From positions 1-64,000 of IMG/VR virus record IMGVR_UViG_3300021964_000050: a stretch of 64,000 nucleotides of DNA; one strand, 5' to 3'. Source of the DNA: a virus. Below, piece by piece: positions 1 through 64,000 of the stretch. The position numbers were made by a program, and so were the translations under genes. Under the pieces are notes generated by a model. That model was not told where the DNA came from and ran no database searches. It saw only the letters and a list, made by a program, of their open reading frames with translations. Every line of letters begins with the position of its first letter. Positions within the stretch are counted from its first letter, which is position 1.

Positions 1-110
1 AAGATGAACTCCTTGATGACTGTTGTGGTGTCTTGGGGGACGGTATAGATAGATGTGGTAGAAGTTGTCGCGGTCAGCGGACCGGCGAGCCTCTTGTATG
101 ACATTGCCAT
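1..110 (-). CDS. Partial tail-region protein (N-terminal 36 residues)
   Basis: An ATG at 110 opens a frame that runs off the left edge of the window. The visible start (MAMSYKRLAG, then a Thr/Ser-rich stretch) resembles the small beta-rich structural proteins nearby, but there is too little to name it. Its start codon shares one base with the stop of the upstream gene (TAATG), which indicates translational coupling in the same leftward tail operon. Confidence 0.6.
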   Translation of the reverse strand, partial: MAMSYKRLAGPLTATTSTTSIYTVPQDTTTVIKEFI

Positions 111-337
111 TAGATGACCTCCATGGTAAACATGACTTCAGAATCAGGGGTTGGAACCATAGGCACCGTATCGGAGGACACCCAAGTAGTAGCAGTGTTT
201 CCATCCGCAACCCATTCTAGGTATTCCTGATAATCAGCATTTGACGAATCTGTCGGAATTATTAGACCGTCAGATCTGTACAAAATCGTGACTTGGCTTC
301 CCTCAAAGTTTATGGTTGTTCTTATTTCATAACTCAT
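110..337 (-). CDS. Small fibre-associated protein, assembly-chaperone-like
   Basis: This encodes about 75 residues. I chose the ATG at 337 because it overlaps the fibre gene's stop as ATGA; a longer in-frame start at 358 would lie inside the fibre gene. The segment YQEYLEWVADGNT matches the 'YxxYxxWxAxGNTP' pattern common in small proteins encoded just after phage tail fibres (fibre assembly or XkdW-like proteins). The position supports a role in fibre assembly or a small fibre accessory. Function is inferred from pattern and context. Confidence 0.65.
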   Translation of the reverse strand: MSYEIRTTINFEGSQVTILYRSDGLIIPTDSSNADYQEYLEWVADGNTATTWVSSDTVPMVPTPDSEVMFTMEVI

Positions 338-1647
338 ATATCTGCACTTGCCTTCCACGATCCAGTCATAATGCTGTAACTAGGGTAGCCGTAATAAACG
401 GTCTGGAAACCTGCTTCTGATAGTGCCTCAAATGCTGGGGTTTGGGCGTAGCCAGTGCCATTTACATAAAAATTGAATTTACCGCTTGTGCCTCCATAAT
501 TGTAACTGCTAAAGATTTCGAGGCTTGGGGTGGTTCTCATTGTTGTAGAAAACATGAACGTACTTGCGTATGAGTTTTGGAATCCACCGCTGTTTGTTGT
601 CATCAACATTCGTGGCATCAGTTGGTAATAACGTTGGCAGAGAGTCAACTCTTCAGCGTAAGAACGGTACTCCATGGGGGTATAAACGTTCCCCTCTTCA
701 AGTTGAACGTCTTTAATACGGAACATCTCTGAGGAAGTGGCAATCCCACCCATGCCATGGAAATAAATGCCGATACGGTAATACCCGGTTGTGCTGACAG
801 TTGCCGGAAAAGTGTACGAAGTGCTGTACTGCTCGTACGCGCTTGTTGAGATTGACGACACATCACTTTCAACGGTTGCGATAGTTGCCTCGTCCCTCAG
901 AGAACCACTCACATCGTCATCGTGGTTGACCCTGATGGTTCCTTGAGTGACCGATGTTGAAACACGCTTCACCTTGAACGAGAAAGTGACTGTTCTCCCC
1001 GACAGATGCGCTACATCACGACCTTCAAAACGCTGTTCAATCATGTAGAAGCCGGGGGCTGTAGAACCACTACGAACACTCATCGCGTAGCCAGCGTCAT
1101 CAACCTGCTGAATCGTTCCGGATATGCCAGCGGTATAGCCCGTGTTAACTGGTTCGATACGCCAACGGTCAAGTGTGTAGCCAGATGCAGTAGAAACACT
1201 TGTGCCGCGTTGTGCTACTTGGAACGCTCCGTTATAGATGTAGTTTTTGCGACCCGTATATGGGGTGACATTGGAACCACCAATAGTGATAGACGAAGCA
1301 ATAACATCACCAGTTAGGTCGCCAGTTACATCACCAGTTACATCACCAGTTACATCACCAGTTACATTGCCGGTCAGTGGCCCAGAAAACGCAGTCGCTG
1401 CAACAGTACCTACAACATCAAGATCAGTAGCGGGGGACGAAGTGCCGATACCTACACGATCATTAGTTGAGTCAATGTACAGTGTGTCTGTATCGCTAGT
1501 CAGGTCCCCCGTTACGTCTAGAGAGGGGACCGAAGTAGGAATAGGGTATTTAACGGTACGCCAAGCAGTTCCATCCCAGATGTACGTGCGCCCACTTACT
1601 GTGTAAGTGTCGTTTACGGAGGGGCTGGAGGGGAAACTTAACGGCAT
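334..1647 (-). CDS. Tail fibre / receptor-binding protein with VTGD repeats
   Basis: 437 residues. The N-terminus carries the 'G(R)TYIWDGTAWRTV' unit found in fibre adaptors. Next comes a 'RVGIGTSSP' beta-helix unit like those in the neighbouring S74 protein, then about five tandem VTGD/LTGD tetrapeptides (residues 93-115). After 'RKNYIYNGAFQVAQRGTS' a beta-sandwich C-terminal domain follows, of the carbohydrate-binding type seen at fibre tips. This is a likely host-binding protein. The start codon overlaps the upstream stop as TAATG. The receptor cannot be told from sequence. Confidence 0.85.
   Translation of the reverse strand: MPLSFPSSPSVNDTYTVSGRTYIWDGTAWRTVKYPIPTSVPSLDVTGDLTSDTDTLYIDSTNDRVGIGTSSPATDLDVVGTVAATAFSGPLTGNVTGDVTGDVTGDVTGDLTGDVIASSITIGGSNVTPYTGRKNYIYNGAFQVAQRGTSVSTASGYTLDRWRIEPVNTGYTAGISGTIQQVDDAGYAMSVRSGSTAPGFYMIEQRFEGRDVAHLSGRTVTFSFKVKRVSTSVTQGTIRVNHDDDVSGSLRDEATIATVESDVSSISTSAYEQYSTSYTFPATVSTTGYYRIGIYFHGMGGIATSSEMFRIKDVQLEEGNVYTPMEYRSYAEELTLCQRYYQLMPRMLMTTNSGGFQNSYASTFMFSTTMRTTPSLEIFSSYNYGGTSGKFNFYVNGTGYAQTPAFEALSEAGFQTVYYGYPSYSIMTGSWKASADI
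1303..1374 (-). repeat. In-frame 12-bp tandem repeats in the tail fibre gene
   Basis: Approximate 12-bp units (GTTACATCACCA on the plus strand) are repeated about five to six times with drift at both ends, and encode the VTGD run of the fibre. Because the unit is a multiple of three, gain or loss of a copy changes fibre length without a frameshift. Confidence 0.9.
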
Positions 1648-3386
1648 TAGTTAGCCTCCAACGCTTCAATGCGGGCAACAAGAGCATCATTCTGTACCTC
1701 TAATGTTTCAATGCGAGCCATCGCTTCTTGCAAAGCCCCAATCGCTTTCATGTAAAGAATGGAAGCCTTCACCCGTTTGGGTTGTCCGTCAAATGTCTTT
1801 ACAAGACCAGCCATGCCTGCTGATTCGAGTTCCTGTGCAACTACACCTAAATGAACCAGAGCATCGTCGCCATTTTCTTCTACGTCTGCGATCAGCCTGA
1901 AGTTTCGTAGTTGCACCGCTTTGATGTCGTCCCATTGAGGGTTAGCGTCAACGATGTCCTGTTTCAAGGACATATCAGAATAAACATCGTAAGCATTGTT
2001 GACGTTTGCTAAGTCGCCGTCACCGTAGATTACGCACTGCGGGTTAGATGATGTGTCGGCAACAACGAACGGCAAGTCTCCACCACCACCGTCACCGTCA
2101 ATCCACATACCCAGTCGTGCAGTACCGTTACCTGTTTTAGCGTACAGGAACAAACCATTCGCATCACCAGCACCGGTCACAGCCGACGGAATGCTTGTAG
2201 AGAGAGAACCGCCACTCAAAATAAGTTTTCCGTCCACATCGACACGAACACGCTCGGTGCCGTTTGTTCGCATTATCAAGTCGTCACCTTCAGACCCGAT
2301 GATGGCAGACGATGTGGAATTGGCATCTTTCATAATGATGCGACAACTCGTGGTGTTTGTGTTCAGTTCAAGTGGAAACGCATTGCCACTAATACCAGTA
2401 GCGTAAATTCTTCCTGACACCTCTAAAGCCTGTCCGGGTGTCGCTGTACCGATACCAACATTGCCAGACGAGTCAATACGCATACGCTCTAGATTGCTGC
2501 TAAATAGTTTCAGATCATCGCCCTCGGCACCGATCCTCACACGGGCATCACCGGTCGTACCGCTACCCATAAATGAGACTCCACCCGTAGCGTTGCTTGA
2601 CTTGAACGTCGCCACAACACCTATGGAACCGCCATCAACTTCCAACGGGCGGGCAGGTGTCGTAGTACCGATACCGAGCCGATTGTTCGTATCATCCCAA
2701 ACCAGATTGCTGGCATCACTAGCAAACGTGCCACCCGAAGCAAACTGGATAGCACCATCAGTACCCGACGCCGCCGCACTCGCCGCACCAACCTCAACCC
2801 ATTGCGCTGAAGTACCGTCGTCATACCATACGTATGTCTTAGCGGTATCAGTATCAAACCATAGGTCACCGTTTACTGGATTGGAGGGGGCGGTGGTTTG
2901 TACCGCGATGTTTGCGACTGAAGAACCACCGACATCAACCCACACACTTCCGTAGTACACCAACGTGTCACCGGTGTTGGAGTCGAACCAGATGTCACCT
3001 TCCGATGGGCTGCCGGGGGCGGTGGTCGAGACAGTCGCCCCACCAGAAATGGTGTTCCAAGCGCTGTTAGAACGGTAATAGAACTTACTGTTAGTGGTAT
3101 CAACGGCTATGGCACCGTCAGCAATAGTTGATGTGGGGGCACCGGATGACGTCAGTGTAATTACGCCGGACTCTGCCTCGAACGTGTGATCGGTCTTTAC
3201 AGCCCCTACACCACTGCGGTATAGGTTGGCATCACCTGTAGCGGAACCTGACCCCCAGACAAGTCGCCCACCAGCCTCTACCTTGATGCGGTCGTTGGTA
3301 TCCCCGTCTACGGAAACAGCAAGACCATCAGAGGATGCCGACGTTAAATTACGAATTGTTACTGGAGTAACGAACTTCTGAGCCAC
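1647..3386 (-). CDS. Tail fibre/spike with C-terminal S74 intramolecular chaperone
   Basis: 579 residues from a GTG start at 3386. The middle has repeated 'GDxWFDxxT' units and three 'N(R)xGIGTxTPxxxLEVxG' beta-helix units. The last ~110 residues are a peptidase S74 (endosialidase-type) chaperone: 'SDMSLKQDI' entry motif, 'GVVAQELE', then a coiled coil 'ALQEAMARIETLE...'. In this family the domain drives trimer folding and cleaves itself off. An enzymatic domain is not evident, so it may be purely a binding fibre. Confidence 0.88.
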   Translation of the reverse strand: MAQKFVTPVTIRNLTSASSDGLAVSVDGDTNDRIKVEAGGRLVWGSGSATGDANLYRSGVGAVKTDHTFEAESGVITLTSSGAPTSTIADGAIAVDTTNSKFYYRSNSAWNTISGGATVSTTAPGSPSEGDIWFDSNTGDTLVYYGSVWVDVGGSSVANIAVQTTAPSNPVNGDLWFDTDTAKTYVWYDDGTSAQWVEVGAASAAASGTDGAIQFASGGTFASDASNLVWDDTNNRLGIGTTTPARPLEVDGGSIGVVATFKSSNATGGVSFMGSGTTGDARVRIGAEGDDLKLFSSNLERMRIDSSGNVGIGTATPGQALEVSGRIYATGISGNAFPLELNTNTTSCRIIMKDANSTSSAIIGSEGDDLIMRTNGTERVRVDVDGKLILSGGSLSTSIPSAVTGAGDANGLFLYAKTGNGTARLGMWIDGDGGGGDLPFVVADTSSNPQCVIYGDGDLANVNNAYDVYSDMSLKQDIVDANPQWDDIKAVQLRNFRLIADVEENGDDALVHLGVVAQELESAGMAGLVKTFDGQPKRVKASILYMKAIGALQEAMARIETLEVQNDALVARIEALEAN

Positions 3387-3405
3387 GACTCAGGTTCCTT
3401 TCTAC

Positions 3406-3419
3406 GCCCCCTCAGGGGC
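3406..3419 (-). terminator. Small GC hairpin between two fibre genes
   Basis: GCCCC / GGGGC stem with a 5-nt loop (CTCA region) lies in the 40-bp gap after the stop of the 472-residue fibre gene. No clear U-run follows, so it may only attenuate or stabilise the mRNA end. Confidence 0.35.
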
Positions 3420-3426
3420 TATGTCA

Positions 3427-4845
3427 TTATGCCGATGTTACAACGATACGGTAGTCACCTGAAGTAATACTGCTACCATTCAGAGTCACTGTTACTGCAT
3501 TGGTGGTACCGCGTGCTACGTCACCGACAACCGTTGCCCCAGTGCTGGTGTCGAACACCTGTACGATGACATCCTTGGTACCGAAGTTGTGGGTAACCGT
3601 CGTCGTGCTGGTTGAGCCGGATGAAGCGGCGCAGTCCTGAGCAGCGATACGAGCAAGAGTAGAAGTGCTCGTGGTTGGGGTGCCCGTAGAAACACCGAGA
3701 TTCGTACGGGCATTGGTCTCGGTGCTTGCACCAGTACCACCATCAACGACAGCGATATCTGAAGTAAGACCGCTGACCGTACCGCCTTCGACGTTGGCAA
3801 CGAGAGTACCGATTGTGTAACCGGTAGCCGCTGTGTCAACAGTAGTAGTGGGGGCCGTTTGCGAGTCAACGAACAGTTTGAATTTGCCGCTGTCGTCAGC
3901 GTCGCGGAACAGACCGGCGTACAGGTCCTGCGAACCAGAAGTGTCATAAAGGCCGTAGAAACCGATGTCGACAGCGTCGGTAGTGTCGTTGTTGCTACCG
4001 AGAATGATGAGCGGGTCTTCGACGGTCAGAGTGGCGGTATCGACAGTGGTCGACGTACCAGTTACCGTCAAGTTACCGCTAACAGTAAGATCGTTTGTAA
4101 CCGTAAGGTCATTACCGATGATGACGTCGTTAGGTAGGCCAACAGTGACCGCTCCAGTAGAAGCGCTGACCTCAACCTCATTAGCGGTTCCGGTCAGTGA
4201 TGAAACAGTGTTACTGCTGAGGTCGCTAACCTGCGAAGACAGGATGCTGATGGAAGTTTGTCCAGCAGCAGTTAGGCGACCTTGCTGGTCTACCGTGAAC
4301 GTGGAAACAGTGTCAGCCGCACCATACGAACCGACAGTGACTGCGGTGTCATCTAGGTCGATAGTAACGGTGTCGCTGGCGACGGTGGCAGTAATGCCGG
4401 TGTCTCCAGCAAATGTCAGGGTGTCTGTTGCGAGGGCAACGCTGTCTGAGGTCGCCCCGTCACCAGCGATAGACAACGTAGTAGTAATGCTGGCTGTGCT
4501 AGCCGCAGTAATCTGACCCTGAGCGTTGATAGTCAACACAGGAATGGCAGTGGAACTACCATAGGCTGCTGCGGTGACACCAGTAGTGTCGATGTTGAGG
4601 GTTACCGTTCCAGAAGTACCCCCACCAGCAAGACCTGTACCAGCGGTAACTCCTGAGATGTCACCTTCAGTAAGGTCATCCCAACTGGTGCCGTTGTACA
4701 CCTTGATATGGTTAAGGCTCCCATTTGTATCAAAATACAATTGTCCGGCGATAGGAGCACCGGGGGCGGACGCCAGATTCTGAACGACTGCATTTTGCAA
4801 CTCGTTCTGATTGAGATCTAAGTTTGTCAAGTACTTCTGGGCCAT
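3427..4845 (-). CDS. Long beta-structured tail fibre/structural protein
   Basis: 472 residues; ATG at 4845 preceded by AAGGAG. The N-terminus (MAQKYLTNLDLNQNELQNAVVQNL, then 'GQLYFDTxxxxxKVYNGTSWDDL') is the typical adaptor of marine and actinobacterial phage fibres. The middle is Thr/Ser/Val/Asp-rich with alternating beta-strand periodicity. The last ~60 residues ('FGTKDVIVQVFD...GDYRIVVTSA') form a small Ig-like domain that recurs in the next gene and as a stand-alone protein at 17990-18208. Confidence 0.85.
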   Translation of the reverse strand: MAQKYLTNLDLNQNELQNAVVQNLASAPGAPIAGQLYFDTNGSLNHIKVYNGTSWDDLTEGDISGVTAGTGLAGGGTSGTVTLNIDTTGVTAAAYGSSTAIPVLTINAQGQITAASTASITTTLSIAGDGATSDSVALATDTLTFAGDTGITATVASDTVTIDLDDTAVTVGSYGAADTVSTFTVDQQGRLTAAGQTSISILSSQVSDLSSNTVSSLTGTANEVEVSASTGAVTVGLPNDVIIGNDLTVTNDLTVSGNLTVTGTSTTVDTATLTVEDPLIILGSNNDTTDAVDIGFYGLYDTSGSQDLYAGLFRDADDSGKFKLFVDSQTAPTTTVDTAATGYTIGTLVANVEGGTVSGLTSDIAVVDGGTGASTETNARTNLGVSTGTPTTSTSTLARIAAQDCAASSGSTSTTTVTHNFGTKDVIVQVFDTSTGATVVGDVARGTTNAVTVTLNGSSITSGDYRIVVTSA

Positions 4846-4854
4846 GACGGCTCC

Positions 4855-5328
4855 TTATGTTAAGTATGCGTACCCAGAGAAAGCCCCTGAGAACTCAATG
4901 CGAACGGTCTCGTTGTCTACGTATGTTACCTCACCTACTACTACCGAATTAGCGCTATCGACTACTGTGACTGAAGGTTTTCCTCCCAATTCGTGGGTAA
5001 TTGTCCACGTAGCAGCGGGGGATGTCTGCGTATGCGTATGACGTAATGTGAACTGACTGAAACGTCCGGTCGGGTCAGTAGGCCATACACCGCCTACCTT
5101 GGGGCCATAAACAGCGCTGTTATCGTCTAAGTTGATGTAGAAGTCACCGTCAACGCCGACATCACTTGTGGGTAGACCATTTCCAGATAGGAAGATCGTA
5201 CCGCGAGCACCCTGTACTCCGGTGCTACTGACTTCTACCGTAGTGTCCGCAGAGGTGACCTCTAGGACGTTGGTAGTCTCGTCAACTACAACTTGGTTAG
5301 TATCGCCATAAACCTCAACATTGCTCAT
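4855..5328 (-). CDS. Structural protein with collagen-like spot and Ig-like C-terminus
   Basis: 157 residues. The N-terminal half is a beta-rich repeat 'VEVYGDTNQVVVDETTNVLEV', followed by 'GVQGARG' and a 'GDFYINLDDNSAVYGP' unit of the kind found next to collagen-like segments in fibres. The C-terminus (ITHELGGKPSVTVVD...) is related by eye to the C-termini at 3427 and 17990. It overlaps the next upstream gene by 4 bp. Probably a minor fibre or head-decoration subunit. Confidence 0.75.
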   Translation of the reverse strand: MSNVEVYGDTNQVVVDETTNVLEVTSADTTVEVSSTGVQGARGTIFLSGNGLPTSDVGVDGDFYINLDDNSAVYGPKVGGVWPTDPTGRFSQFTLRHTHTQTSPAATWTITHELGGKPSVTVVDSANSVVVGEVTYVDNETVRIEFSGAFSGYAYLT

Positions 5329-5681
5329 ATTCTAAATACGTCCGGCCTTATGACGAACGCCCCCATGAGCAAACGTGTGACCTCCCCAGAAGGGGACGTC
5401 AACTCCAGTGTGTAGGTGTATTGGCCTGCATTGATATCCATATCAGAAGCACTTACAGACATAGTGATAGTTCCGGCAGCACCGCCAAGAGTAATGCGAC
5501 CGTTTGTGGTGCTGAGGGTCAATACGACGTTAGTAGCAGTAGTCTTCTCACGGATGACCAATTCAGCGGTGTACCCGGAAAGGTTGATTAAGTTTTGATT
5601 GGCGTCTTTCCACTTGATGACTTGAGTGAAGGTGGCACCCTTGTCAGCAGTGAAACCATAGGTTGCCGCAAGCGAAGTCAT
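5325..5681 (-). CDS. Ig-like/BppU-type structural protein
   Basis: 118 residues. The order 'DKGATFTQVIKWKDANQNLINLSGYTAEL...GRITLGGAAGTITMSVSASD...YTYTLELTSPSGEVTRLLMGAFVI' matches the small beta-sandwich proteins found near phage capsid and baseplate genes. It lies just after the strong terminator that follows the capsid gene, so it begins the fibre sub-operon. Likely a virion component; exact location unknown. Confidence 0.75.
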   Translation of the reverse strand: MTSLAATYGFTADKGATFTQVIKWKDANQNLINLSGYTAELVIREKTTATNVVLTLSTTNGRITLGGAAGTITMSVSASDMDINAGQYTYTLELTSPSGEVTRLLMGAFVIRPDVFRI

Positions 5682-5704
5682 CCTACATCTCCTCTACGAA
5701 CCGG

Positions 5705-5735
5705 AAAGGGCGGGGGCGCTTGGCCCCCGCCCTTT
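5705..5735 (-). terminator. Strong terminator between capsid and tail genes
   Basis: A 13-bp perfect stem (AAAGGGCGGGGGC / GCCCCCGCCCTTT) with a 5-nt loop lies 27 bp beyond the capsid stop. It would uncouple very high capsid expression from the fibre genes, with partial read-through feeding them. Confidence 0.85.
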
Positions 5736-5761
5736 ATCCAGTATCTCAATTGACGGGTCTA

Positions 5762-6844
5762 TCAGGCGATGGAGCCGCCGTAGGTGTTGAGGATGACGCG
5801 AGATTCGGCGGTAATCATGCCGAAGCCCCAGATGGCGTACCACGCCAAGCCGTGCTCACGACCGAAGTCGATCACACCACCGTCACGCAACTCAACCGGG
5901 AGGCTGATGGCGTGACCAAAGGCGTTGTCACCAATCATGATGGCGTTGTACGAATCGGTGTGAGTGTCGCCACCAACACCAGCGTCAGGAAGGCCAGCAG
6001 CGATTTCGCTGGTGTCCAGACCCTGCGTGACCTGCGTGGTCTCAATGAACACGACGTCGTAGATACGACCGATTTCACCGAGCATGAAGTTACCGGGGGC
6101 GGCGTACTTCGTGACTTCAATGAACTCTGGCCAATCGCGCAGTGCGCGGCTCTGTGACGGGTGAACGAAGCAGACGTAGGTGTCGCCCAAGCGCGGGATG
6201 TTCTGTCCAGCGAGGACCTCAACTGCGTCCTTAACGGTAGCAGGCGAGAGGTATCCCGGCGAAGCGGCGGTACCGACCGTGCCCGGATCGTACGGGCTGA
6301 TCTGCGTACGGCTTGAACCCGAGGTACGACCAAAGACGACGCTAGGAGCGACGGCTGAGCCACCACCGAACGGAACTGCGTTCTGGTAGAGGGTGTTGCG
6401 TGCCTGTGTGTCCATGGACTGCGCCATGTGACGACCGAGGAGACGTGAAGCCGAAGCCATGACGTCGTCAAATGCTGCGTTGAGGAGGAGTTCGGTAACT
6501 GCAACAGCCTTACCGTGTTCCTTAACGGTGATCTGAATCTGTGAAGCGGTGAGCGACACAGGCTCCATACGCACACCTTCAGTCAACTCAGAACCAGTCT
6601 GGTCGACATCAAGGTTGTTGTAACGCATGAAGTTGATGGTCAGACCGGGCTGAACACCGAGTTCCGTCTTCTTAACAGCGAACTGCTCGAAGCGGAGAAC
6701 TGGCATTGCTTGGAAAAGGATTTCCTTGCTCCAGATCTGTTGAATTGCTGGGGAGAGTGTAGCGTCACTTGAGTAACCGGTCGTGGTAATTGAACCAAGA
6801 TCGGCACCGGTAATCGCACCACCTGCTGGGGATGGAAGGGCCAT
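5762..6844 (-). CDS. Major capsid protein (N4-gp56 family type)
   Basis: 360 residues. The sequence layout fits the N4-gp56-like HK97-fold capsid family: 'AIQQIWSKEILFQAMPVLRFEQF', then 'PGLTINFMRYNNLDV', 'LTEGVRMEP...KEHGKAVAVTELLL' and, towards the end, 'NAIMIGDNAFGHAI...VEL' and 'WGFGMITAESRVIL'. It lies directly downstream of a coiled-coil scaffold gene and upstream of a strong terminator, the usual arrangement for the most abundant virion protein. No cleavable pro-domain is obvious. Confidence 0.9.
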   Translation of the reverse strand: MALPSPAGGAITGADLGSITTTGYSSDATLSPAIQQIWSKEILFQAMPVLRFEQFAVKKTELGVQPGLTINFMRYNNLDVDQTGSELTEGVRMEPVSLTASQIQITVKEHGKAVAVTELLLNAAFDDVMASASRLLGRHMAQSMDTQARNTLYQNAVPFGGGSAVAPSVVFGRTSGSSRTQISPYDPGTVGTAASPGYLSPATVKDAVEVLAGQNIPRLGDTYVCFVHPSQSRALRDWPEFIEVTKYAAPGNFMLGEIGRIYDVVFIETTQVTQGLDTSEIAAGLPDAGVGGDTHTDSYNAIMIGDNAFGHAISLPVELRDGGVIDFGREHGLAWYAIWGFGMITAESRVILNTYGGSIA

Positions 6845-6884
6845 TGTGTTATCCTCCGTGGGATATTAGGTTGATGGTTAAGTT

Positions 6885-7664
6885 TTATCGACCTCTAAAT
6901 GAGGTTGATGCCAAGAGCCGGTCTCGGACTTGTGCGTACTGATCCATCGTCATCCCGGCAATATCTGCCGAAGTGTAGGTTTGCTGCTCCGTCATATTCT
7001 CCAGTGGCCCAGATGGGGTTGATCCCGTTGCGGGGACTCCCCGCAGACGCTGCTGTTGAGGCATCGCCTGCTGGATATTCTCCAGAATAGCAGATGTTCT
7101 GGTTTTTACAGCCGAAATTGCGCTTTCAATCTCTTCTTCTGAGTTTCCTCGGATGAAGTCAAGCAACTCTGGCATGACATTGTCTTGCTCTTCTGCGATG
7201 CGGCGGGACTTGAACGACTCCAACTCCTGAAAGCGGCGCTCCTGCTCAAGCACTGCCTTCTGAGCCTCAGATTCCTGCTGGAGAGCGTTGAACTTCTCTT
7301 CCCATTCCTGCTGGGCAGTGTTGATGCGCTGTTGGAACTCGTCCTCTTTCTTCATGAGGAGTTCCTTGGCTGACATCTCTTCTTCCTCACGGAGACGTCG
7401 CTCTTCTGCCTCACGGGCAACGACTTCTTCAGCGAGGCGCTTCTGCTCTTCGCGCTCATGGTTAAAGATTTCAACTTGATCCTGCAACTTGGAAATCTTG
7501 TCGTACAACTTGTCCTTTTCCTGACGACGAATGGCCTCTACCTCATCCTGCGAGAACATGCGAGTATTCGCTTCACGCTGAGTGGCGGGGGCTACTTCCT
7601 CAGGAGCGGCCTGCTGTACAGGGGTATCAATGGTGACAGAATCACCAGTCATTTCTTCTGACAT
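6885..7664 (-). CDS. Capsid scaffolding protein
   Basis: 259 residues, strongly charged and helical. Residues ~45-160 are a continuous Glu/Gln/Lys/Arg coiled coil ('RRQEKDKLYDKISKLQDQVEIF...'). A Pro/Gln-rich hinge and a C-terminal helical segment ('AGMTMDQYAQVRDRLL') follow, which usually contacts the capsid protein. Its place between portal and capsid is the canonical scaffold slot. No protease triad was seen. Confidence 0.88.
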   Translation of the reverse strand: MSEEMTGDSVTIDTPVQQAAPEEVAPATQREANTRMFSQDEVEAIRRQEKDKLYDKISKLQDQVEIFNHEREEQKRLAEEVVAREAEERRLREEEEMSAKELLMKKEDEFQQRINTAQQEWEEKFNALQQESEAQKAVLEQERRFQELESFKSRRIAEEQDNVMPELLDFIRGNSEEEIESAISAVKTRTSAILENIQQAMPQQQRLRGVPATGSTPSGPLENMTEQQTYTSADIAGMTMDQYAQVRDRLLASTSFRGR

Positions 7665-7715
7665 TATTTCTACCTCAATGGTCGTGCTTATATGGCTTAA
7701 ATAGATTCCGTGTTA

Positions 7716-9413
7716 TTAGTCCGAATCAGGCACACGTCGTTGAGCCAAGTTGGCTCCGTATGCCCTCTGCACCAGTTGATTTACTGCGTCGCCGGAAGGG
7801 GCTACCCCCGGCATTACTCCCGATCCCTCTTGTGCGGAACCGGTAGAAGTTACATCCGACCCACCTGCGCTGGTGACGCCACCTTCGCCTGCGGGCTGTG
7901 CTCCTTCTGGTGATACCATACCAGTAAGAGCCATAACGGATGCGGATATCTGTGCGTTGAGAAGTTCCAGAGCGCCCTGATCCATAGCGTCGTCGCGCAA
8001 CTCCTCAAAGACCTCGGCCATCTTCTCGTTCGGGAACTCCTCGCCCAATGCCCTTAGAGCACCACGCTTGGATTCCAGACCCATAGCCATCTTGGCCTGC
8101 AACTCGTTCAACTTAATCAACTGGTCGACCGGCAGTGGGTCAGGCCAGTGAATAGCCGTACGGTACGTCATCGGGTCACGGGGATCTAGAATCTGCATCT
8201 GATCCGGCTCGGGGAACGTAGCCTCAGCGGGGTTCCACTGAAGTGACTCCGGCTCGTGTACGGCCTGTGTGCGAATAATGAGTTCGTTCAGTTGAACGAG
8301 ACCCTTAGTAAAGTGTGTCCGCTTCATATGATAGCGGTTCATCATTGGCTGATATTGAATGGCGAGGGCGACGCCTGATGTGTTAGAGATCGGCTGGGTC
8401 TTACCTAGCGCGGATTCCGGTACGCCGGTAATTTCGTGCATCGCCTGCTTGATGATCTGCACGTACTCCATAGCGCCAGCCATCTCGCCACGTGATTCAA
8501 GGTTGAACACACGGGCGTCCTTAGGCAGACCTGCCCAGACTTTCTTCGCCCCGCGCTCCAACTGAGAAGCCTTAGCACCTGTAATGATTGTGACGGGGGC
8601 GCTGTGGTAGTTGATGATGTCCGACACTTCGGTCATCTTTTCGTTCAACTCACGGTTCAGCGGGATAATGTCCCAGATATCAGACTGTCCCCAAGGTGAC
8701 GAGGAGATACTGACGTTAGGGATATGGATAACAGGTACCTTACCGATGGGGTTTTCGTACTGGTCAATCAACTCGTCGTTGATGTACTGCTCAACTGTTT
8801 CATCGGTAAGGATCTCAGTGAACGTGTATACCTGTCGGGTACCTTCAGGGCTGGTGCCCCAGAACCTGTACTTCAACTTGAACCGGAGAATACGGTCTCT
8901 GTCGTGTGGGTGGTACTCGGGGAAACAGTGAGCCGGGTTCAGTGGGATCAAACGTGTCTTACCCGAGTGGATAACGCCTAGCGTGTCTTCCCAAGGCTCT
9001 TCGTACGCAACTTTGACAAAGCAGTCACCGGTAATACCAGCCAACTGCCCCATCTCCCAGAGAACCTTCTGTTTGTCGTTGTCAACTTCCCAAACCTTCT
9101 GAAGCACGTGGGGAATAATGGCCCCAGTCGCCTCTGGGGTCTTGAACTGGACGCCACGACCAAAGCAGAAGTTTGTGATGTAGTCCGACATGGTGCGGAC
9201 GTAATTCAAGTAGATGTTCTGCTCACCCATCTCACGGCGGTGAGACCAGTGGTGACCGAGATACCACGCCCATGCTGCTGAGTAACGGTTTAGGCGAGGG
9301 CCATGGATTTCAAACTCTTCGTCGGCCAGTTCAACCAAGCCAAGGGGCGAGATAGCGACGGTAAGGTCGCTGGAACTAGCCCTATAACTTGGAGACCAAA
9401 AATCAACTGGCAC
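7716..9413 (-). CDS. Portal protein
   Basis: 565 residues from GTG at 9413 (GGGAG 7 nt upstream). Features: 'RYSAAWAWYLGHHWS', 'NYVRTMSDYITNFCFGRGVQF', a wing region with 'PIGKVPVIHIPN', and 'ITGVPESALGKTQPISNTSGVAL' preceding the long C-terminal helix, a pattern typical of SPP1/HK97-type portals. The C-terminal ~80 residues are Gly/Ser/Ala-rich and probably disordered. Role: dodecameric DNA gate and head-tail connector. Confidence 0.9.
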   Translation of the reverse strand: MPVDFWSPSYRASSSDLTVAISPLGLVELADEEFEIHGPRLNRYSAAWAWYLGHHWSHRREMGEQNIYLNYVRTMSDYITNFCFGRGVQFKTPEATGAIIPHVLQKVWEVDNDKQKVLWEMGQLAGITGDCFVKVAYEEPWEDTLGVIHSGKTRLIPLNPAHCFPEYHPHDRDRILRFKLKYRFWGTSPEGTRQVYTFTEILTDETVEQYINDELIDQYENPIGKVPVIHIPNVSISSSPWGQSDIWDIIPLNRELNEKMTEVSDIINYHSAPVTIITGAKASQLERGAKKVWAGLPKDARVFNLESRGEMAGAMEYVQIIKQAMHEITGVPESALGKTQPISNTSGVALAIQYQPMMNRYHMKRTHFTKGLVQLNELIIRTQAVHEPESLQWNPAEATFPEPDQMQILDPRDPMTYRTAIHWPDPLPVDQLIKLNELQAKMAMGLESKRGALRALGEEFPNEKMAEVFEELRDDAMDQGALELLNAQISASVMALTGMVSPEGAQPAGEGGVTSAGGSDVTSTGSAQEGSGVMPGVAPSGDAVNQLVQRAYGANLAQRRVPDSD

Positions 9414-9457
9414 TATGTGCTCCCGTCAGACGTACGTACACTAAACAGGATAGCAGA

Positions 9458-9625
9458 TTACTTTCCGCTCTTCTTCTTCTTTGCGGCGTTCATGTTGTCA
9501 ACAAGATTCGGGTAAGGACGACCCGCTTTCTTGGCAGAAGCCTTAGCCTTGGCCTTCTGCGAGGGCGTCAACTTCTTGTCGGACTTTGTTGGGTCTTTCT
9601 TGTCCCAGACCTTTTTCTCTGCCAT
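9458..9625 (-). CDS. Small Lys-rich basic protein (55 aa)
   Basis: MAEKKVWDKK... ends in KKKKSGK. The ATG at 9625 touches the stop of the upstream gene (TAATG), so it sits in the portal operon. About a third of the residues are Lys, Arg or Gln. It could be a DNA-binding or head-internal protein; I know no family for it. Confidence 0.75.
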   Translation of the reverse strand: MAEKKVWDKKDPTKSDKKLTPSQKAKAKASAKKAGRPYPNLVDNMNAAKKKKSGK

Positions 9626-9897
9626 TACTTCTTTCCTCTATTACGAGCACGGTTAGTGCTGGGGTCCTCTGCGACGAGTTTCCCACTCTTGGTGTGGGAC
9701 ATATCTTTCTTCGCTACTGGTTTCTTGCTGTTCTTGTCGTTGGGGCCGTCGATACCACGGTCACGACGCTCAGAACGACGTTCGACCTTCTTGTCCTTGA
9801 CGGACTGCTTCTGGTCGTAGTCCTTCTGGTACTCGGCTTTCTTCTTCCGAGCGTCAGGATTGTCTTGGTAATACTTGGCTGTTTTACGGGGGGCCAT
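9625..9897 (-). CDS. Basic protein, degenerate HNH-like
   Basis: 90 residues from ATG at 9897, which overlaps the previous stop as TGATG with GGAG 8 nt upstream. The N-terminus 'KTAKYYQDNPDARKKKAEYQKDYDQK' and the C-terminus 'DGPNDKN...DMSHTKSGKLVAEDPSTNRARNR' follow the layout of short phage HNH-type proteins (basic helix, then D-x-H and N residues). The usual paired Cys and the complete HNH triad are missing, so nuclease activity is doubtful. Confidence 0.7.
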   Translation of the reverse strand: MAPRKTAKYYQDNPDARKKKAEYQKDYDQKQSVKDKKVERRSERRDRGIDGPNDKNSKKPVAKKDMSHTKSGKLVAEDPSTNRARNRGKK

Positions 9898-10193
9898 CAC
9901 CACTTCTCCTTGTCAGCCCAATAGGCGGCTGACATCTTGCCCTTTTTGATATTGGCACTGTGGCGAGCCTTAAATGAGGCACGTTTCTTCTTCATGGCCT
10001 CTGACTCGCCCGCCTTAGGCTTACCGGCGGTCTTGGCACCCTGCTCACCAAAGCGAATCAACTTGACTTGATCGCCCTGCTTAGCCAACACTGCGTGCGA
10101 CTTGGTGGGGTGGCCGGGGGTCTTCTTGGGCTTGTTGTAGCCCTCGAAATTAATACCGCCTCGGGTGTACTTAGGTTTCTTATCTTCTGCCAT
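9897..10193 (-). CDS. Conserved basic phage protein upstream of portal
   Basis: 98 residues. The segment 'VKLIRFGEQGAKTAGKP..GESEAMKKKRASFKARHSANIKKGKMSAAYWADKEKW' is a pattern I recognise from many tailed phages near terminase and portal genes. Function is unknown; it may bind DNA or assist packaging. It lies between the exonuclease and the HNH-like gene with TGATG coupling downstream. Confidence 0.8.
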   Translation of the reverse strand: MAEDKKPKYTRGGINFEGYNKPKKTPGHPTKSHAVLAKQGDQVKLIRFGEQGAKTAGKPKAGESEAMKKKRASFKARHSANIKKGKMSAAYWADKEKW

Positions 10194-10202
10194 GACTTAC
10201 TC

Positions 10203-10943
10203 CTAGATAGGCTTGTCGTCTACTTTACCAACAGACTTGGACACCCTAGAGTACCCATTACACTTCTTACACTGAATAATTTGGTACGTAGCCGTCGGTG
10301 TGTGGGCGAACCCTCTCTTTACTACGTCTGTGTGCCCGCAACGAGGGCAAGCGTTAGGGTCGCCACCGTATAGACCACGGTGTGGGTGGTTCTTGATCCA
10401 CGGTAGTAGGCGCTCGTAAACCTTCTCTGTAAGTACAACGTCCTGCATGTTGTACTTCTTCATAGTAGACCAAGCCTTGTGGTCTCCCTTCATACAACGC
10501 ACCCACAGGTCAAACCCATCATGCTGAAGTTTGGAACCGATGCCCAACTCTGTGGAGACATGTTGTAACTTGTTGCTGGTGAAGCGGAAGCGTTGCTTAA
10601 CCACGTTCATCAAGTCAATGTCTGTATAAGGACTCGGTGGTGGATATCCCGCCAATACGAACTCCCTATTCAAGTGCTTCATGTCAAACGCCTTGCTGTT
10701 GTACCCAACGACAGCATCCGCTTCGTCTAGCAGTTCCCACGCCTGTCTAACCATGTCGTCATGACCGTCGTGATGGTCAGAAGCGAAGTACACCTTCTTC
10801 TCTCCGTGCCACTTAGCGGCCCATGAGATGACGGTGCCAAACTCCTCAACTTGATTGAGTCCGACGTTCTGATCCCACAGTCCCCAGACGTAAGCCAGAC
10901 TGGGGCGTGTCTCAATGTCTATAGTGAGTATCTTTATGCCCAA
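10203..10943 (-). CDS. DnaQ-like 3'-5' exonuclease with C-terminal zinc ribbon
   Basis: 246 residues. I chose the TTG at 10943 because AAGGAGGT lies 6-7 nt upstream; the longer GTG start at 10964 would place that Shine-Dalgarno inside the gene. RNase H-fold exonuclease motifs: ExoI 'LTIDIETRP' (DxE), ExoII 'VVGYNSKAFDMKHL' and ExoIII 'YNMQDVVLTEKVY'. The end carries a C-x2-C...C-x2-C zinc ribbon ('CPRCGHTD...CKKCNG'). It may edit for the polymerase or process DNA ends during packaging. Confidence 0.85.
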   Translation of the reverse strand: MGIKILTIDIETRPSLAYVWGLWDQNVGLNQVEEFGTVISWAAKWHGEKKVYFASDHHDGHDDMVRQAWELLDEADAVVGYNSKAFDMKHLNREFVLAGYPPPSPYTDIDLMNVVKQRFRFTSNKLQHVSTELGIGSKLQHDGFDLWVRCMKGDHKAWSTMKKYNMQDVVLTEKVYERLLPWIKNHPHRGLYGGDPNACPRCGHTDVVKRGFAHTPTATYQIIQCKKCNGYSRVSKSVGKVDDKPI

Positions 10944-10955
10944 GTGGGTACCTCC

Positions 10956-10984
10956 TTGTGGCACGTGTCACGTTACTGTAGCAT
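10956..10984 (+). promoter_or_regulatory. Promoter for leaderless plus-strand gene
   Basis: -35 TTGTGG (10956-10961), 17-bp spacer, -10 TAGCAT (10979-10984), then 6 nt to the ATG at 10991. There is no Shine-Dalgarno, so the transcript would be leaderless. Confidence 0.5.
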
Positions 10985-10990
10985 ACACCC

Positions 10991-11146
10991 ATGAGTCAAG
11001 AAGAATGGGTACGTGTCAGAAAAACGGACTGGGACACCATTGTTGAAGCCGTGCTGCACTTTAGCGAAGAAGTCGACATGGACACCATTGAAGAGACCTT
11101 GGTGCTGATGGAAGACGCTTGGGATATAGTCAGAACGTACCTGTGA
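10991..11146 (+). CDS. Small acidic protein (51 aa), opposite strand to its neighbours
   Basis: Starts MSQEEWVRVRKTDW and is otherwise acidic and helical, ending MEDAWDIVRTYL. It is the only plus-strand gene within the virion module. It has its own promoter-like sequence, no ribosome-binding site, and a TGA stop that exactly abuts the stop of the convergent minus-strand gene at 11147; that tight packing supports a real gene. Function unknown; a small regulator is possible. Confidence 0.6.
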   Translation: MSQEEWVRVRKTDWDTIVEAVLHFSEEVDMDTIEETLVLMEDAWDIVRTYL

Positions 11147-12019
11147 TTAACCGAGTAGATGAGGATTTAGGTTGCCTCGGCTATCCGTGTAGCGCTGTCC
11201 CTCTCTCTTAGGACCTTGCTTGGCAACACCGCCGCCGCGCTCCAACCATTTACCTCCGACCCACAAGACCGCCTGCATGTCATGGGGGAGGATGTCAGTG
11301 AACCGGTCGTCACGTCTACCGGCAGAGCGGCCAGCAGCACGAGTGATATCTTCCATGACCTCGTACCGTGTGGGCTTACCATCCTTAGTAGCGGCACTGC
11401 TAATGCCTCGGTTGTAGTCAGTCCAACTACGCATCTTGTTCACAATGATGTCGTGATGGCGACCGTCTACAGTTACACCGGTATCACGTCCCGGTTCTGC
11501 AATGTTCAAGGCGAAGTGGTGCGTTTTGGGAGCGGTTTTAATTGGAAGAACGTCATGCCACTGCTCACCGGCCATGATCCTCTGTGCCTTCAGCAGGTTT
11601 CGGTCACCCTGAACGGACATAGAAGGAGCGACCTCACGAAGCATTGAACGTGCCTCTTCGGTACGGTTCTTTTGCCCAGTACTGTGCCTCAAGATATCCC
11701 AATGCTCTTTGGTCATACCCTGCAACTCACCTAAAGCCTTGATGTTTTTACCTTCAAAATCCATGGAAGGTGAAACAGCAGCAACGACTCCTGCGGCTTG
11801 GTGGATATCCTTGATTTTGTGTCCCTCAGCCGTTTCAGAGCCAATGAACTTAGCGCTTGCCTCATGGACTTTTGGATACCATTGCTTACCCTCTTCCACT
11901 AAGTGGTCGGGAAGAGTCATACCCATGTTTGCTAACCGGCGAGCGGTAGCGGACACTCGCTGACGGTGTGCTGGTGCGGTAAAGTCAGACTTCTTAGTGG
12001 GTATGTTAAAATCTGGCAT
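11147..12019 (-). CDS. Conserved phage protein, DUF7178-like
   Basis: 290 residues from ATG at 12019, coupled to the upstream stop as TAATG with GGGGA upstream. Key patterns: 'WYPKVHEAS', 'AAGVVAAVSPSMDFEGKNIKAL' and 'KTAPKTHHFALNIAEP...VTVDGRHHDI'. These match actinophage proteins in the DUF7178-like group, with helical bundles around 'xSP' and 'TVDxH' motifs. This resembles DNA-glycosylase-like helical proteins, but I cannot assign an activity. Its position between exonuclease and small virion proteins suggests packaging or ejection. Confidence 0.75.
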   Translation of the reverse strand: MPDFNIPTKKSDFTAPAHRQRVSATARRLANMGMTLPDHLVEEGKQWYPKVHEASAKFIGSETAEGHKIKDIHQAAGVVAAVSPSMDFEGKNIKALGELQGMTKEHWDILRHSTGQKNRTEEARSMLREVAPSMSVQGDRNLLKAQRIMAGEQWHDVLPIKTAPKTHHFALNIAEPGRDTGVTVDGRHHDIIVNKMRSWTDYNRGISSAATKDGKPTRYEVMEDITRAAGRSAGRRDDRFTDILPHDMQAVLWVGGKWLERGGGVAKQGPKREGQRYTDSRGNLNPHLLG

Positions 12020-12555
12020 TATTCCCCGCCTTTGATCTGCTTCCATACGGGGTCGACACCCCTACCGCCACGGCTAGACGCCCAAGAAGCATCAAACAAG
12101 TCAGGATTGCGTCCAGACTGGGGCGCACCTTCTTGGTAGTAGGGATAAGACATATCCCCCGAGTACTCGCCCTTCTTAATAACGGCGACTGCTTCTTGGT
12201 TACGTTCTGCGGCGGCGAGTCGACCTGCATAACGAGATGCTGGGTTGCGGGTGCTGTATGCCTCCGACGCATCGAACGACTGTCGTGGTGGTTCCGAGCC
12301 TTGCCAACCACCTAGATACACATTCGGCTCGCTCAACACTGGGGCAACATCTGCTCTGCTGGCGAAAGAACGAATGTCGGTGTCGGTCATGGCTGGTTCG
12401 GGATCAAAGTCACCGCTAACGCCCTTGTAACCACCAACCATGTAGGCGTCGCCCTTGGGGCCGCTACCAGCACCGGGACCGGCTACCTTGCGAGAAAACC
12501 CACCTTGTGCGAGTTCCTCGCCTAGCCCAATAAACTCTTCTGGGTTCAATTTCAT
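12019..12555 (-). CDS. Hypothetical Gly/Ser-rich protein
   Basis: 178 residues; AGGAGA 8 nt before ATG at 12555. Composition is rich in Gly, Ser, Asp, Tyr and Arg with little predicted core ('GPGAGSGPKGDAYMVGGYKG'). It resembles in style the low-complexity proteins at 42.2-46.9 kb. Located between terminase and portal, so it may be a minor virion protein. Not recognised. Confidence 0.7.
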   Translation of the reverse strand: MKLNPEEFIGLGEELAQGGFSRKVAGPGAGSGPKGDAYMVGGYKGVSGDFDPEPAMTDTDIRSFASRADVAPVLSEPNVYLGGWQGSEPPRQSFDASEAYSTRNPASRYAGRLAAAERNQEAVAVIKKGEYSGDMSYPYYQEGAPQSGRNPDLFDASWASSRGGRGVDPVWKQIKGGE

Positions 12556-12560
12556 GGTGG

Positions 12561-12764
12561 CTATCTCCTACAGTTCTCAGCAAATTCTTGAAAGCAGTAC
12601 CGTCGTGAATACCGCGCAATGGCGTAGGGAGCGACGGGGAGCGGGATTTGCTCGGTACCTGTCAAGTGCTCACCTACGCCATCGACGGCGACATCAGTTC
12701 CTACCGCATCTCCCGATGCGGCAACATCTCCACCTGATGGAGCGGCAGTTGCGCCGCCCTCCAT
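12561..12764 (-). CDS. Small hypothetical protein (67 aa)
   Basis: Ala/Gly/Val-rich first half, then 'PYAIARYSRRYCFQEFAENCRR'. Its ATG overlaps the upstream stop as TGATG and its stop lies within the Shine-Dalgarno of the next gene, so it fits the operon. Function unknown; a chance ORF cannot be excluded. Confidence 0.5.
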   Translation of the reverse strand: MEGGATAAPSGGDVAASGDAVGTDVAVDGVGEHLTGTEQIPLPVAPYAIARYSRRYCFQEFAENCRR

Positions 12765-13177
12765 CAGCCGTCGACGCGGACTGGGTTCGGACGGTTCATG
12801 TGCATACCTGAGTTTTGAGCCGTCTCAAAGGTAGGCACGCCATCACCAGCAGTAGCACCAGTGACGAAGTCCGAGAGCACGCCGGGTGCCTCAATCCATG
12901 AAGCAGAACCGACATGAGCGCGCTCACGCATGGTCTGCTCGGCTGGCTTGTACAGAGCGCCAGCGTTCGGATGGTTCATACGGCTCGGAGCCGGAGAGGT
13001 GTCGGCGTAAGCGCCTTGACCAAAGTCCATCGTCACATCTGTCTCGGTAGCAACGCCCTCTTCAAAGCGAAGTGGCCCACGGTTACCGGGGATGCTCGGT
13101 GCCATAGTGCGCTCAAAGACGTTACGCATTGCCTCAGGATATGGGTTCTGAGGGGCGACAGTCGGGTTCATGTCCAT
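12764..13177 (-). CDS. Hypothetical virion-associated protein with APQNPYPE motif
   Basis: 137 residues from the ATG at 13177, which has GGAGGAG 6 nt upstream; the longer start at 13213 lacks one. The N-terminal 'TVAPQNPYPEAMRNVF' is echoed by 'VAAPQNPFPERRGF' in the protein at 43554-43853. Otherwise Pro/Asn/Gly-rich and probably disordered. It lies directly downstream of terminase. Function unknown. Confidence 0.75.
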   Translation of the reverse strand: MDMNPTVAPQNPYPEAMRNVFERTMAPSIPGNRGPLRFEEGVATETDVTMDFGQGAYADTSPAPSRMNHPNAGALYKPAEQTMRERAHVGSASWIEAPGVLSDFVTGATAGDGVPTFETAQNSGMHMNRPNPVRVDG

Positions 13178-13252
13178 AAGTAACTCCTCCATAGGGGTTC
13201 GTATGAAAGCCATAGTACCACTACGTATTTATTGGGTAGCCCGTTTTAGCCC

Positions 13253-14833
13253 TTATTCAAAGAACGGATTTTCGTAAACGCTAACCGTGGGCATAACATC
13301 CGCAACGGTAAGAGAGCAAGCAATAGCCAAAGAGTCGGGATAGTCGTCAAATGCCCCGCGCTCGTCTGGAGCGGCGGCGAGCATGTAAGGACCACGGTTG
13401 ACTTTTTCAAGTTCGGACATTTGTTGGTTGAACTTTCGCCAGCGCTTAGTGCGGCGGGCCTTACTATGGCCGGGGACAATCAACTGCTCACGCTGAATCA
13501 ACTGGGTCAAATGAGTCCAGCGTTCATTCTGTGCTTTTGCATCTGAGGACACGGCCATAACCTCAATCTGTGGCATAAGAATCTGTAGACGCTCTGCTAC
13601 GGCACCACCGACACCTTGAGCGTCAACACCAACCCTGTACACGTCATAGTTCCGTAGGAAGTCGATGATCTCAAAGTACTGCGACTCCCATTCCACATTA
13701 TTGATTTCATGCCAGTTGAGTACGCGGTGCTCGTAGAAACCAAAAGGGTCTGGGTGATCCCAGTCAACCCACACCGGTGTAATTACAGTACTGTCGTTTG
13801 TACGGGCCACGTCGATACCGACCACGATAGGGGTTTTCCACCACTCTGATACGAGTGGCATACCGGGGTCATACAGCCGATCCAAGCGCTCTTCAGAAAC
13901 GAACATTCCTTTTTCAAGCATCCATCGGTTGCAATAAGACATCTGGAACTCGTCAGAATCCTCACCGATACGTAACTTCTCTTTGGAAATGAAGTCGGAG
14001 TAGTTCTTGTTGTACTTAGCGGCTGTTCGCCAGTCGTACTCATGGTGGTGAATTTTGTGAGTACGGCTGTTGATATCTCGGCGCTTGTTGTACTGAATAG
14101 CGTTGTAGAAGTACGACTTGTACCGCTGGGCTGTGCCACCTAGAACGATGCTACCGTTGTTCCACGCGAGCATCGGCTTGATCGACTTAGCGATCATGGT
14201 CTCGTCGGCTTCCTGCGCCTCGTCAATGAAAGCGAAGTGATACGTCTTTGACTCAATCTTGGCCTTCGGGTTACAGGTCTGCATACGGCATAGGGAGCCA
14301 GACTTTTTCAGGGTGATGATCTTACCCTTACCACGGGTACCGCCAGCAGTGGCCTTGTCGTCAATTTCTGGGTCTAGGAGGAACTCGGTTGCGTGCTCGC
14401 TAGTCAACTTAGTTACCACACGACCAAACACGGTTTCTGCCTGATCTTCGGTGGGGGCGAAGACTCCGACCCAGAAGCCTTTCTCAAACTTCTTCAACCA
14501 CGTCGGGTAGACATTTGCCAATCTAGGCAAGATCACCATCAAACCAGCGATGATGTTAGAAATAACTTCAGACTTACCTGACTGACGAGTGGCAATGAGT
14601 GTCTTTTCCTCACCGTCGCCCAAAACGATCGACTCAACAATACTGTGAGCAATAGGTATCTGGTAGGGGAATAACTCGGTGTCACAGAATGTCTGAATGA
14701 ATACGAGCAACTTGTTGACGAGATCATCAACGAACTCTGCCGTGGTCTCGTCTAGTTCAACGTCAAGTTCTTCAAGAGCATCTGCGTACTCAAGATTGGC
14801 TTCTTCGTCTTGCTGCTCAGCAACAGTATCCAT
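13253..14833 (-). CDS. terL: Terminase large subunit
   Basis: 526 residues. The N-terminal ATPase has Walker A 'ATRQSGKSE', adenine-site 'FPYQIPIAHSI', Walker B 'HFAFIDEAQE' and coupling 'GGTAQ'. The C-terminal RNase H-fold nuclease has 'VVGIDVARTNDST', 'YRVGVDAQGVG' and 'DDYPDSLAIA', supplying the acidic residues. It packages DNA into the prohead with the portal. No terminase small subunit was recognised nearby; one of the small upstream genes may play that part. Confidence 0.95.
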   Translation of the reverse strand: MDTVAEQQDEEANLEYADALEELDVELDETTAEFVDDLVNKLLVFIQTFCDTELFPYQIPIAHSIVESIVLGDGEEKTLIATRQSGKSEVISNIIAGLMVILPRLANVYPTWLKKFEKGFWVGVFAPTEDQAETVFGRVVTKLTSEHATEFLLDPEIDDKATAGGTRGKGKIITLKKSGSLCRMQTCNPKAKIESKTYHFAFIDEAQEADETMIAKSIKPMLAWNNGSIVLGGTAQRYKSYFYNAIQYNKRRDINSRTHKIHHHEYDWRTAAKYNKNYSDFISKEKLRIGEDSDEFQMSYCNRWMLEKGMFVSEERLDRLYDPGMPLVSEWWKTPIVVGIDVARTNDSTVITPVWVDWDHPDPFGFYEHRVLNWHEINNVEWESQYFEIIDFLRNYDVYRVGVDAQGVGGAVAERLQILMPQIEVMAVSSDAKAQNERWTHLTQLIQREQLIVPGHSKARRTKRWRKFNQQMSELEKVNRGPYMLAAAPDERGAFDDYPDSLAIACSLTVADVMPTVSVYENPFFE

Positions 14834-14846
14834 CGCTAAAAGAATA

Positions 14847-15068
14847 TCATACGGATAAGCGCGACTCTATTACAGACCATAGCGCCACTAAAGCATCTAC
14901 ACACAGTGTCACATCTTCGGAGGGACCGTTGTTATGACGCCAGTCGTCTAACGCACGGTGAAGAGATATTGCGATGGAGTCCATGTGCTCGCCAACCGCC
15001 GCATCGGGAATGGACTCAGCACGCTGCATGTACCTGATGTCAATTTTCCGCAGGGCTACGTCGTCCAT
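14847..15068 (-). CDS. Small helical protein (73 aa)
   Basis: ATG at 15068 overlaps the upstream stop (TAATG) and has AGGAG 6 nt upstream, ruling out the TTG at 15074. All-helical prediction, acidic, 'RKIDIRYMQRAESIPD...SIAISLHRALDDWRHN'. It lies immediately upstream of terL, the usual slot of the terminase small subunit, but it is short and no helix-turn-helix is clear. Confidence 0.7.
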   Translation of the reverse strand: MDDVALRKIDIRYMQRAESIPDAAVGEHMDSIAISLHRALDDWRHNNGPSEDVTLCVDALVALWSVIESRLSV

Positions 15069-15388
15069 TACCAACTCCTGATCTCTTTAGCGTCGGCGTC
15101 CAAGTCACGACCACCCACTTGGTCCAGCAGGCTGTCTGCGCGCCGCAACAAAACACCGACCTGAAAGGTGTACTTAGCGGCCCGGAACTGAATACCCCGT
15201 CCTTGCCACCACGGTTCTGCGGTCTGCCGCATGAAGCCAACAGACACCGCTGGGGTACCGGCAGTGGCGTTGTTGCGAGTGATCCAATACAACCTCAAGA
15301 ACTGGATGTACTGTATGCGGTTCATTGTGTCACGGAACAAGAAATACGCAGCGATTAGGACTGCGCCAAGTACTAGCCATGTAGTCAT
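15068..15388 (-). CDS. Membrane-anchored hypothetical protein
   Basis: 106 residues. Residues 3-18 (WLVLGAVLIAAYFLF) form one membrane helix or uncleaved signal anchor; a basic, aromatic-rich soluble part follows. Sits with the holin-like gene, so it could belong to the lysis set, but no catalytic motif is visible. Confidence 0.7.
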   Translation of the reverse strand: MTTWLVLGAVLIAAYFLFRDTMNRIQYIQFLRLYWITRNNATAGTPAVSVGFMRQTAEPWWQGRGIQFRAAKYTFQVGVLLRRADSLLDQVGGRDLDADAKEIRSW

Positions 15389-15397
15389 GTGTATACC

Positions 15398-15826
15398 TTA
15401 CCAGCGTGCTCGTAAACCTGCGGGGTCGGGGCTTCCATAACGGTCTCCGTAGAAATACTTCTGCAACTCGTTATCGTCAGCAGGGTGGTAAGAGAATGTG
15501 TTGAGAGTTGAGTTGATGTACTGACCCAATGACCCTGAAGTAATGAACTGCTGGTAAACGGGCGGAGGTACATTCTCGTAGACGTAACACAAACCCAAGT
15601 TGCGTCCCAACTTGAAGAACTTGACGGCTAACTTTTCTTCATCGTAGTCGTACCTTACGTACTGCACACGTGTAGATGACGGGTACTCGGGGTCAGTGAC
15701 ACCTTGAACTCGCCCCGAACTAACAGCACCTACATCAACTTCTTCAAACTGGCGACTGTAACTCTTGGCAAACTTACCGGTACCTACTTCTCTAAAACGA
15801 CCTTGTTCGTCCTTATAAACTTCCAC
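15398..15826 (-). CDS. KTSC-domain protein
   Basis: 142 residues. Residues ~50-115 ('SSTRVQYVRYDYDEEKLAVKFF...LCYVYENVPPPVYQQFITSGSLGQYINSTL') match the KTSC domain: S-x-I/V start, 'YxYxxVP', 'F...S.G.Y.N'. KTSC domains occur as small stand-alone phage proteins and fused to nucleic-acid enzymes; their role is not settled. The N-terminal ~45 residues are basic and flexible. Confidence 0.82.
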   Translation of the reverse strand: MEVYKDEQGRFREVGTGKFAKSYSRQFEEVDVGAVSSGRVQGVTDPEYPSSTRVQYVRYDYDEEKLAVKFFKLGRNLGLCYVYENVPPPVYQQFITSGSLGQYINSTLNTFSYHPADDNELQKYFYGDRYGSPDPAGLRARW

Positions 15827-16033
15827 TTATCTATCCTTGTCTAGGTGCCACGAGATGTGGTCATCCACCCTTTCGTCAATCTTGTCAATCTTCCCGTCAA
15901 TCTTTCTTAGCAGTTCGGCATTACTGGCGTGGTCACGGTTGTTCTCCCGCCGTGTCCGCTCAATCAATGTGACGATGACTCCACCGGGAGCGAGAATGGC
16001 TACAGCGATACCGATCCACAGTTCCACGTTCAT
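15827..16033 (-). CDS. Single-span membrane protein, holin-like
   Basis: 68 residues: short outside part, one membrane helix (LWIGIAVAILAPGGVIVTLI), then a charged coiled coil 'RRENNRDHASNAELLRKIDGKIDKIDERVDDHISWHL'. This architecture is common among actinophage lysis-cassette proteins. Its start overlaps the upstream stop by 4 bp. No endolysin is in the window, so the holin assignment is tentative. Confidence 0.7.
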   Translation of the reverse strand: MNVELWIGIAVAILAPGGVIVTLIERTRRENNRDHASNAELLRKIDGKIDKIDERVDDHISWHLDKDR

Positions 16034-16422
16034 GCACGAGCCACCAGTGCTGTCGTCTGACCATCCGAATCCATGGGGGTCAGATTACCAAATGTCTCTA
16101 CATTCAGTTTTCCGTAGACAACCAACATCTCCGATAGCGGCGTAGACGTGAGCAGTGCTGAGCGGCTGACAGTGGCGACCATGTCCCAATCGTACTCTCC
16201 AGCAGGCAACCACTCGGTGTTCTCTGCTGACATGGTGAGAAGTACAGCCCCTTCAGACGTCACCTCGCTGGGCAGCACGTACACAGTGTCGCCAACTTTG
16301 ACGGATGCGGATACCTCCGTCGGTACTCGGTTACGGTGGGTGCGGCGGTCTTTGAGAACGACAAGGCGCTCCCAAAGTTCCCCACGATCAACTGTGTAGT
16401 CAATCCTAGACTTTCTTGCCAT
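16030..16422 (-). CDS. Beta-rich structural or Ig-like protein
   Basis: 130 residues; AGGAGG upstream of ATG at 16422. Predicted beta-sandwich with 'SVKVGDTVYVLPSEVTSEGAVLLTMSAENTEWLPAGEYDWDMVATVSR', the strand order of the small BppU/Ig-like proteins such as that at 5325-5681. First gene of the leftward virion operon; probably a minor virion or tail accessory protein. Confidence 0.68.
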   Translation of the reverse strand: MARKSRIDYTVDRGELWERLVVLKDRRTHRNRVPTEVSASVKVGDTVYVLPSEVTSEGAVLLTMSAENTEWLPAGEYDWDMVATVSRSALLTSTPLSEMLVVYGKLNVETFGNLTPMDSDGQTTALVARA

Positions 16423-16663
16423 GACGGCCTCCTACAAGAACGGGTGACTCTATTATGCCTGATAGAACGCACGTTCGGGGGCCGATTCCGGTCGTTGAAC
16501 AATTAGTTCGCAGGGTACTTGACAAGGTTGCTAAACTGGAAACTGATAGAAGGGAAGGGGGATGTTTCCCCCACCGCTTACAGACAGCGACGAGCGTAGC
16601 GAGTCGCCCCGTAGGGCAGGCTCCCTATGGTCGCCTGTGACTTCCAGTACAAGGAGTAAATAG
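16423..16663. other. Divergent intergenic region with a structured segment
   Basis: 241 bp between divergent genes. A plus-strand frame 16455-16640 (61 codons, MPDRTHVRGP...) begins as a plausible amphipathic helix ('VVEQLVRRVLDKVAKLE') but then runs through a palindromic GC segment (CGACGAGCG/CGAGTCG near 16590-16610) that looks non-coding, so I do not call it a gene with confidence. CATAAT (RC of 16450-16455) may be a -10 box for the leftward operon. Confidence 0.4.
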
Positions 16664-16996
16664 ATGATTTCTCACGTAAATACCGGCCTCTACATTTTAG
16701 GACCGGGGGAAACCGTTCAGGAGGTTTCCAAGAAGGTCTACAACGATGTCCACAGGTACCAAGCCTTGCTGAAAGCGAATCCTGACTGCCGGTGGGAAGT
16801 CGGGGACATCATCAAGGTCAACAACGTAAGAGGTCGTACCACAGTTGTCCTAGATGGTGAAACCACCGCAGAACTGATATCACGTGTGTACAAGGGTCAC
16901 ATGGTGCACCAGTTCATCGACAAGTACCTACTGTGGAACGGTGGTAAGTTGGCAGAGGAACTCGTCGGTACCGAAGTTTTTATTCCTGAGCGCTGA
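16664..16996 (+). CDS. LysM-like two-domain protein
   Basis: 110 residues; ACAAGGAG upstream of ATG. Residues ~8-52 ('LYILGPGETVQEVSKKVYNDVHRYQALLKANPDCRWEVGDIIKV') fit a LysM fold; a second weaker copy follows from ~58 ('VVLDGETTAELISRVYKGHM'). LysM binds peptidoglycan or acts in baseplate hubs (gp53/LysM type). It is on the opposite strand to the virion operon and ends in a 17-bp overlap with a convergent gene. Confidence 0.72.
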   Translation: MISHVNTGLYILGPGETVQEVSKKVYNDVHRYQALLKANPDCRWEVGDIIKVNNVRGRTTVVLDGETTAELISRVYKGHMVHQFIDKYLLWNGGKLAEELVGTEVFIPER

Positions 16997-17273
16997 AGTC
17001 TTCTAAACAGCCGAGCACAGTCACGCTTTGAACCATTCCCGTAGGTATATGGAGAATGTGGTCTAGGTAGACGTCGGCAATACTACGCGCCACAGATACG
17101 TGCTCAGGCTTAGTATCAGCAGGTAACAGTATGCCCACAGATATAACCATGTACGGGTCGGGGTCAATTTGATCTCGCTCCACCCACGATGCTGACCCAT
17201 CGTCGTGAGCGTCGTACCAGACGACAGCGACAATAGAGGTCTTAGGCTCTTTTTGCTTCTTCGTCTTACGCAT
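16980..17273 (-). CDS. Hypothetical protein (97 aa)
   Basis: Lys-rich N-terminus (MRKTKKQKEPK) then an alpha/beta body 'TSIVAVVWYDAHDDGSASWVERDQIDPDPYMVISVGILLP'. Overlaps the LysM-like gene tail to tail. Similar small proteins occur in actinophages next to regulators. Function unknown. Confidence 0.65.
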   Translation of the reverse strand: MRKTKKQKEPKTSIVAVVWYDAHDDGSASWVERDQIDPDPYMVISVGILLPADTKPEHVSVARSIADVYLDHILHIPTGMVQSVTVLGCLEDFSAQE

Positions 17274-17300
17274 GTACGTAGATTAGCCTAGACAACAGAA

Positions 17301-17326
17301 ATGGGAGCGGTAATTACCGCTCCCAT
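17301..17326 (-). terminator. Bidirectional hairpin terminator
   Basis: ATGGGAGCGGT / ACCGCTCCCAT, an 11-bp stem with a 4-nt loop (AATT), lies between the WhiB gene and the convergent hypothetical gene; it could stop the WhiB transcript. Confidence 0.75.
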
Positions 17327-17364
17327 CCCTTCTACTACCTAGTTTAGTAGCAAATAAACAAATG

Positions 17365-17634
17365 TCAAGTACCTCGCCGTTCTTTTACCCGAGTCCTCAC
17401 TGATACACCTCCCCAGAAGCCGTGTCGCTCCATCTCACCGTACTCGCGGCACTGTTTAGTAACTGGGCATCCATTGCAAATGCTTTTAGCCAGTGTTACA
17501 GTACTGGTGTCACCACGTTCGGGAAAGAAGATATTGGAATCCATCCCCCTACAAGCAGCGTCTTTAATCCATTCACGCTCTCGGTAGTCGGACAAGAATC
17601 CCTCAATTGTGAGTAGGTCGTCGTTGTAATCCAC
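17365..17634 (-). CDS. WhiB-family Fe-S transcription regulator (1 of 3)
   Basis: 89 residues. Four Cys in C-x24-C-x2-C-x5-C ('DAACRG...SICNGCPVTKQC') would hold a [4Fe-4S] cluster; 'GFWGGVS' is the WhiB turn and the C-terminal RTRVKERR is the DNA-contact tail. WhiB proteins act with the host primary sigma factor and are confined to Actinobacteria and their phages. I start at the second GTG (17634), 6 nt after a -10 box, which implies a leaderless mRNA; GTG at 17637 is the alternative. Confidence 0.92.
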   Translation of the reverse strand: MDYNDDLLTIEGFLSDYREREWIKDAACRGMDSNIFFPERGDTSTVTLAKSICNGCPVTKQCREYGEMERHGFWGGVSVRTRVKERRGT

Positions 17635-17640
17635 CACTAT

Positions 17641-17670
17641 AGATTAGTGGCTAAAACCCTTAGTTGTCAA
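17641..17670 (-). promoter_or_regulatory. Promoter of the WhiB gene
   Basis: On the minus strand: consensus -35 TTGACA (17670-17665), 18-bp spacer, -10 TAATCT (17646-17641). The predicted start point coincides with the GTG start codon. Confidence 0.7.
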
Positions 17671-17873
17671 CGACTAACGCGACCAGATAGGTCGTTGAAG
17701 TACTCCGACTTACCGGTGTAATCGCCACCATCGTCCATGCCGCAACCCATAAGATCGACTCGCAAACCCGTTCCAGTGAAGTTGGGGCGAAGGCCCTTCT
17801 TGACGGCAGTGCGGCGTCCGTGCTCGATCTGCTCGTAGCCCTTATGGGTTGAAATTGGGCGCTTGTCTTGCAT
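17667..17873 (-). CDS. Small hypothetical protein (68 aa)
   Basis: GGAGGCC precedes the ATG. Sequence 'RPISTHKGYEQIEHGRRTAVKKGLRPNFTGTGLRVDLMGCGMDDGGDY' has a basic first half and a Gly/Asp-rich second half. It has its own strong promoter 36 bp upstream. Unknown function. Confidence 0.68.
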   Translation of the reverse strand: MQDKRPISTHKGYEQIEHGRRTAVKKGLRPNFTGTGLRVDLMGCGMDDGGDYTGKSEYFNDLSGRVSR

Positions 17874-17908
17874 ACCGGCCTCCGTAAATAGGTGTACAGA
17901 GAAACGGT

Positions 17909-17936
17909 ATCATACCCATATCCATAGGTATGTCAA
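17909..17936 (-). promoter_or_regulatory. Strong sigma-70-type promoter
   Basis: Minus strand: -35 TTGACA (17936-17931), 16-bp spacer, -10 TATGAT (17914-17909). The spacer and -10 contain an inverted CATACC...GGTATG pair, related to the ACCCATACC elements of the plus-strand early block. A perfect DnaA-box sequence lies close by at 17961-17969. Confidence 0.72.
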
Positions 17937-17989
17937 TAAACGGCCTTTTTAGACCCTACCTGTGGATAACTCCTGATATGAGGGTGATA

Positions 17990-18208
17990 TCAGGCCGGAG
18001 ACACTTCTATGGTGTACTCACCGGGCCGTGGAGCATGTAGAAACTCCACTTCTACTACGTCTTTGGTGACGGTGTTGCTAAAGATCAGTACGTACTGGTT
18101 GTTCTGGTCGTAAGCACCGACCTGTACATCTTCAGTCCCAAACAGGTGTGCTACTGAGTACTTTGTGCTGATGCCGTTACCGACGACTTGTGTCTTTCTC
18201 ATAGTCAT
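17990..18208 (-). CDS. Stand-alone Ig-like domain protein
   Basis: 72 residues; AGAGGT before ATG. 'SVAHLFGTEDVQVGAYDQNNQYVLIF...GEYTIEVSPA' aligns by eye with the C-terminal domains of the structural proteins at 3427 and 4855. A single-domain relative of fibre tips, perhaps a decoration protein or a duplicated module. It lies outside the virion operon, downstream of the reductase. Confidence 0.72.
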   Translation of the reverse strand: MTMRKTQVVGNGISTKYSVAHLFGTEDVQVGAYDQNNQYVLIFSNTVTKDVVEVEFLHAPRPGEYTIEVSPA

Positions 18209-18344
18209 AACTTACCTCTTCGTAATCCCACTCGTCAAGGGTGGGGCCTTCTCGTTTACGTGCTGGGATGGTCTGTGCCCGTAGCCGTTGTTCCATGGCG
18301 ACTCTCGTCTCCTCTTTAGACCAGCGACTACGGACACGTCTCAT
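18177..18344 (-). CDS. Small basic protein (55 aa) coupled to ribonucleotide reductase
   Basis: Starts MRRVRSRWSKEET; ATG overlaps the reductase stop as TGATG, and its 3' end overlaps the next gene by 32 bp. N-terminus is Arg-rich, C-terminus acidic (TLDEWDYEEVSYDYEKD). The tight coupling argues for a real gene. Function unknown. Confidence 0.6.
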   Translation of the reverse strand: MRRVRSRWSKEETRVAMEQRLRAQTIPARKREGPTLDEWDYEEVSYDYEKDTSRR

Positions 18345-20269
18345 CACTTAACGGGGCAAGCGCCCCCGGCGCACTCACCGAAGTCCACATCCTCAGACAC
18401 TGAAGTCTGTACCAGCGGAACATCGAAGTCAATTGATGAAAGCATCTTGTTGTAAGTCTCCTCGTCACATTCCTCGTACGGAGCGAGCGGGAAGTTGTGG
18501 TCGCTGTGCAGGAGGAACGACACCGACTTCAAGCCCTTGTCGTAGTTTTTGCTCAGCCACTCCTTAATGGAGTCCAACTCATCCATGCGGTAGTAGACGG
18601 TGACAGACACGGCGTTGTCGGCCCACTCTGTCTGCATCTTCTTGACCCATTCCATCTGCTCTACAGCGGTCATTTCCTTGGCGAGGGTAGAACCCTCAGG
18701 GGACTCGCACGGGAACTCAACGACGTAACTGGAACGGTCTTCACGACCATCAAGGCCACGGTCGAACTGGATCTTGTAGCCACGACGACGACAAGCGTCC
18801 ACCAACGGGTCAGTTGACCGGAAGCGGACACGACGGATGTAGTGACGTGCGTACGCTGGGTGAACACCCGGAGTCACGCCCGGAAGCAGAGCCAACGTCC
18901 CCGACGGTTGCACCGTGGTGAGGCGGACACTGACAGGGAGATCGTTCTCATTGGAGTACTGCTCGTCAAAGTCCCTCAGGTACTCGTAGGTGGGGGAGAG
19001 CCATGACAATTGCTCCTCGTTGCACTGAAGGATGCCTGTCACGCTTTGTCCAAGTCGTGCGTTCTTGTTAACGATCTTCGTCGTCTTTTCGTACGGATAC
19101 TCAAGACGGGTGATGTTCTTCTGCGTCAGGTACAGCAACCGGCTGATCTCCATCATCTGCTCCATCGACTCAATGTTCGGGAGGAAGATGGTGGCAAGGT
19201 TGCATGACTCCCCGTCGCCAAGAGCAATCTCGGCGCATGGGTTGTAGCCCTCAATGCTGTTGTCAGCCTTGCGCTCTCCGAGTCGTCCGTACTGGCGAGC
19301 CAACTTGCGGTTCAAGAGACCGTATGGTTCACCAGACCCGTCGTAGCCCTTCCAGAGTTCTGGCATGATCTCTTCGTACGAGTCTGCGTAGATACTGTTG
19401 TTGGAGTTTGAACGCCATGCGGGGACGTTGCCGCTACCCCAGTTCTTAGCACGGAGGAAGAGGACGTCGTCTGGGTCGCCAATAGCGATCTGTGCAGAGC
19501 GTCGGCTAGATCCTGACACGACTACGCGCCCGATGATGTTGCAGATGTCCAACACGTCGATGGAGCGCAACTTCTTACCAACACGACCATCCATCACCTT
19601 GCAGATGTCTTCGACACCGTCGATGAGAGCCTGCGGTCCAGATGCAGTACCACCGAAGGTCTTGAGTGGTGCGCCGAACTCACGGATGAGAGCAGTGCTG
19701 TAAGTGAACGGCTTGCCGGTATCGAAGTACGACTTCAACACTGAGTGAAGCAAGCGGCTCCAACCCTTGCGGCTGTCGGGGACGATGATGTCAGCATCGT
19801 GAGTCTTTTCGTGTGTGATGCTGACTCCAGACTTGATCTTCGGAAGGTCGTGGATCTTGGAGCGTTCAACAGAGAAGCCAACGCCCCCACCAAGCATGAG
19901 CATGTCGAAGAGGAACTCAAAGTCTTCGATCTTCTCAATATTGACGAAGTAACAGTTGTTCAACGATGCACCGTTCAACTGTTGGACCAGAGGAGTACCC
20001 AACTGCCAGAGCGCACGACCGCTCATAGAGCAACGCAGGTTAAACATGTGGTCGAACAACTTCTCTGCCTCTTCCTGCGTGTACGGGGCACCGATTTCAA
20101 TGGCACCATTGATTACCCGCTGGATGGTCTCAGGCCACGTCTCGTTCTCGCCGTTGTCCTTCTTACGACTGTAAGTGCGGAGAAACACGACTTCGCCCAT
20201 TCCACCAAAACCCCATGGTGGTGTAAGACCGTTGTACAGGGACACGTAATCATCATCAATATAGGCCAT
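18344..20269 (-). CDS. nrdJ: Adenosylcobalamin-dependent (class II) ribonucleotide reductase
   Basis: 641 residues from ATG at 20269 (AAGGAG 5 nt upstream). Class II hallmarks: N-terminal 'PPWGFGGMGEVVFLRTYSR', 'NGASLNNCYFVN', 'MLGGGVGFSVE', radical-site 'NPCAEIALGDGESCNLAT', 'TVQPSGTLALLPGVTPGVHPAYARHYIRRV', and the C-terminal redox pair 'CAGGACPVK'. No NrdB partner is present or needed. It reduces ribonucleotides to dNTP precursors using B12 from the host. Somewhat shorter than the ~700-740-residue bacterial monomeric enzymes. Confidence 0.93.
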   Translation of the reverse strand: MAYIDDDYVSLYNGLTPPWGFGGMGEVVFLRTYSRKKDNGENETWPETIQRVINGAIEIGAPYTQEEAEKLFDHMFNLRCSMSGRALWQLGTPLVQQLNGASLNNCYFVNIEKIEDFEFLFDMLMLGGGVGFSVERSKIHDLPKIKSGVSITHEKTHDADIIVPDSRKGWSRLLHSVLKSYFDTGKPFTYSTALIREFGAPLKTFGGTASGPQALIDGVEDICKVMDGRVGKKLRSIDVLDICNIIGRVVVSGSSRRSAQIAIGDPDDVLFLRAKNWGSGNVPAWRSNSNNSIYADSYEEIMPELWKGYDGSGEPYGLLNRKLARQYGRLGERKADNSIEGYNPCAEIALGDGESCNLATIFLPNIESMEQMMEISRLLYLTQKNITRLEYPYEKTTKIVNKNARLGQSVTGILQCNEEQLSWLSPTYEYLRDFDEQYSNENDLPVSVRLTTVQPSGTLALLPGVTPGVHPAYARHYIRRVRFRSTDPLVDACRRRGYKIQFDRGLDGREDRSSYVVEFPCESPEGSTLAKEMTAVEQMEWVKKMQTEWADNAVSVTVYYRMDELDSIKEWLSKNYDKGLKSVSFLLHSDHNFPLAPYEECDEETYNKMLSSIDFDVPLVQTSVSEDVDFGECAGGACPVK

Positions 20270-20291
20270 CGGCACTCCTTAGATACAGAAA

Positions 20292-20310
20292 CCCCCTCCG
20301 AGTGAGGGGG
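20292..20310 (-). terminator. Terminator between methyltransferase and reductase
   Basis: CCCCCTC / GAGGGGG with a 5-nt loop, followed on the minus strand by GTTTC. It would end transcription coming from the methyltransferase gene. Confidence 0.7.
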
Positions 20311-20371
20311 GATTTGACCATCCTAGCGCAACGTGTCAAGGAGGTGTCTTACTACCGCTTGTGCTTTTCAG

Positions 20372-20905
20372 TCACAATTTGATGCCGACGACACAACATT
20401 GTGTGTCAACGTACGAAGTGACCGGCCATGCTCCTAGTTTGGACCTGTTGACTGGTACTGCTTCGATAGCACCTATGCCTGCGTGTACTGCTACGTCGAA
20501 TACCCGTTGTTCATAACAGTTCCACTGATGACGCGCACCGTCCCACTCACCAGCGGGTTGGAATGAGGTGTGGTTTTCTAACGCCCCCATTACGTCGTCC
20601 CAACTAAGTTGGTCATGCTTCCACTTGGCTACGGACTTTCTTATGTCAGGGCCGACGATGGCTATCTCTGCTCCCACCTCGCAGATGTCTAGAACCTGCT
20701 GTAGGAAGTCAGGCACGAGTTCCCACTGGATGTGCTCAAGCACGTGCCCCATGTAAACCTTTGTGGCACCGGTCAGGCCCCAAGTCTCCGGCCAGATACT
20801 CGGCACAACTACATCAGGCTCAATATGGCCTTCGATACGAACAACATCAAGGTTGACCCACGGACTAGGTGCTCGGAATGGTCCGCAACCAATGTTGATC
20901 TGCAT
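20372..20905 (-). CDS. SAM-dependent methyltransferase (class I)
   Basis: 177 residues. Motif I is compact at the very N-terminus ('INIGCGPFRAPSPWVNLD'), then 'MGHVLEHI' (post-motif) and 'VGAEIAIVGPDIRKSV'. This layout matches the short 'predicted SAM-dependent methyltransferase' family often found beside glycosyltransferases. Substrate unknown; could be a glycan, virion protein or nucleotide. The monocistronic position, with a terminator downstream, suggests separate control. Confidence 0.8.
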   Translation of the reverse strand: MQINIGCGPFRAPSPWVNLDVVRIEGHIEPDVVVPSIWPETWGLTGATKVYMGHVLEHIQWELVPDFLQQVLDICEVGAEIAIVGPDIRKSVAKWKHDQLSWDDVMGALENHTSFQPAGEWDGARHQWNCYEQRVFDVAVHAGIGAIEAVPVNRSKLGAWPVTSYVDTQCCVVGIKL

Positions 20906-20914
20906 AGGAGTATC

Positions 20915-20962
20915 TTACTCTTCCTTAGGAAGCACGACGACTACCCATGCCAGTTGGGTCAG
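20915..20962 (-). pseudogene. Possible remnant related to the 31-aa peptide gene
   Basis: A minus-strand frame ending at 20915 encodes 'WVVVVLPKEE' with no start codon upstream before a stop at 20963. The same peptide end (WVVVVLPKEGG) is present in the intact 31-codon gene at 21688-21783. It looks like a truncated duplicate. Confidence 0.35.
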
Positions 20963-20969
20963 TTATGAG

Positions 20970-21140
20970 CACACTTTCATTTTTCCCGTGGTTGCCCGTC
21001 ATGAGAGGCAAGGAGGCAATAGAGACACTTTCATTTCGTGAGTGGTGCCCGTCAGGGTAAGTATGAGCGACTTTCATGGAGACGTTTTCTGCACCATTCA
21101 TCCATACAGGGCTTTCATTCCGGTACCCGATGCCCGTCAG
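20970..21140 (+). repeat. Cluster of CTTTCATT...TGCCCGTCA repeats
   Basis: CTTTCAT occurs at 20974, 21028, 21071 and 21112. Three of the four copies are followed, 10-11 bp beyond CTTTCATT, by TGCCCGTCA (20993-21001, 21046-21054, 21131-21139). Two copies also share TATGAGC just upstream. The cluster sits about 110 bp before a plus-strand gene and looks like a set of protein-binding sites. Confidence 0.7.
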
Positions 21141-21248
21141 CATCCTTATAAGGACAAGTTATTTACAGATCTTCATTGGGAGGGCTAACCCCAATGATGT
21201 AACAGTAGGCCAGCACAAGGTTGGCCTCTTATCAGACAGGATAAACCT
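21141..21248 (+). promoter_or_regulatory. Structured leader of the 21249 gene
   Basis: Contains the palindrome CCTTATAAGG (21143-21152), a hairpin CATTGGG/CCCAATG (21173-21195 region) and a second hairpin AGGCCA/TGGCCT (21208-21229 region), then AGGA before the ATG. No clear -35/-10 pair could be fixed. Confidence 0.45.
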
Positions 21249-21668
21249 ATGTCAAACACAGAATACAACCAGACCATTGCCGAGATCTTCGAGGACTTGG
21301 AGATGTACATCACAACCGCCAAGAACTACCTCAAGGTGTCTCTTGGCCATGAGTTCAACACCGGCGCAGTAGATGGGTACACCAGTGCCGTCAGTGCCCT
21401 GAAGTCCTTAGAAGAACTGAAGGACCGGTGTACTGAAGTCATAACCGTGTCCAAGGAAAACGCCGGGGCGGAGCGGCTGCTGCGTATCATCACAGAGGAA
21501 AGCGTGAAAGAAGACATCAAGAAGTACAAGCGGCTGGTTGAACAGTACCGTAAGGGTGTTCCTTACCACGTTGCCATCAACTCACTTCTTGATGGCGAAG
21601 TTGATCCTGAATACGATCACGACGCCATTCTCCGCAGCATCGAACGTGAAGAGGCAGGCGTAGAGTAA
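21249..21668 (+). CDS. Helical hypothetical protein (139 aa)
   Basis: All-helical and charged: 'IAEIFEDLEMYITTAKNYLKVSLGHEFNTGAVDGYTSAVSALKSLEEL', ending in an acidic tail. No recognisable family. It is isolated on the plus strand, with a repeat-rich upstream region and its own terminator, so it is probably regulated independently; an anti-host or regulatory role is possible but unsupported by motif. Confidence 0.75.
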   Translation: MSNTEYNQTIAEIFEDLEMYITTAKNYLKVSLGHEFNTGAVDGYTSAVSALKSLEELKDRCTEVITVSKENAGAERLLRIITEESVKEDIKKYKRLVEQYRKGVPYHVAINSLLDGEVDPEYDHDAILRSIEREEAGVE

Positions 21669-21677
21669 CAACCTAAA

Positions 21678-21707
21678 AGGGGGGACCCTATTCTTGGGGT
21701 CCCCCTT
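21678..21707. terminator. Bidirectional hairpin terminator
   Basis: GGGGGACCC / GGGTCCCCC stem with an 8-nt loop, followed on the plus strand by TTCTTT. It ends the plus-strand 21249 gene and overlaps the 3' end of the convergent 31-codon gene. Confidence 0.8.
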
Positions 21708-21783
21708 CTTTAGGAAGCACGACAACAACCCACGAGCGGGTTCCGTCTGGATTCTCTCGCCAGTATCCTCGTGTCTTAGCCAT
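21688..21783 (-). CDS. 31-residue peptide gene
   Basis: Encodes MAKTRGYWRENPDGTRSW followed by VVVVLPKEGGPQE. GGAG lies 5 nt before the ATG, which overlaps the end of the ADP-ribosyltransferase-like gene by 8 bp, and its stop lies inside the terminator stem. A related peptide end at 20915-20962 supports coding. Function unknown. Confidence 0.55.
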   Translation of the reverse strand: MAKTRGYWRENPDGTRSWVVVVLPKEGGPQE

Positions 21784-22099
21784 TTGGACTCCAGTTCTTG
21801 AAGTTAGAGGGCACATCGTCTAGCGCTTCAGTAACCCGGAAACCGCTAGATGATGTACGTTGGGTTGTGTGGATGTCTGGGGTCTCGGTCTCCCCGATGG
21901 GTTCAACCTTGTACACCTTCCCAAACAGTCGCCCCTGATCGGCCTTCTTGTACCCAATAGCAGCCTGCTTCTCTGCTACTGAGCGGTCGGTTGTAGCGTA
22001 AGCCACACCACCACCACCACGGGGTTCTATAACGTCCCCGACTTTGAGGTCGATAGCACCACTACCGTGATACAGGGAAAACTGTGGTCCTAAAGTCAT
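21776..22099 (-). CDS. Arr-like ADP-ribosyltransferase
   Basis: 107 residues. The order 'FSLYHGSGAIDLKVGDVIEPR' - 'AYATTDRSVAEKQAAIGY' - 'GKVYKVEPIGETETPD' - 'FRVTEALDDV' matches the rifampin ADP-ribosyltransferase (Arr) fold: H-G start, 'LxxGDxIxP', 'YxTxxxxxA', 'GxVYxVEPxG', and a following R/S-x-x-P/A-L strand. Known Arr enzymes transfer ADP-ribose from NAD to rifamycins; phage ARTs often modify host proteins or RNA. Target unknown. First member of a leftward cassette ending in the terminator at 21.7 kb. Confidence 0.75.
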   Translation of the reverse strand: MTLGPQFSLYHGSGAIDLKVGDVIEPRGGGGVAYATTDRSVAEKQAAIGYKKADQGRLFGKVYKVEPIGETETPDIHTTQRTSSSGFRVTEALDDVPSNFKNWSPNG

Positions 22100-22103
22100 G
22101 GCG

Positions 22104-22715
22104 TCAGTCTACGATAAACCCAAGTCTGGGAACCACTAAATGGCCGTCTGCATCATCAAAGTCAGGTTCATACCCTTCAATTACGTCGTCTGCCCATACT
22201 GGGACGATTCTGTGCGCCCCATCGGGGTCAGGAGACGGCCTCAGATGTACTTCGATCACCTTTTTGCCAATAAATTCGACGTTGATTAACCCAACATCGC
22301 CCAGTTCCCGCAGTTTGTACATACGAGGCGCGTCGGCCAACGGTTTTTTCTCCCACTTACTGAACCGCGACAGATTTTCAGCGCTATTGAACCCCTCCCA
22401 CACTAAGGTAGCACGCCATTCACCCTCCCAGCGCTTACTCCACTCGTAGGTAACGCTCAGATGCGGCCCCTCTAACCACTCCGACCAGAAGTATCCCGGC
22501 TCTACTGACCGGATATCGCCCTCTTCGATCCACTGCTTGCGTGCCCCGATGCCCATACCGGACAGGTTCATCACTGGACGTACGCAGTACCATCCACTCA
22601 CTGGTGGTGCAACGCCCCCCGGCCCAGAGATAACACCAAATAGACGAGATACAAAGAGTTTATTGAAGAACTGATGATGCTGTGGGTACTTTTTCCATGC
22701 TTCAGCGTCAGTCAT
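22104..22715 (-). CDS. Conserved phage protein of unknown function
   Basis: 203 residues. 'QFFNKLFVSRLFGVISGPGGVAPPVSGWYCVRPVMNLSGMGIGARKQWIEEGDIRSVEPGYFWSEWLEGPHLSVTYEW' is a pattern I know from unrelated tailed phages, reminiscent of ATP-grasp or amidoligase-like enzymes but not assignable. Lies between two ART-like genes in the same operon. Confidence 0.72.
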   Translation of the reverse strand: MTDAEAWKKYPQHHQFFNKLFVSRLFGVISGPGGVAPPVSGWYCVRPVMNLSGMGIGARKQWIEEGDIRSVEPGYFWSEWLEGPHLSVTYEWSKRWEGEWRATLVWEGFNSAENLSRFSKWEKKPLADAPRMYKLRELGDVGLINVEFIGKKVIEVHLRPSPDPDGAHRIVPVWADDVIEGYEPDFDDADGHLVVPRLGFIVD

Positions 22716-22773
22716 TGAGGATCAGATTACTATCTCAGCACTCGTTAGGGGGCCGAATTGACCAATCTAGGGG

Positions 22774-23058
22774 CTACTGACGCTTGCGTACGTAAAAGTA
22801 CCCGCCGTCTTGGTCTGCGTGTAGCGGACGTGCTCCTGCTAGGTTAACGTCGACAACAGAACTACGAGGACCATACCTCATGGCATCTTTGATTGTGTGA
22901 GTTACCCAAATGCCTTCGTGGTCGCCTAAATGAGAGACATCAGGGAACTCATTTCCCTTATCAAGTTCTTCTCGTGCATGATCCTGTACACCCCACCACT
23001 TGCTGTGATCGGTGCGGTACCCTACCTCTTTAGATTTGAACTGCGGTCCAAGGGCCAT
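22774..23058 (-). CDS. Small protein, possibly ART-fold
   Basis: 94 residues. Starts MALGPQF, like the Arr-like protein (MTLGPQF), and has 'EGIWVTHTIKDAMRYGPRSSVVDVNLAGARPLHAD', the 'xLYVTxxxxxAxxYG...V..V.L' strand pattern of ADP-ribosyltransferase folds. The catalytic residues are not clear, so this is a weak assignment. ATG overlaps the upstream stop as TGATG. Confidence 0.6.
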   Translation of the reverse strand: MALGPQFKSKEVGYRTDHSKWWGVQDHAREELDKGNEFPDVSHLGDHEGIWVTHTIKDAMRYGPRSSVVDVNLAGARPLHADQDGGYFYVRKRQ

Positions 23059-23513
23059 CAGTCCTCCCGGTTGTTCGCAATAAAGTTTTCTCGCTCATCA
23101 CCGGTCAACATGGCACCAAAGTACGCCGTCCTTGGCACGGTAGTCTCGTGGATCTGTCCGCCACGACGCACCCACGAGTGGTTACGCCAGAGACCGTCAT
23201 CTGATGAGGCATACCCGGACCACAACTCCGTATCGGGTTCACGTGCGGCACAGTTGGCGCTGTTGCCGTGACACCTGCTCATTTCTCCGGGCATCGGTAC
23301 CGACTGTCCACCGTGAAGAACGCCACGAGAAACGAGTCGACGGTTAAACGCCGCTTCGCCCGCCGCCGGAACTAGCAGGGACTGCTCGTGTCCGGGCAGA
23401 CCCTGTATATGACGCTCTAATCCGGTGTGCGCTTCGACATCTTCGGCAGGCCAATCTGACATGCGAGTCTGAAAGAACTGTTGTCGGTTGAGTCGGTCTG
23501 GTCCGCTGAGCAT
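23058..23513 (-). CDS. Putative Cys/His-type enzyme, first gene left of the hub
   Basis: 151 residues. Conserved-looking core: 'RGVLHGGQSVPMPGEMSRCHGNSANCAA...LWSGYASSDDGLWRNHSWVRRGGQIHETTVPRTAYFGAML'. The order Cys (RCHGNS), His (NHSW) and Glu (HETT) resembles papain or transglutaminase-like folds. I have seen similar proteins in phages without an assigned role. As first gene of the leftward cassette it is probably expressed early. Activity is inferred only. Confidence 0.68.
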   Translation of the reverse strand: MLSGPDRLNRQQFFQTRMSDWPAEDVEAHTGLERHIQGLPGHEQSLLVPAAGEAAFNRRLVSRGVLHGGQSVPMPGEMSRCHGNSANCAAREPDTELWSGYASSDDGLWRNHSWVRRGGQIHETTVPRTAYFGAMLTGDERENFIANNRED

Positions 23514-23579
23514 TGGGCCAATTTACCATACCCATATAGGGGCCATAGCCGCCTTTGTTACGCAAAATGGCTAGGGGCG

Positions 23580-24397
23580 CGTGATAATTGTCACGACACA
23601 CAAATGGTTGAGGTGAACGGGCCTATGTGTTTATTGTCACAACGGTGTGGCTATTTCGCGGGGGCCTACATGGGGTCGTTTTTTCGATTATTGGGGGGTG
23701 TCATCTACCCCCCTGTGGATAAACTTGTGGACAACTAATGGTGGGGGGGTCTCCCTGTGGATAACTTTACTTGACAAACCTGTCAACCCCTGTTCCACCC
23801 TTATTCCATAAGGGTTTCGTGACTTTGCGTTATCCACAACCCCTGTGGACAGTGAATCGAACACCTGTTCGTCAAGGGGTGTCGATGTGACATTTGTCAC
23901 GCTGAGTTATCCCCAGAACATATGTTCTTGTGGAAATCGCCCCCGCAAACCCTTATTCCACCGTAGATAGGGGGGTCAAACCTGTGGAAAAGCCTGTGGA
24001 AGCCAATCTTTAGTGCTAAATGCGTTTGAGCCTTATGCCGTAAGGGTTTCAGCAGTTATCCACTGGTTGTGGGAAACGCGCTGGTAGCCCCCCGATAGCC
24101 AGCAAGCACTGCCACACCAGAATCGACCTACGCCGCTCAGCGGGGCTTCTGGGGGGCAATGCGGTGTCAAGTGACATTTGTCACACTTATCGACCTACGT
24201 TCGGGCCTACTGTGACATTTGTCACACCAATCACCGCTGTGTGGGTAGGAAACCGAACACTTGTACCCCCCACCCCCAGTTGCTATCACCCTGTGACCTT
24301 TGTCACATCCCCTCCCCATACATACATATGTCCTCTCTCCCATGACCTTTGGATTCGGGGGCGACCTTGGGGCGACCGAGGTGTGACAAACGTCACA
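23580..24397. promoter_or_regulatory. Six TGTGAC-N4-GTCACA operator-like palindromes
   Basis: Sites at 23580-23595, 23886-23901, 24170-24185, 24211-24226, 24292-24307 and 24382-24397; the last three have perfect arms. They fit TGTGA-N6-TCACA, the CRP/GlxR consensus. The four right-hand sites are spaced 41, 81 and 90 bp, near whole helical turns. A host CRP-type factor or a phage repressor could bind them. Confidence 0.75.
23714..24064. other. DnaA-box cluster
   Basis: Perfect TTATCCACA at 23714-23722 (minus), 23756-23764 (minus) and 23830-23838 (plus). TTGTCCACA, the actinobacterial variant, at 23726-23734 (minus). One-mismatch copies at 23844-23852, 23906-23914 and 24056-24064. Seven boxes in 350 bp is far beyond the rest of the window as seen by eye. 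Confidence 0.75.
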
Positions 24398-24450
24398 CAA
24401 ACTTTCTTCCCCGACATGCACGAGTTGCTGGGTCGCCATGGCACCTTGGA

Positions 24451-25033
24451 ACCATGAACACCGGCCAGCACGGTCGGCCTCATACCGCTGGAGTGCACAT
24501 GACAAAGCGCAAGCGACCTCCCCCAATGACGGGGGCGGGGACAGCACTCCCACTGACTACGAGTCATCACCTCACTGGGTATCCGGTGACGGTGGTGCCT
24601 GCGTATGTCTTGCCCACCTACGGGAACGACGGGGGCGGTACAACGAGCGGACAGAACGACGCTCCACATCATTCACATCTGCGTGCAGGACTTCCCCTTG
24701 GCTGGGGAGCACTTCGGTGGCCTGCACTCACGACGTACTACAGACCTGCGGAACTCTTACCGCCACCAACCCATCGGATGCCCGAGTGTTGGGGGCGACC
24801 ACGAGCAACGAGATCGACCACTACGTCCGACAGCAACGGCAACGACGGCATCACCACCGTCCGACTGTTCGTAAAGCACGCAGGCATGAGTCAGTCAGTC
24901 CCCTTGGCAGGGGACAAGGTGACGACGACTCAGCACCCTCGCCGGAGGGTGCGCCCACCATTCACTGACGTCAGCCGGTGCATGGTGGGGGCACACTCCG
25001 GTGCCCATCCCACAAGCCTGAGGAGGCAACACC
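24451..25033 (+). other. Stretch with ambiguous ORFs and two hairpins
   Basis: Three plus-strand frames are open here (24349-25278, 24438-24968, 24605-24874); none has a good ribosome-binding site or a known family. The 24605-24874 frame has the most C/G-ending codons in its middle ('LHIIHICVQDFPLAGEHFGG'). It stops just before two hairpins: GTCCCC/GGGGAC at 24898-24915 and GCACCCTC/GAGGGTGC at 24933-24952. A real gene may lie here, but I cannot choose its frame. Confidence 0.4.
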
Positions 25034-25360
25034 ATGGAAGCAACCATCTCAATCACCCTCACCGACCAAGAGGCCGAGGACATCCTCGTCACCGCCTTGG
25101 AAGGGGGCATCAACTACTGGGCAGACGTCATCTCATCCGGTCGCAACGACGGCGTGCTGATGGCGCACATTCGCCCCACCGAAGGGGACGACTTCGAGCC
25201 AATGCTCATCCACCCCGGCCACATCCAGCAGGGCGTCGACCGGCTCTGCGCCAGCGAGTGCCAGTGGCATGTCACTGACCTACTCAACGACAACGCCGAC
25301 GCCACCACCGCCGACGTCATCGTGCAGTTCGCAGTGCTTGGTGACATCATCTTCGGATGA
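25034..25360 (+). CDS. Conserved small phage protein
   Basis: 108 residues; GAGGAGG before ATG. 'TLTDQEAEDILVTALEGGINYWADV' is a pattern seen in small early proteins of several phages. Acidic alpha/beta protein. First confident gene of the GC-rich rightward early block, followed by two hairpins. Function unknown. Confidence 0.82.
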   Translation: MEATISITLTDQEAEDILVTALEGGINYWADVISSGRNDGVLMAHIRPTEGDDFEPMLIHPGHIQQGVDRLCASECQWHVTDLLNDNADATTADVIVQFAVLGDIIFG

Positions 25361-25369
25361 CAGGACGAA

Positions 25370-25403
25370 ACACCCGCAAGGGTGTCACGGGGTGGTAGCC
25401 CCG
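25370..25403 (+). terminator. Tandem hairpins after first early gene
   Basis: ACACCC-GCAA-GGGTGT (25370-25385, GNRA loop) and CGGGG/CCCCG (25388-25403) directly after the stop. No U-run, so they may act as mRNA stabilisers or weak terminators. Confidence 0.5.
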
Positions 25404-25443
25404 TCTGATGAGTCCATCAGCCCACGAGCCTTAGGAGGCCACC

Positions 25444-25650
25444 ATGCAAGTAACCGTCAACCGCCAGCAACTCGCCCACAACGCCCTGCGCCGTCGTGCC
25501 GATGGTATGCGCCGTGAGATCGACGCCTTCATCGACGCCTGCGAGGGCATGGACGTCGATGAGGTGGCCTACGCCATCGTTGACCTTCGTGACGCCTTCG
25601 ACCGATTCCGCAAGGCCGGTATCAACCTCGTGAAGGAGGCCAACGCATGA
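25444..25650 (+). CDS. Small helical protein (68 aa)
   Basis: AGGAGG before ATG. Helical, Arg-rich start 'NRQQLAHNALRRRADGMRREIDAFIDACEGMDVDEVAYAIVDLRDAFDRFRKAG'. It overlaps the next gene as ATGA. Its motif 'NRQQLxHxxxxR' recurs at the N-terminus of the 220-residue protein two genes on ('NRQQSLIHRL'). Unknown function. Confidence 0.78.
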   Translation: MQVTVNRQQLAHNALRRRADGMRREIDAFIDACEGMDVDEVAYAIVDLRDAFDRFRKAGINLVKEANA

Positions 25651-25769
25651 CCGGCAACCAAGGTCACAAGCCCATCCGACGCCCCATCGACGCCACGGCC
25701 TCACGGTTCGTGGCATCGGGGCGTCACCACGCCCAGCACGGAAGCAAACCCACCAAGGAGAAGAAATGA
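25647..25769 (+). CDS. 40-residue basic peptide
   Basis: MTGNQGHKPIRRPIDATASR followed by a His/Lys-rich tail. Both ends overlap neighbours as ATGA, with GAAGGAGG upstream of the start and AAGGAG near its own end serving the next gene. Function unknown. Confidence 0.65.
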   Translation: MTGNQGHKPIRRPIDATASRFVASGRHHAQHGSKPTKEKK

Positions 25770-26428
25770 ACGCCATGACCAACCGCCAACAGTCCCTCAT
25801 CCACCGCCTCTGCAATGAGCGGATGGGGGCGCTGACCACCACTCACGCCCACCTGCTCCAGCAGGAGATCGTCACCACTCGTGACGCCTCGCAACTCATC
25901 GACGCCCTCATGGCAGTGCCGACTGACCCCGTTGAGGTCGATCAGGCCGAGCAGGGGCGCATTGAGGCTCTCAAGGCCAACGTGCCCAACCTCTCCCCCA
26001 AGGACGCCACCTTCGCCCTGTCGCTCATCAACCAGTTCGACAGCAAGGGTCGCCTGAGTGAGAAGCAGTGGCCTCACGTTGACCGCCTCGCACGGCCTCA
26101 GGCTGAGGCCAAGTGCGACCCTCAACCGTTGGACATCGTAGACGTCGATGGCGACCACTACCTCGTTGCCCGTAGCCAGCCAGAGCGTGGTGGTCGCTTG
26201 TACGCCAAGCGCCTCATCGACGGCAAATGGTCGTACGAGGCCGGTGGCATCGACCGTGCCCGTCAGGGTCATATCCTGACCGGTGACGCTCTCGCAGAGT
26301 TCGCCAGCAAGCAAGGCCACACTCACGGTCACTGCGTGTTCTGCGGTCTTGAGTTGACCGACGAGCGTTCAGTCACCGTTGGCTACGGCAAGCACTGTGC
26401 CGAGCGACGCTCCTTGCCTTGGGGCTGA
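25766..26428 (+). CDS. DUF6011-type zinc-binding protein
   Basis: 220 residues. The C-terminal ~40 residues 'HCVFCGLELTDERSVTVGYGKHCAERR' match the DUF6011 treble-clef pattern C-x2-C-x-x-L-T...S...G-Y/I-G-x-x-C. The N-terminal half is helical. DUF6011 modules occur in phage and plasmid early proteins next to helicases, consistent with the SNF2 gene that follows. Role likely nucleic-acid binding. Confidence 0.82.
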   Translation: MNAMTNRQQSLIHRLCNERMGALTTTHAHLLQQEIVTTRDASQLIDALMAVPTDPVEVDQAEQGRIEALKANVPNLSPKDATFALSLINQFDSKGRLSEKQWPHVDRLARPQAEAKCDPQPLDIVDVDGDHYLVARSQPERGGRLYAKRLIDGKWSYEAGGIDRARQGHILTGDALAEFASKQGHTHGHCVFCGLELTDERSVTVGYGKHCAERRSLPWG

Positions 26429-26457
26429 GTCATCGACTACCGTCCATATCCCATCAA

Positions 26458-26476
26458 CCCATACCCATACCAACCC
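26458..26476 (+). promoter_or_regulatory. ACCCATACC element 1
   Basis: CCCATACCCATACCAACCC, ~20 bp before the start of the SNF2 gene. Member of a set of six related elements. Confidence 0.55.
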
Positions 26477-26494
26477 GAGCCTCAGGAGGCCACC

Positions 26495-27961
26495 ATGTCC
26501 ACACTCGCAGACCTACTCGCTGGCAACGCCAGCACCCCGGCGCCATCGACGTTCACTGACGTCACGCCGGTTGACCTCGCCATTCCCCTGATGGACTTCC
26601 AGCAGGAGGCAGTAGCCCACGCCCTTCGCCCAGTGCAGGGTTCGCCCTACGCCTACCTCGCACTGGACATGGGTCTCGGCAAGACCCCCTGTGGCATCGC
26701 CATCATCGCTTCGTGCCACAAGGCGCAGGGTGGCAAGCACCTCGTCGTGGTGCCTCCGTCGCTCCGCATCAACTGGGAGCGTGAGTTCGCCAAGTTCGCA
26801 CCGTGGCTCTCAGTCGCCATCCTGACCGGCACCAAGCCATCGGCACTGCCCGATGTCGATGTGCTCATCATCGGTGACAGCACTGTCGCCCACTGGGAGT
26901 TGGCTCTCATGGGCAAGGTTGAGTCCCTCGTGGTCGATGAGGCACACCGCCACAAGAACGGCAAGAGCAAGCGTGCCAAGGCACTCGCCAACATCGCCAA
27001 CACCGTGCGGGGTGCCCGTGTTCTGCTCTCAGGCACGCCGACTCCCAACGGTCGCCACTACGAACTGGCCTCGCAGTTCGACATCCTTGGCAAGCGTGCT
27101 TGGAACGACATCGGTGGCGTCGGCACCTTCTGGGGGCGCTTCTGCCCCAAGACCGACGCATGGGGCGGGCGTGGCAACGCTGAGGGCGATGTCCTGCACG
27201 CCTTCATGACCGACACCTTCATGATGCGCCGTCGCCGTGATGACGTCATCGACCTCCCCAACAAGGGTCGGTCGGCAGTGTCGATGGAGTGCGCTGGCAA
27301 GGCCAGTAAGGACTACATCTCCGCTGAGAATGACCTCATCGCATGGCTCTCCGATCAGGGTCGTGACACCCGTGGCGCTGAGCGTGCCGAAGCCCTCGTC
27401 CGCATGAACACTCTCCGACGCCTCGCTGGTGAGGCCAAGGTTCAGGCAGTCGTGGAACACGTCAAGGAACTGCTGGAGGACGGCAACGGCGGTGTGTTCG
27501 TCGTCGCTGAGCACAAGGACGTCATGGACAGGCTCATGATGGGTCTCGCTAAGTACGCCCCCGTCAGTGTTCAGGGTGGCATGTCCGACAGTGCCAAGCA
27601 GGAGGCAGTCGATGCCTTCTCATCAGGCCAGAGCCGGGTCATGGTCGGCCAGATCATTGCGGCTGGTGTCGGCCTCACGCTCCACGGCAACGGTCTCAAC
27701 CACCGTGTCGTCGTCGTCCAACTCCCATGGACACCGGCTGACCTCCGTCAGGCAGAAGATCGCCTGCACCGCATCGGTCAGACCAACGACGTCGAAGTCG
27801 AAGTGGCACTCGCCCACATCGACGGTCGCTGGACTATCGACGAGCGTCTCTGGACAATGCTGGAGAGCAAGAACTTCGCCACCGGCGAGGTCATCGACGG
27901 CTCCGGTGATTACCTGCTGGACAACAGCACCGCTGACGGTGTGTTGGACACCTACCGCTGA
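26495..27961 (+). CDS. SNF2-family DNA translocase/helicase (early)
   Basis: 488 residues. Motif I 'LDMGLGKTPCGIAI', Ia 'HLVVVPPSLRINWERE', II 'LVVDEAHRHKNGKSKR' (DEAH), III 'VLLSGTPTPNGRHYEL', V 'QIIAAGVGLTLHG', VI 'QAEDRLHRIGQTNDV'. The HARP/SMARCAL1-like compact form is common in phages. It translocates on dsDNA and may assist fork restart or recombination. A second SNF2 enzyme is encoded in the replication operon (55683-57221). Confidence 0.93.
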   Translation: MSTLADLLAGNASTPAPSTFTDVTPVDLAIPLMDFQQEAVAHALRPVQGSPYAYLALDMGLGKTPCGIAIIASCHKAQGGKHLVVVPPSLRINWEREFAKFAPWLSVAILTGTKPSALPDVDVLIIGDSTVAHWELALMGKVESLVVDEAHRHKNGKSKRAKALANIANTVRGARVLLSGTPTPNGRHYELASQFDILGKRAWNDIGGVGTFWGRFCPKTDAWGGRGNAEGDVLHAFMTDTFMMRRRRDDVIDLPNKGRSAVSMECAGKASKDYISAENDLIAWLSDQGRDTRGAERAEALVRMNTLRRLAGEAKVQAVVEHVKELLEDGNGGVFVVAEHKDVMDRLMMGLAKYAPVSVQGGMSDSAKQEAVDAFSSGQSRVMVGQIIAAGVGLTLHGNGLNHRVVVVQLPWTPADLRQAEDRLHRIGQTNDVEVEVALAHIDGRWTIDERLWTMLESKNFATGEVIDGSGDYLLDNSTADGVLDTYR

Positions 27962-27966
27962 CAACT

Positions 27967-27988
27967 GGAGGGGGCGCAAGCCCCCTCC
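27967..27988 (+). terminator. GNRA-loop hairpin after SNF2 gene
   Basis: GGAGGGGGC-GCAA-GCCCCCTCC, 9-bp GC stem 5 nt beyond the stop, immediately followed by an ACCCATACC element. Confidence 0.75.
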
Positions 27989-27992
27989 CCTT

Positions 27993-28014
27993 ACCCATAC
28001 CAAACCCATACCAA
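27993..28014 (+). promoter_or_regulatory. ACCCATACC element 2
   Basis: Two direct copies of ACCCATACCAA between the upstream hairpin and the next gene's Shine-Dalgarno. Confidence 0.55.
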
Positions 28015-28039
28015 TCAAGTCCTAAGGAGGACAACTGAC

Positions 28040-28342
28040 ATGACCACCACCTACAACCACGAGGCCGTCGAACTTGGTCTCTACATCGACAATGACCACG
28101 CCACCTACGAACTCCGGTGGGAGTACTTCGCCACGCTGGACAAGCACTGGCAGAGGGGGCGCTTCTCCAAGGAGCGTGCCCTCGTCCTGCTGGAGCGCTA
28201 CGTCCAAGAGGGTGCCAAGCGCCACCACGCTGAGCACGGCACCCCCGGCGACAAGTGGTACACGATCTTCACGCCAGTCACACGGCGTGAGGTAGCCGAG
28301 GCACTGTTGGACGAATACATCGACCAGCAACAGATTCACTGA
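28040..28342 (+). CDS. Hypothetical early protein (100 aa)
   Basis: AAGGAGG before ATG. 'ELRWEYFATLDKHWQRGRFSKERALVLLERYVQEGAKRHHAEHG' - helical with aromatic and basic patches. Enclosed by its own upstream element and downstream hairpin, so it appears to be a separate transcription unit. Unknown. Confidence 0.78.
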   Translation: MTTTYNHEAVELGLYIDNDHATYELRWEYFATLDKHWQRGRFSKERALVLLERYVQEGAKRHHAEHGTPGDKWYTIFTPVTRREVAEALLDEYIDQQQIH

Positions 28343-28348
28343 CGTCGC

Positions 28349-28376
28349 CGGGGTGCTTGACCAGTGTCACACCCCG
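28349..28376 (+). terminator. Hairpin after hypothetical early gene
   Basis: CGGGGTG / CACCCCG, 7-bp stem with a 14-nt loop, 7 nt beyond the stop. Confidence 0.55.
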
Positions 28377-28392
28377 ATGACATACTCCATTC

Positions 28393-28410
28393 ATACCCAA
28401 CCCATACCAA
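28393..28410 (+). promoter_or_regulatory. ACCCATACC element 3
   Basis: ATACCCAACCCATACCAA, ~35 bp before the MoxR gene start. Confidence 0.5.
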
Positions 28411-28442
28411 CACCAATCCCAACCAGCCCAAGGAGGGCAATC

Positions 28443-29729
28443 ATGCAAGTCAAGCACCTACAAGCCGGACTCCAAGTCCACATCATCGACGGGCCGATGC
28501 AAGGCTTCACCGCCACCGTCATCGACCCGAACGTCATCCCTGACGGCCAGCCCAACCAGCGCAAGGTCGCTGTCGATATCAACGGTGCCGGTGCCAACGG
28601 CTCCAACCTCCGGTCGTACATCCTGCCCCGGCAGTTGGACGTCCAGCCGGTAGCCCCGGCACCTGCCCCGATGCCGGTCGCAGTGCCAACTGCCGACAGC
28701 GCTGACCTGACGGTCATCCGTAACGGCGAGGTTGAGGTCGCAGAGCCGATCACTGACCCGATGCACCCAGCGTTCGACTCATGGCGTCCTGACCCTGCCA
28801 TCGTCAAGGAGTACGTCAGCCGTACCCTTCCCGGTGGCTTGTCCGACATCGACTACCTGCTCCACCTCCGTGACATGCGTGACGACAACGGGTACTCACC
28901 CAACGTCGCCTTCGTCGGAGAGACGCAGAGTGGCAAGACCATGCTCGTCCGGGTGCTCGCAGTGCTCAGCGCATTGCGTGACGGTATGCCCAAGCCATAC
29001 CCCGTCTTTACCCTCAACGGCGAGGTTGGTATCTCGTCGTACGACCTCTTCGGTCAGCCATCCACCGTCGTCATCGACGGTGTGGAGACCATCGTGTGGT
29101 GCGAGGGTCTTGTTCCCCTCGCCCTCAAGTGTGGTGGCTTCCTCTACCTAGACGAGTGGAACGCCGTTGCCAGCGGTCAGGCCGTCGCCCTGCACACCGT
29201 GCTTGACGACCGTCGTGAGTTCACCAACCGCCAGCGTGCGCTCCCCATCCCCGGTCACCCTCATGGGTTCATGCCGGAGACGGTCAAGGCTCATCCAAAC
29301 ACTTGGATTATCTCCACCATCAACCCCGGCTACAAGGGGACGCAAGCCATGGCAGAAGCCAGCACCAACCGCTTCCGGTGGGTGCCGTGGGACTACGACG
29401 ACACCGTGGAGGCCACGCTGGTTCCCAGCGCCACCATCCGCTCGTTCGGCAAGGCTCTGCGTGAGGCTCGTGCCCAGCGTGCCCTGACCTTGCCAGTCGG
29501 TTCGTCAGCGCTCCGTCGCCTCAACGAGGACTGCGCCACATTCGGTGTGGACAGTGCCATGTGGTCATTCACCGCCATGTTCCCACCTGCGGAGCGTGAG
29601 CGTGTGCAGACCATCGCTGAGGACAGGGGCTTCATTGACCTGCTGAAGGCTGAGTACCCCAACCCAGTGTTCGCACCTGTTCAGGACGAGGCTGACCAGC
29701 CTGTCGCTGAGGATGCCAACGCCTTCTAA
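28443..29729 (+). CDS. MoxR/CobS-type AAA+ ATPase
   Basis: 428 residues from ATG at 28443 (AAGGAGG upstream; the longer frame from 28353 is rejected). N-terminal ~60 residues form a small beta domain ('LQVHIIDGPMQGFTATVIDP'), then a Pro-rich linker. AAA+ core: Walker A 'GETQSGKT', Walker B 'FLYLDEWN', sensor 1 'WIISTINPGYKG', Arg finger 'STNRFRW'. MoxR ATPases remodel a VWA partner, and the next gene encodes one. CobS of cobaltochelatase is a relative. Confidence 0.9.
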   Translation: MQVKHLQAGLQVHIIDGPMQGFTATVIDPNVIPDGQPNQRKVAVDINGAGANGSNLRSYILPRQLDVQPVAPAPAPMPVAVPTADSADLTVIRNGEVEVAEPITDPMHPAFDSWRPDPAIVKEYVSRTLPGGLSDIDYLLHLRDMRDDNGYSPNVAFVGETQSGKTMLVRVLAVLSALRDGMPKPYPVFTLNGEVGISSYDLFGQPSTVVIDGVETIVWCEGLVPLALKCGGFLYLDEWNAVASGQAVALHTVLDDRREFTNRQRALPIPGHPHGFMPETVKAHPNTWIISTINPGYKGTQAMAEASTNRFRWVPWDYDDTVEATLVPSATIRSFGKALREARAQRALTLPVGSSALRRLNEDCATFGVDSAMWSFTAMFPPAERERVQTIAEDRGFIDLLKAEYPNPVFAPVQDEADQPVAEDANAF

Positions 29730-29733
29730 CCCT

Positions 29734-29760
29734 GAGAGGGGGGCGCTACGCCCCCCTCTC
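29734..29760 (+). terminator. Strong hairpin after MoxR gene
   Basis: GAGAGGGGGGCG-CTA-CGCCCCCCTCTC, 12-bp perfect stem with a 3-nt loop 4 nt beyond the stop. Confidence 0.8.
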
Positions 29761-29780
29761 CCATACCCCTCTCATACCCA
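29761..29780 (+). promoter_or_regulatory. ACCCATACC element 4
   Basis: CCATACCCCTCTCATACCCA, immediately after the hairpin and ~27 bp before the VWA gene. Confidence 0.5.
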
Positions 29781-29806
29781 TTCCGTATCATCCCAAAGGA
29801 GTCATC

Positions 29807-31882
29807 ATGGCTAAGACCAAGAACTACAACAAGCACCTCCGCCCACAGCGTGGGCTGGGTCAGGCAGTCAGCCGTCAGCGCAAGCGTGCTACCGATCAAC
29901 TCAAGCGTGAGTCTCAGAACCGCCGTGACCGTGAGCGTGCCATGGCTCGTGAGTTGTTAGACCAGCGTCGTCGTCAGAACCCACAACAGCGTGCGGAGCA
30001 TCTGTGGCGACACAACGTACTCAAGGCCACCATCGACCATCAGACTGCCGTCATGAAGTCGTACGGCATCAACGTGCCAGTCAAGACTTCCTTCTCTTCC
30101 ATGTTGTGGGGGCGTCAAAAGAGTCTCAAGGCTTGGACAGACCACCAGCAGATTGTCATTCAGTTCCCCGAACATCTGTTGCCGGTTGACCGCACCAACA
30201 CCGATGCTCTCGTGGACGGCATCGCCACCTTGCGTGGCGTGTTCCAACACGAGTTGGGTCACATCCGGTTCACCACCCCGTTCCTACAACTGGGCTGGGT
30301 AGACTTCACTGACGTCCCGATGCGAGAACTGCACTGGCCGTGGAACTGTCTGGAAGATCAGCGCATGGAGTCGGCAGTCGTTGCTGACGTGCCTCGTCTG
30401 GCTTCGTACTTCACGACGATGATCGTGGAGCACATCGTCAAGGGCAACGATGCTGACCGCTCGTGGCTCTTGCTCGCCGGTCGGACGTACCTACCCACCA
30501 TCCTGCGCCAGCAGTCTCGTGACCTCTTCGTAAGCATCTACGGAGAATCGTTGGCACGGCGTTGGGAGTCTGAGGTGCAGACGTACATCGGTGCCAAGTC
30601 CCACGACGAACTCCGTGAGTCTGTCATCCGTGCCCATGCTCTTCTGCAAGAGATCAAGGCTGACATGCCGTCGCCATCAGTTGATGAGCACCACGGAGAG
30701 ACTGGTCAGTCTGACCCCTCTGATAGTGCTACCGATATCGACAACGACGACTTGGAGAAGGACGAGTCGGGTGACAGCACCGGCACTGCCGATGGCACCG
30801 GCGATGAGTCAGACGACGAGGGCGCTGGTGCCGGTGAGTCCGGCAACGAGTCAGACGCTGACAGCACCACGTCATCCAGTGACGGCGACGAGTCCAGCGA
30901 CGGCGACGATGGTCAGTCCACCAGTGCCAACGCCGACGCTGGTGAGTCCGATCAGGATGCTCAAGCGCAGTCATCGGGCAACGGTGCCACCACTGGCTCT
31001 CTTGACACGAGCAACATCCGTAGAGAGATGGAGAGCATCATGCGGGAGGCGATAGACGAAGCCATCAACGAGATGCGTGCAGACAGCACCAACAACGAAA
31101 TCCTCGTTGAGGCTAACGAACTCAGCAATGATACGGGTTCCATTCCATTCCTTACCGGCCACTCAGCACCTATGTCTGCCGATATGCAGGCAGACGCAGA
31201 GGCGCTGGCTGTCGGCATGGAGAACGCACTCAATGACTTCGTGTCCGCTAGCCAGCCGGTGTGGATGTCTCATCAGGAGCACGGCATCATCGACCCCATC
31301 GCCTTCCGTACCAAGTCGGTCGGTGACATGGACTACCGCCGTGGTCTCACCGGAGACTTCACCGAAGGTCTTGACATCCACGTCTCGCTTCTCTGCGACG
31401 CATCGGTGTCGATGGAGTACGAGCCGATGCAGGCTCTGTCCAAGGTCATCTACGCCACCTCCAAGGCGTGCAACAACCTTGGCATCGGCCTGACCACCAC
31501 GTTGTGGTCATCAGACAGGGACACCTACCGCCTCAGTCCAGAGGATGTCGGTGCGCCCGTTGTCTACGAAACGCTTGGCGGTACTGACCCCACTGAAGCG
31601 CTGGATGATCTGGACAACCACGACATCGGTAACGTGGAGAACCATCTCGTCATCATCTTCACCGATGGTGACTGGAACAGCGACTTCCCCGGTGTTCATC
31701 AGTGGGAGCGCCCCGGTCGCCACACTGTACTCGTGCAATACAACGGGTACTGGCAGAACATGACCGGCGTGCTGGGACGCACCAGCGACACTCGTGGGTG
31801 CGACGAGGCGTTCCGTATCGGAGACGTACTCCAACTTCCGGTGGAGATGACCAGCGCCATCGCCGGTCTGCTCTCCAAGTGA
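29807..31882 (+). CDS. Metallopeptidase-like plus VWA protein (MoxR partner)
   Basis: 691 residues. Basic N-terminus (~1-75). Then 'GVFQHELGHIRFTTPF' (HExxH zinc motif) with 'WNCLEDQRMES' about 40 residues on, the N-x-LED-x-R-x-E signature of VWA-associated metallopeptidases. A ~100-residue Asp/Ser/Glu/Gly linker follows. The C-terminal VWA domain has MIDAS 'LLCDASVSME' (DxSxS) and 'IIFTDGDWN'. CobT-like in outline. With the MoxR ATPase it probably forms a chaperone-like complex; substrate unknown. Confidence 0.87.
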   Translation: MAKTKNYNKHLRPQRGLGQAVSRQRKRATDQLKRESQNRRDRERAMARELLDQRRRQNPQQRAEHLWRHNVLKATIDHQTAVMKSYGINVPVKTSFSSMLWGRQKSLKAWTDHQQIVIQFPEHLLPVDRTNTDALVDGIATLRGVFQHELGHIRFTTPFLQLGWVDFTDVPMRELHWPWNCLEDQRMESAVVADVPRLASYFTTMIVEHIVKGNDADRSWLLLAGRTYLPTILRQQSRDLFVSIYGESLARRWESEVQTYIGAKSHDELRESVIRAHALLQEIKADMPSPSVDEHHGETGQSDPSDSATDIDNDDLEKDESGDSTGTADGTGDESDDEGAGAGESGNESDADSTTSSSDGDESSDGDDGQSTSANADAGESDQDAQAQSSGNGATTGSLDTSNIRREMESIMREAIDEAINEMRADSTNNEILVEANELSNDTGSIPFLTGHSAPMSADMQADAEALAVGMENALNDFVSASQPVWMSHQEHGIIDPIAFRTKSVGDMDYRRGLTGDFTEGLDIHVSLLCDASVSMEYEPMQALSKVIYATSKACNNLGIGLTTTLWSSDRDTYRLSPEDVGAPVVYETLGGTDPTEALDDLDNHDIGNVENHLVIIFTDGDWNSDFPGVHQWERPGRHTVLVQYNGYWQNMTGVLGRTSDTRGCDEAFRIGDVLQLPVEMTSAIAGLLSK

Positions 31883-31885
31883 CAG

Positions 31886-31918
31886 AGGTGAGGGGTGTGG
31901 ATGTCACACCCCTCACCT
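31886..31918 (+). terminator. Long hairpin after VWA gene
   Basis: AGGTGAGGGGTGTG / CACACCCCTCACCT, 14-bp perfect stem with loop GATGT. Confidence 0.8.
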
Positions 31919-31933
31919 ACTGTTGCGTTATCA

Positions 31934-31953
31934 ACCCATACCCATACCAACCC
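31934..31953 (+). promoter_or_regulatory. ACCCATACC element 5
   Basis: ACCCATACCCATACCAACCC, ~22 bp before the next start codon. Confidence 0.55.
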
Positions 31954-31974
31954 ATCCCAAACAAGGAGAATCCA

Positions 31975-32511
31975 ATGCCCAACTGGTGCTCAAACCACAT
32001 CACTATCTCTTCGACCAACGAAGAGTCCATCGACCACATCTGGAACGTCATCCACGCTGATGACGACCTCAACCTCATGGGCTTGCGCCCTCGCCCCGAT
32101 GACGTCGGGGACGGCTGGCACGGCTGGTCAGTCCAACACTGGGGTACCAAGTGGTCGCTGGACATCCACAACATCGACCTCGCTGAGTTCTTCGGTGAGT
32201 TCACCATCAGCATCGGTGCCGACTCAGCGTGGTCGCCACCACTGGAACTGCTGGCGTACATCACTGAGCGTTTCACTGACGTCAAAGCCGACATCTCATT
32301 CCACGAGCAAGGCATGGACTTCATAGGGTTCGCCCACTGTGAGGACGGTCAATACGTCCTCAGCGATGGCTCCATCTCTGACAACCTCCCAGCCGACTTC
32401 GACTGGGACAGTGACGACGCCCAAGATGTCGTCAATGACACCCTTGACATGTTGCTTGACCAACATGAGACACACGTAATGACCCAACTAACAATGAAAG
32501 CAGGTAACTGA
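31975..32511 (+). CDS. YubB/DUF1281 ferredoxin-like fold protein
   Basis: 178 residues from ATG at 31975 (AAGGAG upstream). Family signatures: 'MPNWCSNHITI', 'WSVQHWGTKWSLD', 'FTISIGADSAWSPPLELL' and 'DISFHEQGMDFIG'. This family is widespread in plasmids and phages as an early accessory protein; its biochemical role is not established. The C-terminal ~45 residues are acidic. Confidence 0.88.
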   Translation: MPNWCSNHITISSTNEESIDHIWNVIHADDDLNLMGLRPRPDDVGDGWHGWSVQHWGTKWSLDIHNIDLAEFFGEFTISIGADSAWSPPLELLAYITERFTDVKADISFHEQGMDFIGFAHCEDGQYVLSDGSISDNLPADFDWDSDDAQDVVNDTLDMLLDQHETHVMTQLTMKAGN

Positions 32512-32512
32512 C

Positions 32513-32680
32513 ATGGGGAAATACACCATCACCGTCTTAGACGAGATCTACACACACAAGTTGGTCGAAGCCGACAGCGAGGAAGCCATCCACGTTGGTG
32601 ACTACAACGTCATCGAAGAGTGGGAGGCCAACGCTGGAGAGTGTGACCAAATCATCAACATCGAAAGGAACCCGAAATGA
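32513..32680 (+). CDS. Small acidic protein (55 aa)
   Basis: MGKYTITVLDEIYTHKLVEA then a Glu/Asp-rich end. Begins one base after the preceding stop and overlaps the next start as ATGA. Beta-strand start followed by 'DSEEAIHVGDYNVIEEWE' resembles small ubiquitin-like or 'FVEADSEEEA' domains common in phages. Unknown function. Confidence 0.75.
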   Translation: MGKYTITVLDEIYTHKLVEADSEEAIHVGDYNVIEEWEANAGECDQIINIERNPK

Positions 32681-32937
32681 TATCCCTATCAAACGAAGAG
32701 ACATCCCTGTTGGACGACGAAGAGACAGCCCTGCTGGGCAACGAGTACGTCGTCACGTTTATCGCAGACAACTGGAAACTGTCTGTCTGTGTGAAAGGCG
32801 TGCAGGATTACAAGTGCGCCGACGAGGGCGAGTTAGCCATCTGGCTGGCTGACAACCTCATGTGGCACAAGTTGGGGTTCCGTCCCCGAGACATTGCAGA
32901 AGTAATCGAATACTACAAAGAGGAGGGAGGTGAATGA
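32677..32937 (+). CDS. Small acidic protein (86 aa)
   Basis: N-terminal Glu/Asp/Leu-rich helix, then 'NEYVVTFIADNWKLSVCVKGVQDYKCADEGELAIWLADNLMWHKLGFRPRDIAEVI'. Coupled at both ends by overlaps. Unknown function. Confidence 0.75.
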   Translation: MISLSNEETSLLDDEETALLGNEYVVTFIADNWKLSVCVKGVQDYKCADEGELAIWLADNLMWHKLGFRPRDIAEVIEYYKEEGGE

Positions 32938-33253
32938 AATAAACACGCTAACGAAAGATGACTTCGCCACTGAGGTGGCGTACGTCTTGTACTACAACCG
33001 TCATCGACTGCCTACGGGCTTCGACACCGACCCTGACGACGAGTGGAAACTGGATAGTAAGCAGTGGGAGGAACAAGTCCCCAAATACATCCGTGACCTC
33101 GTTGAGCGAGATTTCTACGACAGAAAACTCAACGGTGAGAAAGTATTCGGCATCGACCCACAGAACGAGTATGTATGGACAATGTTCTGTCTGTGGGAGA
33201 TGCTGAACGAGATGGGTCTAGAAACAGAAGATGACCACCGTCCCTCAGAATGA
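32930..33253 (+). CDS. Hypothetical protein (107 aa), GTG start
   Basis: GTG at 32930 with AGGAGG just upstream, overlapping the previous gene by 8 bp. Acidic helical protein with aromatic clusters 'VAYVLYYNRHRLPTGFD' and 'YVWTMFCLWEMLNEMG'. Unknown. Confidence 0.72.
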   Translation: MNEINTLTKDDFATEVAYVLYYNRHRLPTGFDTDPDDEWKLDSKQWEEQVPKYIRDLVERDFYDRKLNGEKVFGIDPQNEYVWTMFCLWEMLNEMGLETEDDHRPSE

Positions 33254-33325
33254 GGGAGTATCCACTAACCCAACTACACCTTGATAGGTAACCCCTATCC
33301 ACGACAATCCGAAAGGACACTCAAC

Positions 33326-33568
33326 ATGAAAGTACCAAAGGTATGCCCTCTCTGTGAGGGCTGGATTCCCAACAACGAGCAACCGGGGGCGTATCCCGGT
33401 GCGCTCTCCCGGCGTGACAATAAGACGGAGATCTGCTCCGCTTGTGGCACCGCTGAGGCCGTGGAGGACTACTACACGGACATCTACGGGCAGGAAGCCC
33501 GTCTTGTACCACTCACCGAAGAGCGAGCAGATAAGTTGCTCAAAATGATTCTGGAGGACGAAGAGTGA
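33326..33568 (+). CDS. Zinc-ribbon protein with RDNKTEICS motif
   Basis: 80 residues from ATG at 33326 (AAAGGA upstream; the longer TTG frame is rejected). C-x2-C ('CPLCEG') then 'ALSRRDNKTEICSACGTAEAVED', a zinc-ribbon pattern very common in actinophage small proteins. Likely nucleic-acid or protein binding. Confidence 0.82.
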   Translation: MKVPKVCPLCEGWIPNNEQPGAYPGALSRRDNKTEICSACGTAEAVEDYYTDIYGQEARLVPLTEERADKLLKMILEDEE

Positions 33569-33795
33569 GTTCATACGACAACTGGAAATGCACCGACCCT
33601 GCCCTTGAGGGGGCAGAGGATTGGGAGCGTGAGTGCGAGGCGTACGAGGACTCCCCCGAGTACGCCACCGACCTAGAGCAGTGGCTCAAGGAGGCGCACG
33701 AAGAAGAGCCTGACGAGACCTTCACGGAGGAGGACTACCAGCGCTCTTCTGCGTACGAGAACATCATCGAAGAACGAATGAAACCGGAGTACTGA
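33565..33795 (+). CDS. Acidic hypothetical protein (76 aa)
   Basis: GTG start overlapping the previous stop (GTGA). Extremely acidic (many Glu/Asp, also Tyr): 'EDWERECEAYEDSPEYATDLEQWLKEAHEEEPDETF'. Might mimic DNA, but there is no family evidence. Confidence 0.72.
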   Translation: MSSYDNWKCTDPALEGAEDWERECEAYEDSPEYATDLEQWLKEAHEEEPDETFTEEDYQRSSAYENIIEERMKPEY

Positions 33796-33796
33796 T

Positions 33797-34078
33797 ATGG
33801 CTACGACACTCAAGAACCTACTCATCACCGCACTCTATGCAGACGACAAGGTGCGGACAGGTAACTGGACTGCTCACCGCAACCTCTATCGACCACAGTG
33901 TGTGCTCGTGTTCCACGGCACCAAGGTCATCATGGAAGTTGATATGCAAGATAAGACCGTCAACTCGCTCACCTACAAGGTTCCGAAGGCAAAAGAGATG
34001 GAGAGCATCTCACGGATCTTGGCTGGCGGCGGGATTGAGCAGAAATATGAACCAGCACAGAAAGGCATAGGGGTATGA
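33797..34078 (+). CDS. Hypothetical alpha/beta protein (93 aa)
   Basis: 'LITALYADDKVRTGNWTAHRNLYRPQCVLVFHGTKVIMEVDMQDKTVNSLTYKV' has beta-hairpin character. Starts one base after the upstream stop and overlaps the next gene as ATGA. Unknown. Confidence 0.73.
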   Translation: MATTLKNLLITALYADDKVRTGNWTAHRNLYRPQCVLVFHGTKVIMEVDMQDKTVNSLTYKVPKAKEMESISRILAGGGIEQKYEPAQKGIGV

Positions 34079-34230
34079 CATCGCTACTGGCTTGGCTTGA
34101 TGACCTGCCTGAGGGCGCAACGCCCGTGACCGAGTGGACGCCTCGTGCGTTCCTAGCCATCGGCGTGGCCTTGACAGGTATCGCCTACATCATTTACTTT
34201 TACAAGACCGACCCCGGAGAGGAGGAATGA
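34075..34230 (+). CDS. Small membrane protein (51 aa)
   Basis: MTSLLAWLDDLPEGATPVTE followed by a membrane helix 'FLAIGVALTGIAYIIYFY' and an acidic end. Overlaps the previous gene (ATGA). One of four tiny membrane proteins in this operon. Confidence 0.7.
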   Translation: MTSLLAWLDDLPEGATPVTEWTPRAFLAIGVALTGIAYIIYFYKTDPGEEE

Positions 34231-34232
34231 CA

Positions 34233-34310
34233 ATGATTGACTGGATGCAGACCATCGCCATCGTAGGGCTGACGCTCTACCTCATCATCTACAAGAAGAA
34301 GGAGAAGTAA
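34233..34310 (+). CDS. 25-residue membrane peptide
   Basis: MIDWMQTIAIVGLTLYLIIY and a Lys/Glu tail. GGAGG lies 7 nt upstream and the stop overlaps the next start as TAATG. Single membrane helix; could be a toxin-like or membrane-modulating peptide. Confidence 0.6.
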   Translation: MIDWMQTIAIVGLTLYLIIYKKKEK

Positions 34311-34594
34311 TGTACGAACTCAACGACCTGCTCCGTGAGTGGGCACAGAAGCACCAACGGGTGCTGACCGATGACGCATTGGACAACGCTGTCCACGCCG
34401 TCAGCGAAATGCTCCCCAGCAAGAAGATGTCACGCCACAACGTGCTGACACGCCGTGACGGTAACTACGTCGTCACCGATGGACAGCGTACGTACGTGGC
34501 TGGCTCGTTCCGTGAGGCCAAGTATGTGATGGACGTCTGCCACGCAGAGAACCTTCCAGTCGCTGGCTACATCGCCATGTATTGCGAGGGGTGA
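34310..34594 (+). CDS. Hypothetical protein (94 aa)
   Basis: 'ELNDLLREWAQKHQRVLTDDALDNAVHAVSEML' helical N-terminus, then a beta hairpin 'NVLTRRDGNYVVTDGQRTYVAGSFREAKYVMDVCHAENLP'. Compact two-part protein, unknown family. Confidence 0.75.
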   Translation: MYELNDLLREWAQKHQRVLTDDALDNAVHAVSEMLPSKKMSRHNVLTRRDGNYVVTDGQRTYVAGSFREAKYVMDVCHAENLPVAGYIAMYCEG

Positions 34595-34600
34595 GCAGAT

Positions 34601-34855
34601 GTGGAACTTATCTCTATCATCACTAGCAACAATCGCCCTACGGAGTACACAGGGCTAGGCAACCTTGGCTTCCTATGGATAGTCGGGGCGGTACTGTTAG
34701 CAGGCTACATCGCCTGTTTTCTCGTTGGCCGACAGATCGGTAAAGCATGGAACAGCGACGACCCACCTTTCGCTAAGAAGGTCATCGACAGCATCGTCAA
34801 AGGCAACGCTCCCAAACTCAAAGACCCATCCCATTACATGAAAGGCAAGAAATGA
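34601..34855 (+). CDS. Membrane protein (84 aa), GTG start
   Basis: GTG at 34601. Membrane helix 'FLWIVGAVLLAGYIACFLVG' followed by a basic cytoplasmic tail. Overlaps the following gene as ATGA. Unknown. Confidence 0.7.
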   Translation: MELISIITSNNRPTEYTGLGNLGFLWIVGAVLLAGYIACFLVGRQIGKAWNSDDPPFAKKVIDSIVKGNAPKLKDPSHYMKGKK

Positions 34856-35139
34856 GTATCGAAGTAAAGTCACACAAGCACGAGAAGATGACCGTCGTGT
34901 GTGTCACTGGAGAGTCAGAGGCCGTCTCAGAGATCGGTCTGGACATCCACGACAACGGTACGTCGTGGGCAATCGTTGGCTGGAAGGGCAAGGGCAAGAG
35001 CGCCGTATGGGAGTACTTTCTCCCTGAGGGGGCGCAGAGTACCCTGCTTCACCTACTGTCCACCCAGTCCATGGGTAAGACCGCATGGCATATCAAGCGC
35101 ATTGCTGAAGAGGCTCGCCAACTAGGTGGTCAGTCATGA
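34852..35139 (+). CDS. Hypothetical protein (95 aa)
   Basis: Alpha/beta protein 'KMTVVCVTGESEAVSEIGLDIHDNGTSWAIVGWKGKGKSAVWEYF'; 'GKGKSA' is only superficially like a P-loop. Coupled to neighbours by ATGA overlaps. Unknown. Confidence 0.73.
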   Translation: MSIEVKSHKHEKMTVVCVTGESEAVSEIGLDIHDNGTSWAIVGWKGKGKSAVWEYFLPEGAQSTLLHLLSTQSMGKTAWHIKRIAEEARQLGGQS

Positions 35140-35198
35140 CCGCTTGGGCGATCTTCTTAGGCGGTGTCGTACTGCTCTCGTATCTCCGCTGGAGATGA
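35136..35198 (+). CDS. 20-residue hydrophobic peptide
   Basis: MTAWAIFLGGVVLLSYLRWR, overlapping the previous stop as ATGA. One short membrane helix. Too small for certainty, but it follows the operon's pattern of tiny membrane peptides. Confidence 0.4.
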   Translation: MTAWAIFLGGVVLLSYLRWR

Positions 35199-35228
35199 GC
35201 GTGCTACGGTATCGAAGGAGGTCTAACC

Positions 35229-35360
35229 ATGGCTAAGAACAGCAAGACATATGAGTGCCCCAACTGTGGCACAACAATCACAATCAACGTCAAGCCGACG
35301 TACCCACCAACGTGCAGTAAGCACACCGGCGGTGGCAAGTTGATGAAAGAAAAGAAGTAA
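35229..35360 (+). CDS. 43-residue zinc-ribbon protein
   Basis: GAAGGAGG precedes the ATG. C-x2-C ('CPNCGT') and a downstream 'CSKH' supply four zinc ligands; Lys-rich ends. Typical of very small phage zinc fingers. Function unknown. Confidence 0.75.
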   Translation: MAKNSKTYECPNCGTTITINVKPTYPPTCSKHTGGGKLMKEKK

Positions 35361-35385
35361 CAATAAGGGCGCACCCAACATCCGG

Positions 35386-35404
35386 CATACCATACCCATA
35401 CCCG
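35386..35404 (+). promoter_or_regulatory. ACCCATACC element 6
   Basis: CATACCATACCCATACCCG, ~20 bp before the start of the DNA glycosylase gene. Confidence 0.5.
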
Positions 35405-35423
35405 TACAAAGAAGGAGCACAAC

Positions 35424-35873
35424 ATGCAAACATTCGCACCCGAAGGTCGTGCCATCGACCACGGCTTCCGAGCACTGGACTACCAACGCTTAGGCAAGCA
35501 ACGTGTTGAGGCGTGGCAGATTCTCAACGTCCTGCGTGGCGTAGACAACGAAGGCAACCCCAAGAACCACAAGGGCTGGGTCAACCACCCTGCCACCCGT
35601 ATGTGGGACGGTCACATCGCTGGCCTAGCGTTCTACGGGATGCTCTGCTGTAAGGAGTGGATTAGTCGTGGCTACAACGACTCCATGCTTCACCGCTTTG
35701 AGGCCGTCTACGTCAAATACACCGACTGGGGCGACGACCCCACACCCCCAGCGTTCTTAGACGACATCTGTATCTCGCACCGGAGCAACCTCATCCGCAA
35801 GTTGCCCGAGCATTACCAACCTCTATGGCCTGATACACCGGCAGACTTGCCGTACGTCTGGCCTGTAGCGTAA
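35424..35873 (+). CDS. Pyrimidine-dimer DNA glycosylase (T4 endonuclease V-like)
   Basis: 149 residues. 'MQTFAPEG...HGFRALDYQRLGKQRVEAWQILNVLRG' and 'KGWVNHPATRMWDGHIAGLAFYGMLCCKEWISRGY' match the MSMEG_6728/Pyr_excise-like family: N-terminal amine nucleophile region, R-L-G-K-Q-R-V-E, then NHPAxxMW. It would excise UV photoproducts, fitting a phage of sunlit waters. The exact lesion is inferred from family. Confidence 0.85.
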   Translation: MQTFAPEGRAIDHGFRALDYQRLGKQRVEAWQILNVLRGVDNEGNPKNHKGWVNHPATRMWDGHIAGLAFYGMLCCKEWISRGYNDSMLHRFEAVYVKYTDWGDDPTPPAFLDDICISHRSNLIRKLPEHYQPLWPDTPADLPYVWPVA

Positions 35874-35993
35874 GGAAGTCAGGTCGGTAACCTAGGTAAC
35901 CGTGCGTTCTCATTACGCCTCCTTTCGCCTTGGTGACTTCCTCCCCTCTCACTCTCTCGTGCAGTCGCAGTGAGAGGGGTGATACCGACCTCC
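35874..35993 (+). ncRNA. Structured intergenic RNA with competing pairings
   Basis: GGAAGTCA (35874-35881) can pair with TGACTTCC (35934-35941); the adjoining GGTCGGTA (35882-35889) can pair with TACCGACC (35983-35990); an inner hairpin CCCCTCTCACT/AGTGAGAGGGG spans 35943-35979. The first two pairings interleave or exclude each other depending on geometry, so this may be a switching leader or a stable 3' end. Confidence 0.4.
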
Positions 35994-36023
35994 TTGACAC
36001 CATCCCAACTACAAAAGTAAGGT
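35994..36023 (+). promoter_or_regulatory. Promoter for leaderless gene 36031
   Basis: -35 TTGACA (35994-35999), 18-bp spacer, -10 TAAGGT (36018-36023), 7 nt to the ATG at 36031, with no Shine-Dalgarno. Confidence 0.65.
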
Positions 36024-36030
36024 TCCATAC

Positions 36031-36546
36031 ATGAACACATTTCATTCCACACATACCACCCATCTCGCACTACGCAATGCCCTGAAAGAGGCATGTTACG
36101 AAGTGCTCAAGACCTTTGAGGATCAAGTGCTGACCACAGGCGAAGTAACCGAACTGGTCAAGGCAGAGTACCCCGATTTGGTTGACTTCATAGACGCCCC
36201 GCAGTCCGATAAGTCACCAGTATCTTCAGTGCTCTTCCAGATTGCGTCCAACACTAAGGGACAGTTTACGTTCATCAAGAACGTGCGAAAAGGGGAATAC
36301 GTATTCACGAAGAAGCGTGTACCAACTCGTACTGACATTATGACGTACAACCCTTCGCTTAGGAATAAGAAGAAGAAGGGTGTACAAACAAGGGTGGCCG
36401 AGCCGGTCACTGAGAGTGTCACTGTACAACTTCCTGCCATCAGCAATGCCCCGCACTTCTCGTTCGTGGGCAAGATTGACGGACAACTTGTTATCAAAGA
36501 CGAGAGAGAGAATCTCTACGTAGTCCAGCCAGCGAAACTGGCTTAG
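36031..36546 (+). CDS. Hypothetical protein, possible winged helix (171 aa)
   Basis: N-terminal helices 'LALRNALKEACYEVLKTFEDQVLTTGEVTELVKAEYPDLVDF' then 'SSVLFQIASNTKGQFTFIKNVRKGEYVFTKK' resemble a winged-helix arrangement (helices plus beta wing). A Lys-rich linker and a small C-terminal beta domain follow. Leaderless promoter and strong terminator make it a single-gene unit; a regulator is plausible but not shown. Confidence 0.72.
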   Translation: MNTFHSTHTTHLALRNALKEACYEVLKTFEDQVLTTGEVTELVKAEYPDLVDFIDAPQSDKSPVSSVLFQIASNTKGQFTFIKNVRKGEYVFTKKRVPTRTDIMTYNPSLRNKKKKGVQTRVAEPVTESVTVQLPAISNAPHFSFVGKIDGQLVIKDERENLYVVQPAKLA

Positions 36547-36554
36547 CAGTAATG

Positions 36555-36587
36555 AAAGAGGGGAGGCTTCGGCCTCCCCTCTTTTTT
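36555..36587. terminator. Classic bidirectional terminator
   Basis: AAAGAGGGGAGGC-TTCG-GCCTCCCCTCTTT with a U-run (36582-36587): 13-bp stem with a UUCG loop. It separates the rightward early block from the leftward block. Confidence 0.92.
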
Positions 36588-36602
36588 GCGTTCTAGGGTC
36601 AT

Positions 36603-37340
36603 TTACCAGTCAACCAGCAGGCAGTTATCCCCCAGCACTGCCTTGGGGTTATGCACCCCACGGGCGTAGTTCGCCCCTAGTCCGGTAACCCAGACATCGC
36701 GCACTTGAGTGTCGTAATGGTGGTGGTAGTGCCCGTGATACACCTCGCATACGGGGGTGTTATCCACCACAGACAATACCGCTTTACGATTCTGCTCAGA
36801 GGCCCTGTCGATTTTGTAGCCCTGCTCACGCAGCCAGCCACGCAGCGAAGAGTTTGCTGGGGCGTCATGGGACAGGAGTATGTCTGCCCTATGGCCGTTG
36901 TCGATAGCCCTATGAACGTCAGCGGTACTAACGCTCTCTTGAGGCCACCAGTTCACGCCTTGTTGACGTCGGTGATAATCGACGCTCACAGCACCGCCTA
37001 GGAACAGCACTGTTTTGTTGCCGATCTTCAGTGTGCTCCCACGGGGGCAGTAGAACATACGTTCGTGGAAGTGCTTGATCGGCTTCTTGGGGTGCTTACC
37101 TTTCCGTATCTCTGAACGGATGTAGTCGTGTTGGTCGTGGTTACCGTCTAGCCATAGCCATTTGCGTCGCTCGTCAGCATCCAGCCATGCCCTGATCGAC
37201 GTCAGTACGTTAGGGCTGAAGTCGTAGCCGAAGTCACCCAGTTGGATGATGTATGTCGCCCCATGTGTCTTGGCTAGTCGGTTGATGCTGGAGATGAACT
37301 TAGCGTCGCCGTGGGTATCCCCGACGAGCAGTACCTTCAC
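36603..37340 (-). CDS. Calcineurin-like metallophosphoesterase
   Basis: 245 residues, GTG start overlapping the upstream stop (GTGA). Metal-site motifs: 'VGDTHGD' (DxH), 'QLGDFGYD' (GDxG), 'WLDGNHDQ' (GNHD), 'LSHDAP' and 'YHGHYHHHYD' (GHxH). Substrate unknown: could be a nucleotide, cyclic nucleotide or phosphoprotein. Anti-signalling phosphodiesterase activity is one option, but it is not evident from sequence. Confidence 0.9.
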   Translation of the reverse strand: MKVLLVGDTHGDAKFISSINRLAKTHGATYIIQLGDFGYDFSPNVLTSIRAWLDADERRKWLWLDGNHDQHDYIRSEIRKGKHPKKPIKHFHERMFYCPRGSTLKIGNKTVLFLGGAVSVDYHRRQQGVNWWPQESVSTADVHRAIDNGHRADILLSHDAPANSSLRGWLREQGYKIDRASEQNRKAVLSVVDNTPVCEVYHGHYHHHYDTQVRDVWVTGLGANYARGVHNPKAVLGDNCLLVDW

Positions 37341-38410
37341 TTCATGGACTCCAATAGGTCTATGAGAGCCTTAGCGCCAATGGCTATGTCTCTCTGTCGG
37401 ACAAGTTCTAACAACGCTTGCTGGTACTCTTCACGAATACCCTTGTCCAACATCTTAGTCAAAGCCTTTATCCAGTCTCGTGGACGCTTAGCCAGTATGA
37501 ATCCCGTACCCCAGTCCTCGTGGAGTTCCTTGTATGCCGACAATGGGGAGGCTATGAAAGGGATACCAGCAGAAGCGTATTCCAGCCCCTTGATATCGCT
37601 CTTAGCATGGTTGAAAGGTATGTCATTCAGGGGGACAAGGCCAACATTCATCGTCAGCATCTCTTGATACTGGTATGAGGGGCGTAGTGGAGTAGTCCCC
37701 ACTAGTGACTCATCAACTTTCAGGGCATCGGCAAACTTGGGCGCACTCTCATCATGACCGGCATGAAGCAACTTGATACTGTCGTTACGTAAGAACTGCG
37801 GGAAGATTCCAGAGAGAATCTCAAGATCACCGGAGCGGTGAGCAGTAGACCCTACCCACCCTACGGTAGGGGTATCGGGCTGATCTACCGCAGAGAACTT
37901 AGCGGTATCGACAGTGTTCTTCAGTACCGTCGTAGGCACCTTGAACTTCTCCCTAACTTTCTCAGCGATGTAAGGTGTGCTAGAGATAACGAAGTCACAA
38001 CTCGCCACATTACGTGCGTAGAACACCGTGTTCTCTTCTTTGTTGTATTTGGGGTGCGATACCTTCCAAGCGTTGTTGCGTGGGTCTAGCGCCCAGTACC
38101 AGTCGTCAATGTCGTGTACGACAATCTGACCAGCCTCCTGAGCCAGTCTCGTAGTGTCGGCTACACCTTCGTGCATAATGCGCTGAACGATGAGGAGGTC
38201 GGGGGACATCTTTTCTTTGGTGTAGCCATCTGCCACCTCAATGTGGTCTCTGACCTTCCACATGGTGCCAACTGTGACTTCATGCCCAGCCTCACGGAGG
38301 TATGGGATGTATTGACCGATGCGTGCCCAGCCAGCGCCTCCCCACTGCTCATTGCCTGTGGGGGACTTCTCAGGTCGCAGGTAATCGGCGCTTGCTACGC
38401 CTATCTTCAC
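37337..38410 (-). CDS. Glycosyltransferase (GT4/GT-B type)
   Basis: 357 residues from GTG at 38410, which overlaps the WhiB stop (GTGA). Rossmann-like halves with 'IVVHDIDDWYWALDPRNNAW', 'TVLKNTVDTAKFSA', 'PTVGWVGSTAHRSGDLEIL' and the nucleotide-sugar site 'KSDIKGLEYASAGIPFIAS' (E-x7-E-like region). Phage GTs decorate virion proteins, hypermodified DNA or host surface glycans; which applies here is unknown. Confidence 0.85.
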   Translation of the reverse strand: MKIGVASADYLRPEKSPTGNEQWGGAGWARIGQYIPYLREAGHEVTVGTMWKVRDHIEVADGYTKEKMSPDLLIVQRIMHEGVADTTRLAQEAGQIVVHDIDDWYWALDPRNNAWKVSHPKYNKEENTVFYARNVASCDFVISSTPYIAEKVREKFKVPTTVLKNTVDTAKFSAVDQPDTPTVGWVGSTAHRSGDLEILSGIFPQFLRNDSIKLLHAGHDESAPKFADALKVDESLVGTTPLRPSYQYQEMLTMNVGLVPLNDIPFNHAKSDIKGLEYASAGIPFIASPLSAYKELHEDWGTGFILAKRPRDWIKALTKMLDKGIREEYQQALLELVRQRDIAIGAKALIDLLESMK

Positions 38411-38667
38411 AACGCCTTGCGCTCCTTGGCGGTGAGGCCACCCCACACGCCGTCACGTTCGTCGTTCTTGGTAGCAAACTCTAGACAATGCTCTACAACG
38501 GGACAGGTGGCGCAGATGGCTTTGGCTTCTGCCACACGCTTCCAGTCAAAGAAGATGTCACCGTGCTCAGCGCAGGCTGACAGCAGACGCCACGACGAGT
38601 CATCGTCGTTGAACTTGAGAGATGGCAGGTCGGTGTAAAGTGGGAGTGTATCTTCGGTATGGCTCAT
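38407..38667 (-). CDS. WhiB-family regulator (2 of 3)
   Basis: 86 residues from ATG at 38667, which is 6 nt after a -10 box and lacks a Shine-Dalgarno (leaderless). C-x19-C-x2-C-x5-C ('LLSACAEH...ICATCPVVEHC') and the 'DGVWGGLTAKER' turn are intact. Overlaps the glycosyltransferase gene. Expected to bind [4Fe-4S] and the host sigma factor. Confidence 0.9.
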   Translation of the reverse strand: MSHTEDTLPLYTDLPSLKFNDDDSSWRLLSACAEHGDIFFDWKRVAEAKAICATCPVVEHCLEFATKNDERDGVWGGLTAKERKAL

Positions 38668-38673
38668 GGTGTC

Positions 38674-38703
38674 AGCATACAGGCTACGTGTGGCAATGTT
38701 CAA
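38674..38703 (-). promoter_or_regulatory. Promoter of second WhiB gene
   Basis: Minus strand -35 TTGAAC (38703-38698), 18-bp spacer, -10 TATGCT (38679-38674); predicted start point at the ATG. Confidence 0.5.
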
Positions 38704-39065
38704 GTCTTACTTCTTGGCCTGCGCTTCAGATGCTTACGTATCTCCATCCGCAACTCTGTGATGGACAGGGCAACCTCACTGTCGGCCAACGGCATGACGC
38801 ATAACTTGTCTAGTGGCAGATAAGTCTTGGTCTTTCGGTAGACGTTATTACGGCGCTCCTTAGGGGTTTGCCCGCCCCACATACCGTACTCTTCGTCCTG
38901 CCCTGCTTCATGGCACTCGTTGATGACCGGGCAGTGCTCACATACCAGTTTCCCTAAGTCGTAGTACTGTGCTTCGGGGGCAGTGCGCTCTTCCTTGAAG
39001 AGGGGTGGATACCACATCTCACTGTGCATACCACGGCACAAAGCATCGTCAGACCAATGAGCCAT
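38700..39065 (-). CDS. WhiB-family regulator with C-terminal extension (3 of 3)
   Basis: 121 residues from ATG at 39065. 'DALCRGMHSEMWYPP...LVCEHCPVINECHEA' gives four Cys, followed by 'YGMWGGQTPKERR'. A ~45-residue extension ends in basic KHLKRRPRSK, likely DNA binding. Larger than typical phage WhiB. It lies just upstream of WhiB 2, which retains its own promoter. Confidence 0.88.
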   Translation of the reverse strand: MAHWSDDALCRGMHSEMWYPPLFKEERTAPEAQYYDLGKLVCEHCPVINECHEAGQDEEYGMWGGQTPKERRNNVYRKTKTYLPLDKLCVMPLADSEVALSITELRMEIRKHLKRRPRSKT

Positions 39066-39067
39066 TA

Positions 39068-39373
39068 CTAGTACGTGTTCTCCACGCAGTCCCAGCCACA
39101 TGCCGCATAGCCAGCCAGATCAACCCAGTTGTCACGGCGGTCAGGAGACCATGCAATACGACTCAACTTCAGCATCGACATCAGTACAGCAACGTCGTGG
39201 GGTAGTAGGTGGTCACGGTGCTCGTAGACCGACTTGAGGTAGATGTCCCACATACCTGCGGTCTTACGGAAGTCATCGTTGGGGTCGCCGTAATCGACGT
39301 TACGGTCACCGTTGATGAGGTCGTTGGCCTCGTTGAGCACCTCAGTGCGAGTCTGTCCGGTATTAGCGTTCAT
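39068..39373 (-). CDS. DUF6378-family protein
   Basis: 101 residues. 'LNEANDLINGDRNVDYGDPNDDFRKTAGMWDIYL...LLPHDVAVLMSMLKLSRIAWSPDRRDNWVDLAGYAACG' is the DUF6378 pattern (NGDRxxxYGDP, K-x-x-R, R-D-x-W-x-D-x-A-G-Y). All-helical; reminiscent of MazG-like nucleotide enzymes, but activity unproven. Common in phages. Confidence 0.88.
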   Translation of the reverse strand: MNANTGQTRTEVLNEANDLINGDRNVDYGDPNDDFRKTAGMWDIYLKSVYEHRDHLLPHDVAVLMSMLKLSRIAWSPDRRDNWVDLAGYAACGWDCVENTY

Positions 39374-39385
39374 GATACCCCTATG

Positions 39386-40819
39386 TTATTCGTCAATGAT
39401 GTCAGCGTTGAGTATGTACTCGTCTAACTGCTCCGTGGTTACCGGCTCCGACAACTCATTGGCCTTAGACCCGGCCTTATCACCGAAGATGCGACTCAGT
39501 ACGCCAGCAGACCCCTTGGCTTCCATCTCAATGCGTACAAGGTCACGGGTATCTTCAATATCCTTGAACTCTTTGACCAACTTGAATAGGCGATCCATCT
39601 CTTGAGACAGGTTGGGGTCCATACCCTGACCTTCTAGTTCTTCAGCGAAGCGAGCGAACATCACACGGCTGGTTTGCATCTCCAGCATGGCCGTCAGGAC
39701 GGCTTGCAGTTGTTGCTTAGTCCGTATCTCAACTGGAATACGATAGGCACATTCTACATGTTCCTGAAACGAGGGACAGCGGGGTGCTAAGTAGCAACTA
39801 TCACAACTGCGTATGCCGGACGTGTTGTGACGCAGTATCTCTACCTCATGTCCTTGTGTTTCCTGCACTTCATCGCCATCAGGGGTGGTGAAAGTACCCT
39901 TCTCAACCACCCTTTCTATGCCTAATACCGGTAGCAACTTTCGGTCACTGTCGTGCCTACTTTGAGGGGGGTCGGTAGCAAGAGCCGGGGTGCTAGAAAC
40001 CGGAAAAGACGATGTGGCAGTTAGGGGGGTGATATCAACTACACCCCCCTCATTAGGGGCTAAGAACTCGCTCTCGTCGTCCTCGCCTGAGGGGTGATAG
40101 GCCGAAGTATTGAAGGTATGCGACTCCCATGCAAGCCATGATTTCACTGCTAGTCGAGCCACTTCACCGACGTCATCGGCCTGTATGGCTTCGTAATCTA
40201 CCCCTATGCGTACGATATCGTTACGGTGACTACGGCGTGCAGTCTCCTTCTTCTGAGCGGGGTAGCGGCGGAGACCGTGGCCGTCCCAGATCTGAGTCTC
40301 GCCGTATCGTACGACACTCGTCCATGAGGATACGATAACGGTATCAAACTCCACTGATTCGATGGTATCGACCTTACTGGTGATACCCAGCAGCAAGGCT
40401 CCCCACCTTTGCTGCAACTGCCTGATGCGTGGAAGAGTTTTGGCGTTGATAGCCCTGTCACTGATGGCCGCACGTCCATACTTCTGGCAGAGATAAGCCA
40501 GACGTTCTACGTCATGTTCGTCGTTCCATAGGGGTATGTACTTCTCCCCCAGCCAGTCTCCGTTGTAGTCGGGGCGACCAACGACCATAGTGATGTCGTC
40601 AGCATGGGTACGGATGAACTCGTCAAACTTGTTGACGTCCTCGTCCCCGTCACTGGTGTAGACGTAGATTTCAGCACCCCCCAACAGTTCCTTGAGGTCA
40701 ACTGTCTTAGTCTTAGGGATATTGTATTGGGTGATATTGAGGGCGATACGGGGGGCATTGTTAGCCGTAAGGATGTTACGGTACGTCCCCTTTTCACCAC
40801 CAGAGAGGGCGATCTTCAC
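39386..40819 (-). CDS. Large unknown protein with Cys-rich motif
   Basis: 477 residues, GTG start (GTGA overlap). N-terminal ~230 residues look like an alpha/beta barrel ('RIALNITQYNIPKTKTVDL', 'AEIYVYTSDGDED', 'TVIVSSWTSVVRYGETQIWDGHGLRRYP'). A Ser/Thr/Pro linker (~250-285) follows, then 'SCDSCYLAPRCPSFQEHVECAYRIP' (four Cys, Fe-S or zinc) and a helical C-terminus. I do not recognise the family. Conserved architecture suggests an enzyme with a metal-binding adaptor. Confidence 0.8.
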   Translation of the reverse strand: MKIALSGGEKGTYRNILTANNAPRIALNITQYNIPKTKTVDLKELLGGAEIYVYTSDGDEDVNKFDEFIRTHADDITMVVGRPDYNGDWLGEKYIPLWNDEHDVERLAYLCQKYGRAAISDRAINAKTLPRIRQLQQRWGALLLGITSKVDTIESVEFDTVIVSSWTSVVRYGETQIWDGHGLRRYPAQKKETARRSHRNDIVRIGVDYEAIQADDVGEVARLAVKSWLAWESHTFNTSAYHPSGEDDESEFLAPNEGGVVDITPLTATSSFPVSSTPALATDPPQSRHDSDRKLLPVLGIERVVEKGTFTTPDGDEVQETQGHEVEILRHNTSGIRSCDSCYLAPRCPSFQEHVECAYRIPVEIRTKQQLQAVLTAMLEMQTSRVMFARFAEELEGQGMDPNLSQEMDRLFKLVKEFKDIEDTRDLVRIEMEAKGSAGVLSRIFGDKAGSKANELSEPVTTEQLDEYILNADIIDE

Positions 40820-41295
40820 TCTAGTTCTCTCCAGTTCTTCTCAGACTTAGCAAGTGCTTGGCGGTCAATCTCTTCTACCAGAGTATCCCACCCACGCATC
40901 TTCTTCTGTGTACTCCACTCAGGGCGCACCACGAATGGCTGACATACCAATAGGGATGGAATACCACTAGCATATGCCTCTGATACCGTCGCTGGGTCGG
41001 TATCGAAGTACATACTGCGTCCACCCGCCGCTGCAAGAATACTTGCTACTTTTTCGGCGTTTACCCTAGGTTCCCTTGTTCCAACAATGTCGTACATGAT
41101 GGCCTTGATACCGTTGATCTTTAGCCAAGTCTCTAACAACATCGTGTCAGTGATGTCCTCAGACATAATGACTGCCATCTGACCGATAGTAGTTTCATGC
41201 AGGGTACGCCATAAGTACATACCCTCGGGGTCAGGTACTCTCGCCCCCAGTTCTTTACCGGGGCGGGCCAGCACATCAAAGTTGAATACGATCAC
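40816..41295 (-). CDS. HAD-like protein, probably catalytically altered
   Basis: 159 residues from GTG at 41295 (GTGA overlap). 'IVFNFDVLARP' sits where HAD motif I (DxDG) would be, but the first Asp is Asn. 'AVIMSEDITDTMLLETWLKINGIKAIMYDIVG' and 'GGRSMYFDTDPATVSEAYASGIPSLLV' follow a Rossmann-like order. May be a degenerate phosphatase or nucleotide-binding protein. Confidence 0.65.
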   Translation of the reverse strand: MIVFNFDVLARPGKELGARVPDPEGMYLWRTLHETTIGQMAVIMSEDITDTMLLETWLKINGIKAIMYDIVGTREPRVNAEKVASILAAAGGRSMYFDTDPATVSEAYASGIPSLLVCQPFVVRPEWSTQKKMRGWDTLVEEIDRQALAKSEKNWRELE

Positions 41296-41486
41296 TGTTC
41301 CATAGGCTCCAAGAAGTGCCAAGAGATGTAGCCACACCACATCCATAAGAGACCCTTACCAAAGGGCTTACTACCCACGAGCCTCAGCACACGAGTAATA
41401 GTAGGGATCTTCCTCGTCAGGAGGGCGACGATCTCATAGGCGCACCCTAACAACAGGGCTATGTTCATAGCCTGCTGTCGGTTCAC
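41292..41486 (-). CDS. Small membrane protein (64 aa)
   Basis: GTG start overlapping the previous stop. 'ALLLGCAYEIVALLTRKIPTITRVLRLVGSKPFGKGLLWMWCGYISWHFL' matches a frequent actinophage pattern (AYEIxALxTRKxPTI...W.GW..WHF) with two hydrophobic segments. Unknown function. Confidence 0.75.
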   Translation of the reverse strand: MNRQQAMNIALLLGCAYEIVALLTRKIPTITRVLRLVGSKPFGKGLLWMWCGYISWHFLEPMEQ

Positions 41487-41965
41487 CCGATACCAGCCTT
41501 CTTACGTCGGTAGTGCTCCACGTAGGAGTTGTACGGACAGAAGTCACACATGTGGCTCCACTCATTCTTCGGGATACCAGTAGTACGCCCAATGGCTCGG
41601 TGGTCTGCCTTGTAGTCAGCGCACCCTGAGCCGTAGCCGATGCCGTACGTGGGGCGGTTGTGCAGTTCGTAGCACTTCAGAGCGTCGTTCTTGTAGTTCT
41701 CACGCTCTTCCTTTAGGAAGTTCTCAAGACGGTTGTCGTGAACTGCCTGCTCTAAGCGAGACTTGTCGATGAGATCCAGTTCATCGTCAGCAATGCTGAA
41801 TAGGTTGGCCTTATGACGCTCCATAGGGCCACCATACTGACGGATATGCTTGTCAATAGCGTCACGCAGACTGTGGTCGTGCTTGGCTTCGGGGTCGTTC
41901 TCTGCCGCATAGTTAGGCAGAGTATCGACAGTTTTGCAGGTGTTGCAGATAAGCAATCGTGCCAT
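41483..41965 (-). CDS. Cys-rich conserved phage protein
   Basis: 160 residues; GGGAG upstream of ATG. N-terminal 'LLICNTCKTVDTLPNY' (C-x2-C) and C-terminal 'YGIGYGSGCADYKADHRAIG...WSHMCDFCPYNSYVEHYRRKK' give paired Cys likely binding zinc. Typical small unknown of actinophage genomes. Confidence 0.78.
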   Translation of the reverse strand: MARLLICNTCKTVDTLPNYAAENDPEAKHDHSLRDAIDKHIRQYGGPMERHKANLFSIADDELDLIDKSRLEQAVHDNRLENFLKEERENYKNDALKCYELHNRPTYGIGYGSGCADYKADHRAIGRTTGIPKNEWSHMCDFCPYNSYVEHYRRKKAGIG

Positions 41966-42012
41966 GTTGTGCTCCCATATGTTGCTCGGTGTACGAGCAC
42001 CAGTGTACTAGA

Positions 42013-42240
42013 TCAGGCGTGCTCTGAGAGTGATGCTACACGAGCACCAGCGTAAGGCTGTGCAGGATTAGCCCCAGCAACAGCGTCGTAGAGTTCCTGA
42101 CTGAGTGAGGAGCGAACGGCTGAGGCGCAATGTGCGTCAAAGAGGTCACCACCACGGTCGGGGGCAACTTTCTTCACCATGCCATCGGTGATCCCCTCGC
42201 GGAGATCTGCGTTCATACTGCGGGTTTCATTTACGGCCAT
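42013..42240 (-). CDS. Hypothetical protein (75 aa)
   Basis: 'VNETRSMNADLREGITDGMVKKVAPDRGGDLFDAHCASAVRSSLSQELYDAVAG' - mixed helical protein, no recognised family. Separate from the following low-complexity cluster by a short gap. Confidence 0.68.
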   Translation of the reverse strand: MAVNETRSMNADLREGITDGMVKKVAPDRGGDLFDAHCASAVRSSLSQELYDAVAGANPAQPYAGARVASLSEHA

Positions 42241-42263
42241 AGGAGTATCCTATCACTATTGAA

Positions 42264-43247
42264 CTAGGCGTTAGGGTCAAAAAGACCCATCTGATTAGGG
42301 TCTCTGGTTGCTCGGCGCTCACCACGGGTTGCAGTGCGTCCCAACTTCGCCCCCAAACGAGGGTTGTAATTGGGGTACTCAACGGACGACGCCATTTCAA
42401 CCACACGAGGTTCTGCTTCAGTTCCTGCTGTGGTTCTCGGGTTTACTGCACGACCAGTGCCGGGGGGCGTACGACGTGCATTAGGAGCCTGAGTAACTGG
42501 TTGTTCTCTCTGAACTCCTGCTACTTCTTCCAATTCACCAGCAAATTGGATGGGGCCTTGCTTGATAGCACCGGTACCACGGCGTTGTGTAGCAGTATCA
42601 TCATACCCATACTGGTTGGTGCCCATACCCTGTTTGGTACCAGAGCGCCATTGAGAGTCCTCGGGGGCAGAACCCATTCGGATAGCACCGGTGCCAAGTT
42701 GCAAAGGAGCGTCGGGTCCAGCCCCTAGTGCGCCACTAGGAGCAGGGCCTGCTGGCAGTGATGGCTGAGGGCCAATTTCACCCTTGAAACGTGCCGGTCC
42801 CGGCCCCAGCGCTAACCGTGACTCGGGTACCTCTGGTGCTGGCTTCGGCTTTCTTTCCCGGCCCGTCCATGCTAACATACCTCCGACGATGGCCGCACCT
42901 GCCGCTTTACCCAAGAGATTGGTGGTTTGACCCCAGTTAGGTACTTGAGGGGGCGATACGTTGTAGTTACCTGCTACACCCTGAGCCATAGCAGAAGGAC
43001 CAGACGGGCCAGTGTGTCCAGAGATCTTTGGCTCTGTAACAATAGGGGCAGGGCCTTGTCCGGGCATACTGGCGTAGCCACCACGAGCCTGAGCACGGCT
43101 TACAGTAGAAAGGTTTTGGTAGGAACCACCCGTAGTGCGTTCCATCTGGCGACGACGGCTAAACAGTCCGGCAGAACCGTAGCCACCCAGTGCGGATGTG
43201 TCGCCTCCCCAGTCTCTCTGACCAGAGCGGTCCTGATCTTCAGCCAT
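42264..43247 (-). CDS. Low-complexity G/P/R/Q-rich protein (327 aa)
   Basis: Largely disordered: repeated 'GPxP', 'RxGTGAI(K/R)(M/Q)G' and 'TAxRGERRATRD' stretches with one hydrophobic segment (AAGAAIVGGML, ~115-125) that could span a membrane. No enzymatic motif. Largest but one of a cluster of similar proteins (42.2-46.9 kb). Candidates: ejected or internal virion proteins, or scaffold of a phage compartment. Confidence 0.75.
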   Translation of the reverse strand: MAEDQDRSGQRDWGGDTSALGGYGSAGLFSRRRQMERTTGGSYQNLSTVSRAQARGGYASMPGQGPAPIVTEPKISGHTGPSGPSAMAQGVAGNYNVSPPQVPNWGQTTNLLGKAAGAAIVGGMLAWTGRERKPKPAPEVPESRLALGPGPARFKGEIGPQPSLPAGPAPSGALGAGPDAPLQLGTGAIRMGSAPEDSQWRSGTKQGMGTNQYGYDDTATQRRGTGAIKQGPIQFAGELEEVAGVQREQPVTQAPNARRTPPGTGRAVNPRTTAGTEAEPRVVEMASSVEYPNYNPRLGAKLGRTATRGERRATRDPNQMGLFDPNA

Positions 43248-43554
43248 AGATACCGCCAGCCTTTCTTACTTCTTCTGGGGGGTTGATATCCATACTAGCC
43301 ATCTTCGTACGCCCCATAGAACGGCTGTCTACACGCACGTTACGTAGACCAAAGGGGTCAGCGGCACGCTCTCTTTGCCGCATGGTGTTGTCGAAAGATC
43401 CACCAGATTCATAGGGGTCACGAGCAAACGAGCGCCCCTGAGAGCCTGCGATACCGGCTCCATACCCACTATCGGACATTTGGCGGTGGAAATCACGGTC
43501 AGGGTTAACGGGGGCCGTGGCTAGAGACTGTGTGTATGATTCTTTTTCGTTCAT
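43240..43554 (-). CDS. Low-complexity protein (104 aa)
   Basis: ATG at 43554 overlaps the upstream stop (TAATG). 'YTQSLATAPVNPDRDFHRQMSDSGYGAGIAGSQGRSFARDPYESGGSFDNTMRQRERAADPFGLRNVRVD'. Rich in Arg, Asp, Gly, Ser; no fold predicted by eye. Cluster member. Confidence 0.72.
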   Translation of the reverse strand: MNEKESYTQSLATAPVNPDRDFHRQMSDSGYGAGIAGSQGRSFARDPYESGGSFDNTMRQRERAADPFGLRNVRVDSRSMGRTKMASMDINPPEEVRKAGGIYG

Positions 43555-43853
43555 TACCAAGTCCCTTCACTCATCGCATTACGCGCAGTACCAGACCAAC
43601 TCTGGTCAGACATGACGCTAGGCATAACCGGCATACCACTCATCCACGTTCTGTAAGTGGGGTTATATCGGTCGATATTCATAACCTCGTGGATGTTCCA
43701 TTCGTTCTTTACGAACCCACGTCGTTCGGGGAAGGGGTTCTGCGGGGCGGCGACTGGACGCATTGTACGTAACTCGTCAGGAGTCGCCGCAAGAGCGCTT
43801 TCCAATGCGAGGTCAACAAGGTACTCACTACGGGACTGCCAAGGCTTAGGCAT
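43554..43853 (-). CDS. Protein with APQNPFPE motif (99 aa)
   Basis: 'WQSRSEYLVDLALESALAATPDELRTMRPVAAPQNPFPERRGFVKNEW' then a Met/Pro/Asn-rich end. The APQNP[FY]PE block is shared with the terminase-proximal protein at 12764-13177, linking this cluster to the virion module. ATG overlaps the upstream gene by 8 bp. Confidence 0.75.
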   Translation of the reverse strand: MPKPWQSRSEYLVDLALESALAATPDELRTMRPVAAPQNPFPERRGFVKNEWNIHEVMNIDRYNPTYRTWMSGMPVMPSVMSDQSWSGTARNAMSEGTW

Positions 43854-44016
43854 ACGGGAGACCTGCTTCCATACAATCTAGGCATGTAGTGTCGGCCTCC
43901 TCCGCAACAGGCGTGTTACAAGCATGACAGCGCCCATGGGGCGTGTTGGGGTCAGGCTTGTTGACCATAGGTGCTGGTTCTAGCAGACCACGGAACTGAT
44001 GCGGAGATACATTCAA
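43846..44016 (-). CDS. Zinc-ribbon protein, TTG start (56 aa)
   Basis: TTG at 44016 begins two bases after the upstream stop; ATG inside is less well placed. 'CHACNTPVAEEADTTCLDCMEAGLPY' gives C-x2-C...C-x2-C, a complete zinc ribbon. Start 'NVSPHQFRGLLEP'. Likely protein or nucleic-acid binding. Confidence 0.68.
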   Translation of the reverse strand: MNVSPHQFRGLLEPAPMVNKPDPNTPHGRCHACNTPVAEEADTTCLDCMEAGLPYA

Positions 44017-44017
44017 G

Positions 44018-44266
44018 TCAGATCTCGTCTGCTTGGTTGTACACGCCACGGGATACTACTGCACCCATGTATTCGCCCAGTGACTTACCGTCTGGACGTG
44101 GTGTACCTTGCGGGTTGTTGCCCTCGCCTACAGCGATCGTAGGGCGCTGACGTGACTTAGTATGTACAGGAATCATAGGGCGTGCAGTCTTGGGGTCGTC
44201 CTGATACACCTTCTTTGTAGCAAGACGTGGGCGTTGGATGCCCTGTGGGTTTGCGTCATCACTCAT
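44018..44266 (-). CDS. Low-complexity basic protein (82 aa)
   Basis: AAGGAGA before ATG. 'NPQGIQRPRLATKKVYQDD' is echoed by 'NNPQGTPRPDGKSLGEYM' later in the same protein, an internal NPQGxxRP repeat. Disordered basic protein of the cluster. Confidence 0.72.
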   Translation of the reverse strand: MSDDANPQGIQRPRLATKKVYQDDPKTARPMIPVHTKSRQRPTIAVGEGNNPQGTPRPDGKSLGEYMGAVVSRGVYNQADEI

Positions 44267-44276
44267 TACGTTCTCC

Positions 44277-44732
44277 TTAGGCGAACTTGTCTGGTCTGCG
44301 GTTAGGGTCTAAACGACCACTGTCGGGTTCAGGGGCGTTAAAGATGTCACCGGGAGTCTTAAGCATGTCATTGACATACTTTCCAGCGTCCCTACCGTAA
44401 CCTGCCTGATTGGTTGCGTTAGAACGCTCCTGAGTTGCTTGGGCTTCCATGGAACGATCTGCTCCACGGGCACGATCAGCAAGACCACCCTGCCCATACA
44501 AAGATTGAGTACGTGCTTCTGCTTGACGACGGTCATTGGCGGCGTTTGGCATCAGCGCATCACCAACCTTGCGAGCCATGCGGCTCAGACGCTGACCTGT
44601 GGGCATACCACTGCGGACGTGCTCTGAGCCTACGTGCATCGCCTCAGAGTTACGCCCAGTAACTGGTGTAACAACCGGTGGACGGCCAGTTAGTGATGGA
44701 TGTAGCGGTTCTGCAAATGGGTCATTAGCCAT
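44277..44732 (-). CDS. Low-complexity helical protein (151 aa)
   Basis: ATG at 44732 with GGAGG 8 nt upstream (a TTG at 44747 would lie in that site). 'GQRLSRMARKVGDALMPNAANDRRQAEARTQSLYGQGGLADRARGADRSMEAQATQERSNATNQAGYGRDAG': Ala/Arg/Gln-rich helix-forming. Unknown. Confidence 0.73.
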   Translation of the reverse strand: MANDPFAEPLHPSLTGRPPVVTPVTGRNSEAMHVGSEHVRSGMPTGQRLSRMARKVGDALMPNAANDRRQAEARTQSLYGQGGLADRARGADRSMEAQATQERSNATNQAGYGRDAGKYVNDMLKTPGDIFNAPEPDSGRLDPNRRPDKFA

Positions 44733-44737
44733 GTTAG

Positions 44738-45235
44738 TTACCTCCAACCGGGGGCTAGTCGCTTCAGCATTGAACGCCTCTGCATGTCGATCTGTTCTTG
44801 TTGAGGGCGGTCAAGTCCTCGTGGAATACCACGGGGGCCTGCTTTGCCGTCATTTGTGAGTCTAATCGGTTCCGCACCGGGGGGAGCGAACTTTAGACCC
44901 TGAGCCTGAAGTTCTAATCCGGTAAAGAGGTTCATCTCTTCAGGCCACAAATAGTCGCCGGGGTTGACTCGCTCACCCTTATGGACGCCACGGCTATATG
45001 ACCTATGGTTCTGTCGCTTAAGGCTATTAAGCAACTTATCCTGACGGCGGTTGCTGGACTGAACCCCTAAATAGCCATCGGGATACTGCGTGTCGGGGGT
45101 GGCTCCGAAAGCGGCGAGGCGGCGATCCTTAGCGTCCCTAAACATGGGTGAAGGACCCAGTACTGGCTGGGATTCACCGCCTTGGGGGTCGTAGCCCCCG
45201 GCCCAGTTACCAAAGGTTTGGTTATTACCTGCCAT
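44738..45235 (-). CDS. Hypothetical protein (165 aa)
   Basis: ATG at 45235 (MAGNNQTFGNWAGGYDPQ), overlapping the upstream gene by 11 bp; a longer frame to 45364 would cover that gene entirely. 'VNPGDYLWPEEMNLFTGLELQAQGLKFAPPGAEPIRLTNDGKAGPRGIPRGLDRPQQEQIDMQRRSMLKRLAP' in the C-terminal half. Cluster member. Confidence 0.7.
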   Translation of the reverse strand: MAGNNQTFGNWAGGYDPQGGESQPVLGPSPMFRDAKDRRLAAFGATPDTQYPDGYLGVQSSNRRQDKLLNSLKRQNHRSYSRGVHKGERVNPGDYLWPEEMNLFTGLELQAQGLKFAPPGAEPIRLTNDGKAGPRGIPRGLDRPQQEQIDMQRRSMLKRLAPGWR

Positions 45236-45398
45236 TAGCCGTACCAGTGCCTGCTGTAAAAGCCATAAGGGAGCCACCCCTACCCCCACCAATGTTGGAG
45301 ATGGGGCGTGGCTTACCTGCCGCCTCGGCTGTGAGGCGGGCACGTTCTTCTCGGTTTTGCTCACCGATCATGCGGTTAGGTGGGCGTTGGATAAGCAT
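45225..45398 (-). CDS. Small protein (57 aa)
   Basis: ATG at 45398 shares a base with the preceding stop (TAATG). 'MIGEQNREERARLTAEAAGKPRPISNIGGGRGGSLMAFTAG': helical then Gly-rich. Unknown. Confidence 0.65.
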   Translation of the reverse strand: MLIQRPPNRMIGEQNREERARLTAEAAGKPRPISNIGGGRGGSLMAFTAGTGTANGR

Positions 45399-45535
45399 TA
45401 GTCCCACCAATCCTTTCCTCGGTTGATCTTCTCAAAGTCATCAGCATCGTAGAGATCCCGGTACTTGCTTGGGATCTTCTCTGCGAACTCATCTTCCTCC
45501 AGACGTTCCTGTTCGTCTTCGGGCATGGTATGCAT
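45398..45535 (-). CDS. 45-residue acidic protein
   Basis: MHTMPEDEQERLEEDEFAEK followed by a Tyr/Asp/Lys-rich end finishing KDWWD. AGGA lies 5 nt upstream and the stop overlaps the next start as TAATG. Acidic counterpart to the basic cluster members; perhaps a binding partner. Confidence 0.65.
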   Translation of the reverse strand: MHTMPEDEQERLEEDEFAEKIPSKYRDLYDADDFEKINRGKDWWD

Positions 45536-45542
45536 ATGATTC

Positions 45543-45773
45543 CTACTTCTTATCCTTCTTCAACATTGAGTCGCCTAGTTGAGAGATAGCCCCGCCGCCC
45601 GGTGCCTCGCGCATCATGGCATCAAATGCCATGGTGTTCATGTACGCACGTTCCTGCTCAGGAGTCAAAGTCGGCTCCTGCATACGACGCTCGGGGACCT
45701 CGTTGTACGGGCGACCGACCTGACGTCGGGAGTCCCGTGAGCGGTCTGGGTAGGACTTTCCATGACTAGCCAT
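45543..45773 (-). CDS. Hypothetical protein (76 aa)
   Basis: ATG at 45773 immediately follows the upstream stop. 'SHGKSYPDRSRDSRRQVGRPYNEVPERRMQEPTLTPEQERAYMNTMAFDAMM': basic N-terminus, helical C-terminus. Cluster member. Confidence 0.7.
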   Translation of the reverse strand: MASHGKSYPDRSRDSRRQVGRPYNEVPERRMQEPTLTPEQERAYMNTMAFDAMMREAPGGGAISQLGDSMLKKDKK

Positions 45774-45774
45774 C

Positions 45775-46788
45775 TTAATACAATTCCTTTGTGTATGGGT
45801 CGTACGTACGGCCACCTGACTCTGCGGATAGACCGGCATCGAACTGAGGTAGCGAGGTTATGGATTTAATAGCCTCGTTACGCTTAGTCTCAACCTTTTG
45901 ACGCTTAGCGATTTGTTTGTTAGCACGCTCAGTGTGCTTTGCCTTTGACATGGTGGTACGGCGTCCAGTAGGCACAAGGCGCTCACGACCGCTTTCGTCG
46001 GTTTCCACTTTGCCCTTAGAGACAGTCACCGTACTCATGCGCTCTTGCATCTTCGGACTAATCGGAGAGGACTGTTCTCCTGCCCTGAACTTCTGGATAC
46101 CTTCTGCACGAGGGGGGCGCACCGCTGAGCCACGAGCCATACCACCTACGGCCTCAATACGGGTCTCTACAAGGCCAGCCGCTGTGATGTCAGCCTCCGA
46201 TGCACCAGCAAAAACGCCCGTCGCTCCGGGGTTCATACGGTCACCACGGAGGCCAGCAGGGGTAGCAATTGCAGCAACCTGACGCTTGGCTTGCATACCC
46301 GTATTGTCTCTAGGCTGGATAGCAGTACCCAATCCGACGTCTTCTGTCCTATCTTTACGACCCATACTGCCTCCCACTCGTTGCACAGCAACAGTCGCTT
46401 CGGCTGGGTAGATAGTCTTACCAAATAGGTATTGGTGTCTACCCACTTCAGCAGCAAGGGCGGCTGCGGAACCGTGTCCTCTGGTGGCAGTGCTACCGGC
46501 AGGACGGAATAGGTTAGGAGCACGATCCTCAGGTCGCACGTTGGGTGACTGGGGGAGTCTGCTGTGGTCAACAGGCAGTGAGACAAGGTTGCGATTAGTG
46601 GCAGAAGACATACCACGGGGGGCGCTCAGACCGGCGTCCACAGATGGGATAGACTGGACACGCTGTAGTGACTCAGCCTTGCGCTCGCTCATGGTAGAAC
46701 CCATACGAGGCCGTGGTTCCCGATTGAGGTCGGGTCGTAGCACCCTATCTTCAGGCTTGCTTTTAGGTTGTGCTTTCCGTGCCATCAT
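45775..46788 (-). CDS. Low-complexity basic protein with DAGLSA repeats (337 aa)
   Basis: Two copies of a 'xSxPxxDAGLSA' block, near residue 50 ('IPSVDAGLSAPRG') and near the C-terminus ('LPQFDAGLSAESG'). Very rich in Arg, Ser, Gly, Ala; a basic helix 'AKHTERANKQIAKRQKVETKRNEAIK' near the end. Starts at one of two adjacent ATGs (46788/46785). Cluster member; could be virion-internal. Confidence 0.73.
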   Translation of the reverse strand: MMARKAQPKSKPEDRVLRPDLNREPRPRMGSTMSERKAESLQRVQSIPSVDAGLSAPRGMSSATNRNLVSLPVDHSRLPQSPNVRPEDRAPNLFRPAGSTATRGHGSAAALAAEVGRHQYLFGKTIYPAEATVAVQRVGGSMGRKDRTEDVGLGTAIQPRDNTGMQAKRQVAAIATPAGLRGDRMNPGATGVFAGASEADITAAGLVETRIEAVGGMARGSAVRPPRAEGIQKFRAGEQSSPISPKMQERMSTVTVSKGKVETDESGRERLVPTGRRTTMSKAKHTERANKQIAKRQKVETKRNEAIKSITSLPQFDAGLSAESGGRTYDPYTKELY

Positions 46789-46906
46789 TGACCTCGCTGA
46801 GGGATCGAACTTTCACAGGTCCTTCTCCAGTAACGGGGTCAATCGCTGATGGGATCTCACGCCCACTAGGCAACACCAACACGTTTTTGTACTTCTTTTG
46901 TTCCAT
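46763..46906 (-). CDS. 47-residue protein at the head of the cluster
   Basis: MEQKKYKNVLVLPSGREIPS then an acidic end. Beta-hairpin-like N-terminus. Its 3' end overlaps the 337-residue gene by 26 bp. No Shine-Dalgarno; upstream TATGCT might be a -10 box. Confidence 0.6.
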   Translation of the reverse strand: MEQKKYKNVLVLPSGREIPSAIDPVTGEGPVKVRSLSEVNDGTESTT

Positions 46907-46927
46907 GTCAAAAGGGTAGCATATGGG

Positions 46928-47212
46928 TTATCGTGCGACGGGCTTCCATGTCATTGAAGAGATAGTTTCACCAGTCTCTCCCTCAATGTCATCAAACCCG
47001 ATAATAAAGGTCAAGTCGATACCACGGGGGGCCACAAAGCCACGGGCGATAGCACAAGCCTTAGATGCCTGATTGACAGCGGAGGCTCCGATAGCACGCA
47101 TCTTGGGGGTTTGTCCAGCGACAACTGCCCTTGCCAAGATAGATCCTACAGATGACGGGTTACTTGACCCGGATACCTTGATAACGTCTTCAGTGGTTGA
47201 TTCTTCTGCCAT
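46928..47212 (-). CDS. SpoVS-like (Alba-superfamily) protein
   Basis: 94 residues. 'DVIKVSGSSNPSSVGSILARAVVAGQTPKMRAIGASAVNQASKACAIARGFVAPRGIDLTFIIGFDDI' is a near-complete match to the SpoVS pattern (S-x-P-x-S-V, A-I-G-A-x-A-x-N-Q-A-x-K-A-x-A-I-A-R-G-F-V-A-P). SpoVS/Alba domains bind nucleic acid and act in development in spore formers. Its role in a phage is unknown; possibly RNA or DNA binding in late infection. Confidence 0.88.
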   Translation of the reverse strand: MAEESTTEDVIKVSGSSNPSSVGSILARAVVAGQTPKMRAIGASAVNQASKACAIARGFVAPRGIDLTFIIGFDDIEGETGETISSMTWKPVAR

Positions 47213-47254
47213 GGGTTACTCTTTCTATTCGCGTATATACCCTATAGCAGTATA

Positions 47255-47623
47255 TTAGTTGTATCCGGCTTCTTTGAGTAGGCTACTTAGGTCTTCTAAC
47301 CGAAGAATCGCGTAAGTCTCTCCTAGCGTCTTTTCTCCCACTCCGGGGCGTTTGACTACCAAGATTGGTAAAGCGTTCCCCCCGACTTCCTCCTGCTGTG
47401 CCTGCGATACAGCATCATTGAGCCAGCCTGAGAGGTCGAACTTGCGCTGGTTCTTGCACTGAATGATTGCTTGACGACGAGGGCTAGTAATACCGTTGAT
47501 GTCACCGCTGTCGTACTTACCAGACAGGCTAGGCCGAAAAGCCTTCTTGAAACTGCGGCTACGTAGGTACCTGACGATGAGCGTCTCAAACGATGTGCCT
47601 TTAGCCTTGTTCTTGTTTCCCAT
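47255..47623 (-). CDS. Hjc-like PD-(D/E)XK nuclease
   Basis: 122 residues from ATG at 47623 (GGAG upstream). 'KGTSFETLIVRYLRSRSFKKAFRPSLSGKYDSGDINGITSPRRQAIIQCKNQRKFDLSGWLNDAVSQAQQEE' has the Hjc order: E near the start, D ('GDING'), then Q/E-x-K ('IIQCKN') and a downstream helix. Probable Holliday-junction or structure-specific nuclease of the recombination set. Confidence 0.82.
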   Translation of the reverse strand: MGNKNKAKGTSFETLIVRYLRSRSFKKAFRPSLSGKYDSGDINGITSPRRQAIIQCKNQRKFDLSGWLNDAVSQAQQEEVGGNALPILVVKRPGVGEKTLGETYAILRLEDLSSLLKEAGYN

Positions 47624-47828
47624 TGTGATTCTCCGAACTGCAACAGCCTTTATGGCATTGCCACTCGAACATATAGTATACATTGTCGGGGCGACCACAT
47701 ATGTATATGACCTTGCTATCACCGTGCATCAACTGGTGTTGTACACCATCGACAACCCACGGATAGTTGATGTCTTTGGTACCAGTGCGGAACTCGGTAC
47801 CGATCTCGGGGGCGCTACCGATTGCCAT
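47601..47828 (-). CDS. Hypothetical protein (75 aa)
   Basis: Overlaps both neighbours (23 and 14 bp). 'TGTKDINYPWVVDGVQHQLMHGDSKVIYICGRPDNVYYMFEWQCHKGCCS' contains four Cys that may bind metal. Unknown. Confidence 0.6.
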   Translation of the reverse strand: MAIGSAPEIGTEFRTGTKDINYPWVVDGVQHQLMHGDSKVIYICGRPDNVYYMFEWQCHKGCCSSENHNGKQEQG

Positions 47829-48006
47829 GGATGCGGTTAATTGGTAGGTGTGCTTTCAACGGGGTGTACGGGAGGAACGCTCCGCAAGTACCACACTTGT
47901 AGTACCTGAATGATTTACCGTTCTCTCCTAGCGAGAGATTGACGAAGCCGGGGGTGCCTGACCCCTCGCAGACTACGTCCTTTGCATCATCATGTACGAT
48001 ATCCAT
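47815..48006 (-). CDS. Small zinc-ribbon protein (63 aa)
   Basis: 'VCEGSGTPGFVNLSLGENGKSFRYYKCGTCGAFLPY' is the standard short phage zinc ribbon (C...C-x2-C-G). Overlaps the previous gene by 34 bp; AGG lies 7 nt before the ATG. Confidence 0.7.
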   Translation of the reverse strand: MDIVHDDAKDVVCEGSGTPGFVNLSLGENGKSFRYYKCGTCGAFLPYTPLKAHLPINRIHGNR

Positions 48007-48212
48007 ATATAACCTTCCATCATGGTAATCAGGTCGTGCAGTTGGTCGTCATCTAACTCTTTCCACGAACCTCCGTCGTCTTTATCAACTCGTGGCAGCA
48101 TGAGTGCGAGTTCATGACGCTCGTCGTTAGACAGGCCCAGTTCCTCTTTGAGGACCATAGCCTTACGATAACGGTTAGAGCGTACGTCAGGTGACGTCAC
48201 AACGCTCTCCAT
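47973..48212 (-). CDS. Helical acidic protein (79 aa)
   Basis: 'RYRKAMVLKEELGLSNDERHELALMLPRVDKDDGGSWKELDDDQLHDLITMMEGY': helical hairpin with 'LSNDERHELALMLPR', reminiscent of small phage helical repressors or anti-CRISPR-sized proteins, but not assignable. Confidence 0.68.
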   Translation of the reverse strand: MESVVTSPDVRSNRYRKAMVLKEELGLSNDERHELALMLPRVDKDDGGSWKELDDDQLHDLITMMEGYIWISYMMMQRT

Positions 48213-48430
48213 CGAGACGGAGCATGATTGTTCTCTACGGAAAACTTATGCTCATCATTATCGTAACGACGGAAGATCCACTGGCATGGGTCTTCGCCTT
48301 CTTCCCAACCAGCCTCTTCCTCTTCACTCATAGGTATACCGTCGTGCGTAGAGCAGACGAGGGGACCAATCCAGCCCCTCTGCTGCCCGTAGCGCACCCA
48401 TTCGTCGTAGTCGACGTGATATGTCATCAT
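48197..48430 (-). CDS. Hypothetical acidic protein (77 aa)
   Basis: GGAG 6 nt before the ATG, which overlaps the nuclease stop. 'DEWVRYGQQRGWIGPLVCSTHDGIPMSEEEEAGWEEGEDPCQWIFR' is a frequent phage pattern (W..YG...GWIGPxVCxTHDGxPxSxxExxxxxxGxDPC) of unknown role. Confidence 0.75.
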   Translation of the reverse strand: MMTYHVDYDEWVRYGQQRGWIGPLVCSTHDGIPMSEEEEAGWEEGEDPCQWIFRRYDNDEHKFSVENNHAPSRWRAL

Positions 48431-49311
48431 TTTGTGCTCCAGCAGTGTGTCTTGTAAGCGCAGAACTTACAGGTTGAACAGGACTTATGGGTCGCAGAGT
48501 CGGGACGCACAGGAACCTCGTCGTTGTCCATACAGTCGATTACATAGTCAATACCGTCAAGAATGGGGGCAACGAGTTCCTTGTCATACTTGAGGTGGAA
48601 CTCCTTGACGTCCTGAGATGGCTTCCACTCGTATATGACCACGGCTTCTTCGATACCTAGACACAGCATGTACAAGTTGACCTGCCGACGGTGTGTAGTG
48701 AGGGGGCGCTTGACGCGCTTCCATAGATCGTCCAGCGTCAGATCACCGTTGGCATATCCCTCATACAACTTGGGCGCATCCCACCGAATAGTGCCGAGTC
48801 CCACAGACTTGATCTCCACAACGGCTCTACCTTGGGAGTCTTCCCACACACCGTCAGCGTGCCCGACAATGCGGTAACGCTCGCTGTGCAGGGGTACTTC
48901 CTTGTACTTCAAGTCGTCTGAACCGCAGTGATTACAGCCTTCGGGGGAAGTGCCCTCAAACTTGGCATCGCAAGAGTTGCAATGCCAGTTACCAAACAGG
49001 CCACCGGCTTTCCACATCCACCTTTGCCATTTGTCGTGGATGTTGTGCCCCTCAGCAAAGATGTTCATACGCTTGAGGTTCATCGACTGTGGGTCGCTCT
49101 CCTCTGTGTCCATGATCTTGTACCACGTTGAACGGGGGCACCATTCGTCTTTAGCCATCTCGCTGGAGTGGAAGTGCTTGGTATCCCTATGCGAGTTGCG
49201 CTCAGCCTGCTCTAGGGCTAGCGCCACCTCAATCTTCGACAGGATGCGCTGAGTGTCTTTAGCACTAAATTGCTCCTGATAGTTCTTCATGTACCACGGT
49301 TTGTCAGTCAC
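48427..49311 (-). CDS. Cas4/RecB-like Fe-S exonuclease
   Basis: 294 residues from GTG at 49311 (GGAG 7 nt upstream). An internal zinc ribbon 'CNSCDAKFEGTSPEGCNHCGS' precedes the PD-(D/E)XK core: 'IVGHADGVWED' (D), 'AVVEIKSVG' (E-x-K), QxxxY helix 'RRQVNLYMLCLG'. The C-terminus 'KSCSTCKFCAYKTHC' and an earlier Cys ('EWCPRS') would hold a 4Fe-4S cluster, as in Cas4/AddB. Likely 5'-3' ssDNA exonuclease for recombination. Confidence 0.88.
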   Translation of the reverse strand: MTDKPWYMKNYQEQFSAKDTQRILSKIEVALALEQAERNSHRDTKHFHSSEMAKDEWCPRSTWYKIMDTEESDPQSMNLKRMNIFAEGHNIHDKWQRWMWKAGGLFGNWHCNSCDAKFEGTSPEGCNHCGSDDLKYKEVPLHSERYRIVGHADGVWEDSQGRAVVEIKSVGLGTIRWDAPKLYEGYANGDLTLDDLWKRVKRPLTTHRRQVNLYMLCLGIEEAVVIYEWKPSQDVKEFHLKYDKELVAPILDGIDYVIDCMDNDEVPVRPDSATHKSCSTCKFCAYKTHCWSTK

Positions 49312-49618
49312 CAATAATCTCCAAGAAGTCGTCTTCGGGCAACACTACATAACGGTGCCCAGCCAAGTCAATCTGCAAGAGGGGAATCCTGCCCTCTAGC
49401 CGTGCTCTCTTCGTCAGGTCACGCATGTCCACAGCCTTTACGCTGTACGACTTAGCATTGGGGTCCATCTTGAGTTTGTTCTCAATCATGAAGTCCTCGG
49501 TGCGGACGTCTGCTTTACGCATCCACCCAGCACCTGACATCACATTGCGGCTACCCTTGTACGACTCTGCCGTACGTTTCTCTTGTTTGATGGACTTCTT
49601 TTGGGACTCAGTCGCCAT
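49304..49618 (-). CDS. Small PD-(D/E)XK-like resolvase
   Basis: 104 residues. 'NVMSGAGWMRKADVRTEDFMIENKLKMDPNAKSYSVKAVDMRDLTKRARLEGRIPLLQIDLAGHRYVVLPEDDF' follows the Hjc-like order (G...KxDV, E-x-K 'IENKL', Y-S motif). Often annotated as a Holliday-junction resolvase in phages. It lies between Cas4-like and RecA genes. Confidence 0.82.
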   Translation of the reverse strand: MATESQKKSIKQEKRTAESYKGSRNVMSGAGWMRKADVRTEDFMIENKLKMDPNAKSYSVKAVDMRDLTKRARLEGRIPLLQIDLAGHRYVVLPEDDFLEIIGD

Positions 49619-49919
49619 CGTCAGTGCCTGCGATGAGGAGGTCGATCATGTCGGTGTTCTCCTCTAACAGTTCGTACAACTCCCCAATGGAGTTACCCTG
49701 CTTTTCCAGCAGGTTCATCATTACAATAAGCAAGTCCTTGACCATGCCTAGGTCGTGTGCGTACTTCTCGCTGATCTTGATGAGGGCCTTATTGCCCTCG
49801 TCCATATCTTGGTCATACGGTTTAGACTTCTTGCGCTCATCCCAGTACCCGTCTTTAGGGTAAGAGAACTGTGCCTGCTGGTTAAAGTAGGCTTTCCATG
49901 CCGGATGGTTCTCACTCAT
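49608..49919 (-). CDS. Small helical protein (103 aa) after RecA
   Basis: ATG at 49919 overlaps the RecA stop; the longer frame to 50078 lies within recA. Soluble basic N-terminus then an acidic helical C-terminus 'MVKDLLIVMMNLLEKQGNSIGELYELLEENTDMIDLLI'. Unknown; could be a RecA or resolvase accessory. Confidence 0.72.
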   Translation of the reverse strand: MSENHPAWKAYFNQQAQFSYPKDGYWDERKKSKPYDQDMDEGNKALIKISEKYAHDLGMVKDLLIVMMNLLEKQGNSIGELYELLEENTDMIDLLIAGTDDGD

Positions 49920-50967
49920 TTTCTGCACCAACTTCTGCTGTTTCTTCTTCCCCAAGTACTGCCGCCATGGCCGCGTCACGAAGCGCCTGCTGAAGACCCA
50001 AGTCTTGTCGAACCATGTCATACAGTTCCTCTTTCTTGCTGGCGATACGTTCTCCTCGGAACTTATAGCGTCCCTCAAACAACTCTAGTGCAAGAGCAAC
50101 ATTCACAATGTCCTTAGCCATGTCGAAGTCGCCCTTCTTGTATCCCACTGTGTCAGCAAAATAGAAGTCTGCTTGTGCCACCTGCTGGGGGCGGTATGTC
50201 TTGTTCTTCATAACACGCATCTTGATGGTCTGACCAACACGGGTATCCAACTTGGAACCCTCAGCGATCCACTCATCACGGCGCACCTCTACACGAATGA
50301 AGTAGTAATAGTTCTTGGCCTTACCACCGGGAGTGGTACGGGGGTCACCGAACATGACACCGATCTTGTCACGCCACTGGTTGATGGCTATGAGTGTGCA
50401 GGGGCGGTCGTCCTCTGTCAAGGAACGACGTTGGGCCTTGGCACATTTCTTGAAGAAACGACTGAGGATCTGAGCGCCAGTAGCGACACTGGCCTCATCC
50501 ATAGCCTTATTGACCTCGGTCTCTGTGACAAGGGCTGGAAGGCTGTCCAACACAACGCAGTCTACGGCACGGTTTGATACGGCTTTGAGAACAAGGTCTA
50601 AAGCGGCCTCCATCTCGTTCGTCTCTACGACCCATAGCCGGTCTAAATCCACCCCAAATGATGCGGCATATTCAGGTACATACTCTTCAGCCGCAACCCA
50701 CAAAGCAAGATACTCAGGGTCTTTTGCTTGATTGGCGGCAATGGTCTTGTAGGCAATAGCCGTCTTACCCGACGACTCTTCACCCACGATCTCGTTCCAC
50801 TGGTTGGATGCCCAACCACCGCCGAGGGCTAGGTCAAACGCCAGCACACCTGTTGTGGTGTGGGGGATTTCTTCCTTGGCGTCACTCCCCTTGATGAGTA
50901 TGTCTTCTCCGTATTTCTTGTTGATTTCCGCTGCTAGTTCTTCGATTAGTGCCAGATTGTCTTTCAC
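49912..50967 (-). CDS. RecA/UvsX-like recombinase
   Basis: 351 residues from GTG at 50967 (AAGGA 5 nt upstream). 'TGVLAFDLALGGGWASNQWNEIVGEESSGKTAIAYKTI' holds the Walker A 'GEESSGKT', 'WVAAEEYVPEYA', Walker B 'DCVVLDSLPAL', and L2-like 'LIAINQWRDKIGVMFGDPRTTPGGKA'. Catalyses strand exchange with the nearby nucleases and ssDNA-binding protein. The C-terminus is acidic and Ala-rich. Confidence 0.93.
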   Translation of the reverse strand: MKDNLALIEELAAEINKKYGEDILIKGSDAKEEIPHTTTGVLAFDLALGGGWASNQWNEIVGEESSGKTAIAYKTIAANQAKDPEYLALWVAAEEYVPEYAASFGVDLDRLWVVETNEMEAALDLVLKAVSNRAVDCVVLDSLPALVTETEVNKAMDEASVATGAQILSRFFKKCAKAQRRSLTEDDRPCTLIAINQWRDKIGVMFGDPRTTPGGKAKNYYYFIRVEVRRDEWIAEGSKLDTRVGQTIKMRVMKNKTYRPQQVAQADFYFADTVGYKKGDFDMAKDIVNVALALELFEGRYKFRGERIASKKEELYDMVRQDLGLQQALRDAAMAAVLGEEETAEVGAENE

Positions 50968-50975
50968 GCTTGTCC

Positions 50976-51419
50976 TTATGACCAGTTGGACTCCATGCCT
51001 TGTGCGTAGGAGCCGTTGTACCCACACTCAAAGCAGTGTGGGCGTGGCTGTTGCCCATTGACACGTGCGGCACCAGCCGCCATGCCTGAATAGGCTGTGT
51101 AGCCAGTCGTGCTACCGCAAGATGGGCACGCCATATGCCCCTCAGTGCGGTGCGCTTCACCCCCACGCCACAGACGCATAGCATCACTCATGCTGACTTC
51201 GGCGTTAGGGTCTCGGTTGGGGTCCAGTACCTCTTGGCGCTCCCCAGTTTGGAGAGGGACACCAGCCATAGATTGTTGTACAGCAGGTTGTTGCACCGGT
51301 TGCTGTACCGGTTGTTGAGTCTGTACGGGCTGAGGTTGTACAGGTTGCACAGTAATACCACGGGGTTGGGGCTGTTGTTGGCTGAGTTTGTTAGCCCACC
51401 ACGAGGAACTATTTGTCAT
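50976..51419 (-). CDS. Gln/Pro-rich protein with C-terminal zinc ribbon
   Basis: 147 residues; ATG at 51419 is favoured by spacing from GGAGG. Residues ~15-50 are a 'QPVQ' low-complexity tract. The C-terminus 'CPSCGSTTGYTAYSG...RPHCFECGYNG' is a zinc ribbon. Unstructured arm plus zinc ribbon suggests an adaptor for RecA or ssDNA-binding protein; unproven. Confidence 0.78.
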   Translation of the reverse strand: MTNSSSWWANKLSQQQPQPRGITVQPVQPQPVQTQQPVQQPVQQPAVQQSMAGVPLQTGERQEVLDPNRDPNAEVSMSDAMRLWRGGEAHRTEGHMACPSCGSTTGYTAYSGMAAGAARVNGQQPRPHCFECGYNGSYAQGMESNWS

Positions 51420-51867
51420 CGTCATCGTCCTCCAGCATAGACTGTAGGAAGGTAAGGATGTCAAGGTCCTTTATAGAGAAATCTTCACCTGTAGAGAGTT
51501 TGAACTCTGGAAGTTCTGGGGGGTTCTTGATCTCCAGAAGCCCCGCTTCTACCAGCGCATACACCACGGTAACCGCAAAAGAGGTCATACGATCTAGGTA
51601 TGTAACCCCTTCGGTAGCCCCAAACTTATTGTCTGGGTCCATGTACTGGGTCATCCACCACGCTGAGTCTGCAAGGATTTCACCCGCTTCAGTCTGCTGT
51701 AAAGTCATCCAGAACTTGAGAATGTCACGAATCTCAATCTCTGCGAGGTCTTCAGACGGTGCAGTAAACCCACCCTCTTCAACAGCGATCTCGTGACCCT
51801 CTAACGGGGACATGTACAGATAGAAATTACGCTGTCGTTTACGTCTCTTCTCGGACTCATCTTGCAT
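51409..51867 (-). CDS. Conserved hypothetical protein next to polymerase
   Basis: 152 residues from ATG at 51867 (AAGGGA upstream). Helical with 'FYLYMSPLEGHEIAVEEGGFTAPSEDLAEIEIRDILKFWMTL...TYLDRMTSFAVTVVYALVEAGLLEIKNPPELPEF' and a poly-Asp end. Might be a polymerase-operon accessory. Unknown. Confidence 0.75.
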   Translation of the reverse strand: MQDESEKRRKRQRNFYLYMSPLEGHEIAVEEGGFTAPSEDLAEIEIRDILKFWMTLQQTEAGEILADSAWWMTQYMDPDNKFGATEGVTYLDRMTSFAVTVVYALVEAGLLEIKNPPELPEFKLSTGEDFSIKDLDILTFLQSMLEDDDDDK

Positions 51868-51869
51868 GG

Positions 51870-53966
51870 TTATCCCTTCGCCTCGGACCATGATCCTGCG
51901 TGGTGCGCTTCTACTTCAAGTGAAACACCCATGATAACCCTACCATTTCCCATGTACTCTTCGACCATGGGTTCCCACTTGTTGAGTTCGTCTACGGGAA
52001 CGCTAATAACGATCTCGTCATGAACCTGTACTAACATCTTACACTTCGGGTAGTCCAGTACTGAGGACAGTTTGACCATGGCTTCTTTACAGATCTCAGA
52101 TGCTGTGCCCTGAATGATGGCGTTGATCGCCTGCCTCTCAGAGCGTGACTTGGCAGCGAAGTCGTCAGATTCCAAGTCAGGAACACGGCGACGACGACCA
52201 GTCATAGTCTCTACATATCCCCTACGGCGACCTTCAGCGATGGCCTTGTTCTTCCACGCTGTGAGACCTGCGTAGCCTTTGTTGTAGTTCTCTACGACAA
52301 CACGAGCCTCATCAAGAGATAACTGGCCGTTGGTAGAATCAACGAGACGCTTAGGACCACCACCATATCCCATGAGAAAGTTTGGCGTTTTCCCATAAAT
52401 GTTGCGCTCCTCGCTAGTGATCTCTTCAGGTGGTTTGCCTAGGATAACACTGGCAGTACCGGCGTGTACGTCAATGTTGTTCTCAAAGATATTCAGCAGT
52501 GCAGGGTCTTGGCTGTACATAGCCATAATACGCATCTCAATCTGGCTGTAGTCGGCCACGATTAGGGTATTCCCCGGCTCTGCTACGAAGAGTCCACGCA
52601 CCCGACCGTCACGTGGGATGTTCTGTAGGTTAGGGTCGCTGGCTGACAAACGTCCCGTGGCAGTACGTGACAGGTGGAACTGAGGGTGTAGTCGCCCCTT
52701 GTTCATCAACGGCATAAGCCCGTCAACGTAGGTGGACTTCATTTTCTTCAGTTCTGCGTACTCCATCAGGTAGTCGATAATGGGGTGCTGACCTTGCAAC
52801 GACCTGAGGGAATCCTCGTCAACGCTGGGGTTACCCTTGGCTGTTGTCTTCTTTGGTTTTAGGCCAAGACCACCCTCACGCTTCTTGTTAAACAAGAACT
52901 CCACTTTGTGTGCATTGCTATCAGGGTTGAACCCGATGGGGGCGTAGTAGGAGATATCAGCCAATTTGTTGTTGATGTCAAGGTCTAGAGCCTTGCCCAA
53001 CTTCTTGATCTCACGCTGGTTGACAGCGATACCGTTCATCTCCATCTGTGCCAGTACTGACAGCGTGTCACTGTCTAGGTACATGGCTTTCAGTAAACCA
53101 TCATGGTTTTTGATGTACCGAGTCAGGCGCTGGTAAATGAGCCATGCCCACCTACAGTCATAGTGTACGTACCTACACGCCTTGCTAAACGGTTCGGTGG
53201 TTATCGTCTTACCGATCTTACCGTCCCTGTGATAGGGGTCGAAAGAGAACACACGTTCGATGATGGGGCCGAGGCTGTACGAGGACAGGTTCTCGTCAAC
53301 GAGGTGCATCAGCACCATCGTGTCGATATACCGCCCCTTAGGTAGTACGCCCCCATAGTACTTTGATATGGACTTAGCGTCGAACTTGATGTTCTGGTTG
53401 ATCTTCACGATGCCCTCGTCCATGAACAGCGGCTCAAGAGCGGTGAACACTTGTTCCTGAGTCAGTTGCTCTGGGGCTTCGGTGAACGTAGCCGGAATGA
53501 AGTACTTAGACCTAGCCATGGACTCCTTACCAGAAGAAAGGATAGCCCTATGACCCTCGGGGGGTATGGTTGACCCGTCTCCACGCTGCTCTTTGACAAG
53601 CACTTCTCCGTTGGGGTGCCCCATCGGGATAGCCCACGACTTACCTCGTGTAGCAATACCAATCCAGAACACCTCGTTACGTAGTGTGTCTAGCGCCAGA
53701 TTGCCACGCCACTTGTCTTCAATAGCCTGTCGTGACTTCTGGACAACTGTGGGGTGGTCGCTCTTCAGCGAGGCTTGCTTAGCCTCCCACTCATCTTCCA
53801 CAATTTGCATGATGTCAGGGTGACGGTCGATGTGACCACGTGTCTCTACGTCAAAAGAGAACGCACCCTCTGCTTTTACCGTATCGACAATTGTCGATAT
53901 CTCGTCTAGAGACAGAACGGCGGGGGCACTAGGCCCCCGCCGTCCGCTCGCACTGTTGGGTTCCAA
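51870..53966 (-). CDS. polA: Family A DNA polymerase
   Basis: 698 residues, TTG start at 53966 (no other start precedes the exonuclease motif). 3'-5' exonuclease: 'FSFDVETRG', 'KINQNIKFDAKSISKYY', 'ACRYVHYDCRWAWLIY'. Polymerase: motif A 'LIVADYSQIEMRIMAMYS', motif B 'RNIYGKTPNFLMGYG', motif C 'MLVQVHDEIVISV'. No 5' nuclease domain. Replicative polymerase of the phage. The first ~60 codons contain two strong inverted repeats. Confidence 0.95.
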   Translation of the reverse strand: MEPNSASGRRGPSAPAVLSLDEISTIVDTVKAEGAFSFDVETRGHIDRHPDIMQIVEDEWEAKQASLKSDHPTVVQKSRQAIEDKWRGNLALDTLRNEVFWIGIATRGKSWAIPMGHPNGEVLVKEQRGDGSTIPPEGHRAILSSGKESMARSKYFIPATFTEAPEQLTQEQVFTALEPLFMDEGIVKINQNIKFDAKSISKYYGGVLPKGRYIDTMVLMHLVDENLSSYSLGPIIERVFSFDPYHRDGKIGKTITTEPFSKACRYVHYDCRWAWLIYQRLTRYIKNHDGLLKAMYLDSDTLSVLAQMEMNGIAVNQREIKKLGKALDLDINNKLADISYYAPIGFNPDSNAHKVEFLFNKKREGGLGLKPKKTTAKGNPSVDEDSLRSLQGQHPIIDYLMEYAELKKMKSTYVDGLMPLMNKGRLHPQFHLSRTATGRLSASDPNLQNIPRDGRVRGLFVAEPGNTLIVADYSQIEMRIMAMYSQDPALLNIFENNIDVHAGTASVILGKPPEEITSEERNIYGKTPNFLMGYGGGPKRLVDSTNGQLSLDEARVVVENYNKGYAGLTAWKNKAIAEGRRRGYVETMTGRRRRVPDLESDDFAAKSRSERQAINAIIQGTASEICKEAMVKLSSVLDYPKCKMLVQVHDEIVISVPVDELNKWEPMVEEYMGNGRVIMGVSLEVEAHHAGSWSEAKG
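53882..53943 (-). promoter_or_regulatory. Hairpin and 18-bp palindrome in the start of polA
   Basis: An 11-bp perfect stem ACGGCGGGGGC/GCCCCCGCCGT with a 5-nt loop (53917-53943) is followed, in reading direction, by the perfect 18-bp palindrome TATCGACAATTGTCGATA (53882-53899). Both lie inside codons ~8-29 of polA. Confidence 0.7.
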
Positions 53967-53969
53967 GGC

Positions 53970-54641
53970 TCAGTTGTAGTCCATGTCCTCAGCGGCAACA
54001 CCCTGTAGGGTCGTACGGCTGGGGATCGGGACAATACTGGCATCGTATGCCTGCTCTTTCAGGCTGTCGATGTCGTCCTCGCTGAGGGGGGCGATACCCC
54101 ACTCTTCCTCAAGGTCACGGTCACGCACCATCTGATGGTTGGTTTGTGATGTCGGTCCCTTACCACTACGGGAGACTGCCCAGTAGTGCTTGGGAAGTGG
54201 CCCCTGTCGTGGGTCTTGATGGAAGTTCTTGAGGCTGTCGATCACACGAGGGCCTACTTCGTAGGAGCGTACAGCGCTGTCGCCATCCTCGTTGAGGAGA
54301 ATAACATTGAAAGCGAACCGTGCGCTCGGACGATGGCCTGCGTCGCACAACGGGCATCCCTTGGGGGACATGTCTGCGATGCAAGTGAATGACTTCTGCC
54401 CTTGACGTTCTACCCAGTGTTGGCGGTAGGAGGTGTAAGGCTCATCCTCTAGGAACTTCACGATGACGGGCTTGTCATCAATCTTCAGACGCTGAGCGTA
54501 GGGGCTGTCGGCTTGCTTAGTGCTGTCGACATTGCCCCAGCCACGCTTAATGACTCGTCGTGCCTCAGCACGATCTAAGTCAGTGTCGTCGTCACGGACA
54601 GCAACTGCGCCCGTGTCTTCATCGTCATCGAATCTACCCAT
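53970..54641 (-). CDS. Single-stranded-DNA-binding protein (phage type)
   Basis: 223 residues. Acidic N-terminus, then 'RGWGNVDSTKQADSPYAQRLKIDDKPVIVKFLEDEPYTSYRQHWVER' and 'SFTCIADMSPKGCPLCDAGHRPSARFAFNVIL', the OB-fold/zinc pattern of actinophage SSB-like proteins (C...C-x2-C..H). C-terminus acidic (AAEDMDYN), as in SSBs that recruit partners. Directly upstream of polA. Confidence 0.82.
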   Translation of the reverse strand: MGRFDDDEDTGAVAVRDDDTDLDRAEARRVIKRGWGNVDSTKQADSPYAQRLKIDDKPVIVKFLEDEPYTSYRQHWVERQGQKSFTCIADMSPKGCPLCDAGHRPSARFAFNVILLNEDGDSAVRSYEVGPRVIDSLKNFHQDPRQGPLPKHYWAVSRSGKGPTSQTNHQMVRDRDLEEEWGIAPLSEDDIDSLKEQAYDASIVPIPSRTTLQGVAAEDMDYN

Positions 54642-54662
54642 GTCGGTAACTCTTTTCTCTTG

Positions 54663-55130
54663 TCAGTGTCGTGGATAATTGTCTTTGATGTGTTTCCGAA
54701 AGCCTTCCCAATCAGGAGAGTTTGGGTCGTCAATCTGAAACGTCATCATAGCCTCTACAAGGAAGACAAGTTGTGCTTCGCTGTAGAGTCTCCGACCTTT
54801 TACCGCCTTACCGGGGACTGTCTCCCCTCGGGGGGCTGGGGTACGGAAACTTGCTGGTGGTAGCCAGCCGTTGGCTTCCCATTTCCTAATGGTAACGGGT
54901 TTCCTGTTGAGTGCCATTGCCAACACGCCGATGGTGTAGAACTTCTTCACCTGACCGTTGACTAGGTACTCAGAGGACTTTAGAGACTGTAGCCACTCAT
55001 GTTGGCGGCTGTCAAGGACCTTCCCCCGGTTTCTCGGGGATGTGCTACCGGGGAAGTCCGGCCCTTCCGCCATATGCTGTCCGATCTTGGAAGGGATACC
55101 GTTAAAAACGTCTAGCGGATCTGTACTCAT
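54663..55130 (-). CDS. MerR-type helix-turn-helix protein
   Basis: 155 residues. 'KKFYTIGVLAMALNRKPVTIRKWEANGWLPPASF...GRRLYSEAQLVFLVEAMM' is a MerR-like winged HTH (Y-T-I-G-x-x-A, T-I-R-x-W-E, G-x-L-P, R-x-Y/F-x-x-x-x). The flanking ends are flexible. Regulator or origin-binding protein; it lies in the replication operon. Confidence 0.82.
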   Translation of the reverse strand: MSTDPLDVFNGIPSKIGQHMAEGPDFPGSTSPRNRGKVLDSRQHEWLQSLKSSEYLVNGQVKKFYTIGVLAMALNRKPVTIRKWEANGWLPPASFRTPAPRGETVPGKAVKGRRLYSEAQLVFLVEAMMTFQIDDPNSPDWEGFRKHIKDNYPRH

Positions 55131-55264
55131 TGCATGTACCTACTGGCTTTCTTGAAAGCGCCACGGCGAGTGCGAGCATTGAATCTGTACAAGATTCTGT
55201 TGCGGTGAACGTCTACACGATGGTTGAGCCAGCCTATCTTTGTGTACTCGTAGGTGGGTTCCAT
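55127..55264 (-). CDS. 45-residue basic protein
   Basis: MEPTYEYTKIGWLNHRVDVH and an Arg/Lys-rich end. Both ends overlap neighbours (TGATG at the start, ATGA at the end). Function unknown; basic charge suggests nucleic-acid binding. Confidence 0.7.
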   Translation of the reverse strand: MEPTYEYTKIGWLNHRVDVHRNRILYRFNARTRRGAFKKASRYMQ

Positions 55265-55686
55265 CAGTAATCGTAGTTCTCTTCTTCAACGGGTTTCATA
55301 AAGGCGTAGGAAATGGGGGGCGTGTCATGTAACTCTTGAAACGCTTCTTCCAAACCTTCTTCGTGGCGGTTGTCGTAAATATAGCCTACCAGCGCATCCT
55401 CGTCAAGGACCTCCACGGTGCGTGACACCTCATTCCAGATACCACGCTCTCTGGCCCATTCTTCGGCCTTAGCGAGGTTGAGGGTCTTCTTACCCTGTCG
55501 GCGCTGACGCTGAAGCAAGTACTTACCAGCAGGAAGCCACTGATGTCCTTTGTCATCCTCGTCACCCTGCTTCTCTACTAGGGCGTTGAGTTGCTTCTTG
55601 TACTCACCAATGATCCTCTGTAGCACCTCAACGTGGTTCAGGTGTTGCATGTACTCGGATGTGATGCGTTCGATGTCTTCGCTCAT
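55264..55686 (-). CDS. Helical conserved phage protein (140 aa)
   Basis: 'IERITSEYMQHLNHVEVLQRIIGEYKKQLNALVEKQGDEDDKGHQWLPAGKYLLQRQRRQGKKTLNLAKAEEWARERGIWNEV' - coiled coil followed by a compact domain resembling Gam/host-nuclease-inhibitor-like small proteins of phages. Overlaps the SNF2 gene as ATGA. Role unknown. Confidence 0.72.
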   Translation of the reverse strand: MSEDIERITSEYMQHLNHVEVLQRIIGEYKKQLNALVEKQGDEDDKGHQWLPAGKYLLQRQRRQGKKTLNLAKAEEWARERGIWNEVSRTVEVLDEDALVGYIYDNRHEEGLEEAFQELHDTPPISYAFMKPVEEENYDY

Positions 55687-57221
55687 ACTCGTGATTCTCT
55701 CAGAAAGCCACTCAAGGTGTCAAGGGATAGATCCATACTTCCATCATTGTCGTGGTGCTTGCCGTCGATGAACGCCTCATTGACAGAGCGCTTCACCTGA
55801 AGCATCTCGTATTGACGCTCTTCGATACTGCCCTGCATCACGAATGTGGCAATGGTTACGTGGGGGAACTCGGAGGACAAGCGAATGATGCGAGCCTCTC
55901 GCTGTTCTAGTTTCCCGCTACTCCATGGCAGGTCGTAGGAGATTAGGTAGTTAGCCATAGGTAGGTCAACCCCATATCCACCGGCGTCCGACGACAGGAA
56001 CAACCGACAGTTGGGGTCGGTAGCAAACTTCTGCTTCGATGCGTCTCTAGCCGCGGCATCCATACCGCCCATAAACAGCACACTGTCAGTCATGTTAGAA
56101 GTGGCCTTCTGAATAAGTCGTAAGTTCTCTTTGAAGAAGGAGAAGAGAACAACTTTGTTTTGGGGGTCCTCTGATAATGTGGATTCGATGTACGCGATGC
56201 AGGCGTCCAATTTGGGAGTGGTATCAACACCTGATACCCACCCCATATGCGCTATATCATGAGCATATTGGCTTCCATCCTTCACATTTGGGTCAGCGTA
56301 CTTCTGGGCTGAGATCCTCACCAACTCGGGATTATCACATAACATCCGCAGTACAGTCAGGCGTGACATTATTTGCCCCTGCGCCTCATCACCGTCGCCA
56401 CCGTTGTAGTGCGCCCACAGACTAAACGCTCCTTTACCCTTACCCATAGCCTCGCTGATTTTGGCTAGAAGATCGTTAGATATCTGCCTGTAGAGGGTGG
56501 CTCCCCTATTATCAAATGGTACGGGTACAACCTGATGAATGATGTCAGGTAACTGGTCCTTGATGTCGTCGCGGGTTTTACGGATCATACACTCCTTCAT
56601 CACCCGGTGCATCTTGTCCAAGTTGCGGTATCGCATGGGTTTGCCCCATGTATCGCGGACTATGAATGTCCTATCGAATGTCTTGAAGTCACCCAGAACC
56701 TGCTTGTCGACGAACTCCATGATGCTGAACAGTTCCTCGGGGCGGTTCTCAATAGGCTGGCCGGTAAGGGCGAAGCGATAGGGCACTGTACGCCCTACCT
56801 TTTTCAACAGTTTCGACCGCTTGGCTGTGCGGTTCTTAATCATGGTGCTCTCGTCAATAACGACGGCTTGAATGGTGCCGATCTTGTCGACGTCGTTAGC
56901 CAGCGTTTCTGCATTGACGATGACATACCTACTGTTCAGAGACATGCGCCACTGACCGTCACGTTTAGCCTTGGTGCCGTCAATAACAGTGGCTTTAGCG
57001 TCAGTAAACTTGGCTATTTCTCGCAACCACTGGAACTTGAGAGAAGCGGGGACGACAACTAAACACCGTTCTACCTCCCCTTCTTCATGTAGGGATTCAA
57101 TTGCGCCCAACGTCGTGGGTGTCTTACCTGCACCCATGACCATACCCAGCAGCATCTGACCACGGTCGACCATGCGCTCGACCGCTTCTTGCTGGTAAGG
57201 CCATAGTGTTCCCTTAAACAT
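55683..57221 (-). CDS. SNF2-family ATPase (replication operon)
   Basis: 512 residues. Motif I 'GMVMGAGKTPTT', II 'AVVIDESTMIKNR' (DEST rather than DEAH), III 'ALTGQPIENRPEEL', V 'SDAGGYGVDLPMANYLISYD' and VI 'KLEQREARIIRLSS'. Differs clearly from the early-block SNF2 enzyme (DEAH, GLGKT). Likely DNA translocase in replication or recombination. Confidence 0.92.
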   Translation of the reverse strand: MFKGTLWPYQQEAVERMVDRGQMLLGMVMGAGKTPTTLGAIESLHEEGEVERCLVVVPASLKFQWLREIAKFTDAKATVIDGTKAKRDGQWRMSLNSRYVIVNAETLANDVDKIGTIQAVVIDESTMIKNRTAKRSKLLKKVGRTVPYRFALTGQPIENRPEELFSIMEFVDKQVLGDFKTFDRTFIVRDTWGKPMRYRNLDKMHRVMKECMIRKTRDDIKDQLPDIIHQVVPVPFDNRGATLYRQISNDLLAKISEAMGKGKGAFSLWAHYNGGDGDEAQGQIMSRLTVLRMLCDNPELVRISAQKYADPNVKDGSQYAHDIAHMGWVSGVDTTPKLDACIAYIESTLSEDPQNKVVLFSFFKENLRLIQKATSNMTDSVLFMGGMDAAARDASKQKFATDPNCRLFLSSDAGGYGVDLPMANYLISYDLPWSSGKLEQREARIIRLSSEFPHVTIATFVMQGSIEERQYEMLQVKRSVNEAFIDGKHHDNDGSMDLSLDTLSGFLRESRV

Positions 57222-58119
57222 ATACTGAAGTGACGCTCGCTATTCCCTTAATAATCTGACCATCTGTCATATCGCCCAAGTCCTTGACCTCATCGCAGTA
57301 CTTCCAGTATTTAGTCCCCCGCCTAAACGAGGGAAGCGATTTGGCTAAACGCTTAGTCTCTATACGGCCTGTTTGGTCATTATCTAGTGCGATAATAACC
57401 CCGTCAAACCGGTCTGATAGTAGGTTGATCTGTTTTGTGGAGATATTGGCCCCAAATGACGCCACGGCAGAGATATCAGATCCACCGTATACGCTATGAA
57501 ACCGCACTACATCTAAGGGAGATTCTAGCAGAAGAGCAGTGGGACCGAACGCACGTTCGATACCAAATACGGTATCACCCTTATGTACACCCTCAGGGTG
57601 GTTACGCACCCAGCCAGTCTTCTTGAGTTGCCACCCCCACAGTTCCCCTAGCGGAGATACGATAGGTATAACAGTGGCCTTGCGTTCGTCGTCCCACTTA
57701 ATGCCGTACCTACGAGATGTCTCCTCATCTAGCCGACGATGCCGAAGCATCTTGTCAGGTAGAGGTTGGAAACGGCTGTACTGTCCCCAGTCTACTTGGG
57801 GGCGTACCTCGTGAACCTCTTGCTCTTCAGCAGTCAGTCTCTGTAGACCGGAGGTAATGAGGTGTGACTGGATACTCCATAGAGCAGAAGGATCGTCAGT
57901 TAGTTGGCTGACGAGCATAGACAGGTTGCCACGGGCACCGCAGGAGAAGCAGTACCACAGGCCACTATCAGAGTTTAGATACCACGAGTAACGAGAACTT
58001 TCACGACCTTTAGTTAGGTGGTGTACCGGGCACCGCCCGTTGATCTCGTCGTTCTGCACACGGTGTACCTCTACACCTAGACCCGACAGGACCTCAGTCA
58101 GGTCGTCGCTGTGACTCAT
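57214..58119 (-). CDS. DnaG-type primase
   Basis: 301 residues. Zinc-binding CHC2-like N-terminus 'NGRCPVHHLTKG...LWYCFSCGARGN', then the TOPRIM domain 'ALLLESPLDVVRFH' (E) and 'DGVIIALDNDQTGRIETKRLA' (DxD). Compact phage primase lacking the long C-terminal helicase-binding region. Coupled to helicase genes. Confidence 0.9.
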   Translation of the reverse strand: MSHSDDLTEVLSGLGVEVHRVQNDEINGRCPVHHLTKGRESSRYSWYLNSDSGLWYCFSCGARGNLSMLVSQLTDDPSALWSIQSHLITSGLQRLTAEEQEVHEVRPQVDWGQYSRFQPLPDKMLRHRRLDEETSRRYGIKWDDERKATVIPIVSPLGELWGWQLKKTGWVRNHPEGVHKGDTVFGIERAFGPTALLLESPLDVVRFHSVYGGSDISAVASFGANISTKQINLLSDRFDGVIIALDNDQTGRIETKRLAKSLPSFRRGTKYWKYCDEVKDLGDMTDGQIIKGIASVTSVYV

Positions 58120-58228
58120 ACTCTGCGAGTGTTTCTCGTAGTTTCCTAATGTACTGAGCCGCTTCTCTCAACAACGAGATCTCTGGGGTACTCATAGATG
58201 CGTACTCCAGTCGCTCAACGATGTCCAT
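58094..58228 (-). CDS. 44-residue helical protein between DnaB and primase
   Basis: ATG at 58228 lies just after the DnaB stop; a longer frame would run into dnaB. 'DIVERLEYASMSTPEISLLREAAQYIRKLRETLAEYES' is a single amphipathic helix typical of the small phage proteins MDxVxRLxxxx...LxEAAxxIxxLR. Overlaps the primase start by 26 bp. Unknown. Confidence 0.7.
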   Translation of the reverse strand: MDIVERLEYASMSTPEISLLREAAQYIRKLRETLAEYESQRRPD

Positions 58229-58229
58229 A

Positions 58230-59480
58230 TCAGTCGAATGATGGGTCAATTTCGTCCACCTCGTAAACTTCCTCAAATTCCATGGTCTGCCAATCCCACT
58301 TGACGTGGACTTCGGCATGGGGGGCAGTTCGTGCCTCCACTACACGAATAATGGCTTGGTCATCTAGGTCAGGGTTACGTTCAACACCCAGCACGAGGTC
58401 TGCGTCTTGGACGAATGATGAAGTGTAGCCGATGCTGTCGGCGGTGATTGCTCGCGTACGCTTGTTGTTAAGTTTCCACGACAACACCTGCGAAGTACCT
58501 ACGATAGGTATATCAAACCGCTGTGCGAGGCGCTTCACTCCACGAGTAATGTTTGTCAGAGCCTGCGGCGATCCTTTTGGCTCACCGTTCTCATCATCCA
58601 TCAGATACATACCGTCGATAAACACGGCGTCAGGCTGGTACTCCTGAATCTTGTTGCCGATAGCGCTAATGGTCGTGAGACTGCTGGAGTCCTCCGACAT
58701 CATGAACGGTTGCATGTTCTTCATCATCCGCATGGACTTCTCTAGGCGGTCGAACTCTTTGTCCGACATCTGTCCGCTGAGGATGCGTTCGTACGGAATC
58801 TTGGCGATAAGAGAATAGAACCGAGACCTCTGCTCCGCTACCGACATCTCAAAGGAGATAAACAAAGGAGTAAGTCCATGGCGGTGGCAAGCATTAGCCA
58901 TAATCAACTCAAAGAGAGACTTACCACGCTTAGGCTCACCTACCATAACGACGAACTGTTGGGGGCGCAGGCCGTAGGTCACTCTGTCCAGACCAGCAAA
59001 GCCCGTGGGGATACCTTGCAAGGCGTTGGGGTTGTCTTTCATCTCCCGGTACATCTGCAACTGCTCTTCCCAACCTTCGATGATGTTGAAGTCACGTAGG
59101 CGGGCAGTGTCAGCACTGGCCGACTGGAGACCCTTGGCGAGGATAGCGATGGCCTCGGACACGTTGTCCTTGTCAAGTGGTGCCATGGCGTCGCTGATAG
59201 AGGATGCCACGGTACGAGTACGGTAGGCGTCGATGAGTTCCTTGAACAGACCGCTGAACGACTCAGCAGTCGTATCCACGATGTCGATGTCACCGTAAGC
59301 CGTATGAAATGCCCTCTCGCTGGGGACATTGCCGTGTTCGTTGTTGTAGTTCAACACCCATTGGTAGATGCTTTCCCAGTCGCCGGAGAAGTACATGGGC
59401 TTGATACCCGACTTCACGGCTTCGTTGAGGGATTGCTCCTCAATAACCTTGCTAATTACTAGGTGCTCAATAGATGCCAT
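58230..59480 (-). CDS. dnaB: Replicative DnaB-like helicase
   Basis: 416 residues. N-terminal helical domain (~1-120), then the RecA-fold: Walker A 'GEPKRGKSLF', 'LFISFEMSVAEQRSRFYS', Walker B 'DAVFIDGMYLMDD', 'IPIVGTSQVLSWK' and 'GYTSSFVQDADLVLGVER'. Loop 'KRGKS' and 'GTSQ' replace the usual bacterial forms but fit phage DnaB. ATG overlaps the upstream stop as TAATG. Confidence 0.93.
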   Translation of the reverse strand: MASIEHLVISKVIEEQSLNEAVKSGIKPMYFSGDWESIYQWVLNYNNEHGNVPSERAFHTAYGDIDIVDTTAESFSGLFKELIDAYRTRTVASSISDAMAPLDKDNVSEAIAILAKGLQSASADTARLRDFNIIEGWEEQLQMYREMKDNPNALQGIPTGFAGLDRVTYGLRPQQFVVMVGEPKRGKSLFELIMANACHRHGLTPLFISFEMSVAEQRSRFYSLIAKIPYERILSGQMSDKEFDRLEKSMRMMKNMQPFMMSEDSSSLTTISAIGNKIQEYQPDAVFIDGMYLMDDENGEPKGSPQALTNITRGVKRLAQRFDIPIVGTSQVLSWKLNNKRTRAITADSIGYTSSFVQDADLVLGVERNPDLDDQAIIRVVEARTAPHAEVHVKWDWQTMEFEEVYEVDEIDPSFD

Positions 59481-59932
59481 TAGATTCCAAACGTCCCATC
59501 TGGGAGGGCGACCGTGGCCCTGAACCCGAGTATTGCAGCGTCCTCTTCATAAGGAGTGAAGAGGGTGTGTACGTCACGGTTGTACTTAAAGTCGTCTCTC
59601 AACGTGTCCAAGTCAGGGTAGGCGTACACGCTCACATTGATGCCCTTACGTGCGAGCCAGTGCTCAACGGATTCCACGAGGTCATCCTCGTAGTACGTGT
59701 ATACCTCTACCCCTAGGTCTAATTGATTGACCATGTGGTACACCGATTTTAGAGGCATCTCGTTGACACGCCAGCGTCGTACTTCCTGCTTAACCCACTC
59801 GTCGTCGGTCAACTCCTTGTCACGACGAAAGAACCGGCGCTTAGGTGGTTCTTCCTGACGTGTAATCAGCAAGTCCTCAAACCAACAGGCGATGTGCTTG
59901 TGGACTGTGGGAGCGATGTCACCTTTTTCCAC
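59480..59932 (-). CDS. Conserved hypothetical protein (150 aa)
   Basis: 'VHKHIACWFEDLLITRQEEPPKRRFF...LKSVYHMVNQLDLGVEVYTYYEDDLVESVEHWLARKGINVSVYAYPDLDTLRDDFKYNRDVHTLFTPYEEDAAILGFRATVAL' has Rossmann/HAD-like alternation in the second half, without a catalytic DxD. Set between helicase loader and helicase; perhaps an accessory. Confidence 0.75.
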   Translation of the reverse strand: MEKGDIAPTVHKHIACWFEDLLITRQEEPPKRRFFRRDKELTDDEWVKQEVRRWRVNEMPLKSVYHMVNQLDLGVEVYTYYEDDLVESVEHWLARKGINVSVYAYPDLDTLRDDFKYNRDVHTLFTPYEEDAAILGFRATVALPDGTFGI

Positions 59933-60518
59933 GAATTACCTCATGGTCAAAGTCAGCGAGAGGGTTGGCTAGTCGGGAACCGTACCGGTTCTTAATATCT
60001 TGAATGGACAGGCGTGAAGTAATGATCGTGGCCTTACCCTTGTCGTACCTCTTACGGATTAGGCTACCCAACTCATGCTGTGCGAACCCTAGGTCCTCGC
60101 CGTATTTGGGGCTGAGGCGCTCCTCGCCTAGACCGTCGATGACTACGATGTCAAACACTGCCTTGACGTATTTCACGATGTGTGGGCTGGAGTACATCTC
60201 GGGGAGATTGCCGTCAGATGTATCAAACGAATCCTTAAGCATCTCAATGTAATCATCTGCCTCAATCCACCTCCCAGAACAGTTGTGCTCAGATACTAAG
60301 TGCTTCAAGGTACTTGCGGCTATCAAAGACTTGCCACACCCTGAGGGTCCCTGAATGAACAGGTTAGGTAGGTCTATCTTGTGGGGGCAGTGGTGCCACC
60401 CGTCCATGTTTTCGTAAATACGCTTCGGGATGTGCATGTGGTGCAGGCGTTCATCTTTAGGACGATTACGCCACCACGCCTCGCTCTTCCATTCCAACGG
60501 TGTGCTGTAGTTCACCAA
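59919..60518 (-). CDS. DnaC/IstB-like helicase-loader ATPase
   Basis: 199 residues. Walker A 'FIQGPSGCGKSLIA', Walker B 'FDIVVIDGLGEER', sensor 1 'ATIITSRLSIQDI', and Arg-containing C-terminus 'RYGSRLANPLADFDHEVIRG'. Short form like phage DnaC homologues. It would load the adjacent DnaB onto SSB-coated DNA at the origin. Confidence 0.9.
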   Translation of the reverse strand: MVNYSTPLEWKSEAWWRNRPKDERLHHMHIPKRIYENMDGWHHCPHKIDLPNLFIQGPSGCGKSLIAASTLKHLVSEHNCSGRWIEADDYIEMLKDSFDTSDGNLPEMYSSPHIVKYVKAVFDIVVIDGLGEERLSPKYGEDLGFAQHELGSLIRKRYDKGKATIITSRLSIQDIKNRYGSRLANPLADFDHEVIRGKR

Positions 60519-61231
60519 TTCTCCTTGTTACGTCTGATCGGGATAGCAATAATGGCCTGCTTGACAGTCTCGTGCTTCTTTCTGATGCTCTTTGGAGACC
60601 GCCCCGACGAGGCCAGTTCTTTTGGAAGAGTGATACTAGCAAGTGCCTCATGGAGTTGTCCAGTATCTCTCTCATGGGTTCCGAGATTCCATGCGATGAG
60701 TTCTTCTAAAGCGGCAAGTCGGTCGGATGTATACGGCTCTGGGTCATCAGTGCGGAGAATATCTGCCACTACCTCAGGGTATCTCAATAGGGCTTCCTCA
60801 CAGTACAGCAACACTGCCTTACGCATCTCACGGGTATCGGAGAACAGACCGTCGTTGGGCATACCGTCTAACAACCACTGTAGTACCTCATCGTCTTTGG
60901 TCACATCCGCATCGAACATCAGTTCGTTCTGCACGTCATTGGTACAGAACAGTGGTGCTGGCATGGCAACCTGACCTGCCGATGATTGGTAAAAACGATC
61001 AATGACGTCCTTGAGTATGTCAGCGCTAAAACCCTGCTTCAAGCGTCGTGAGAAGAAGATGTTCAACATACTCTTGTCATCCTCGTCACAACGCTGACTC
61101 ATACGCATATCACGGTGGTATGCGAAGTAATTCGTCAAGTCCCTAACGGGGCGACTGACGTATCGATTACGTGGTGCGGTGTCTGTCCAACCCATATCTT
61201 GCTCCTCTGGATCTGCTCCGAATGTTGGCAT
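60512..61231 (-). CDS. Hypothetical replication-operon protein (239 aa)
   Basis: First gene of the replication operon. Helical: 'LTNYFAYHRDMRMSQRCDEDDKSMLNIFFSRRLKQGFSADILKDVIDRFYQS' recalls the C-terminal domain of replication initiators that contact helicase loaders (FxxR...G.....L..MIDxFF). 'PKSIRKKHETVKQAIIAIPIRR' is basic. Possibly an initiator or loader partner; unproven. Confidence 0.75.
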   Translation of the reverse strand: MPTFGADPEEQDMGWTDTAPRNRYVSRPVRDLTNYFAYHRDMRMSQRCDEDDKSMLNIFFSRRLKQGFSADILKDVIDRFYQSSAGQVAMPAPLFCTNDVQNELMFDADVTKDDEVLQWLLDGMPNDGLFSDTREMRKAVLLYCEEALLRYPEVVADILRTDDPEPYTSDRLAALEELIAWNLGTHERDTGQLHEALASITLPKELASSGRSPKSIRKKHETVKQAIIAIPIRRNKENW

Positions 61232-61248
61232 TTATACCCCTGCATGAG

Positions 61249-61280
61249 GAACGGCCCCCCGGTTTCCCGAGAGGCCGTTC
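61249..61280 (-). promoter_or_regulatory. Leader hairpin upstream of the replication operon
   Basis: GAACGGCC / GGCCGTTC, 8-bp stem with a 16-nt loop that can itself pair (CCCGG/CCGGG type), located between the promoter at 61.33 kb and the first gene. No U-run; a leader structure or attenuator. Confidence 0.5.
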
Positions 61281-61324
61281 ACCCATACCGTTGAAAGAGA
61301 CACCATCCCAAGGTGCCCACAGTT

Positions 61325-61353
61325 ATAGTACCAGTTAGTGACAGCCCTGTCAA
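61325..61353 (-). promoter_or_regulatory. Promoter of the replication operon
   Basis: Minus strand: consensus -35 TTGACA (61353-61348), 17-bp spacer, -10 TACTAT (61330-61325). The predicted start near 61318 gives an ~85-nt leader. Confidence 0.72.
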
Positions 61354-61356
61354 GTA

Positions 61357-62181
61357 TCACTCAGATAACGCCTTCAACATCCACAGGCGAGCCTGCCCGA
61401 GAACAAGGTGCGCCATGTCAGTGTTAAACCCCGGCTTTTGATGTTGCTGGAAGTCGTGAATAAGGTTGACTAGTTGAGTTCCCCATTCAGTAGGGTCAAC
61501 AAACTGTACGGTAGGGGGATCGACCTCACCGGCGATAACGGGGGTGTCGTCCTCAACTGGGGCTGGGTCATCGGTTTGTACGTCTTCAACCTGACCAAAC
61601 AACTCTTCGATGATGCCGCTCTTGGTCTTAGCCGAACACCCTATGCGCTCGCCGTACCGCTTGACTGCGCCCGCCGTCATGACCTCCAACTCGTCACGGG
61701 TAAAGCGGGTGTCATCCTCTTCTTCGTCGCTTTCCGCAGGTGCCGGTTCTGGCTCTGGCATCTCATAGTCAATGACGATGGGGGCAAGACCATTGCTGAG
61801 TTCCTTGACCTGCACGCCCTCCTTAAGGTGATCCATGACGTATTGGATTAGGGATGGGGTGGCGTCGTTCTCGTCGTCATCCCACAAGAACAATACTTCG
61901 TCGGCTTCCTTCAGCATGGCGTCGACGGGATGACGGCTCTGTGTGACTACACAGTTATCTGCATCACGGAAATGCCGTGTAACTTCCTGCTCGGGGCGGT
62001 GGTACAGACTGAACTGAATCTCGTTGTCCAGCAAATACCCATAGACGGTCTCCATAGCCTCAGGCATGGGGCGTCCGAACCAGCCGACCATAATGGTGTC
62101 GTCAGGAGACAACACATCGTTCAGTGACTCTTTAATGGCGGCTTCGCTAGCGGCTCCGGTGCCAATGATGGCGTACTTCAT
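61357..62181 (-). CDS. Rossmann-like protein with SAP/HeH-like motif
   Basis: 274 residues. N-terminus 'MKYAIIGTGAASEAAIKESLNDVLSPDDTIMVGWFGRPMP' and 'ADEVLFLWDDDEND' suggest a Rossmann-like fold (~1-130). An acidic linker follows, then 'FTRDELEVMTAGAVKRYGERIGCSAKTKSGIIEELFG', a helix-extension-helix (SAP-like) DNA-binding pattern. C-terminal ~45 residues helical. Possibly a DNA-associated regulator or partition-like protein. Own leader hairpin. Confidence 0.75.
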   Translation of the reverse strand: MKYAIIGTGAASEAAIKESLNDVLSPDDTIMVGWFGRPMPEAMETVYGYLLDNEIQFSLYHRPEQEVTRHFRDADNCVVTQSRHPVDAMLKEADEVLFLWDDDENDATPSLIQYVMDHLKEGVQVKELSNGLAPIVIDYEMPEPEPAPAESDEEEDDTRFTRDELEVMTAGAVKRYGERIGCSAKTKSGIIEELFGQVEDVQTDDPAPVEDDTPVIAGEVDPPTVQFVDPTEWGTQLVNLIHDFQQHQKPGFNTDMAHLVLGQARLWMLKALSE

Positions 62182-62207
62182 AACTCTCCTTCGTGGACGG
62201 GAGAGTT
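62182..62207 (-). promoter_or_regulatory. Hairpin covering the ribosome-binding site of 61357-62181
   Basis: Minus-strand AACTCTCC...GGAGAGTT, an 8-bp stem whose 3' arm contains the Shine-Dalgarno (AAGGAGAG) and ends directly at the ATG. Translation would depend on opening this stem. Confidence 0.6.
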
Positions 62208-62222
62208 ACCCTACCGCCCTAC

Positions 62223-64000
62223 TCAGGGAGTCGTCAAGTAGGTGTCAATGGCGCTCTGCCCGGGGATGGCGTCAGTCGCCACAACGGTGTAGTAATCCTG
62301 TAGTGTCACGGGCAGTGCGCTGGCGAAGAAGTTAATCAACAGCGCCCGAGTACGTTGATATTCCTCGCTGTAGATAGAAACTGATTGATATGAGTTACCG
62401 TTATTCTCACCCTCATAAGACCAGCGGTAGTCGCTGACTGTGTCACCATTTTCATCTACAATCCATCCACCGCGAGTGCTACTGCCGTCAAAGTACTCAC
62501 CGATATGGTTGCGCTCAGCCAATAGTGACGACAGTTCGTAGGTAGTGACAGAACCTAGGTCCACCAAGAACTCGATAAACCCGATAGTCCATTCGTCAGT
62601 TGTCGATAGGTTATCTTCTACGGTAATGCCTGCGGCTGGGGAGTCCCCTGCGCGTGTCAGAGTAGTGGATCTTCCGATGATGTTTCCGGTCTCATCTACC
62701 AGTCTTGCCCACTTCAAGGCACCTGTCCCCACGGCACTGTGTACGGAGAAGTACACCGTATCATCTTCTTTGACCGGAATGGGGCAGTCGATATGGAACA
62801 TGACGTGAGTAACGCCGACGGAAGCCCCTGTTCCCTGAGAGACATACGAAGCACCCGTGTTTGTGTAGGAACCTGAGTACGAAGAGTAGTTCGTAGCGGA
62901 GAAGGCGTAACCCGACACTCCAAATGCGATGTCCCCTGCGGAGTCGGTGTACGCAACAATGTAGTCATTAACGTCAACAGGGATGCCCTCAAACGTAGAC
63001 GCTGACGCTGACGTCCAGTACATACCGGGTAGGTACTCATCCAGTGTAGGCGGGTAAGTATCCTCATCGTTAGCGTCGTAGGTCGTTGGGTCGTAATTAC
63101 CCTGAGAGTAGATAAGTCGCTGTGACTCACACTCGTGCGCCGGTCGGTGCGTAACGGTGCAGTTAGTGATATTGGCGTCTCGGGGATCGGTGATGTAGTT
63201 GACACGCTGTGAGTAGAAAGTTATCTCACGATTAGCCGTATCCACAGACAGGTTGCTTCCAGACAATGCCCTACCATAAGCCTCAATTCCTTCAAGCGTA
63301 CCTTTAGAGCGCCTTAGGTACCCGATGTCGTCAAGGATGGCTCTGATACGGGAAGAGTTGATAAGGGCAGAGTTAGCGCCCACACCAATGGTACGTGCAA
63401 TGGCGTCTAGCACTTCGGTATTTGCTGACGTTGGATCACGAGACACCATCACGTAGTCGATAAGGGTTCGTGTGGTATCCATTTCAAATCCGAAAATAGA
63501 TAAGAACTTAAATAGGGGGCCGACGTAATTACCCGCAGGCAGGCATCCCAGTTCTTTTACGGCGTAGTCCGACGTTGGATCAATGTATTCACCAATAGAT
63601 TGGTCTTGTTGGCGATAGTACTCCGGTATCCGGCTCCATAGCAGCAATGTCGACTTATAGTTCTCGGGGACAATTACCTCAACACTCGCCGCTGGCTCGT
63701 AGTAGTCATCCCCAGCAGTGGATTGGTACCGCACAAACAGGGTGTAGTAAGCCCACTGACCGCCTACCAACTCATTCTGTGTGTACGTGAACGACGTAGA
63801 ACCTTCGGACAAGACGGTTCCAGAAGAAATAGTTGCTGCTGGCCCGTAGGGTGAATAGACCAGCAAGGTCTCTGATGGGGCAGGGTTTTGTCCTAGAGCA
63901 ACCAGTGGAGCACCCCAGTTAATCTGCACAGTTCCGTACGTGACAGGGAACGCCTCTAAGTAACTTTCGACATACTCAATCGGTGGTAACTGATAACCGT
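62223..64000 (-). CDS. Partial tail/baseplate protein (P2 gpI-like segment)
   Basis: The frame stays open to the right edge: codons upstream of the GTG at 63929 still read as sensible protein (QLPPIEYVESYLEAF...), so the true start lies outside. N-terminal Fn3-like part ('SETLLVYSPYG...YTLFVRY'), then 'LLWSRIPEYYRQQD', 'GPLFKFLSIFGFEMDTTRTLIDYV' and 'RIRAILDDIGYLRRSKGTLEGIEAYGRALSG', the tail protein I-like pattern. A carbohydrate-binding-like beta region ends the protein. Likely baseplate-to-fibre connector. Confidence 0.82.
   Translation of the reverse strand, partial: GYQLPPIEYVESYLEAFPVTYGTVQINWGAPLVALGQNPAPSETLLVYSPYGPAATISSGTVLSEGSTSFTYTQNELVGGQWAYYTLFVRYQSTAGDDYYEPAASVEVIVPENYKSTLLLWSRIPEYYRQQDQSIGEYIDPTSDYAVKELGCLPAGNYVGPLFKFLSIFGFEMDTTRTLIDYVMVSRDPTSANTEVLDAIARTIGVGANSALINSSRIRAILDDIGYLRRSKGTLEGIEAYGRALSGSNLSVDTANREITFYSQRVNYITDPRDANITNCTVTHRPAHECESQRLIYSQGNYDPTTYDANDEDTYPPTLDEYLPGMYWTSASASTFEGIPVDVNDYIVAYTDSAGDIAFGVSGYAFSATNYSSYSGSYTNTGASYVSQGTGASVGVTHVMFHIDCPIPVKEDDTVYFSVHSAVGTGALKWARLVDETGNIIGRSTTLTRAGDSPAAGITVEDNLSTTDEWTIGFIEFLVDLGSVTTYELSSLLAERNHIGEYFDGSSTRGGWIVDENGDTVSDYRWSYEGENNGNSYQSVSIYSEEYQRTRALLINFFASALPVTLQDYYTVVATDAIPGQSAIDTYLTTP

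Follow-up and report, generated by a model that had tools for sequence, protein, structure and literature searches.

Replication origins of the P1 oriR and pSC101 type combine host DnaA boxes with an element-encoded Rep protein and iterons. Bacterial counterparts include the oriC of Streptomyces, which spans ~950 bp, and the high-affinity DnaA box form TTGTCCACA of Streptomyces and Mycobacterium (consensus in PMC4285127). For phages, an origin with DnaA boxes was predicted by Ori-Finder in Pseudomonas phage vB_PseuGesM_254 (PMC11512268), and no description of DnaA arrays in tailed phages generally was found in an open-access subset of the literature, which is not proof of novelty. The locus analyzed here is a divergent non-coding region of an environmental phage (IMG/VR record IMGVR_UViG_3300021964_000050, 68,336 bp; the window is the 64,000-nucleotide stretch formed by its bases 1-64000). 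It resembles the oriC of Streptomyces and Mycobacterium in its ~0.9 kb of non-coding DNA and its clustered DnaA boxes in both orientations, TTGTCCACA included, but differs in having no dnaA or dnaN neighbours, fewer boxes that are mostly TTATCCACA, no identified DUE, and a setting within a divergent promoter region. Like the P1 oriR and pSC101 type, it places host DnaA boxes in the putative replication region of an extrachromosomal element, whereas a Rep was not found and a full phage set of DnaB, loader and primase is present. The likeness to vB_PseuGesM_254 lies in a putative phage origin with DnaA boxes, although that case concerns another host group, rests on an AT-rich region and is a prediction only. 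On balance, and with moderate confidence, we read the region as a host-DnaA-dependent, oriC-like origin set inside the single divergent operator region of what looks like a virulent actinobacterial phage.

The closest cultured relatives of this phage are Streptomyces phages BRock (Borockvirus), LuckySocke, Alone3, and GiJojo. BRock shares a homologous terminase (45%), major capsid protein (62%), DnaB and Pol I as well as a short rightward and a long leftward arm, yet its divergence region carries neither a DnaA-box cluster nor GTGAC palindromes, and no DnaA cluster occurs anywhere in its genome. A nucleotide search of phage records found no relatives of the window, and an Rfam search gave no matches.

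The initial annotation had described a gene-free divergence point at 23514-24450, and this was confirmed by flanking genes on the minus strand to the left and the plus strand to the right. Minus-strand genes run up to 23513, plus-strand genes occupy ~25.0-36.5 kb, and minus-strand genes resume beyond 36.6 kb, so that the switch from minus to plus identifies 23.5-24.4 kb as the divergence point (Table 1). Two plus-strand ORFs (24438-24968 and 24349-25278) do not show the codon-position GC signature seen in neighbouring genes, so the non-coding stretch may reach ~25.0 kb. Overlapping plus-strand ORFs fill 24438-25030, and the first real rightward gene may begin only near 25034. The G+C content of the rightward arm (25000-31000) is 0.59-0.63, compared with ~0.52 in the remaining genome, and each arm carries a different SNF2-type helicase (26495-27961 and 55683-57221), both matching phrog_62.

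Table 1. Positions of the candidate control region, its predicted sites and selected phage genes within the window
Feature	Position	Strand	Remark
Non-coding divergence region (candidate origin and operators)	23514..24450	.	may extend to ~25030
First leftward ORF	23058..23513	-	function unknown
SNF2-type helicase, right arm	26495..27961	+	synteny anchor
Perfect DnaA box TTATCCACA	23714..23722	-	
Perfect DnaA box TTGTCCACA	23726..23734	-	
Perfect DnaA box TTATCCACA	23756..23764	-	
Perfect DnaA box TTATCCACA	23830..23838	+	
Near DnaA box CTGTCCACA	23844..23852	-	one mismatch
Near DnaA box TTATCCCCA	23907..23915	+	one mismatch
Near DnaA box TTTTCCACA	23983..23991	-	one mismatch
Near DnaA box TTATCCACT	24056..24064	+	one mismatch
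CRP-like palindrome CGTGATAATTGTCACG	23580..23595	.	degenerate
CRP-like palindrome TGTGTTTATTGTCACA	23626..23641	.	degenerate
CRP-like palindrome TGTGACATTTGTCACG	23886..23901	.	
CRP-like palindrome AGTGACATTTGTCACA	24170..24185	.	
CRP-like palindrome TGTGACATTTGTCACA	24211..24226	.	
CRP-like palindrome TGTGACCTTTGTCACA	24292..24307	.	
CRP-like palindrome TGTGACAAACGTCACA	24382..24397	.	
SOS-box-like site TCGAACACCTGTTCGT	23857..23872	.	one mismatch to TCGAAC-N4-GTTCGA
Partial SOS-box-like palindrome GAACATATGTTC	23916..23927	.	
Palindrome TTGACAAACCTGTCAA	23771..23786	.	sole exact TTGACA-N4-TGTCAA in record
Palindrome CACCCTTATTCCATAAGGGTT	23796..23816	.	
Palindrome GAGCCTTATGCCGTAAGGGTT	24028..24048	.	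second copy of 23796 palindrome
Inverted-repeat frame GGTGTNNNCTACCC-(N29)-GGTGGGGGG	23697..23749	.	loop with two DnaA boxes
DNA primase	57214..58119	-	
DnaB-type replicative helicase	58230..59480	-	PF03796, 3.7e-34
DnaC-like helicase loader	59919..60518	-	
Pol I-type DNA polymerase	51870..53966	-	
Single-strand DNA-binding protein (SSB)	53970..54641	-	
WhiB-family protein	17365..17637	-	points to actinobacterial host
Second WhiB-family protein	38700..39101	-	

Clustering of the DnaA boxes was examined across the whole 68,336-bp record, with a perfect box defined as TTRTCCACA. Four of the five perfect boxes fall in 23514-24450 (the fifth lies at 17961), which amounts to a density ~290 times that outside; the genome-wide count proposed as a check in the initial annotation thus finds the boxes almost confined to this site. 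The densest 400-bp window of the record begins at ~23.7 kb and holds eight boxes with at most one mismatch, whereas 400-bp windows clear of the region hold two or fewer. These observations were further strengthened by dinucleotide shuffling of the record, as none of 300 shuffles contained four perfect boxes in 350 bp and the largest shuffle cluster was two. The earlier count of four perfect boxes in both forms and the inverted repeats reported with them stand, while the near-perfect boxes number four rather than three; the classical high-GC actinobacterial form accounts for only one of the four perfect boxes, a point against the origin reading.

The initial annotation overlooked CRP-like, SOS-box-like and two further palindrome classes in the same stretch. 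The record contains five GTGAC-N4-GTCAC palindromes, every one of them within 23514-24450, against an expectation of 0.17 per whole record, and this clustering was likewise seen in none of 300 shuffles (largest shuffle cluster, one). With reference to the CRP consensus TGTGA-N6-TCACA (PMC4005916), the predicted sites match a CRP/GlxR-type operator, three as exact TGTGAC-N4-GTCACA and two with one mismatch. Except in its last base, the site at 23857 agrees with the LexA motif of Streptomyces, tCGAAC-N4-GNNCGa (PMC9380542), and it is weak evidence for a LexA box given further one-mismatch SOS-like sites elsewhere in the record. Both the TTGACA-N4-TGTCAA and the CCCTTAT-N3-ATAAGGG-like classes are complete only in this region of the record, the former class being found also in relative L130/L054. 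No phage-encoded CRP or LexA was suggested by any family search; a MerR-like HTH protein at 54663-55130 was a weak match. The "switch" part of the initial annotation gains some ground from these additional operator-like palindromes, which fit it.

That the clusters arose by chance, as a compositional artefact, or through contamination with a bacterial oriC has a negligible probability, as shuffling reproduced neither the DnaA cluster nor the GTGAC palindromes, arrays recur independently in relatives, and the flanking genes are phage genes. Bacterial chromosomal oriC contamination was rejected after dnaA, dnaN and rpmH neighbours were not found beside the region.

The phage DnaB, DnaC-like loader and primase named in the initial annotation are present, and a UvsX-like recombinase and an exonuclease are also encoded. 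No DnaA or Rep-type initiator was detected among the proteins scanned against Pfam and PHROGs, the Pfam scan covering the record up to its last 4 kb and some of its small ORFs. A P1-like arrangement with a Rep initiator beside iterons was likewise not found, as there was no Rep among the scanned proteins. WhiB is an actinobacterial protein family, and the host is probably an actinobacterium in view of the WhiB proteins and of the closest cultured phages, which infect Streptomyces (terminase 45%). The occurrence of two WhiB-family proteins in one phage genome is an observation in its own right.

We infer DnaA binding and initiation at the region, together with the identity of the proteins that would bind its palindromes, as follows. 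In the most economical model, host DnaA would occupy the box cluster at 23.71-24.06 kb and remodel the DNA, and phage DnaB would be delivered to this site by the phage DnaC-like loader, to serve the phage primase and Pol I. The palindromes flanking the boxes (TGTGAC-N4-GTCACA, SOS-like, TTGACA-N4-TGTCAA, and CCCTTAT-N3-ATAAGGG) would be the operators of the two divergent transcription units, probably recognised by CRP-type and LexA-type regulators of the host.

Computation shows the sites, their clustering and the replisome genes, and also that DnaA arrays recur at the equivalent gap of related environmental phages, the IMG/VR terminase relatives being searched as whole records. At the divergent gap, six boxes are present in G009, where synteny is anchored by an SNF2 helicase (61% identical) and the gap also carries four exact GTGAC palindromes, six in G019, and five each in G011 and G007. 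A 12-box array in L228 adjoins homologues of the same right-arm genes, and L245, with ~10 boxes and four palindromes, is a probable member of the set, judged by weaker homology. Across the whole records of the window phage, G009, G011 and G007, the gap holds 75-83% of the perfect boxes at ~290-560 times the background density. In the window, G019, G009, L228 (degenerate copies) and L245 the arrays come with GTGAC-type palindromes, and the exact GTGAC-N4-GTCAC form does not occur outside the gap in the window record or G009. An array at this position is present in the window, G019, G009, G011, G007, L228 and probably L245, and absent from G002, G016, G018 and BRock. Such recurrence at the same spot suggests that the region is probably a phage origin and control switch. 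Two further candidates, G004 and G010, were rejected as gap-bearing relatives and left uncounted, the stretches being coding and the gap unidentified in either contig.

No perfect DnaA boxes were found at the homologous gap of G002, G016 and G018, whose terminases are 93%, 87% and 88% identical to that of the window phage. All three retain GTGAC-type palindromes at the gap or close to it; in G016 and G018, four or five CGAAC-N4-GTTCG SOS-box-like palindromes take the place of DnaA boxes there. The CGAAC-N4-GTTCG arrays lie at L137:3203-3318 and L135:879-1025 (relatives G016 and G018), with some pairs 19 bp apart, and GTCACACGGTGTGAC palindromes also occur in the G016 gap. A frame of GGTGTNNNCTACCC-N(15-45)-GGTGGGGGG encloses the swapped segment in the window and four relatives (G019, G002, G016 and G018); its loop contains DnaA boxes in G019 and none in G002 or G016. 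The locus thus appears to be a conserved control position with exchangeable contents, and the DnaA array is replaceable, since close relatives (terminase up to 93%) lack it at the same gap. G002, G016 and G018 are partial contigs, so the origin could lie elsewhere in them.

The main alternative, which we regard as possible though rather unlikely, is that the region is a divergent promoter and operator only, where host DnaA and CRP-like or LexA-like proteins act as transcription factors timing both arms. Replication would in that case begin at another position, for instance through recombination or transcript priming that uses the phage UvsX-like recombinase, and the encoded recombinase and exonuclease agree with such a route. 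This alternative explains the retention of palindromes or SOS-box arrays at a gap without DnaA boxes more easily than the origin model does, and it accords with the site being the sole leftward/rightward divergence, with the several operator-like palindrome classes adjoining the boxes, and with the lack of replication-linked skew. However, arrays of 4-12 boxes exceed the needs of a typical promoter, and the phage encodes DnaB, loader and primase and, among the proteins scanned, no other initiator. A simple scan also found no sigma-70-like promoter, a result of little weight as the scan covers actinobacterial promoters poorly.

With regard to the skew, a minimum at ~23.8 kb had been proposed as a test of the origin model, and no inflection attributable to replication was found. 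Cumulative GC skew keeps falling across the site. At fourfold sites, minus-strand genes have a skew of −0.195 to the left versus −0.189 to the right, which indicates that skew follows the coding strand only, without a replication-strand signal. Neither raw nor fourfold-site skew gave an origin signal in the window and four related genomes. A GC-skew inflection is supporting evidence in bacteria and not a strict requirement in phages; in this genome the test is uninformative rather than contrary. Duplex stability is ordinary, the weakest 60-bp stretch of the region reaching the record's 2.7th percentile, and neither an exceptional unwinding element nor DnaA-trio-like repeats were found in the region. 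The earlier proposal of a host-DnaA origin is thus supported in part, by the cluster, the replisome genes and the arrays of relatives, and finds no backing in GC skew, in a DUE or DnaA-trio, or in the three array-less relatives.

Two other roles were judged less likely than an origin or a transcriptional regulator. The boxes might titrate host DnaA in the manner of datA and block initiation of the host chromosome during phage takeover, as multicopy DNA with DnaA boxes has been established to titrate DnaA in E. coli (PMC5835720) and dense boxes would here sit on DNA that turns multi-copy during infection. This is improbable, since eight boxes per genome are few, titration does not require them to sit precisely at the divergent gap, and they are missing from some relatives. 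It is slightly more improbable still that virion DNA ends lie in the gap and its repeats serve the terminase. The BRock record has a 221-bp direct terminal repeat in the corresponding region that carries a similar GGTGGGGGGTC motif, but that repeat is without DnaA boxes or GTGAC palindromes, and the window record (68,336 bp) has no terminal repeats and runs continuously through the gap.

Beyond these relatives, viral contigs were scanned for TGTGGATAA(C) occurring three times at a spacing of 5-35 bp, with the reversed word as a control. At least 120 contigs, among them L167-L286 of IMG/VR, carried arrays of at least three closely spaced DnaA boxes, compared with 2 for the control. DnaA arrays are thus common in environmental phages, many of them next to terminase genes. 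The genes flanking a sample of the arrays are phage genes, mostly terminase large subunit and SU10-type portal, and dnaA and dnaN were not among the families listed for that sample. Where orientation could be judged, 35 array gaps were divergent, 7 convergent and 27 same-strand. Another phage lineage therefore carries such arrays close to its packaging genes as well. In 4 of 120 array loci, six parS-like ParB sites GTTYCACGTGRAAC are found no more than 800 bp from the array (L203:3266, L222:3752, L240:2896, and L245:11952, 11976 and 12298), with none elsewhere in ~0.8 Mb of the same loci; a general association between parS and DnaA arrays was not supported, as the reverse search from parS gave a ratio of 1.2.

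These findings address the open question of how most environmental tailed phages that have their own DnaB and primase and no initiator begin replication, and a host-DnaA array that recurs at the divergence point provides a concrete, testable origin candidate. Such recurrence suggests that the host initiator is exploited by many phages, and it also shows that close relatives can exchange control modules at one locus. More speculatively, a widespread class of environmental phages may carry oriC-mimicking control regions at the divergent promoter gap, in which host DnaA arrays and CRP-like and LexA-like sites would make the onset of phage replication and transcription depend on the cell cycle, nutrient status and DNA damage of the host, with relatives swapping modules in and out at the locus.
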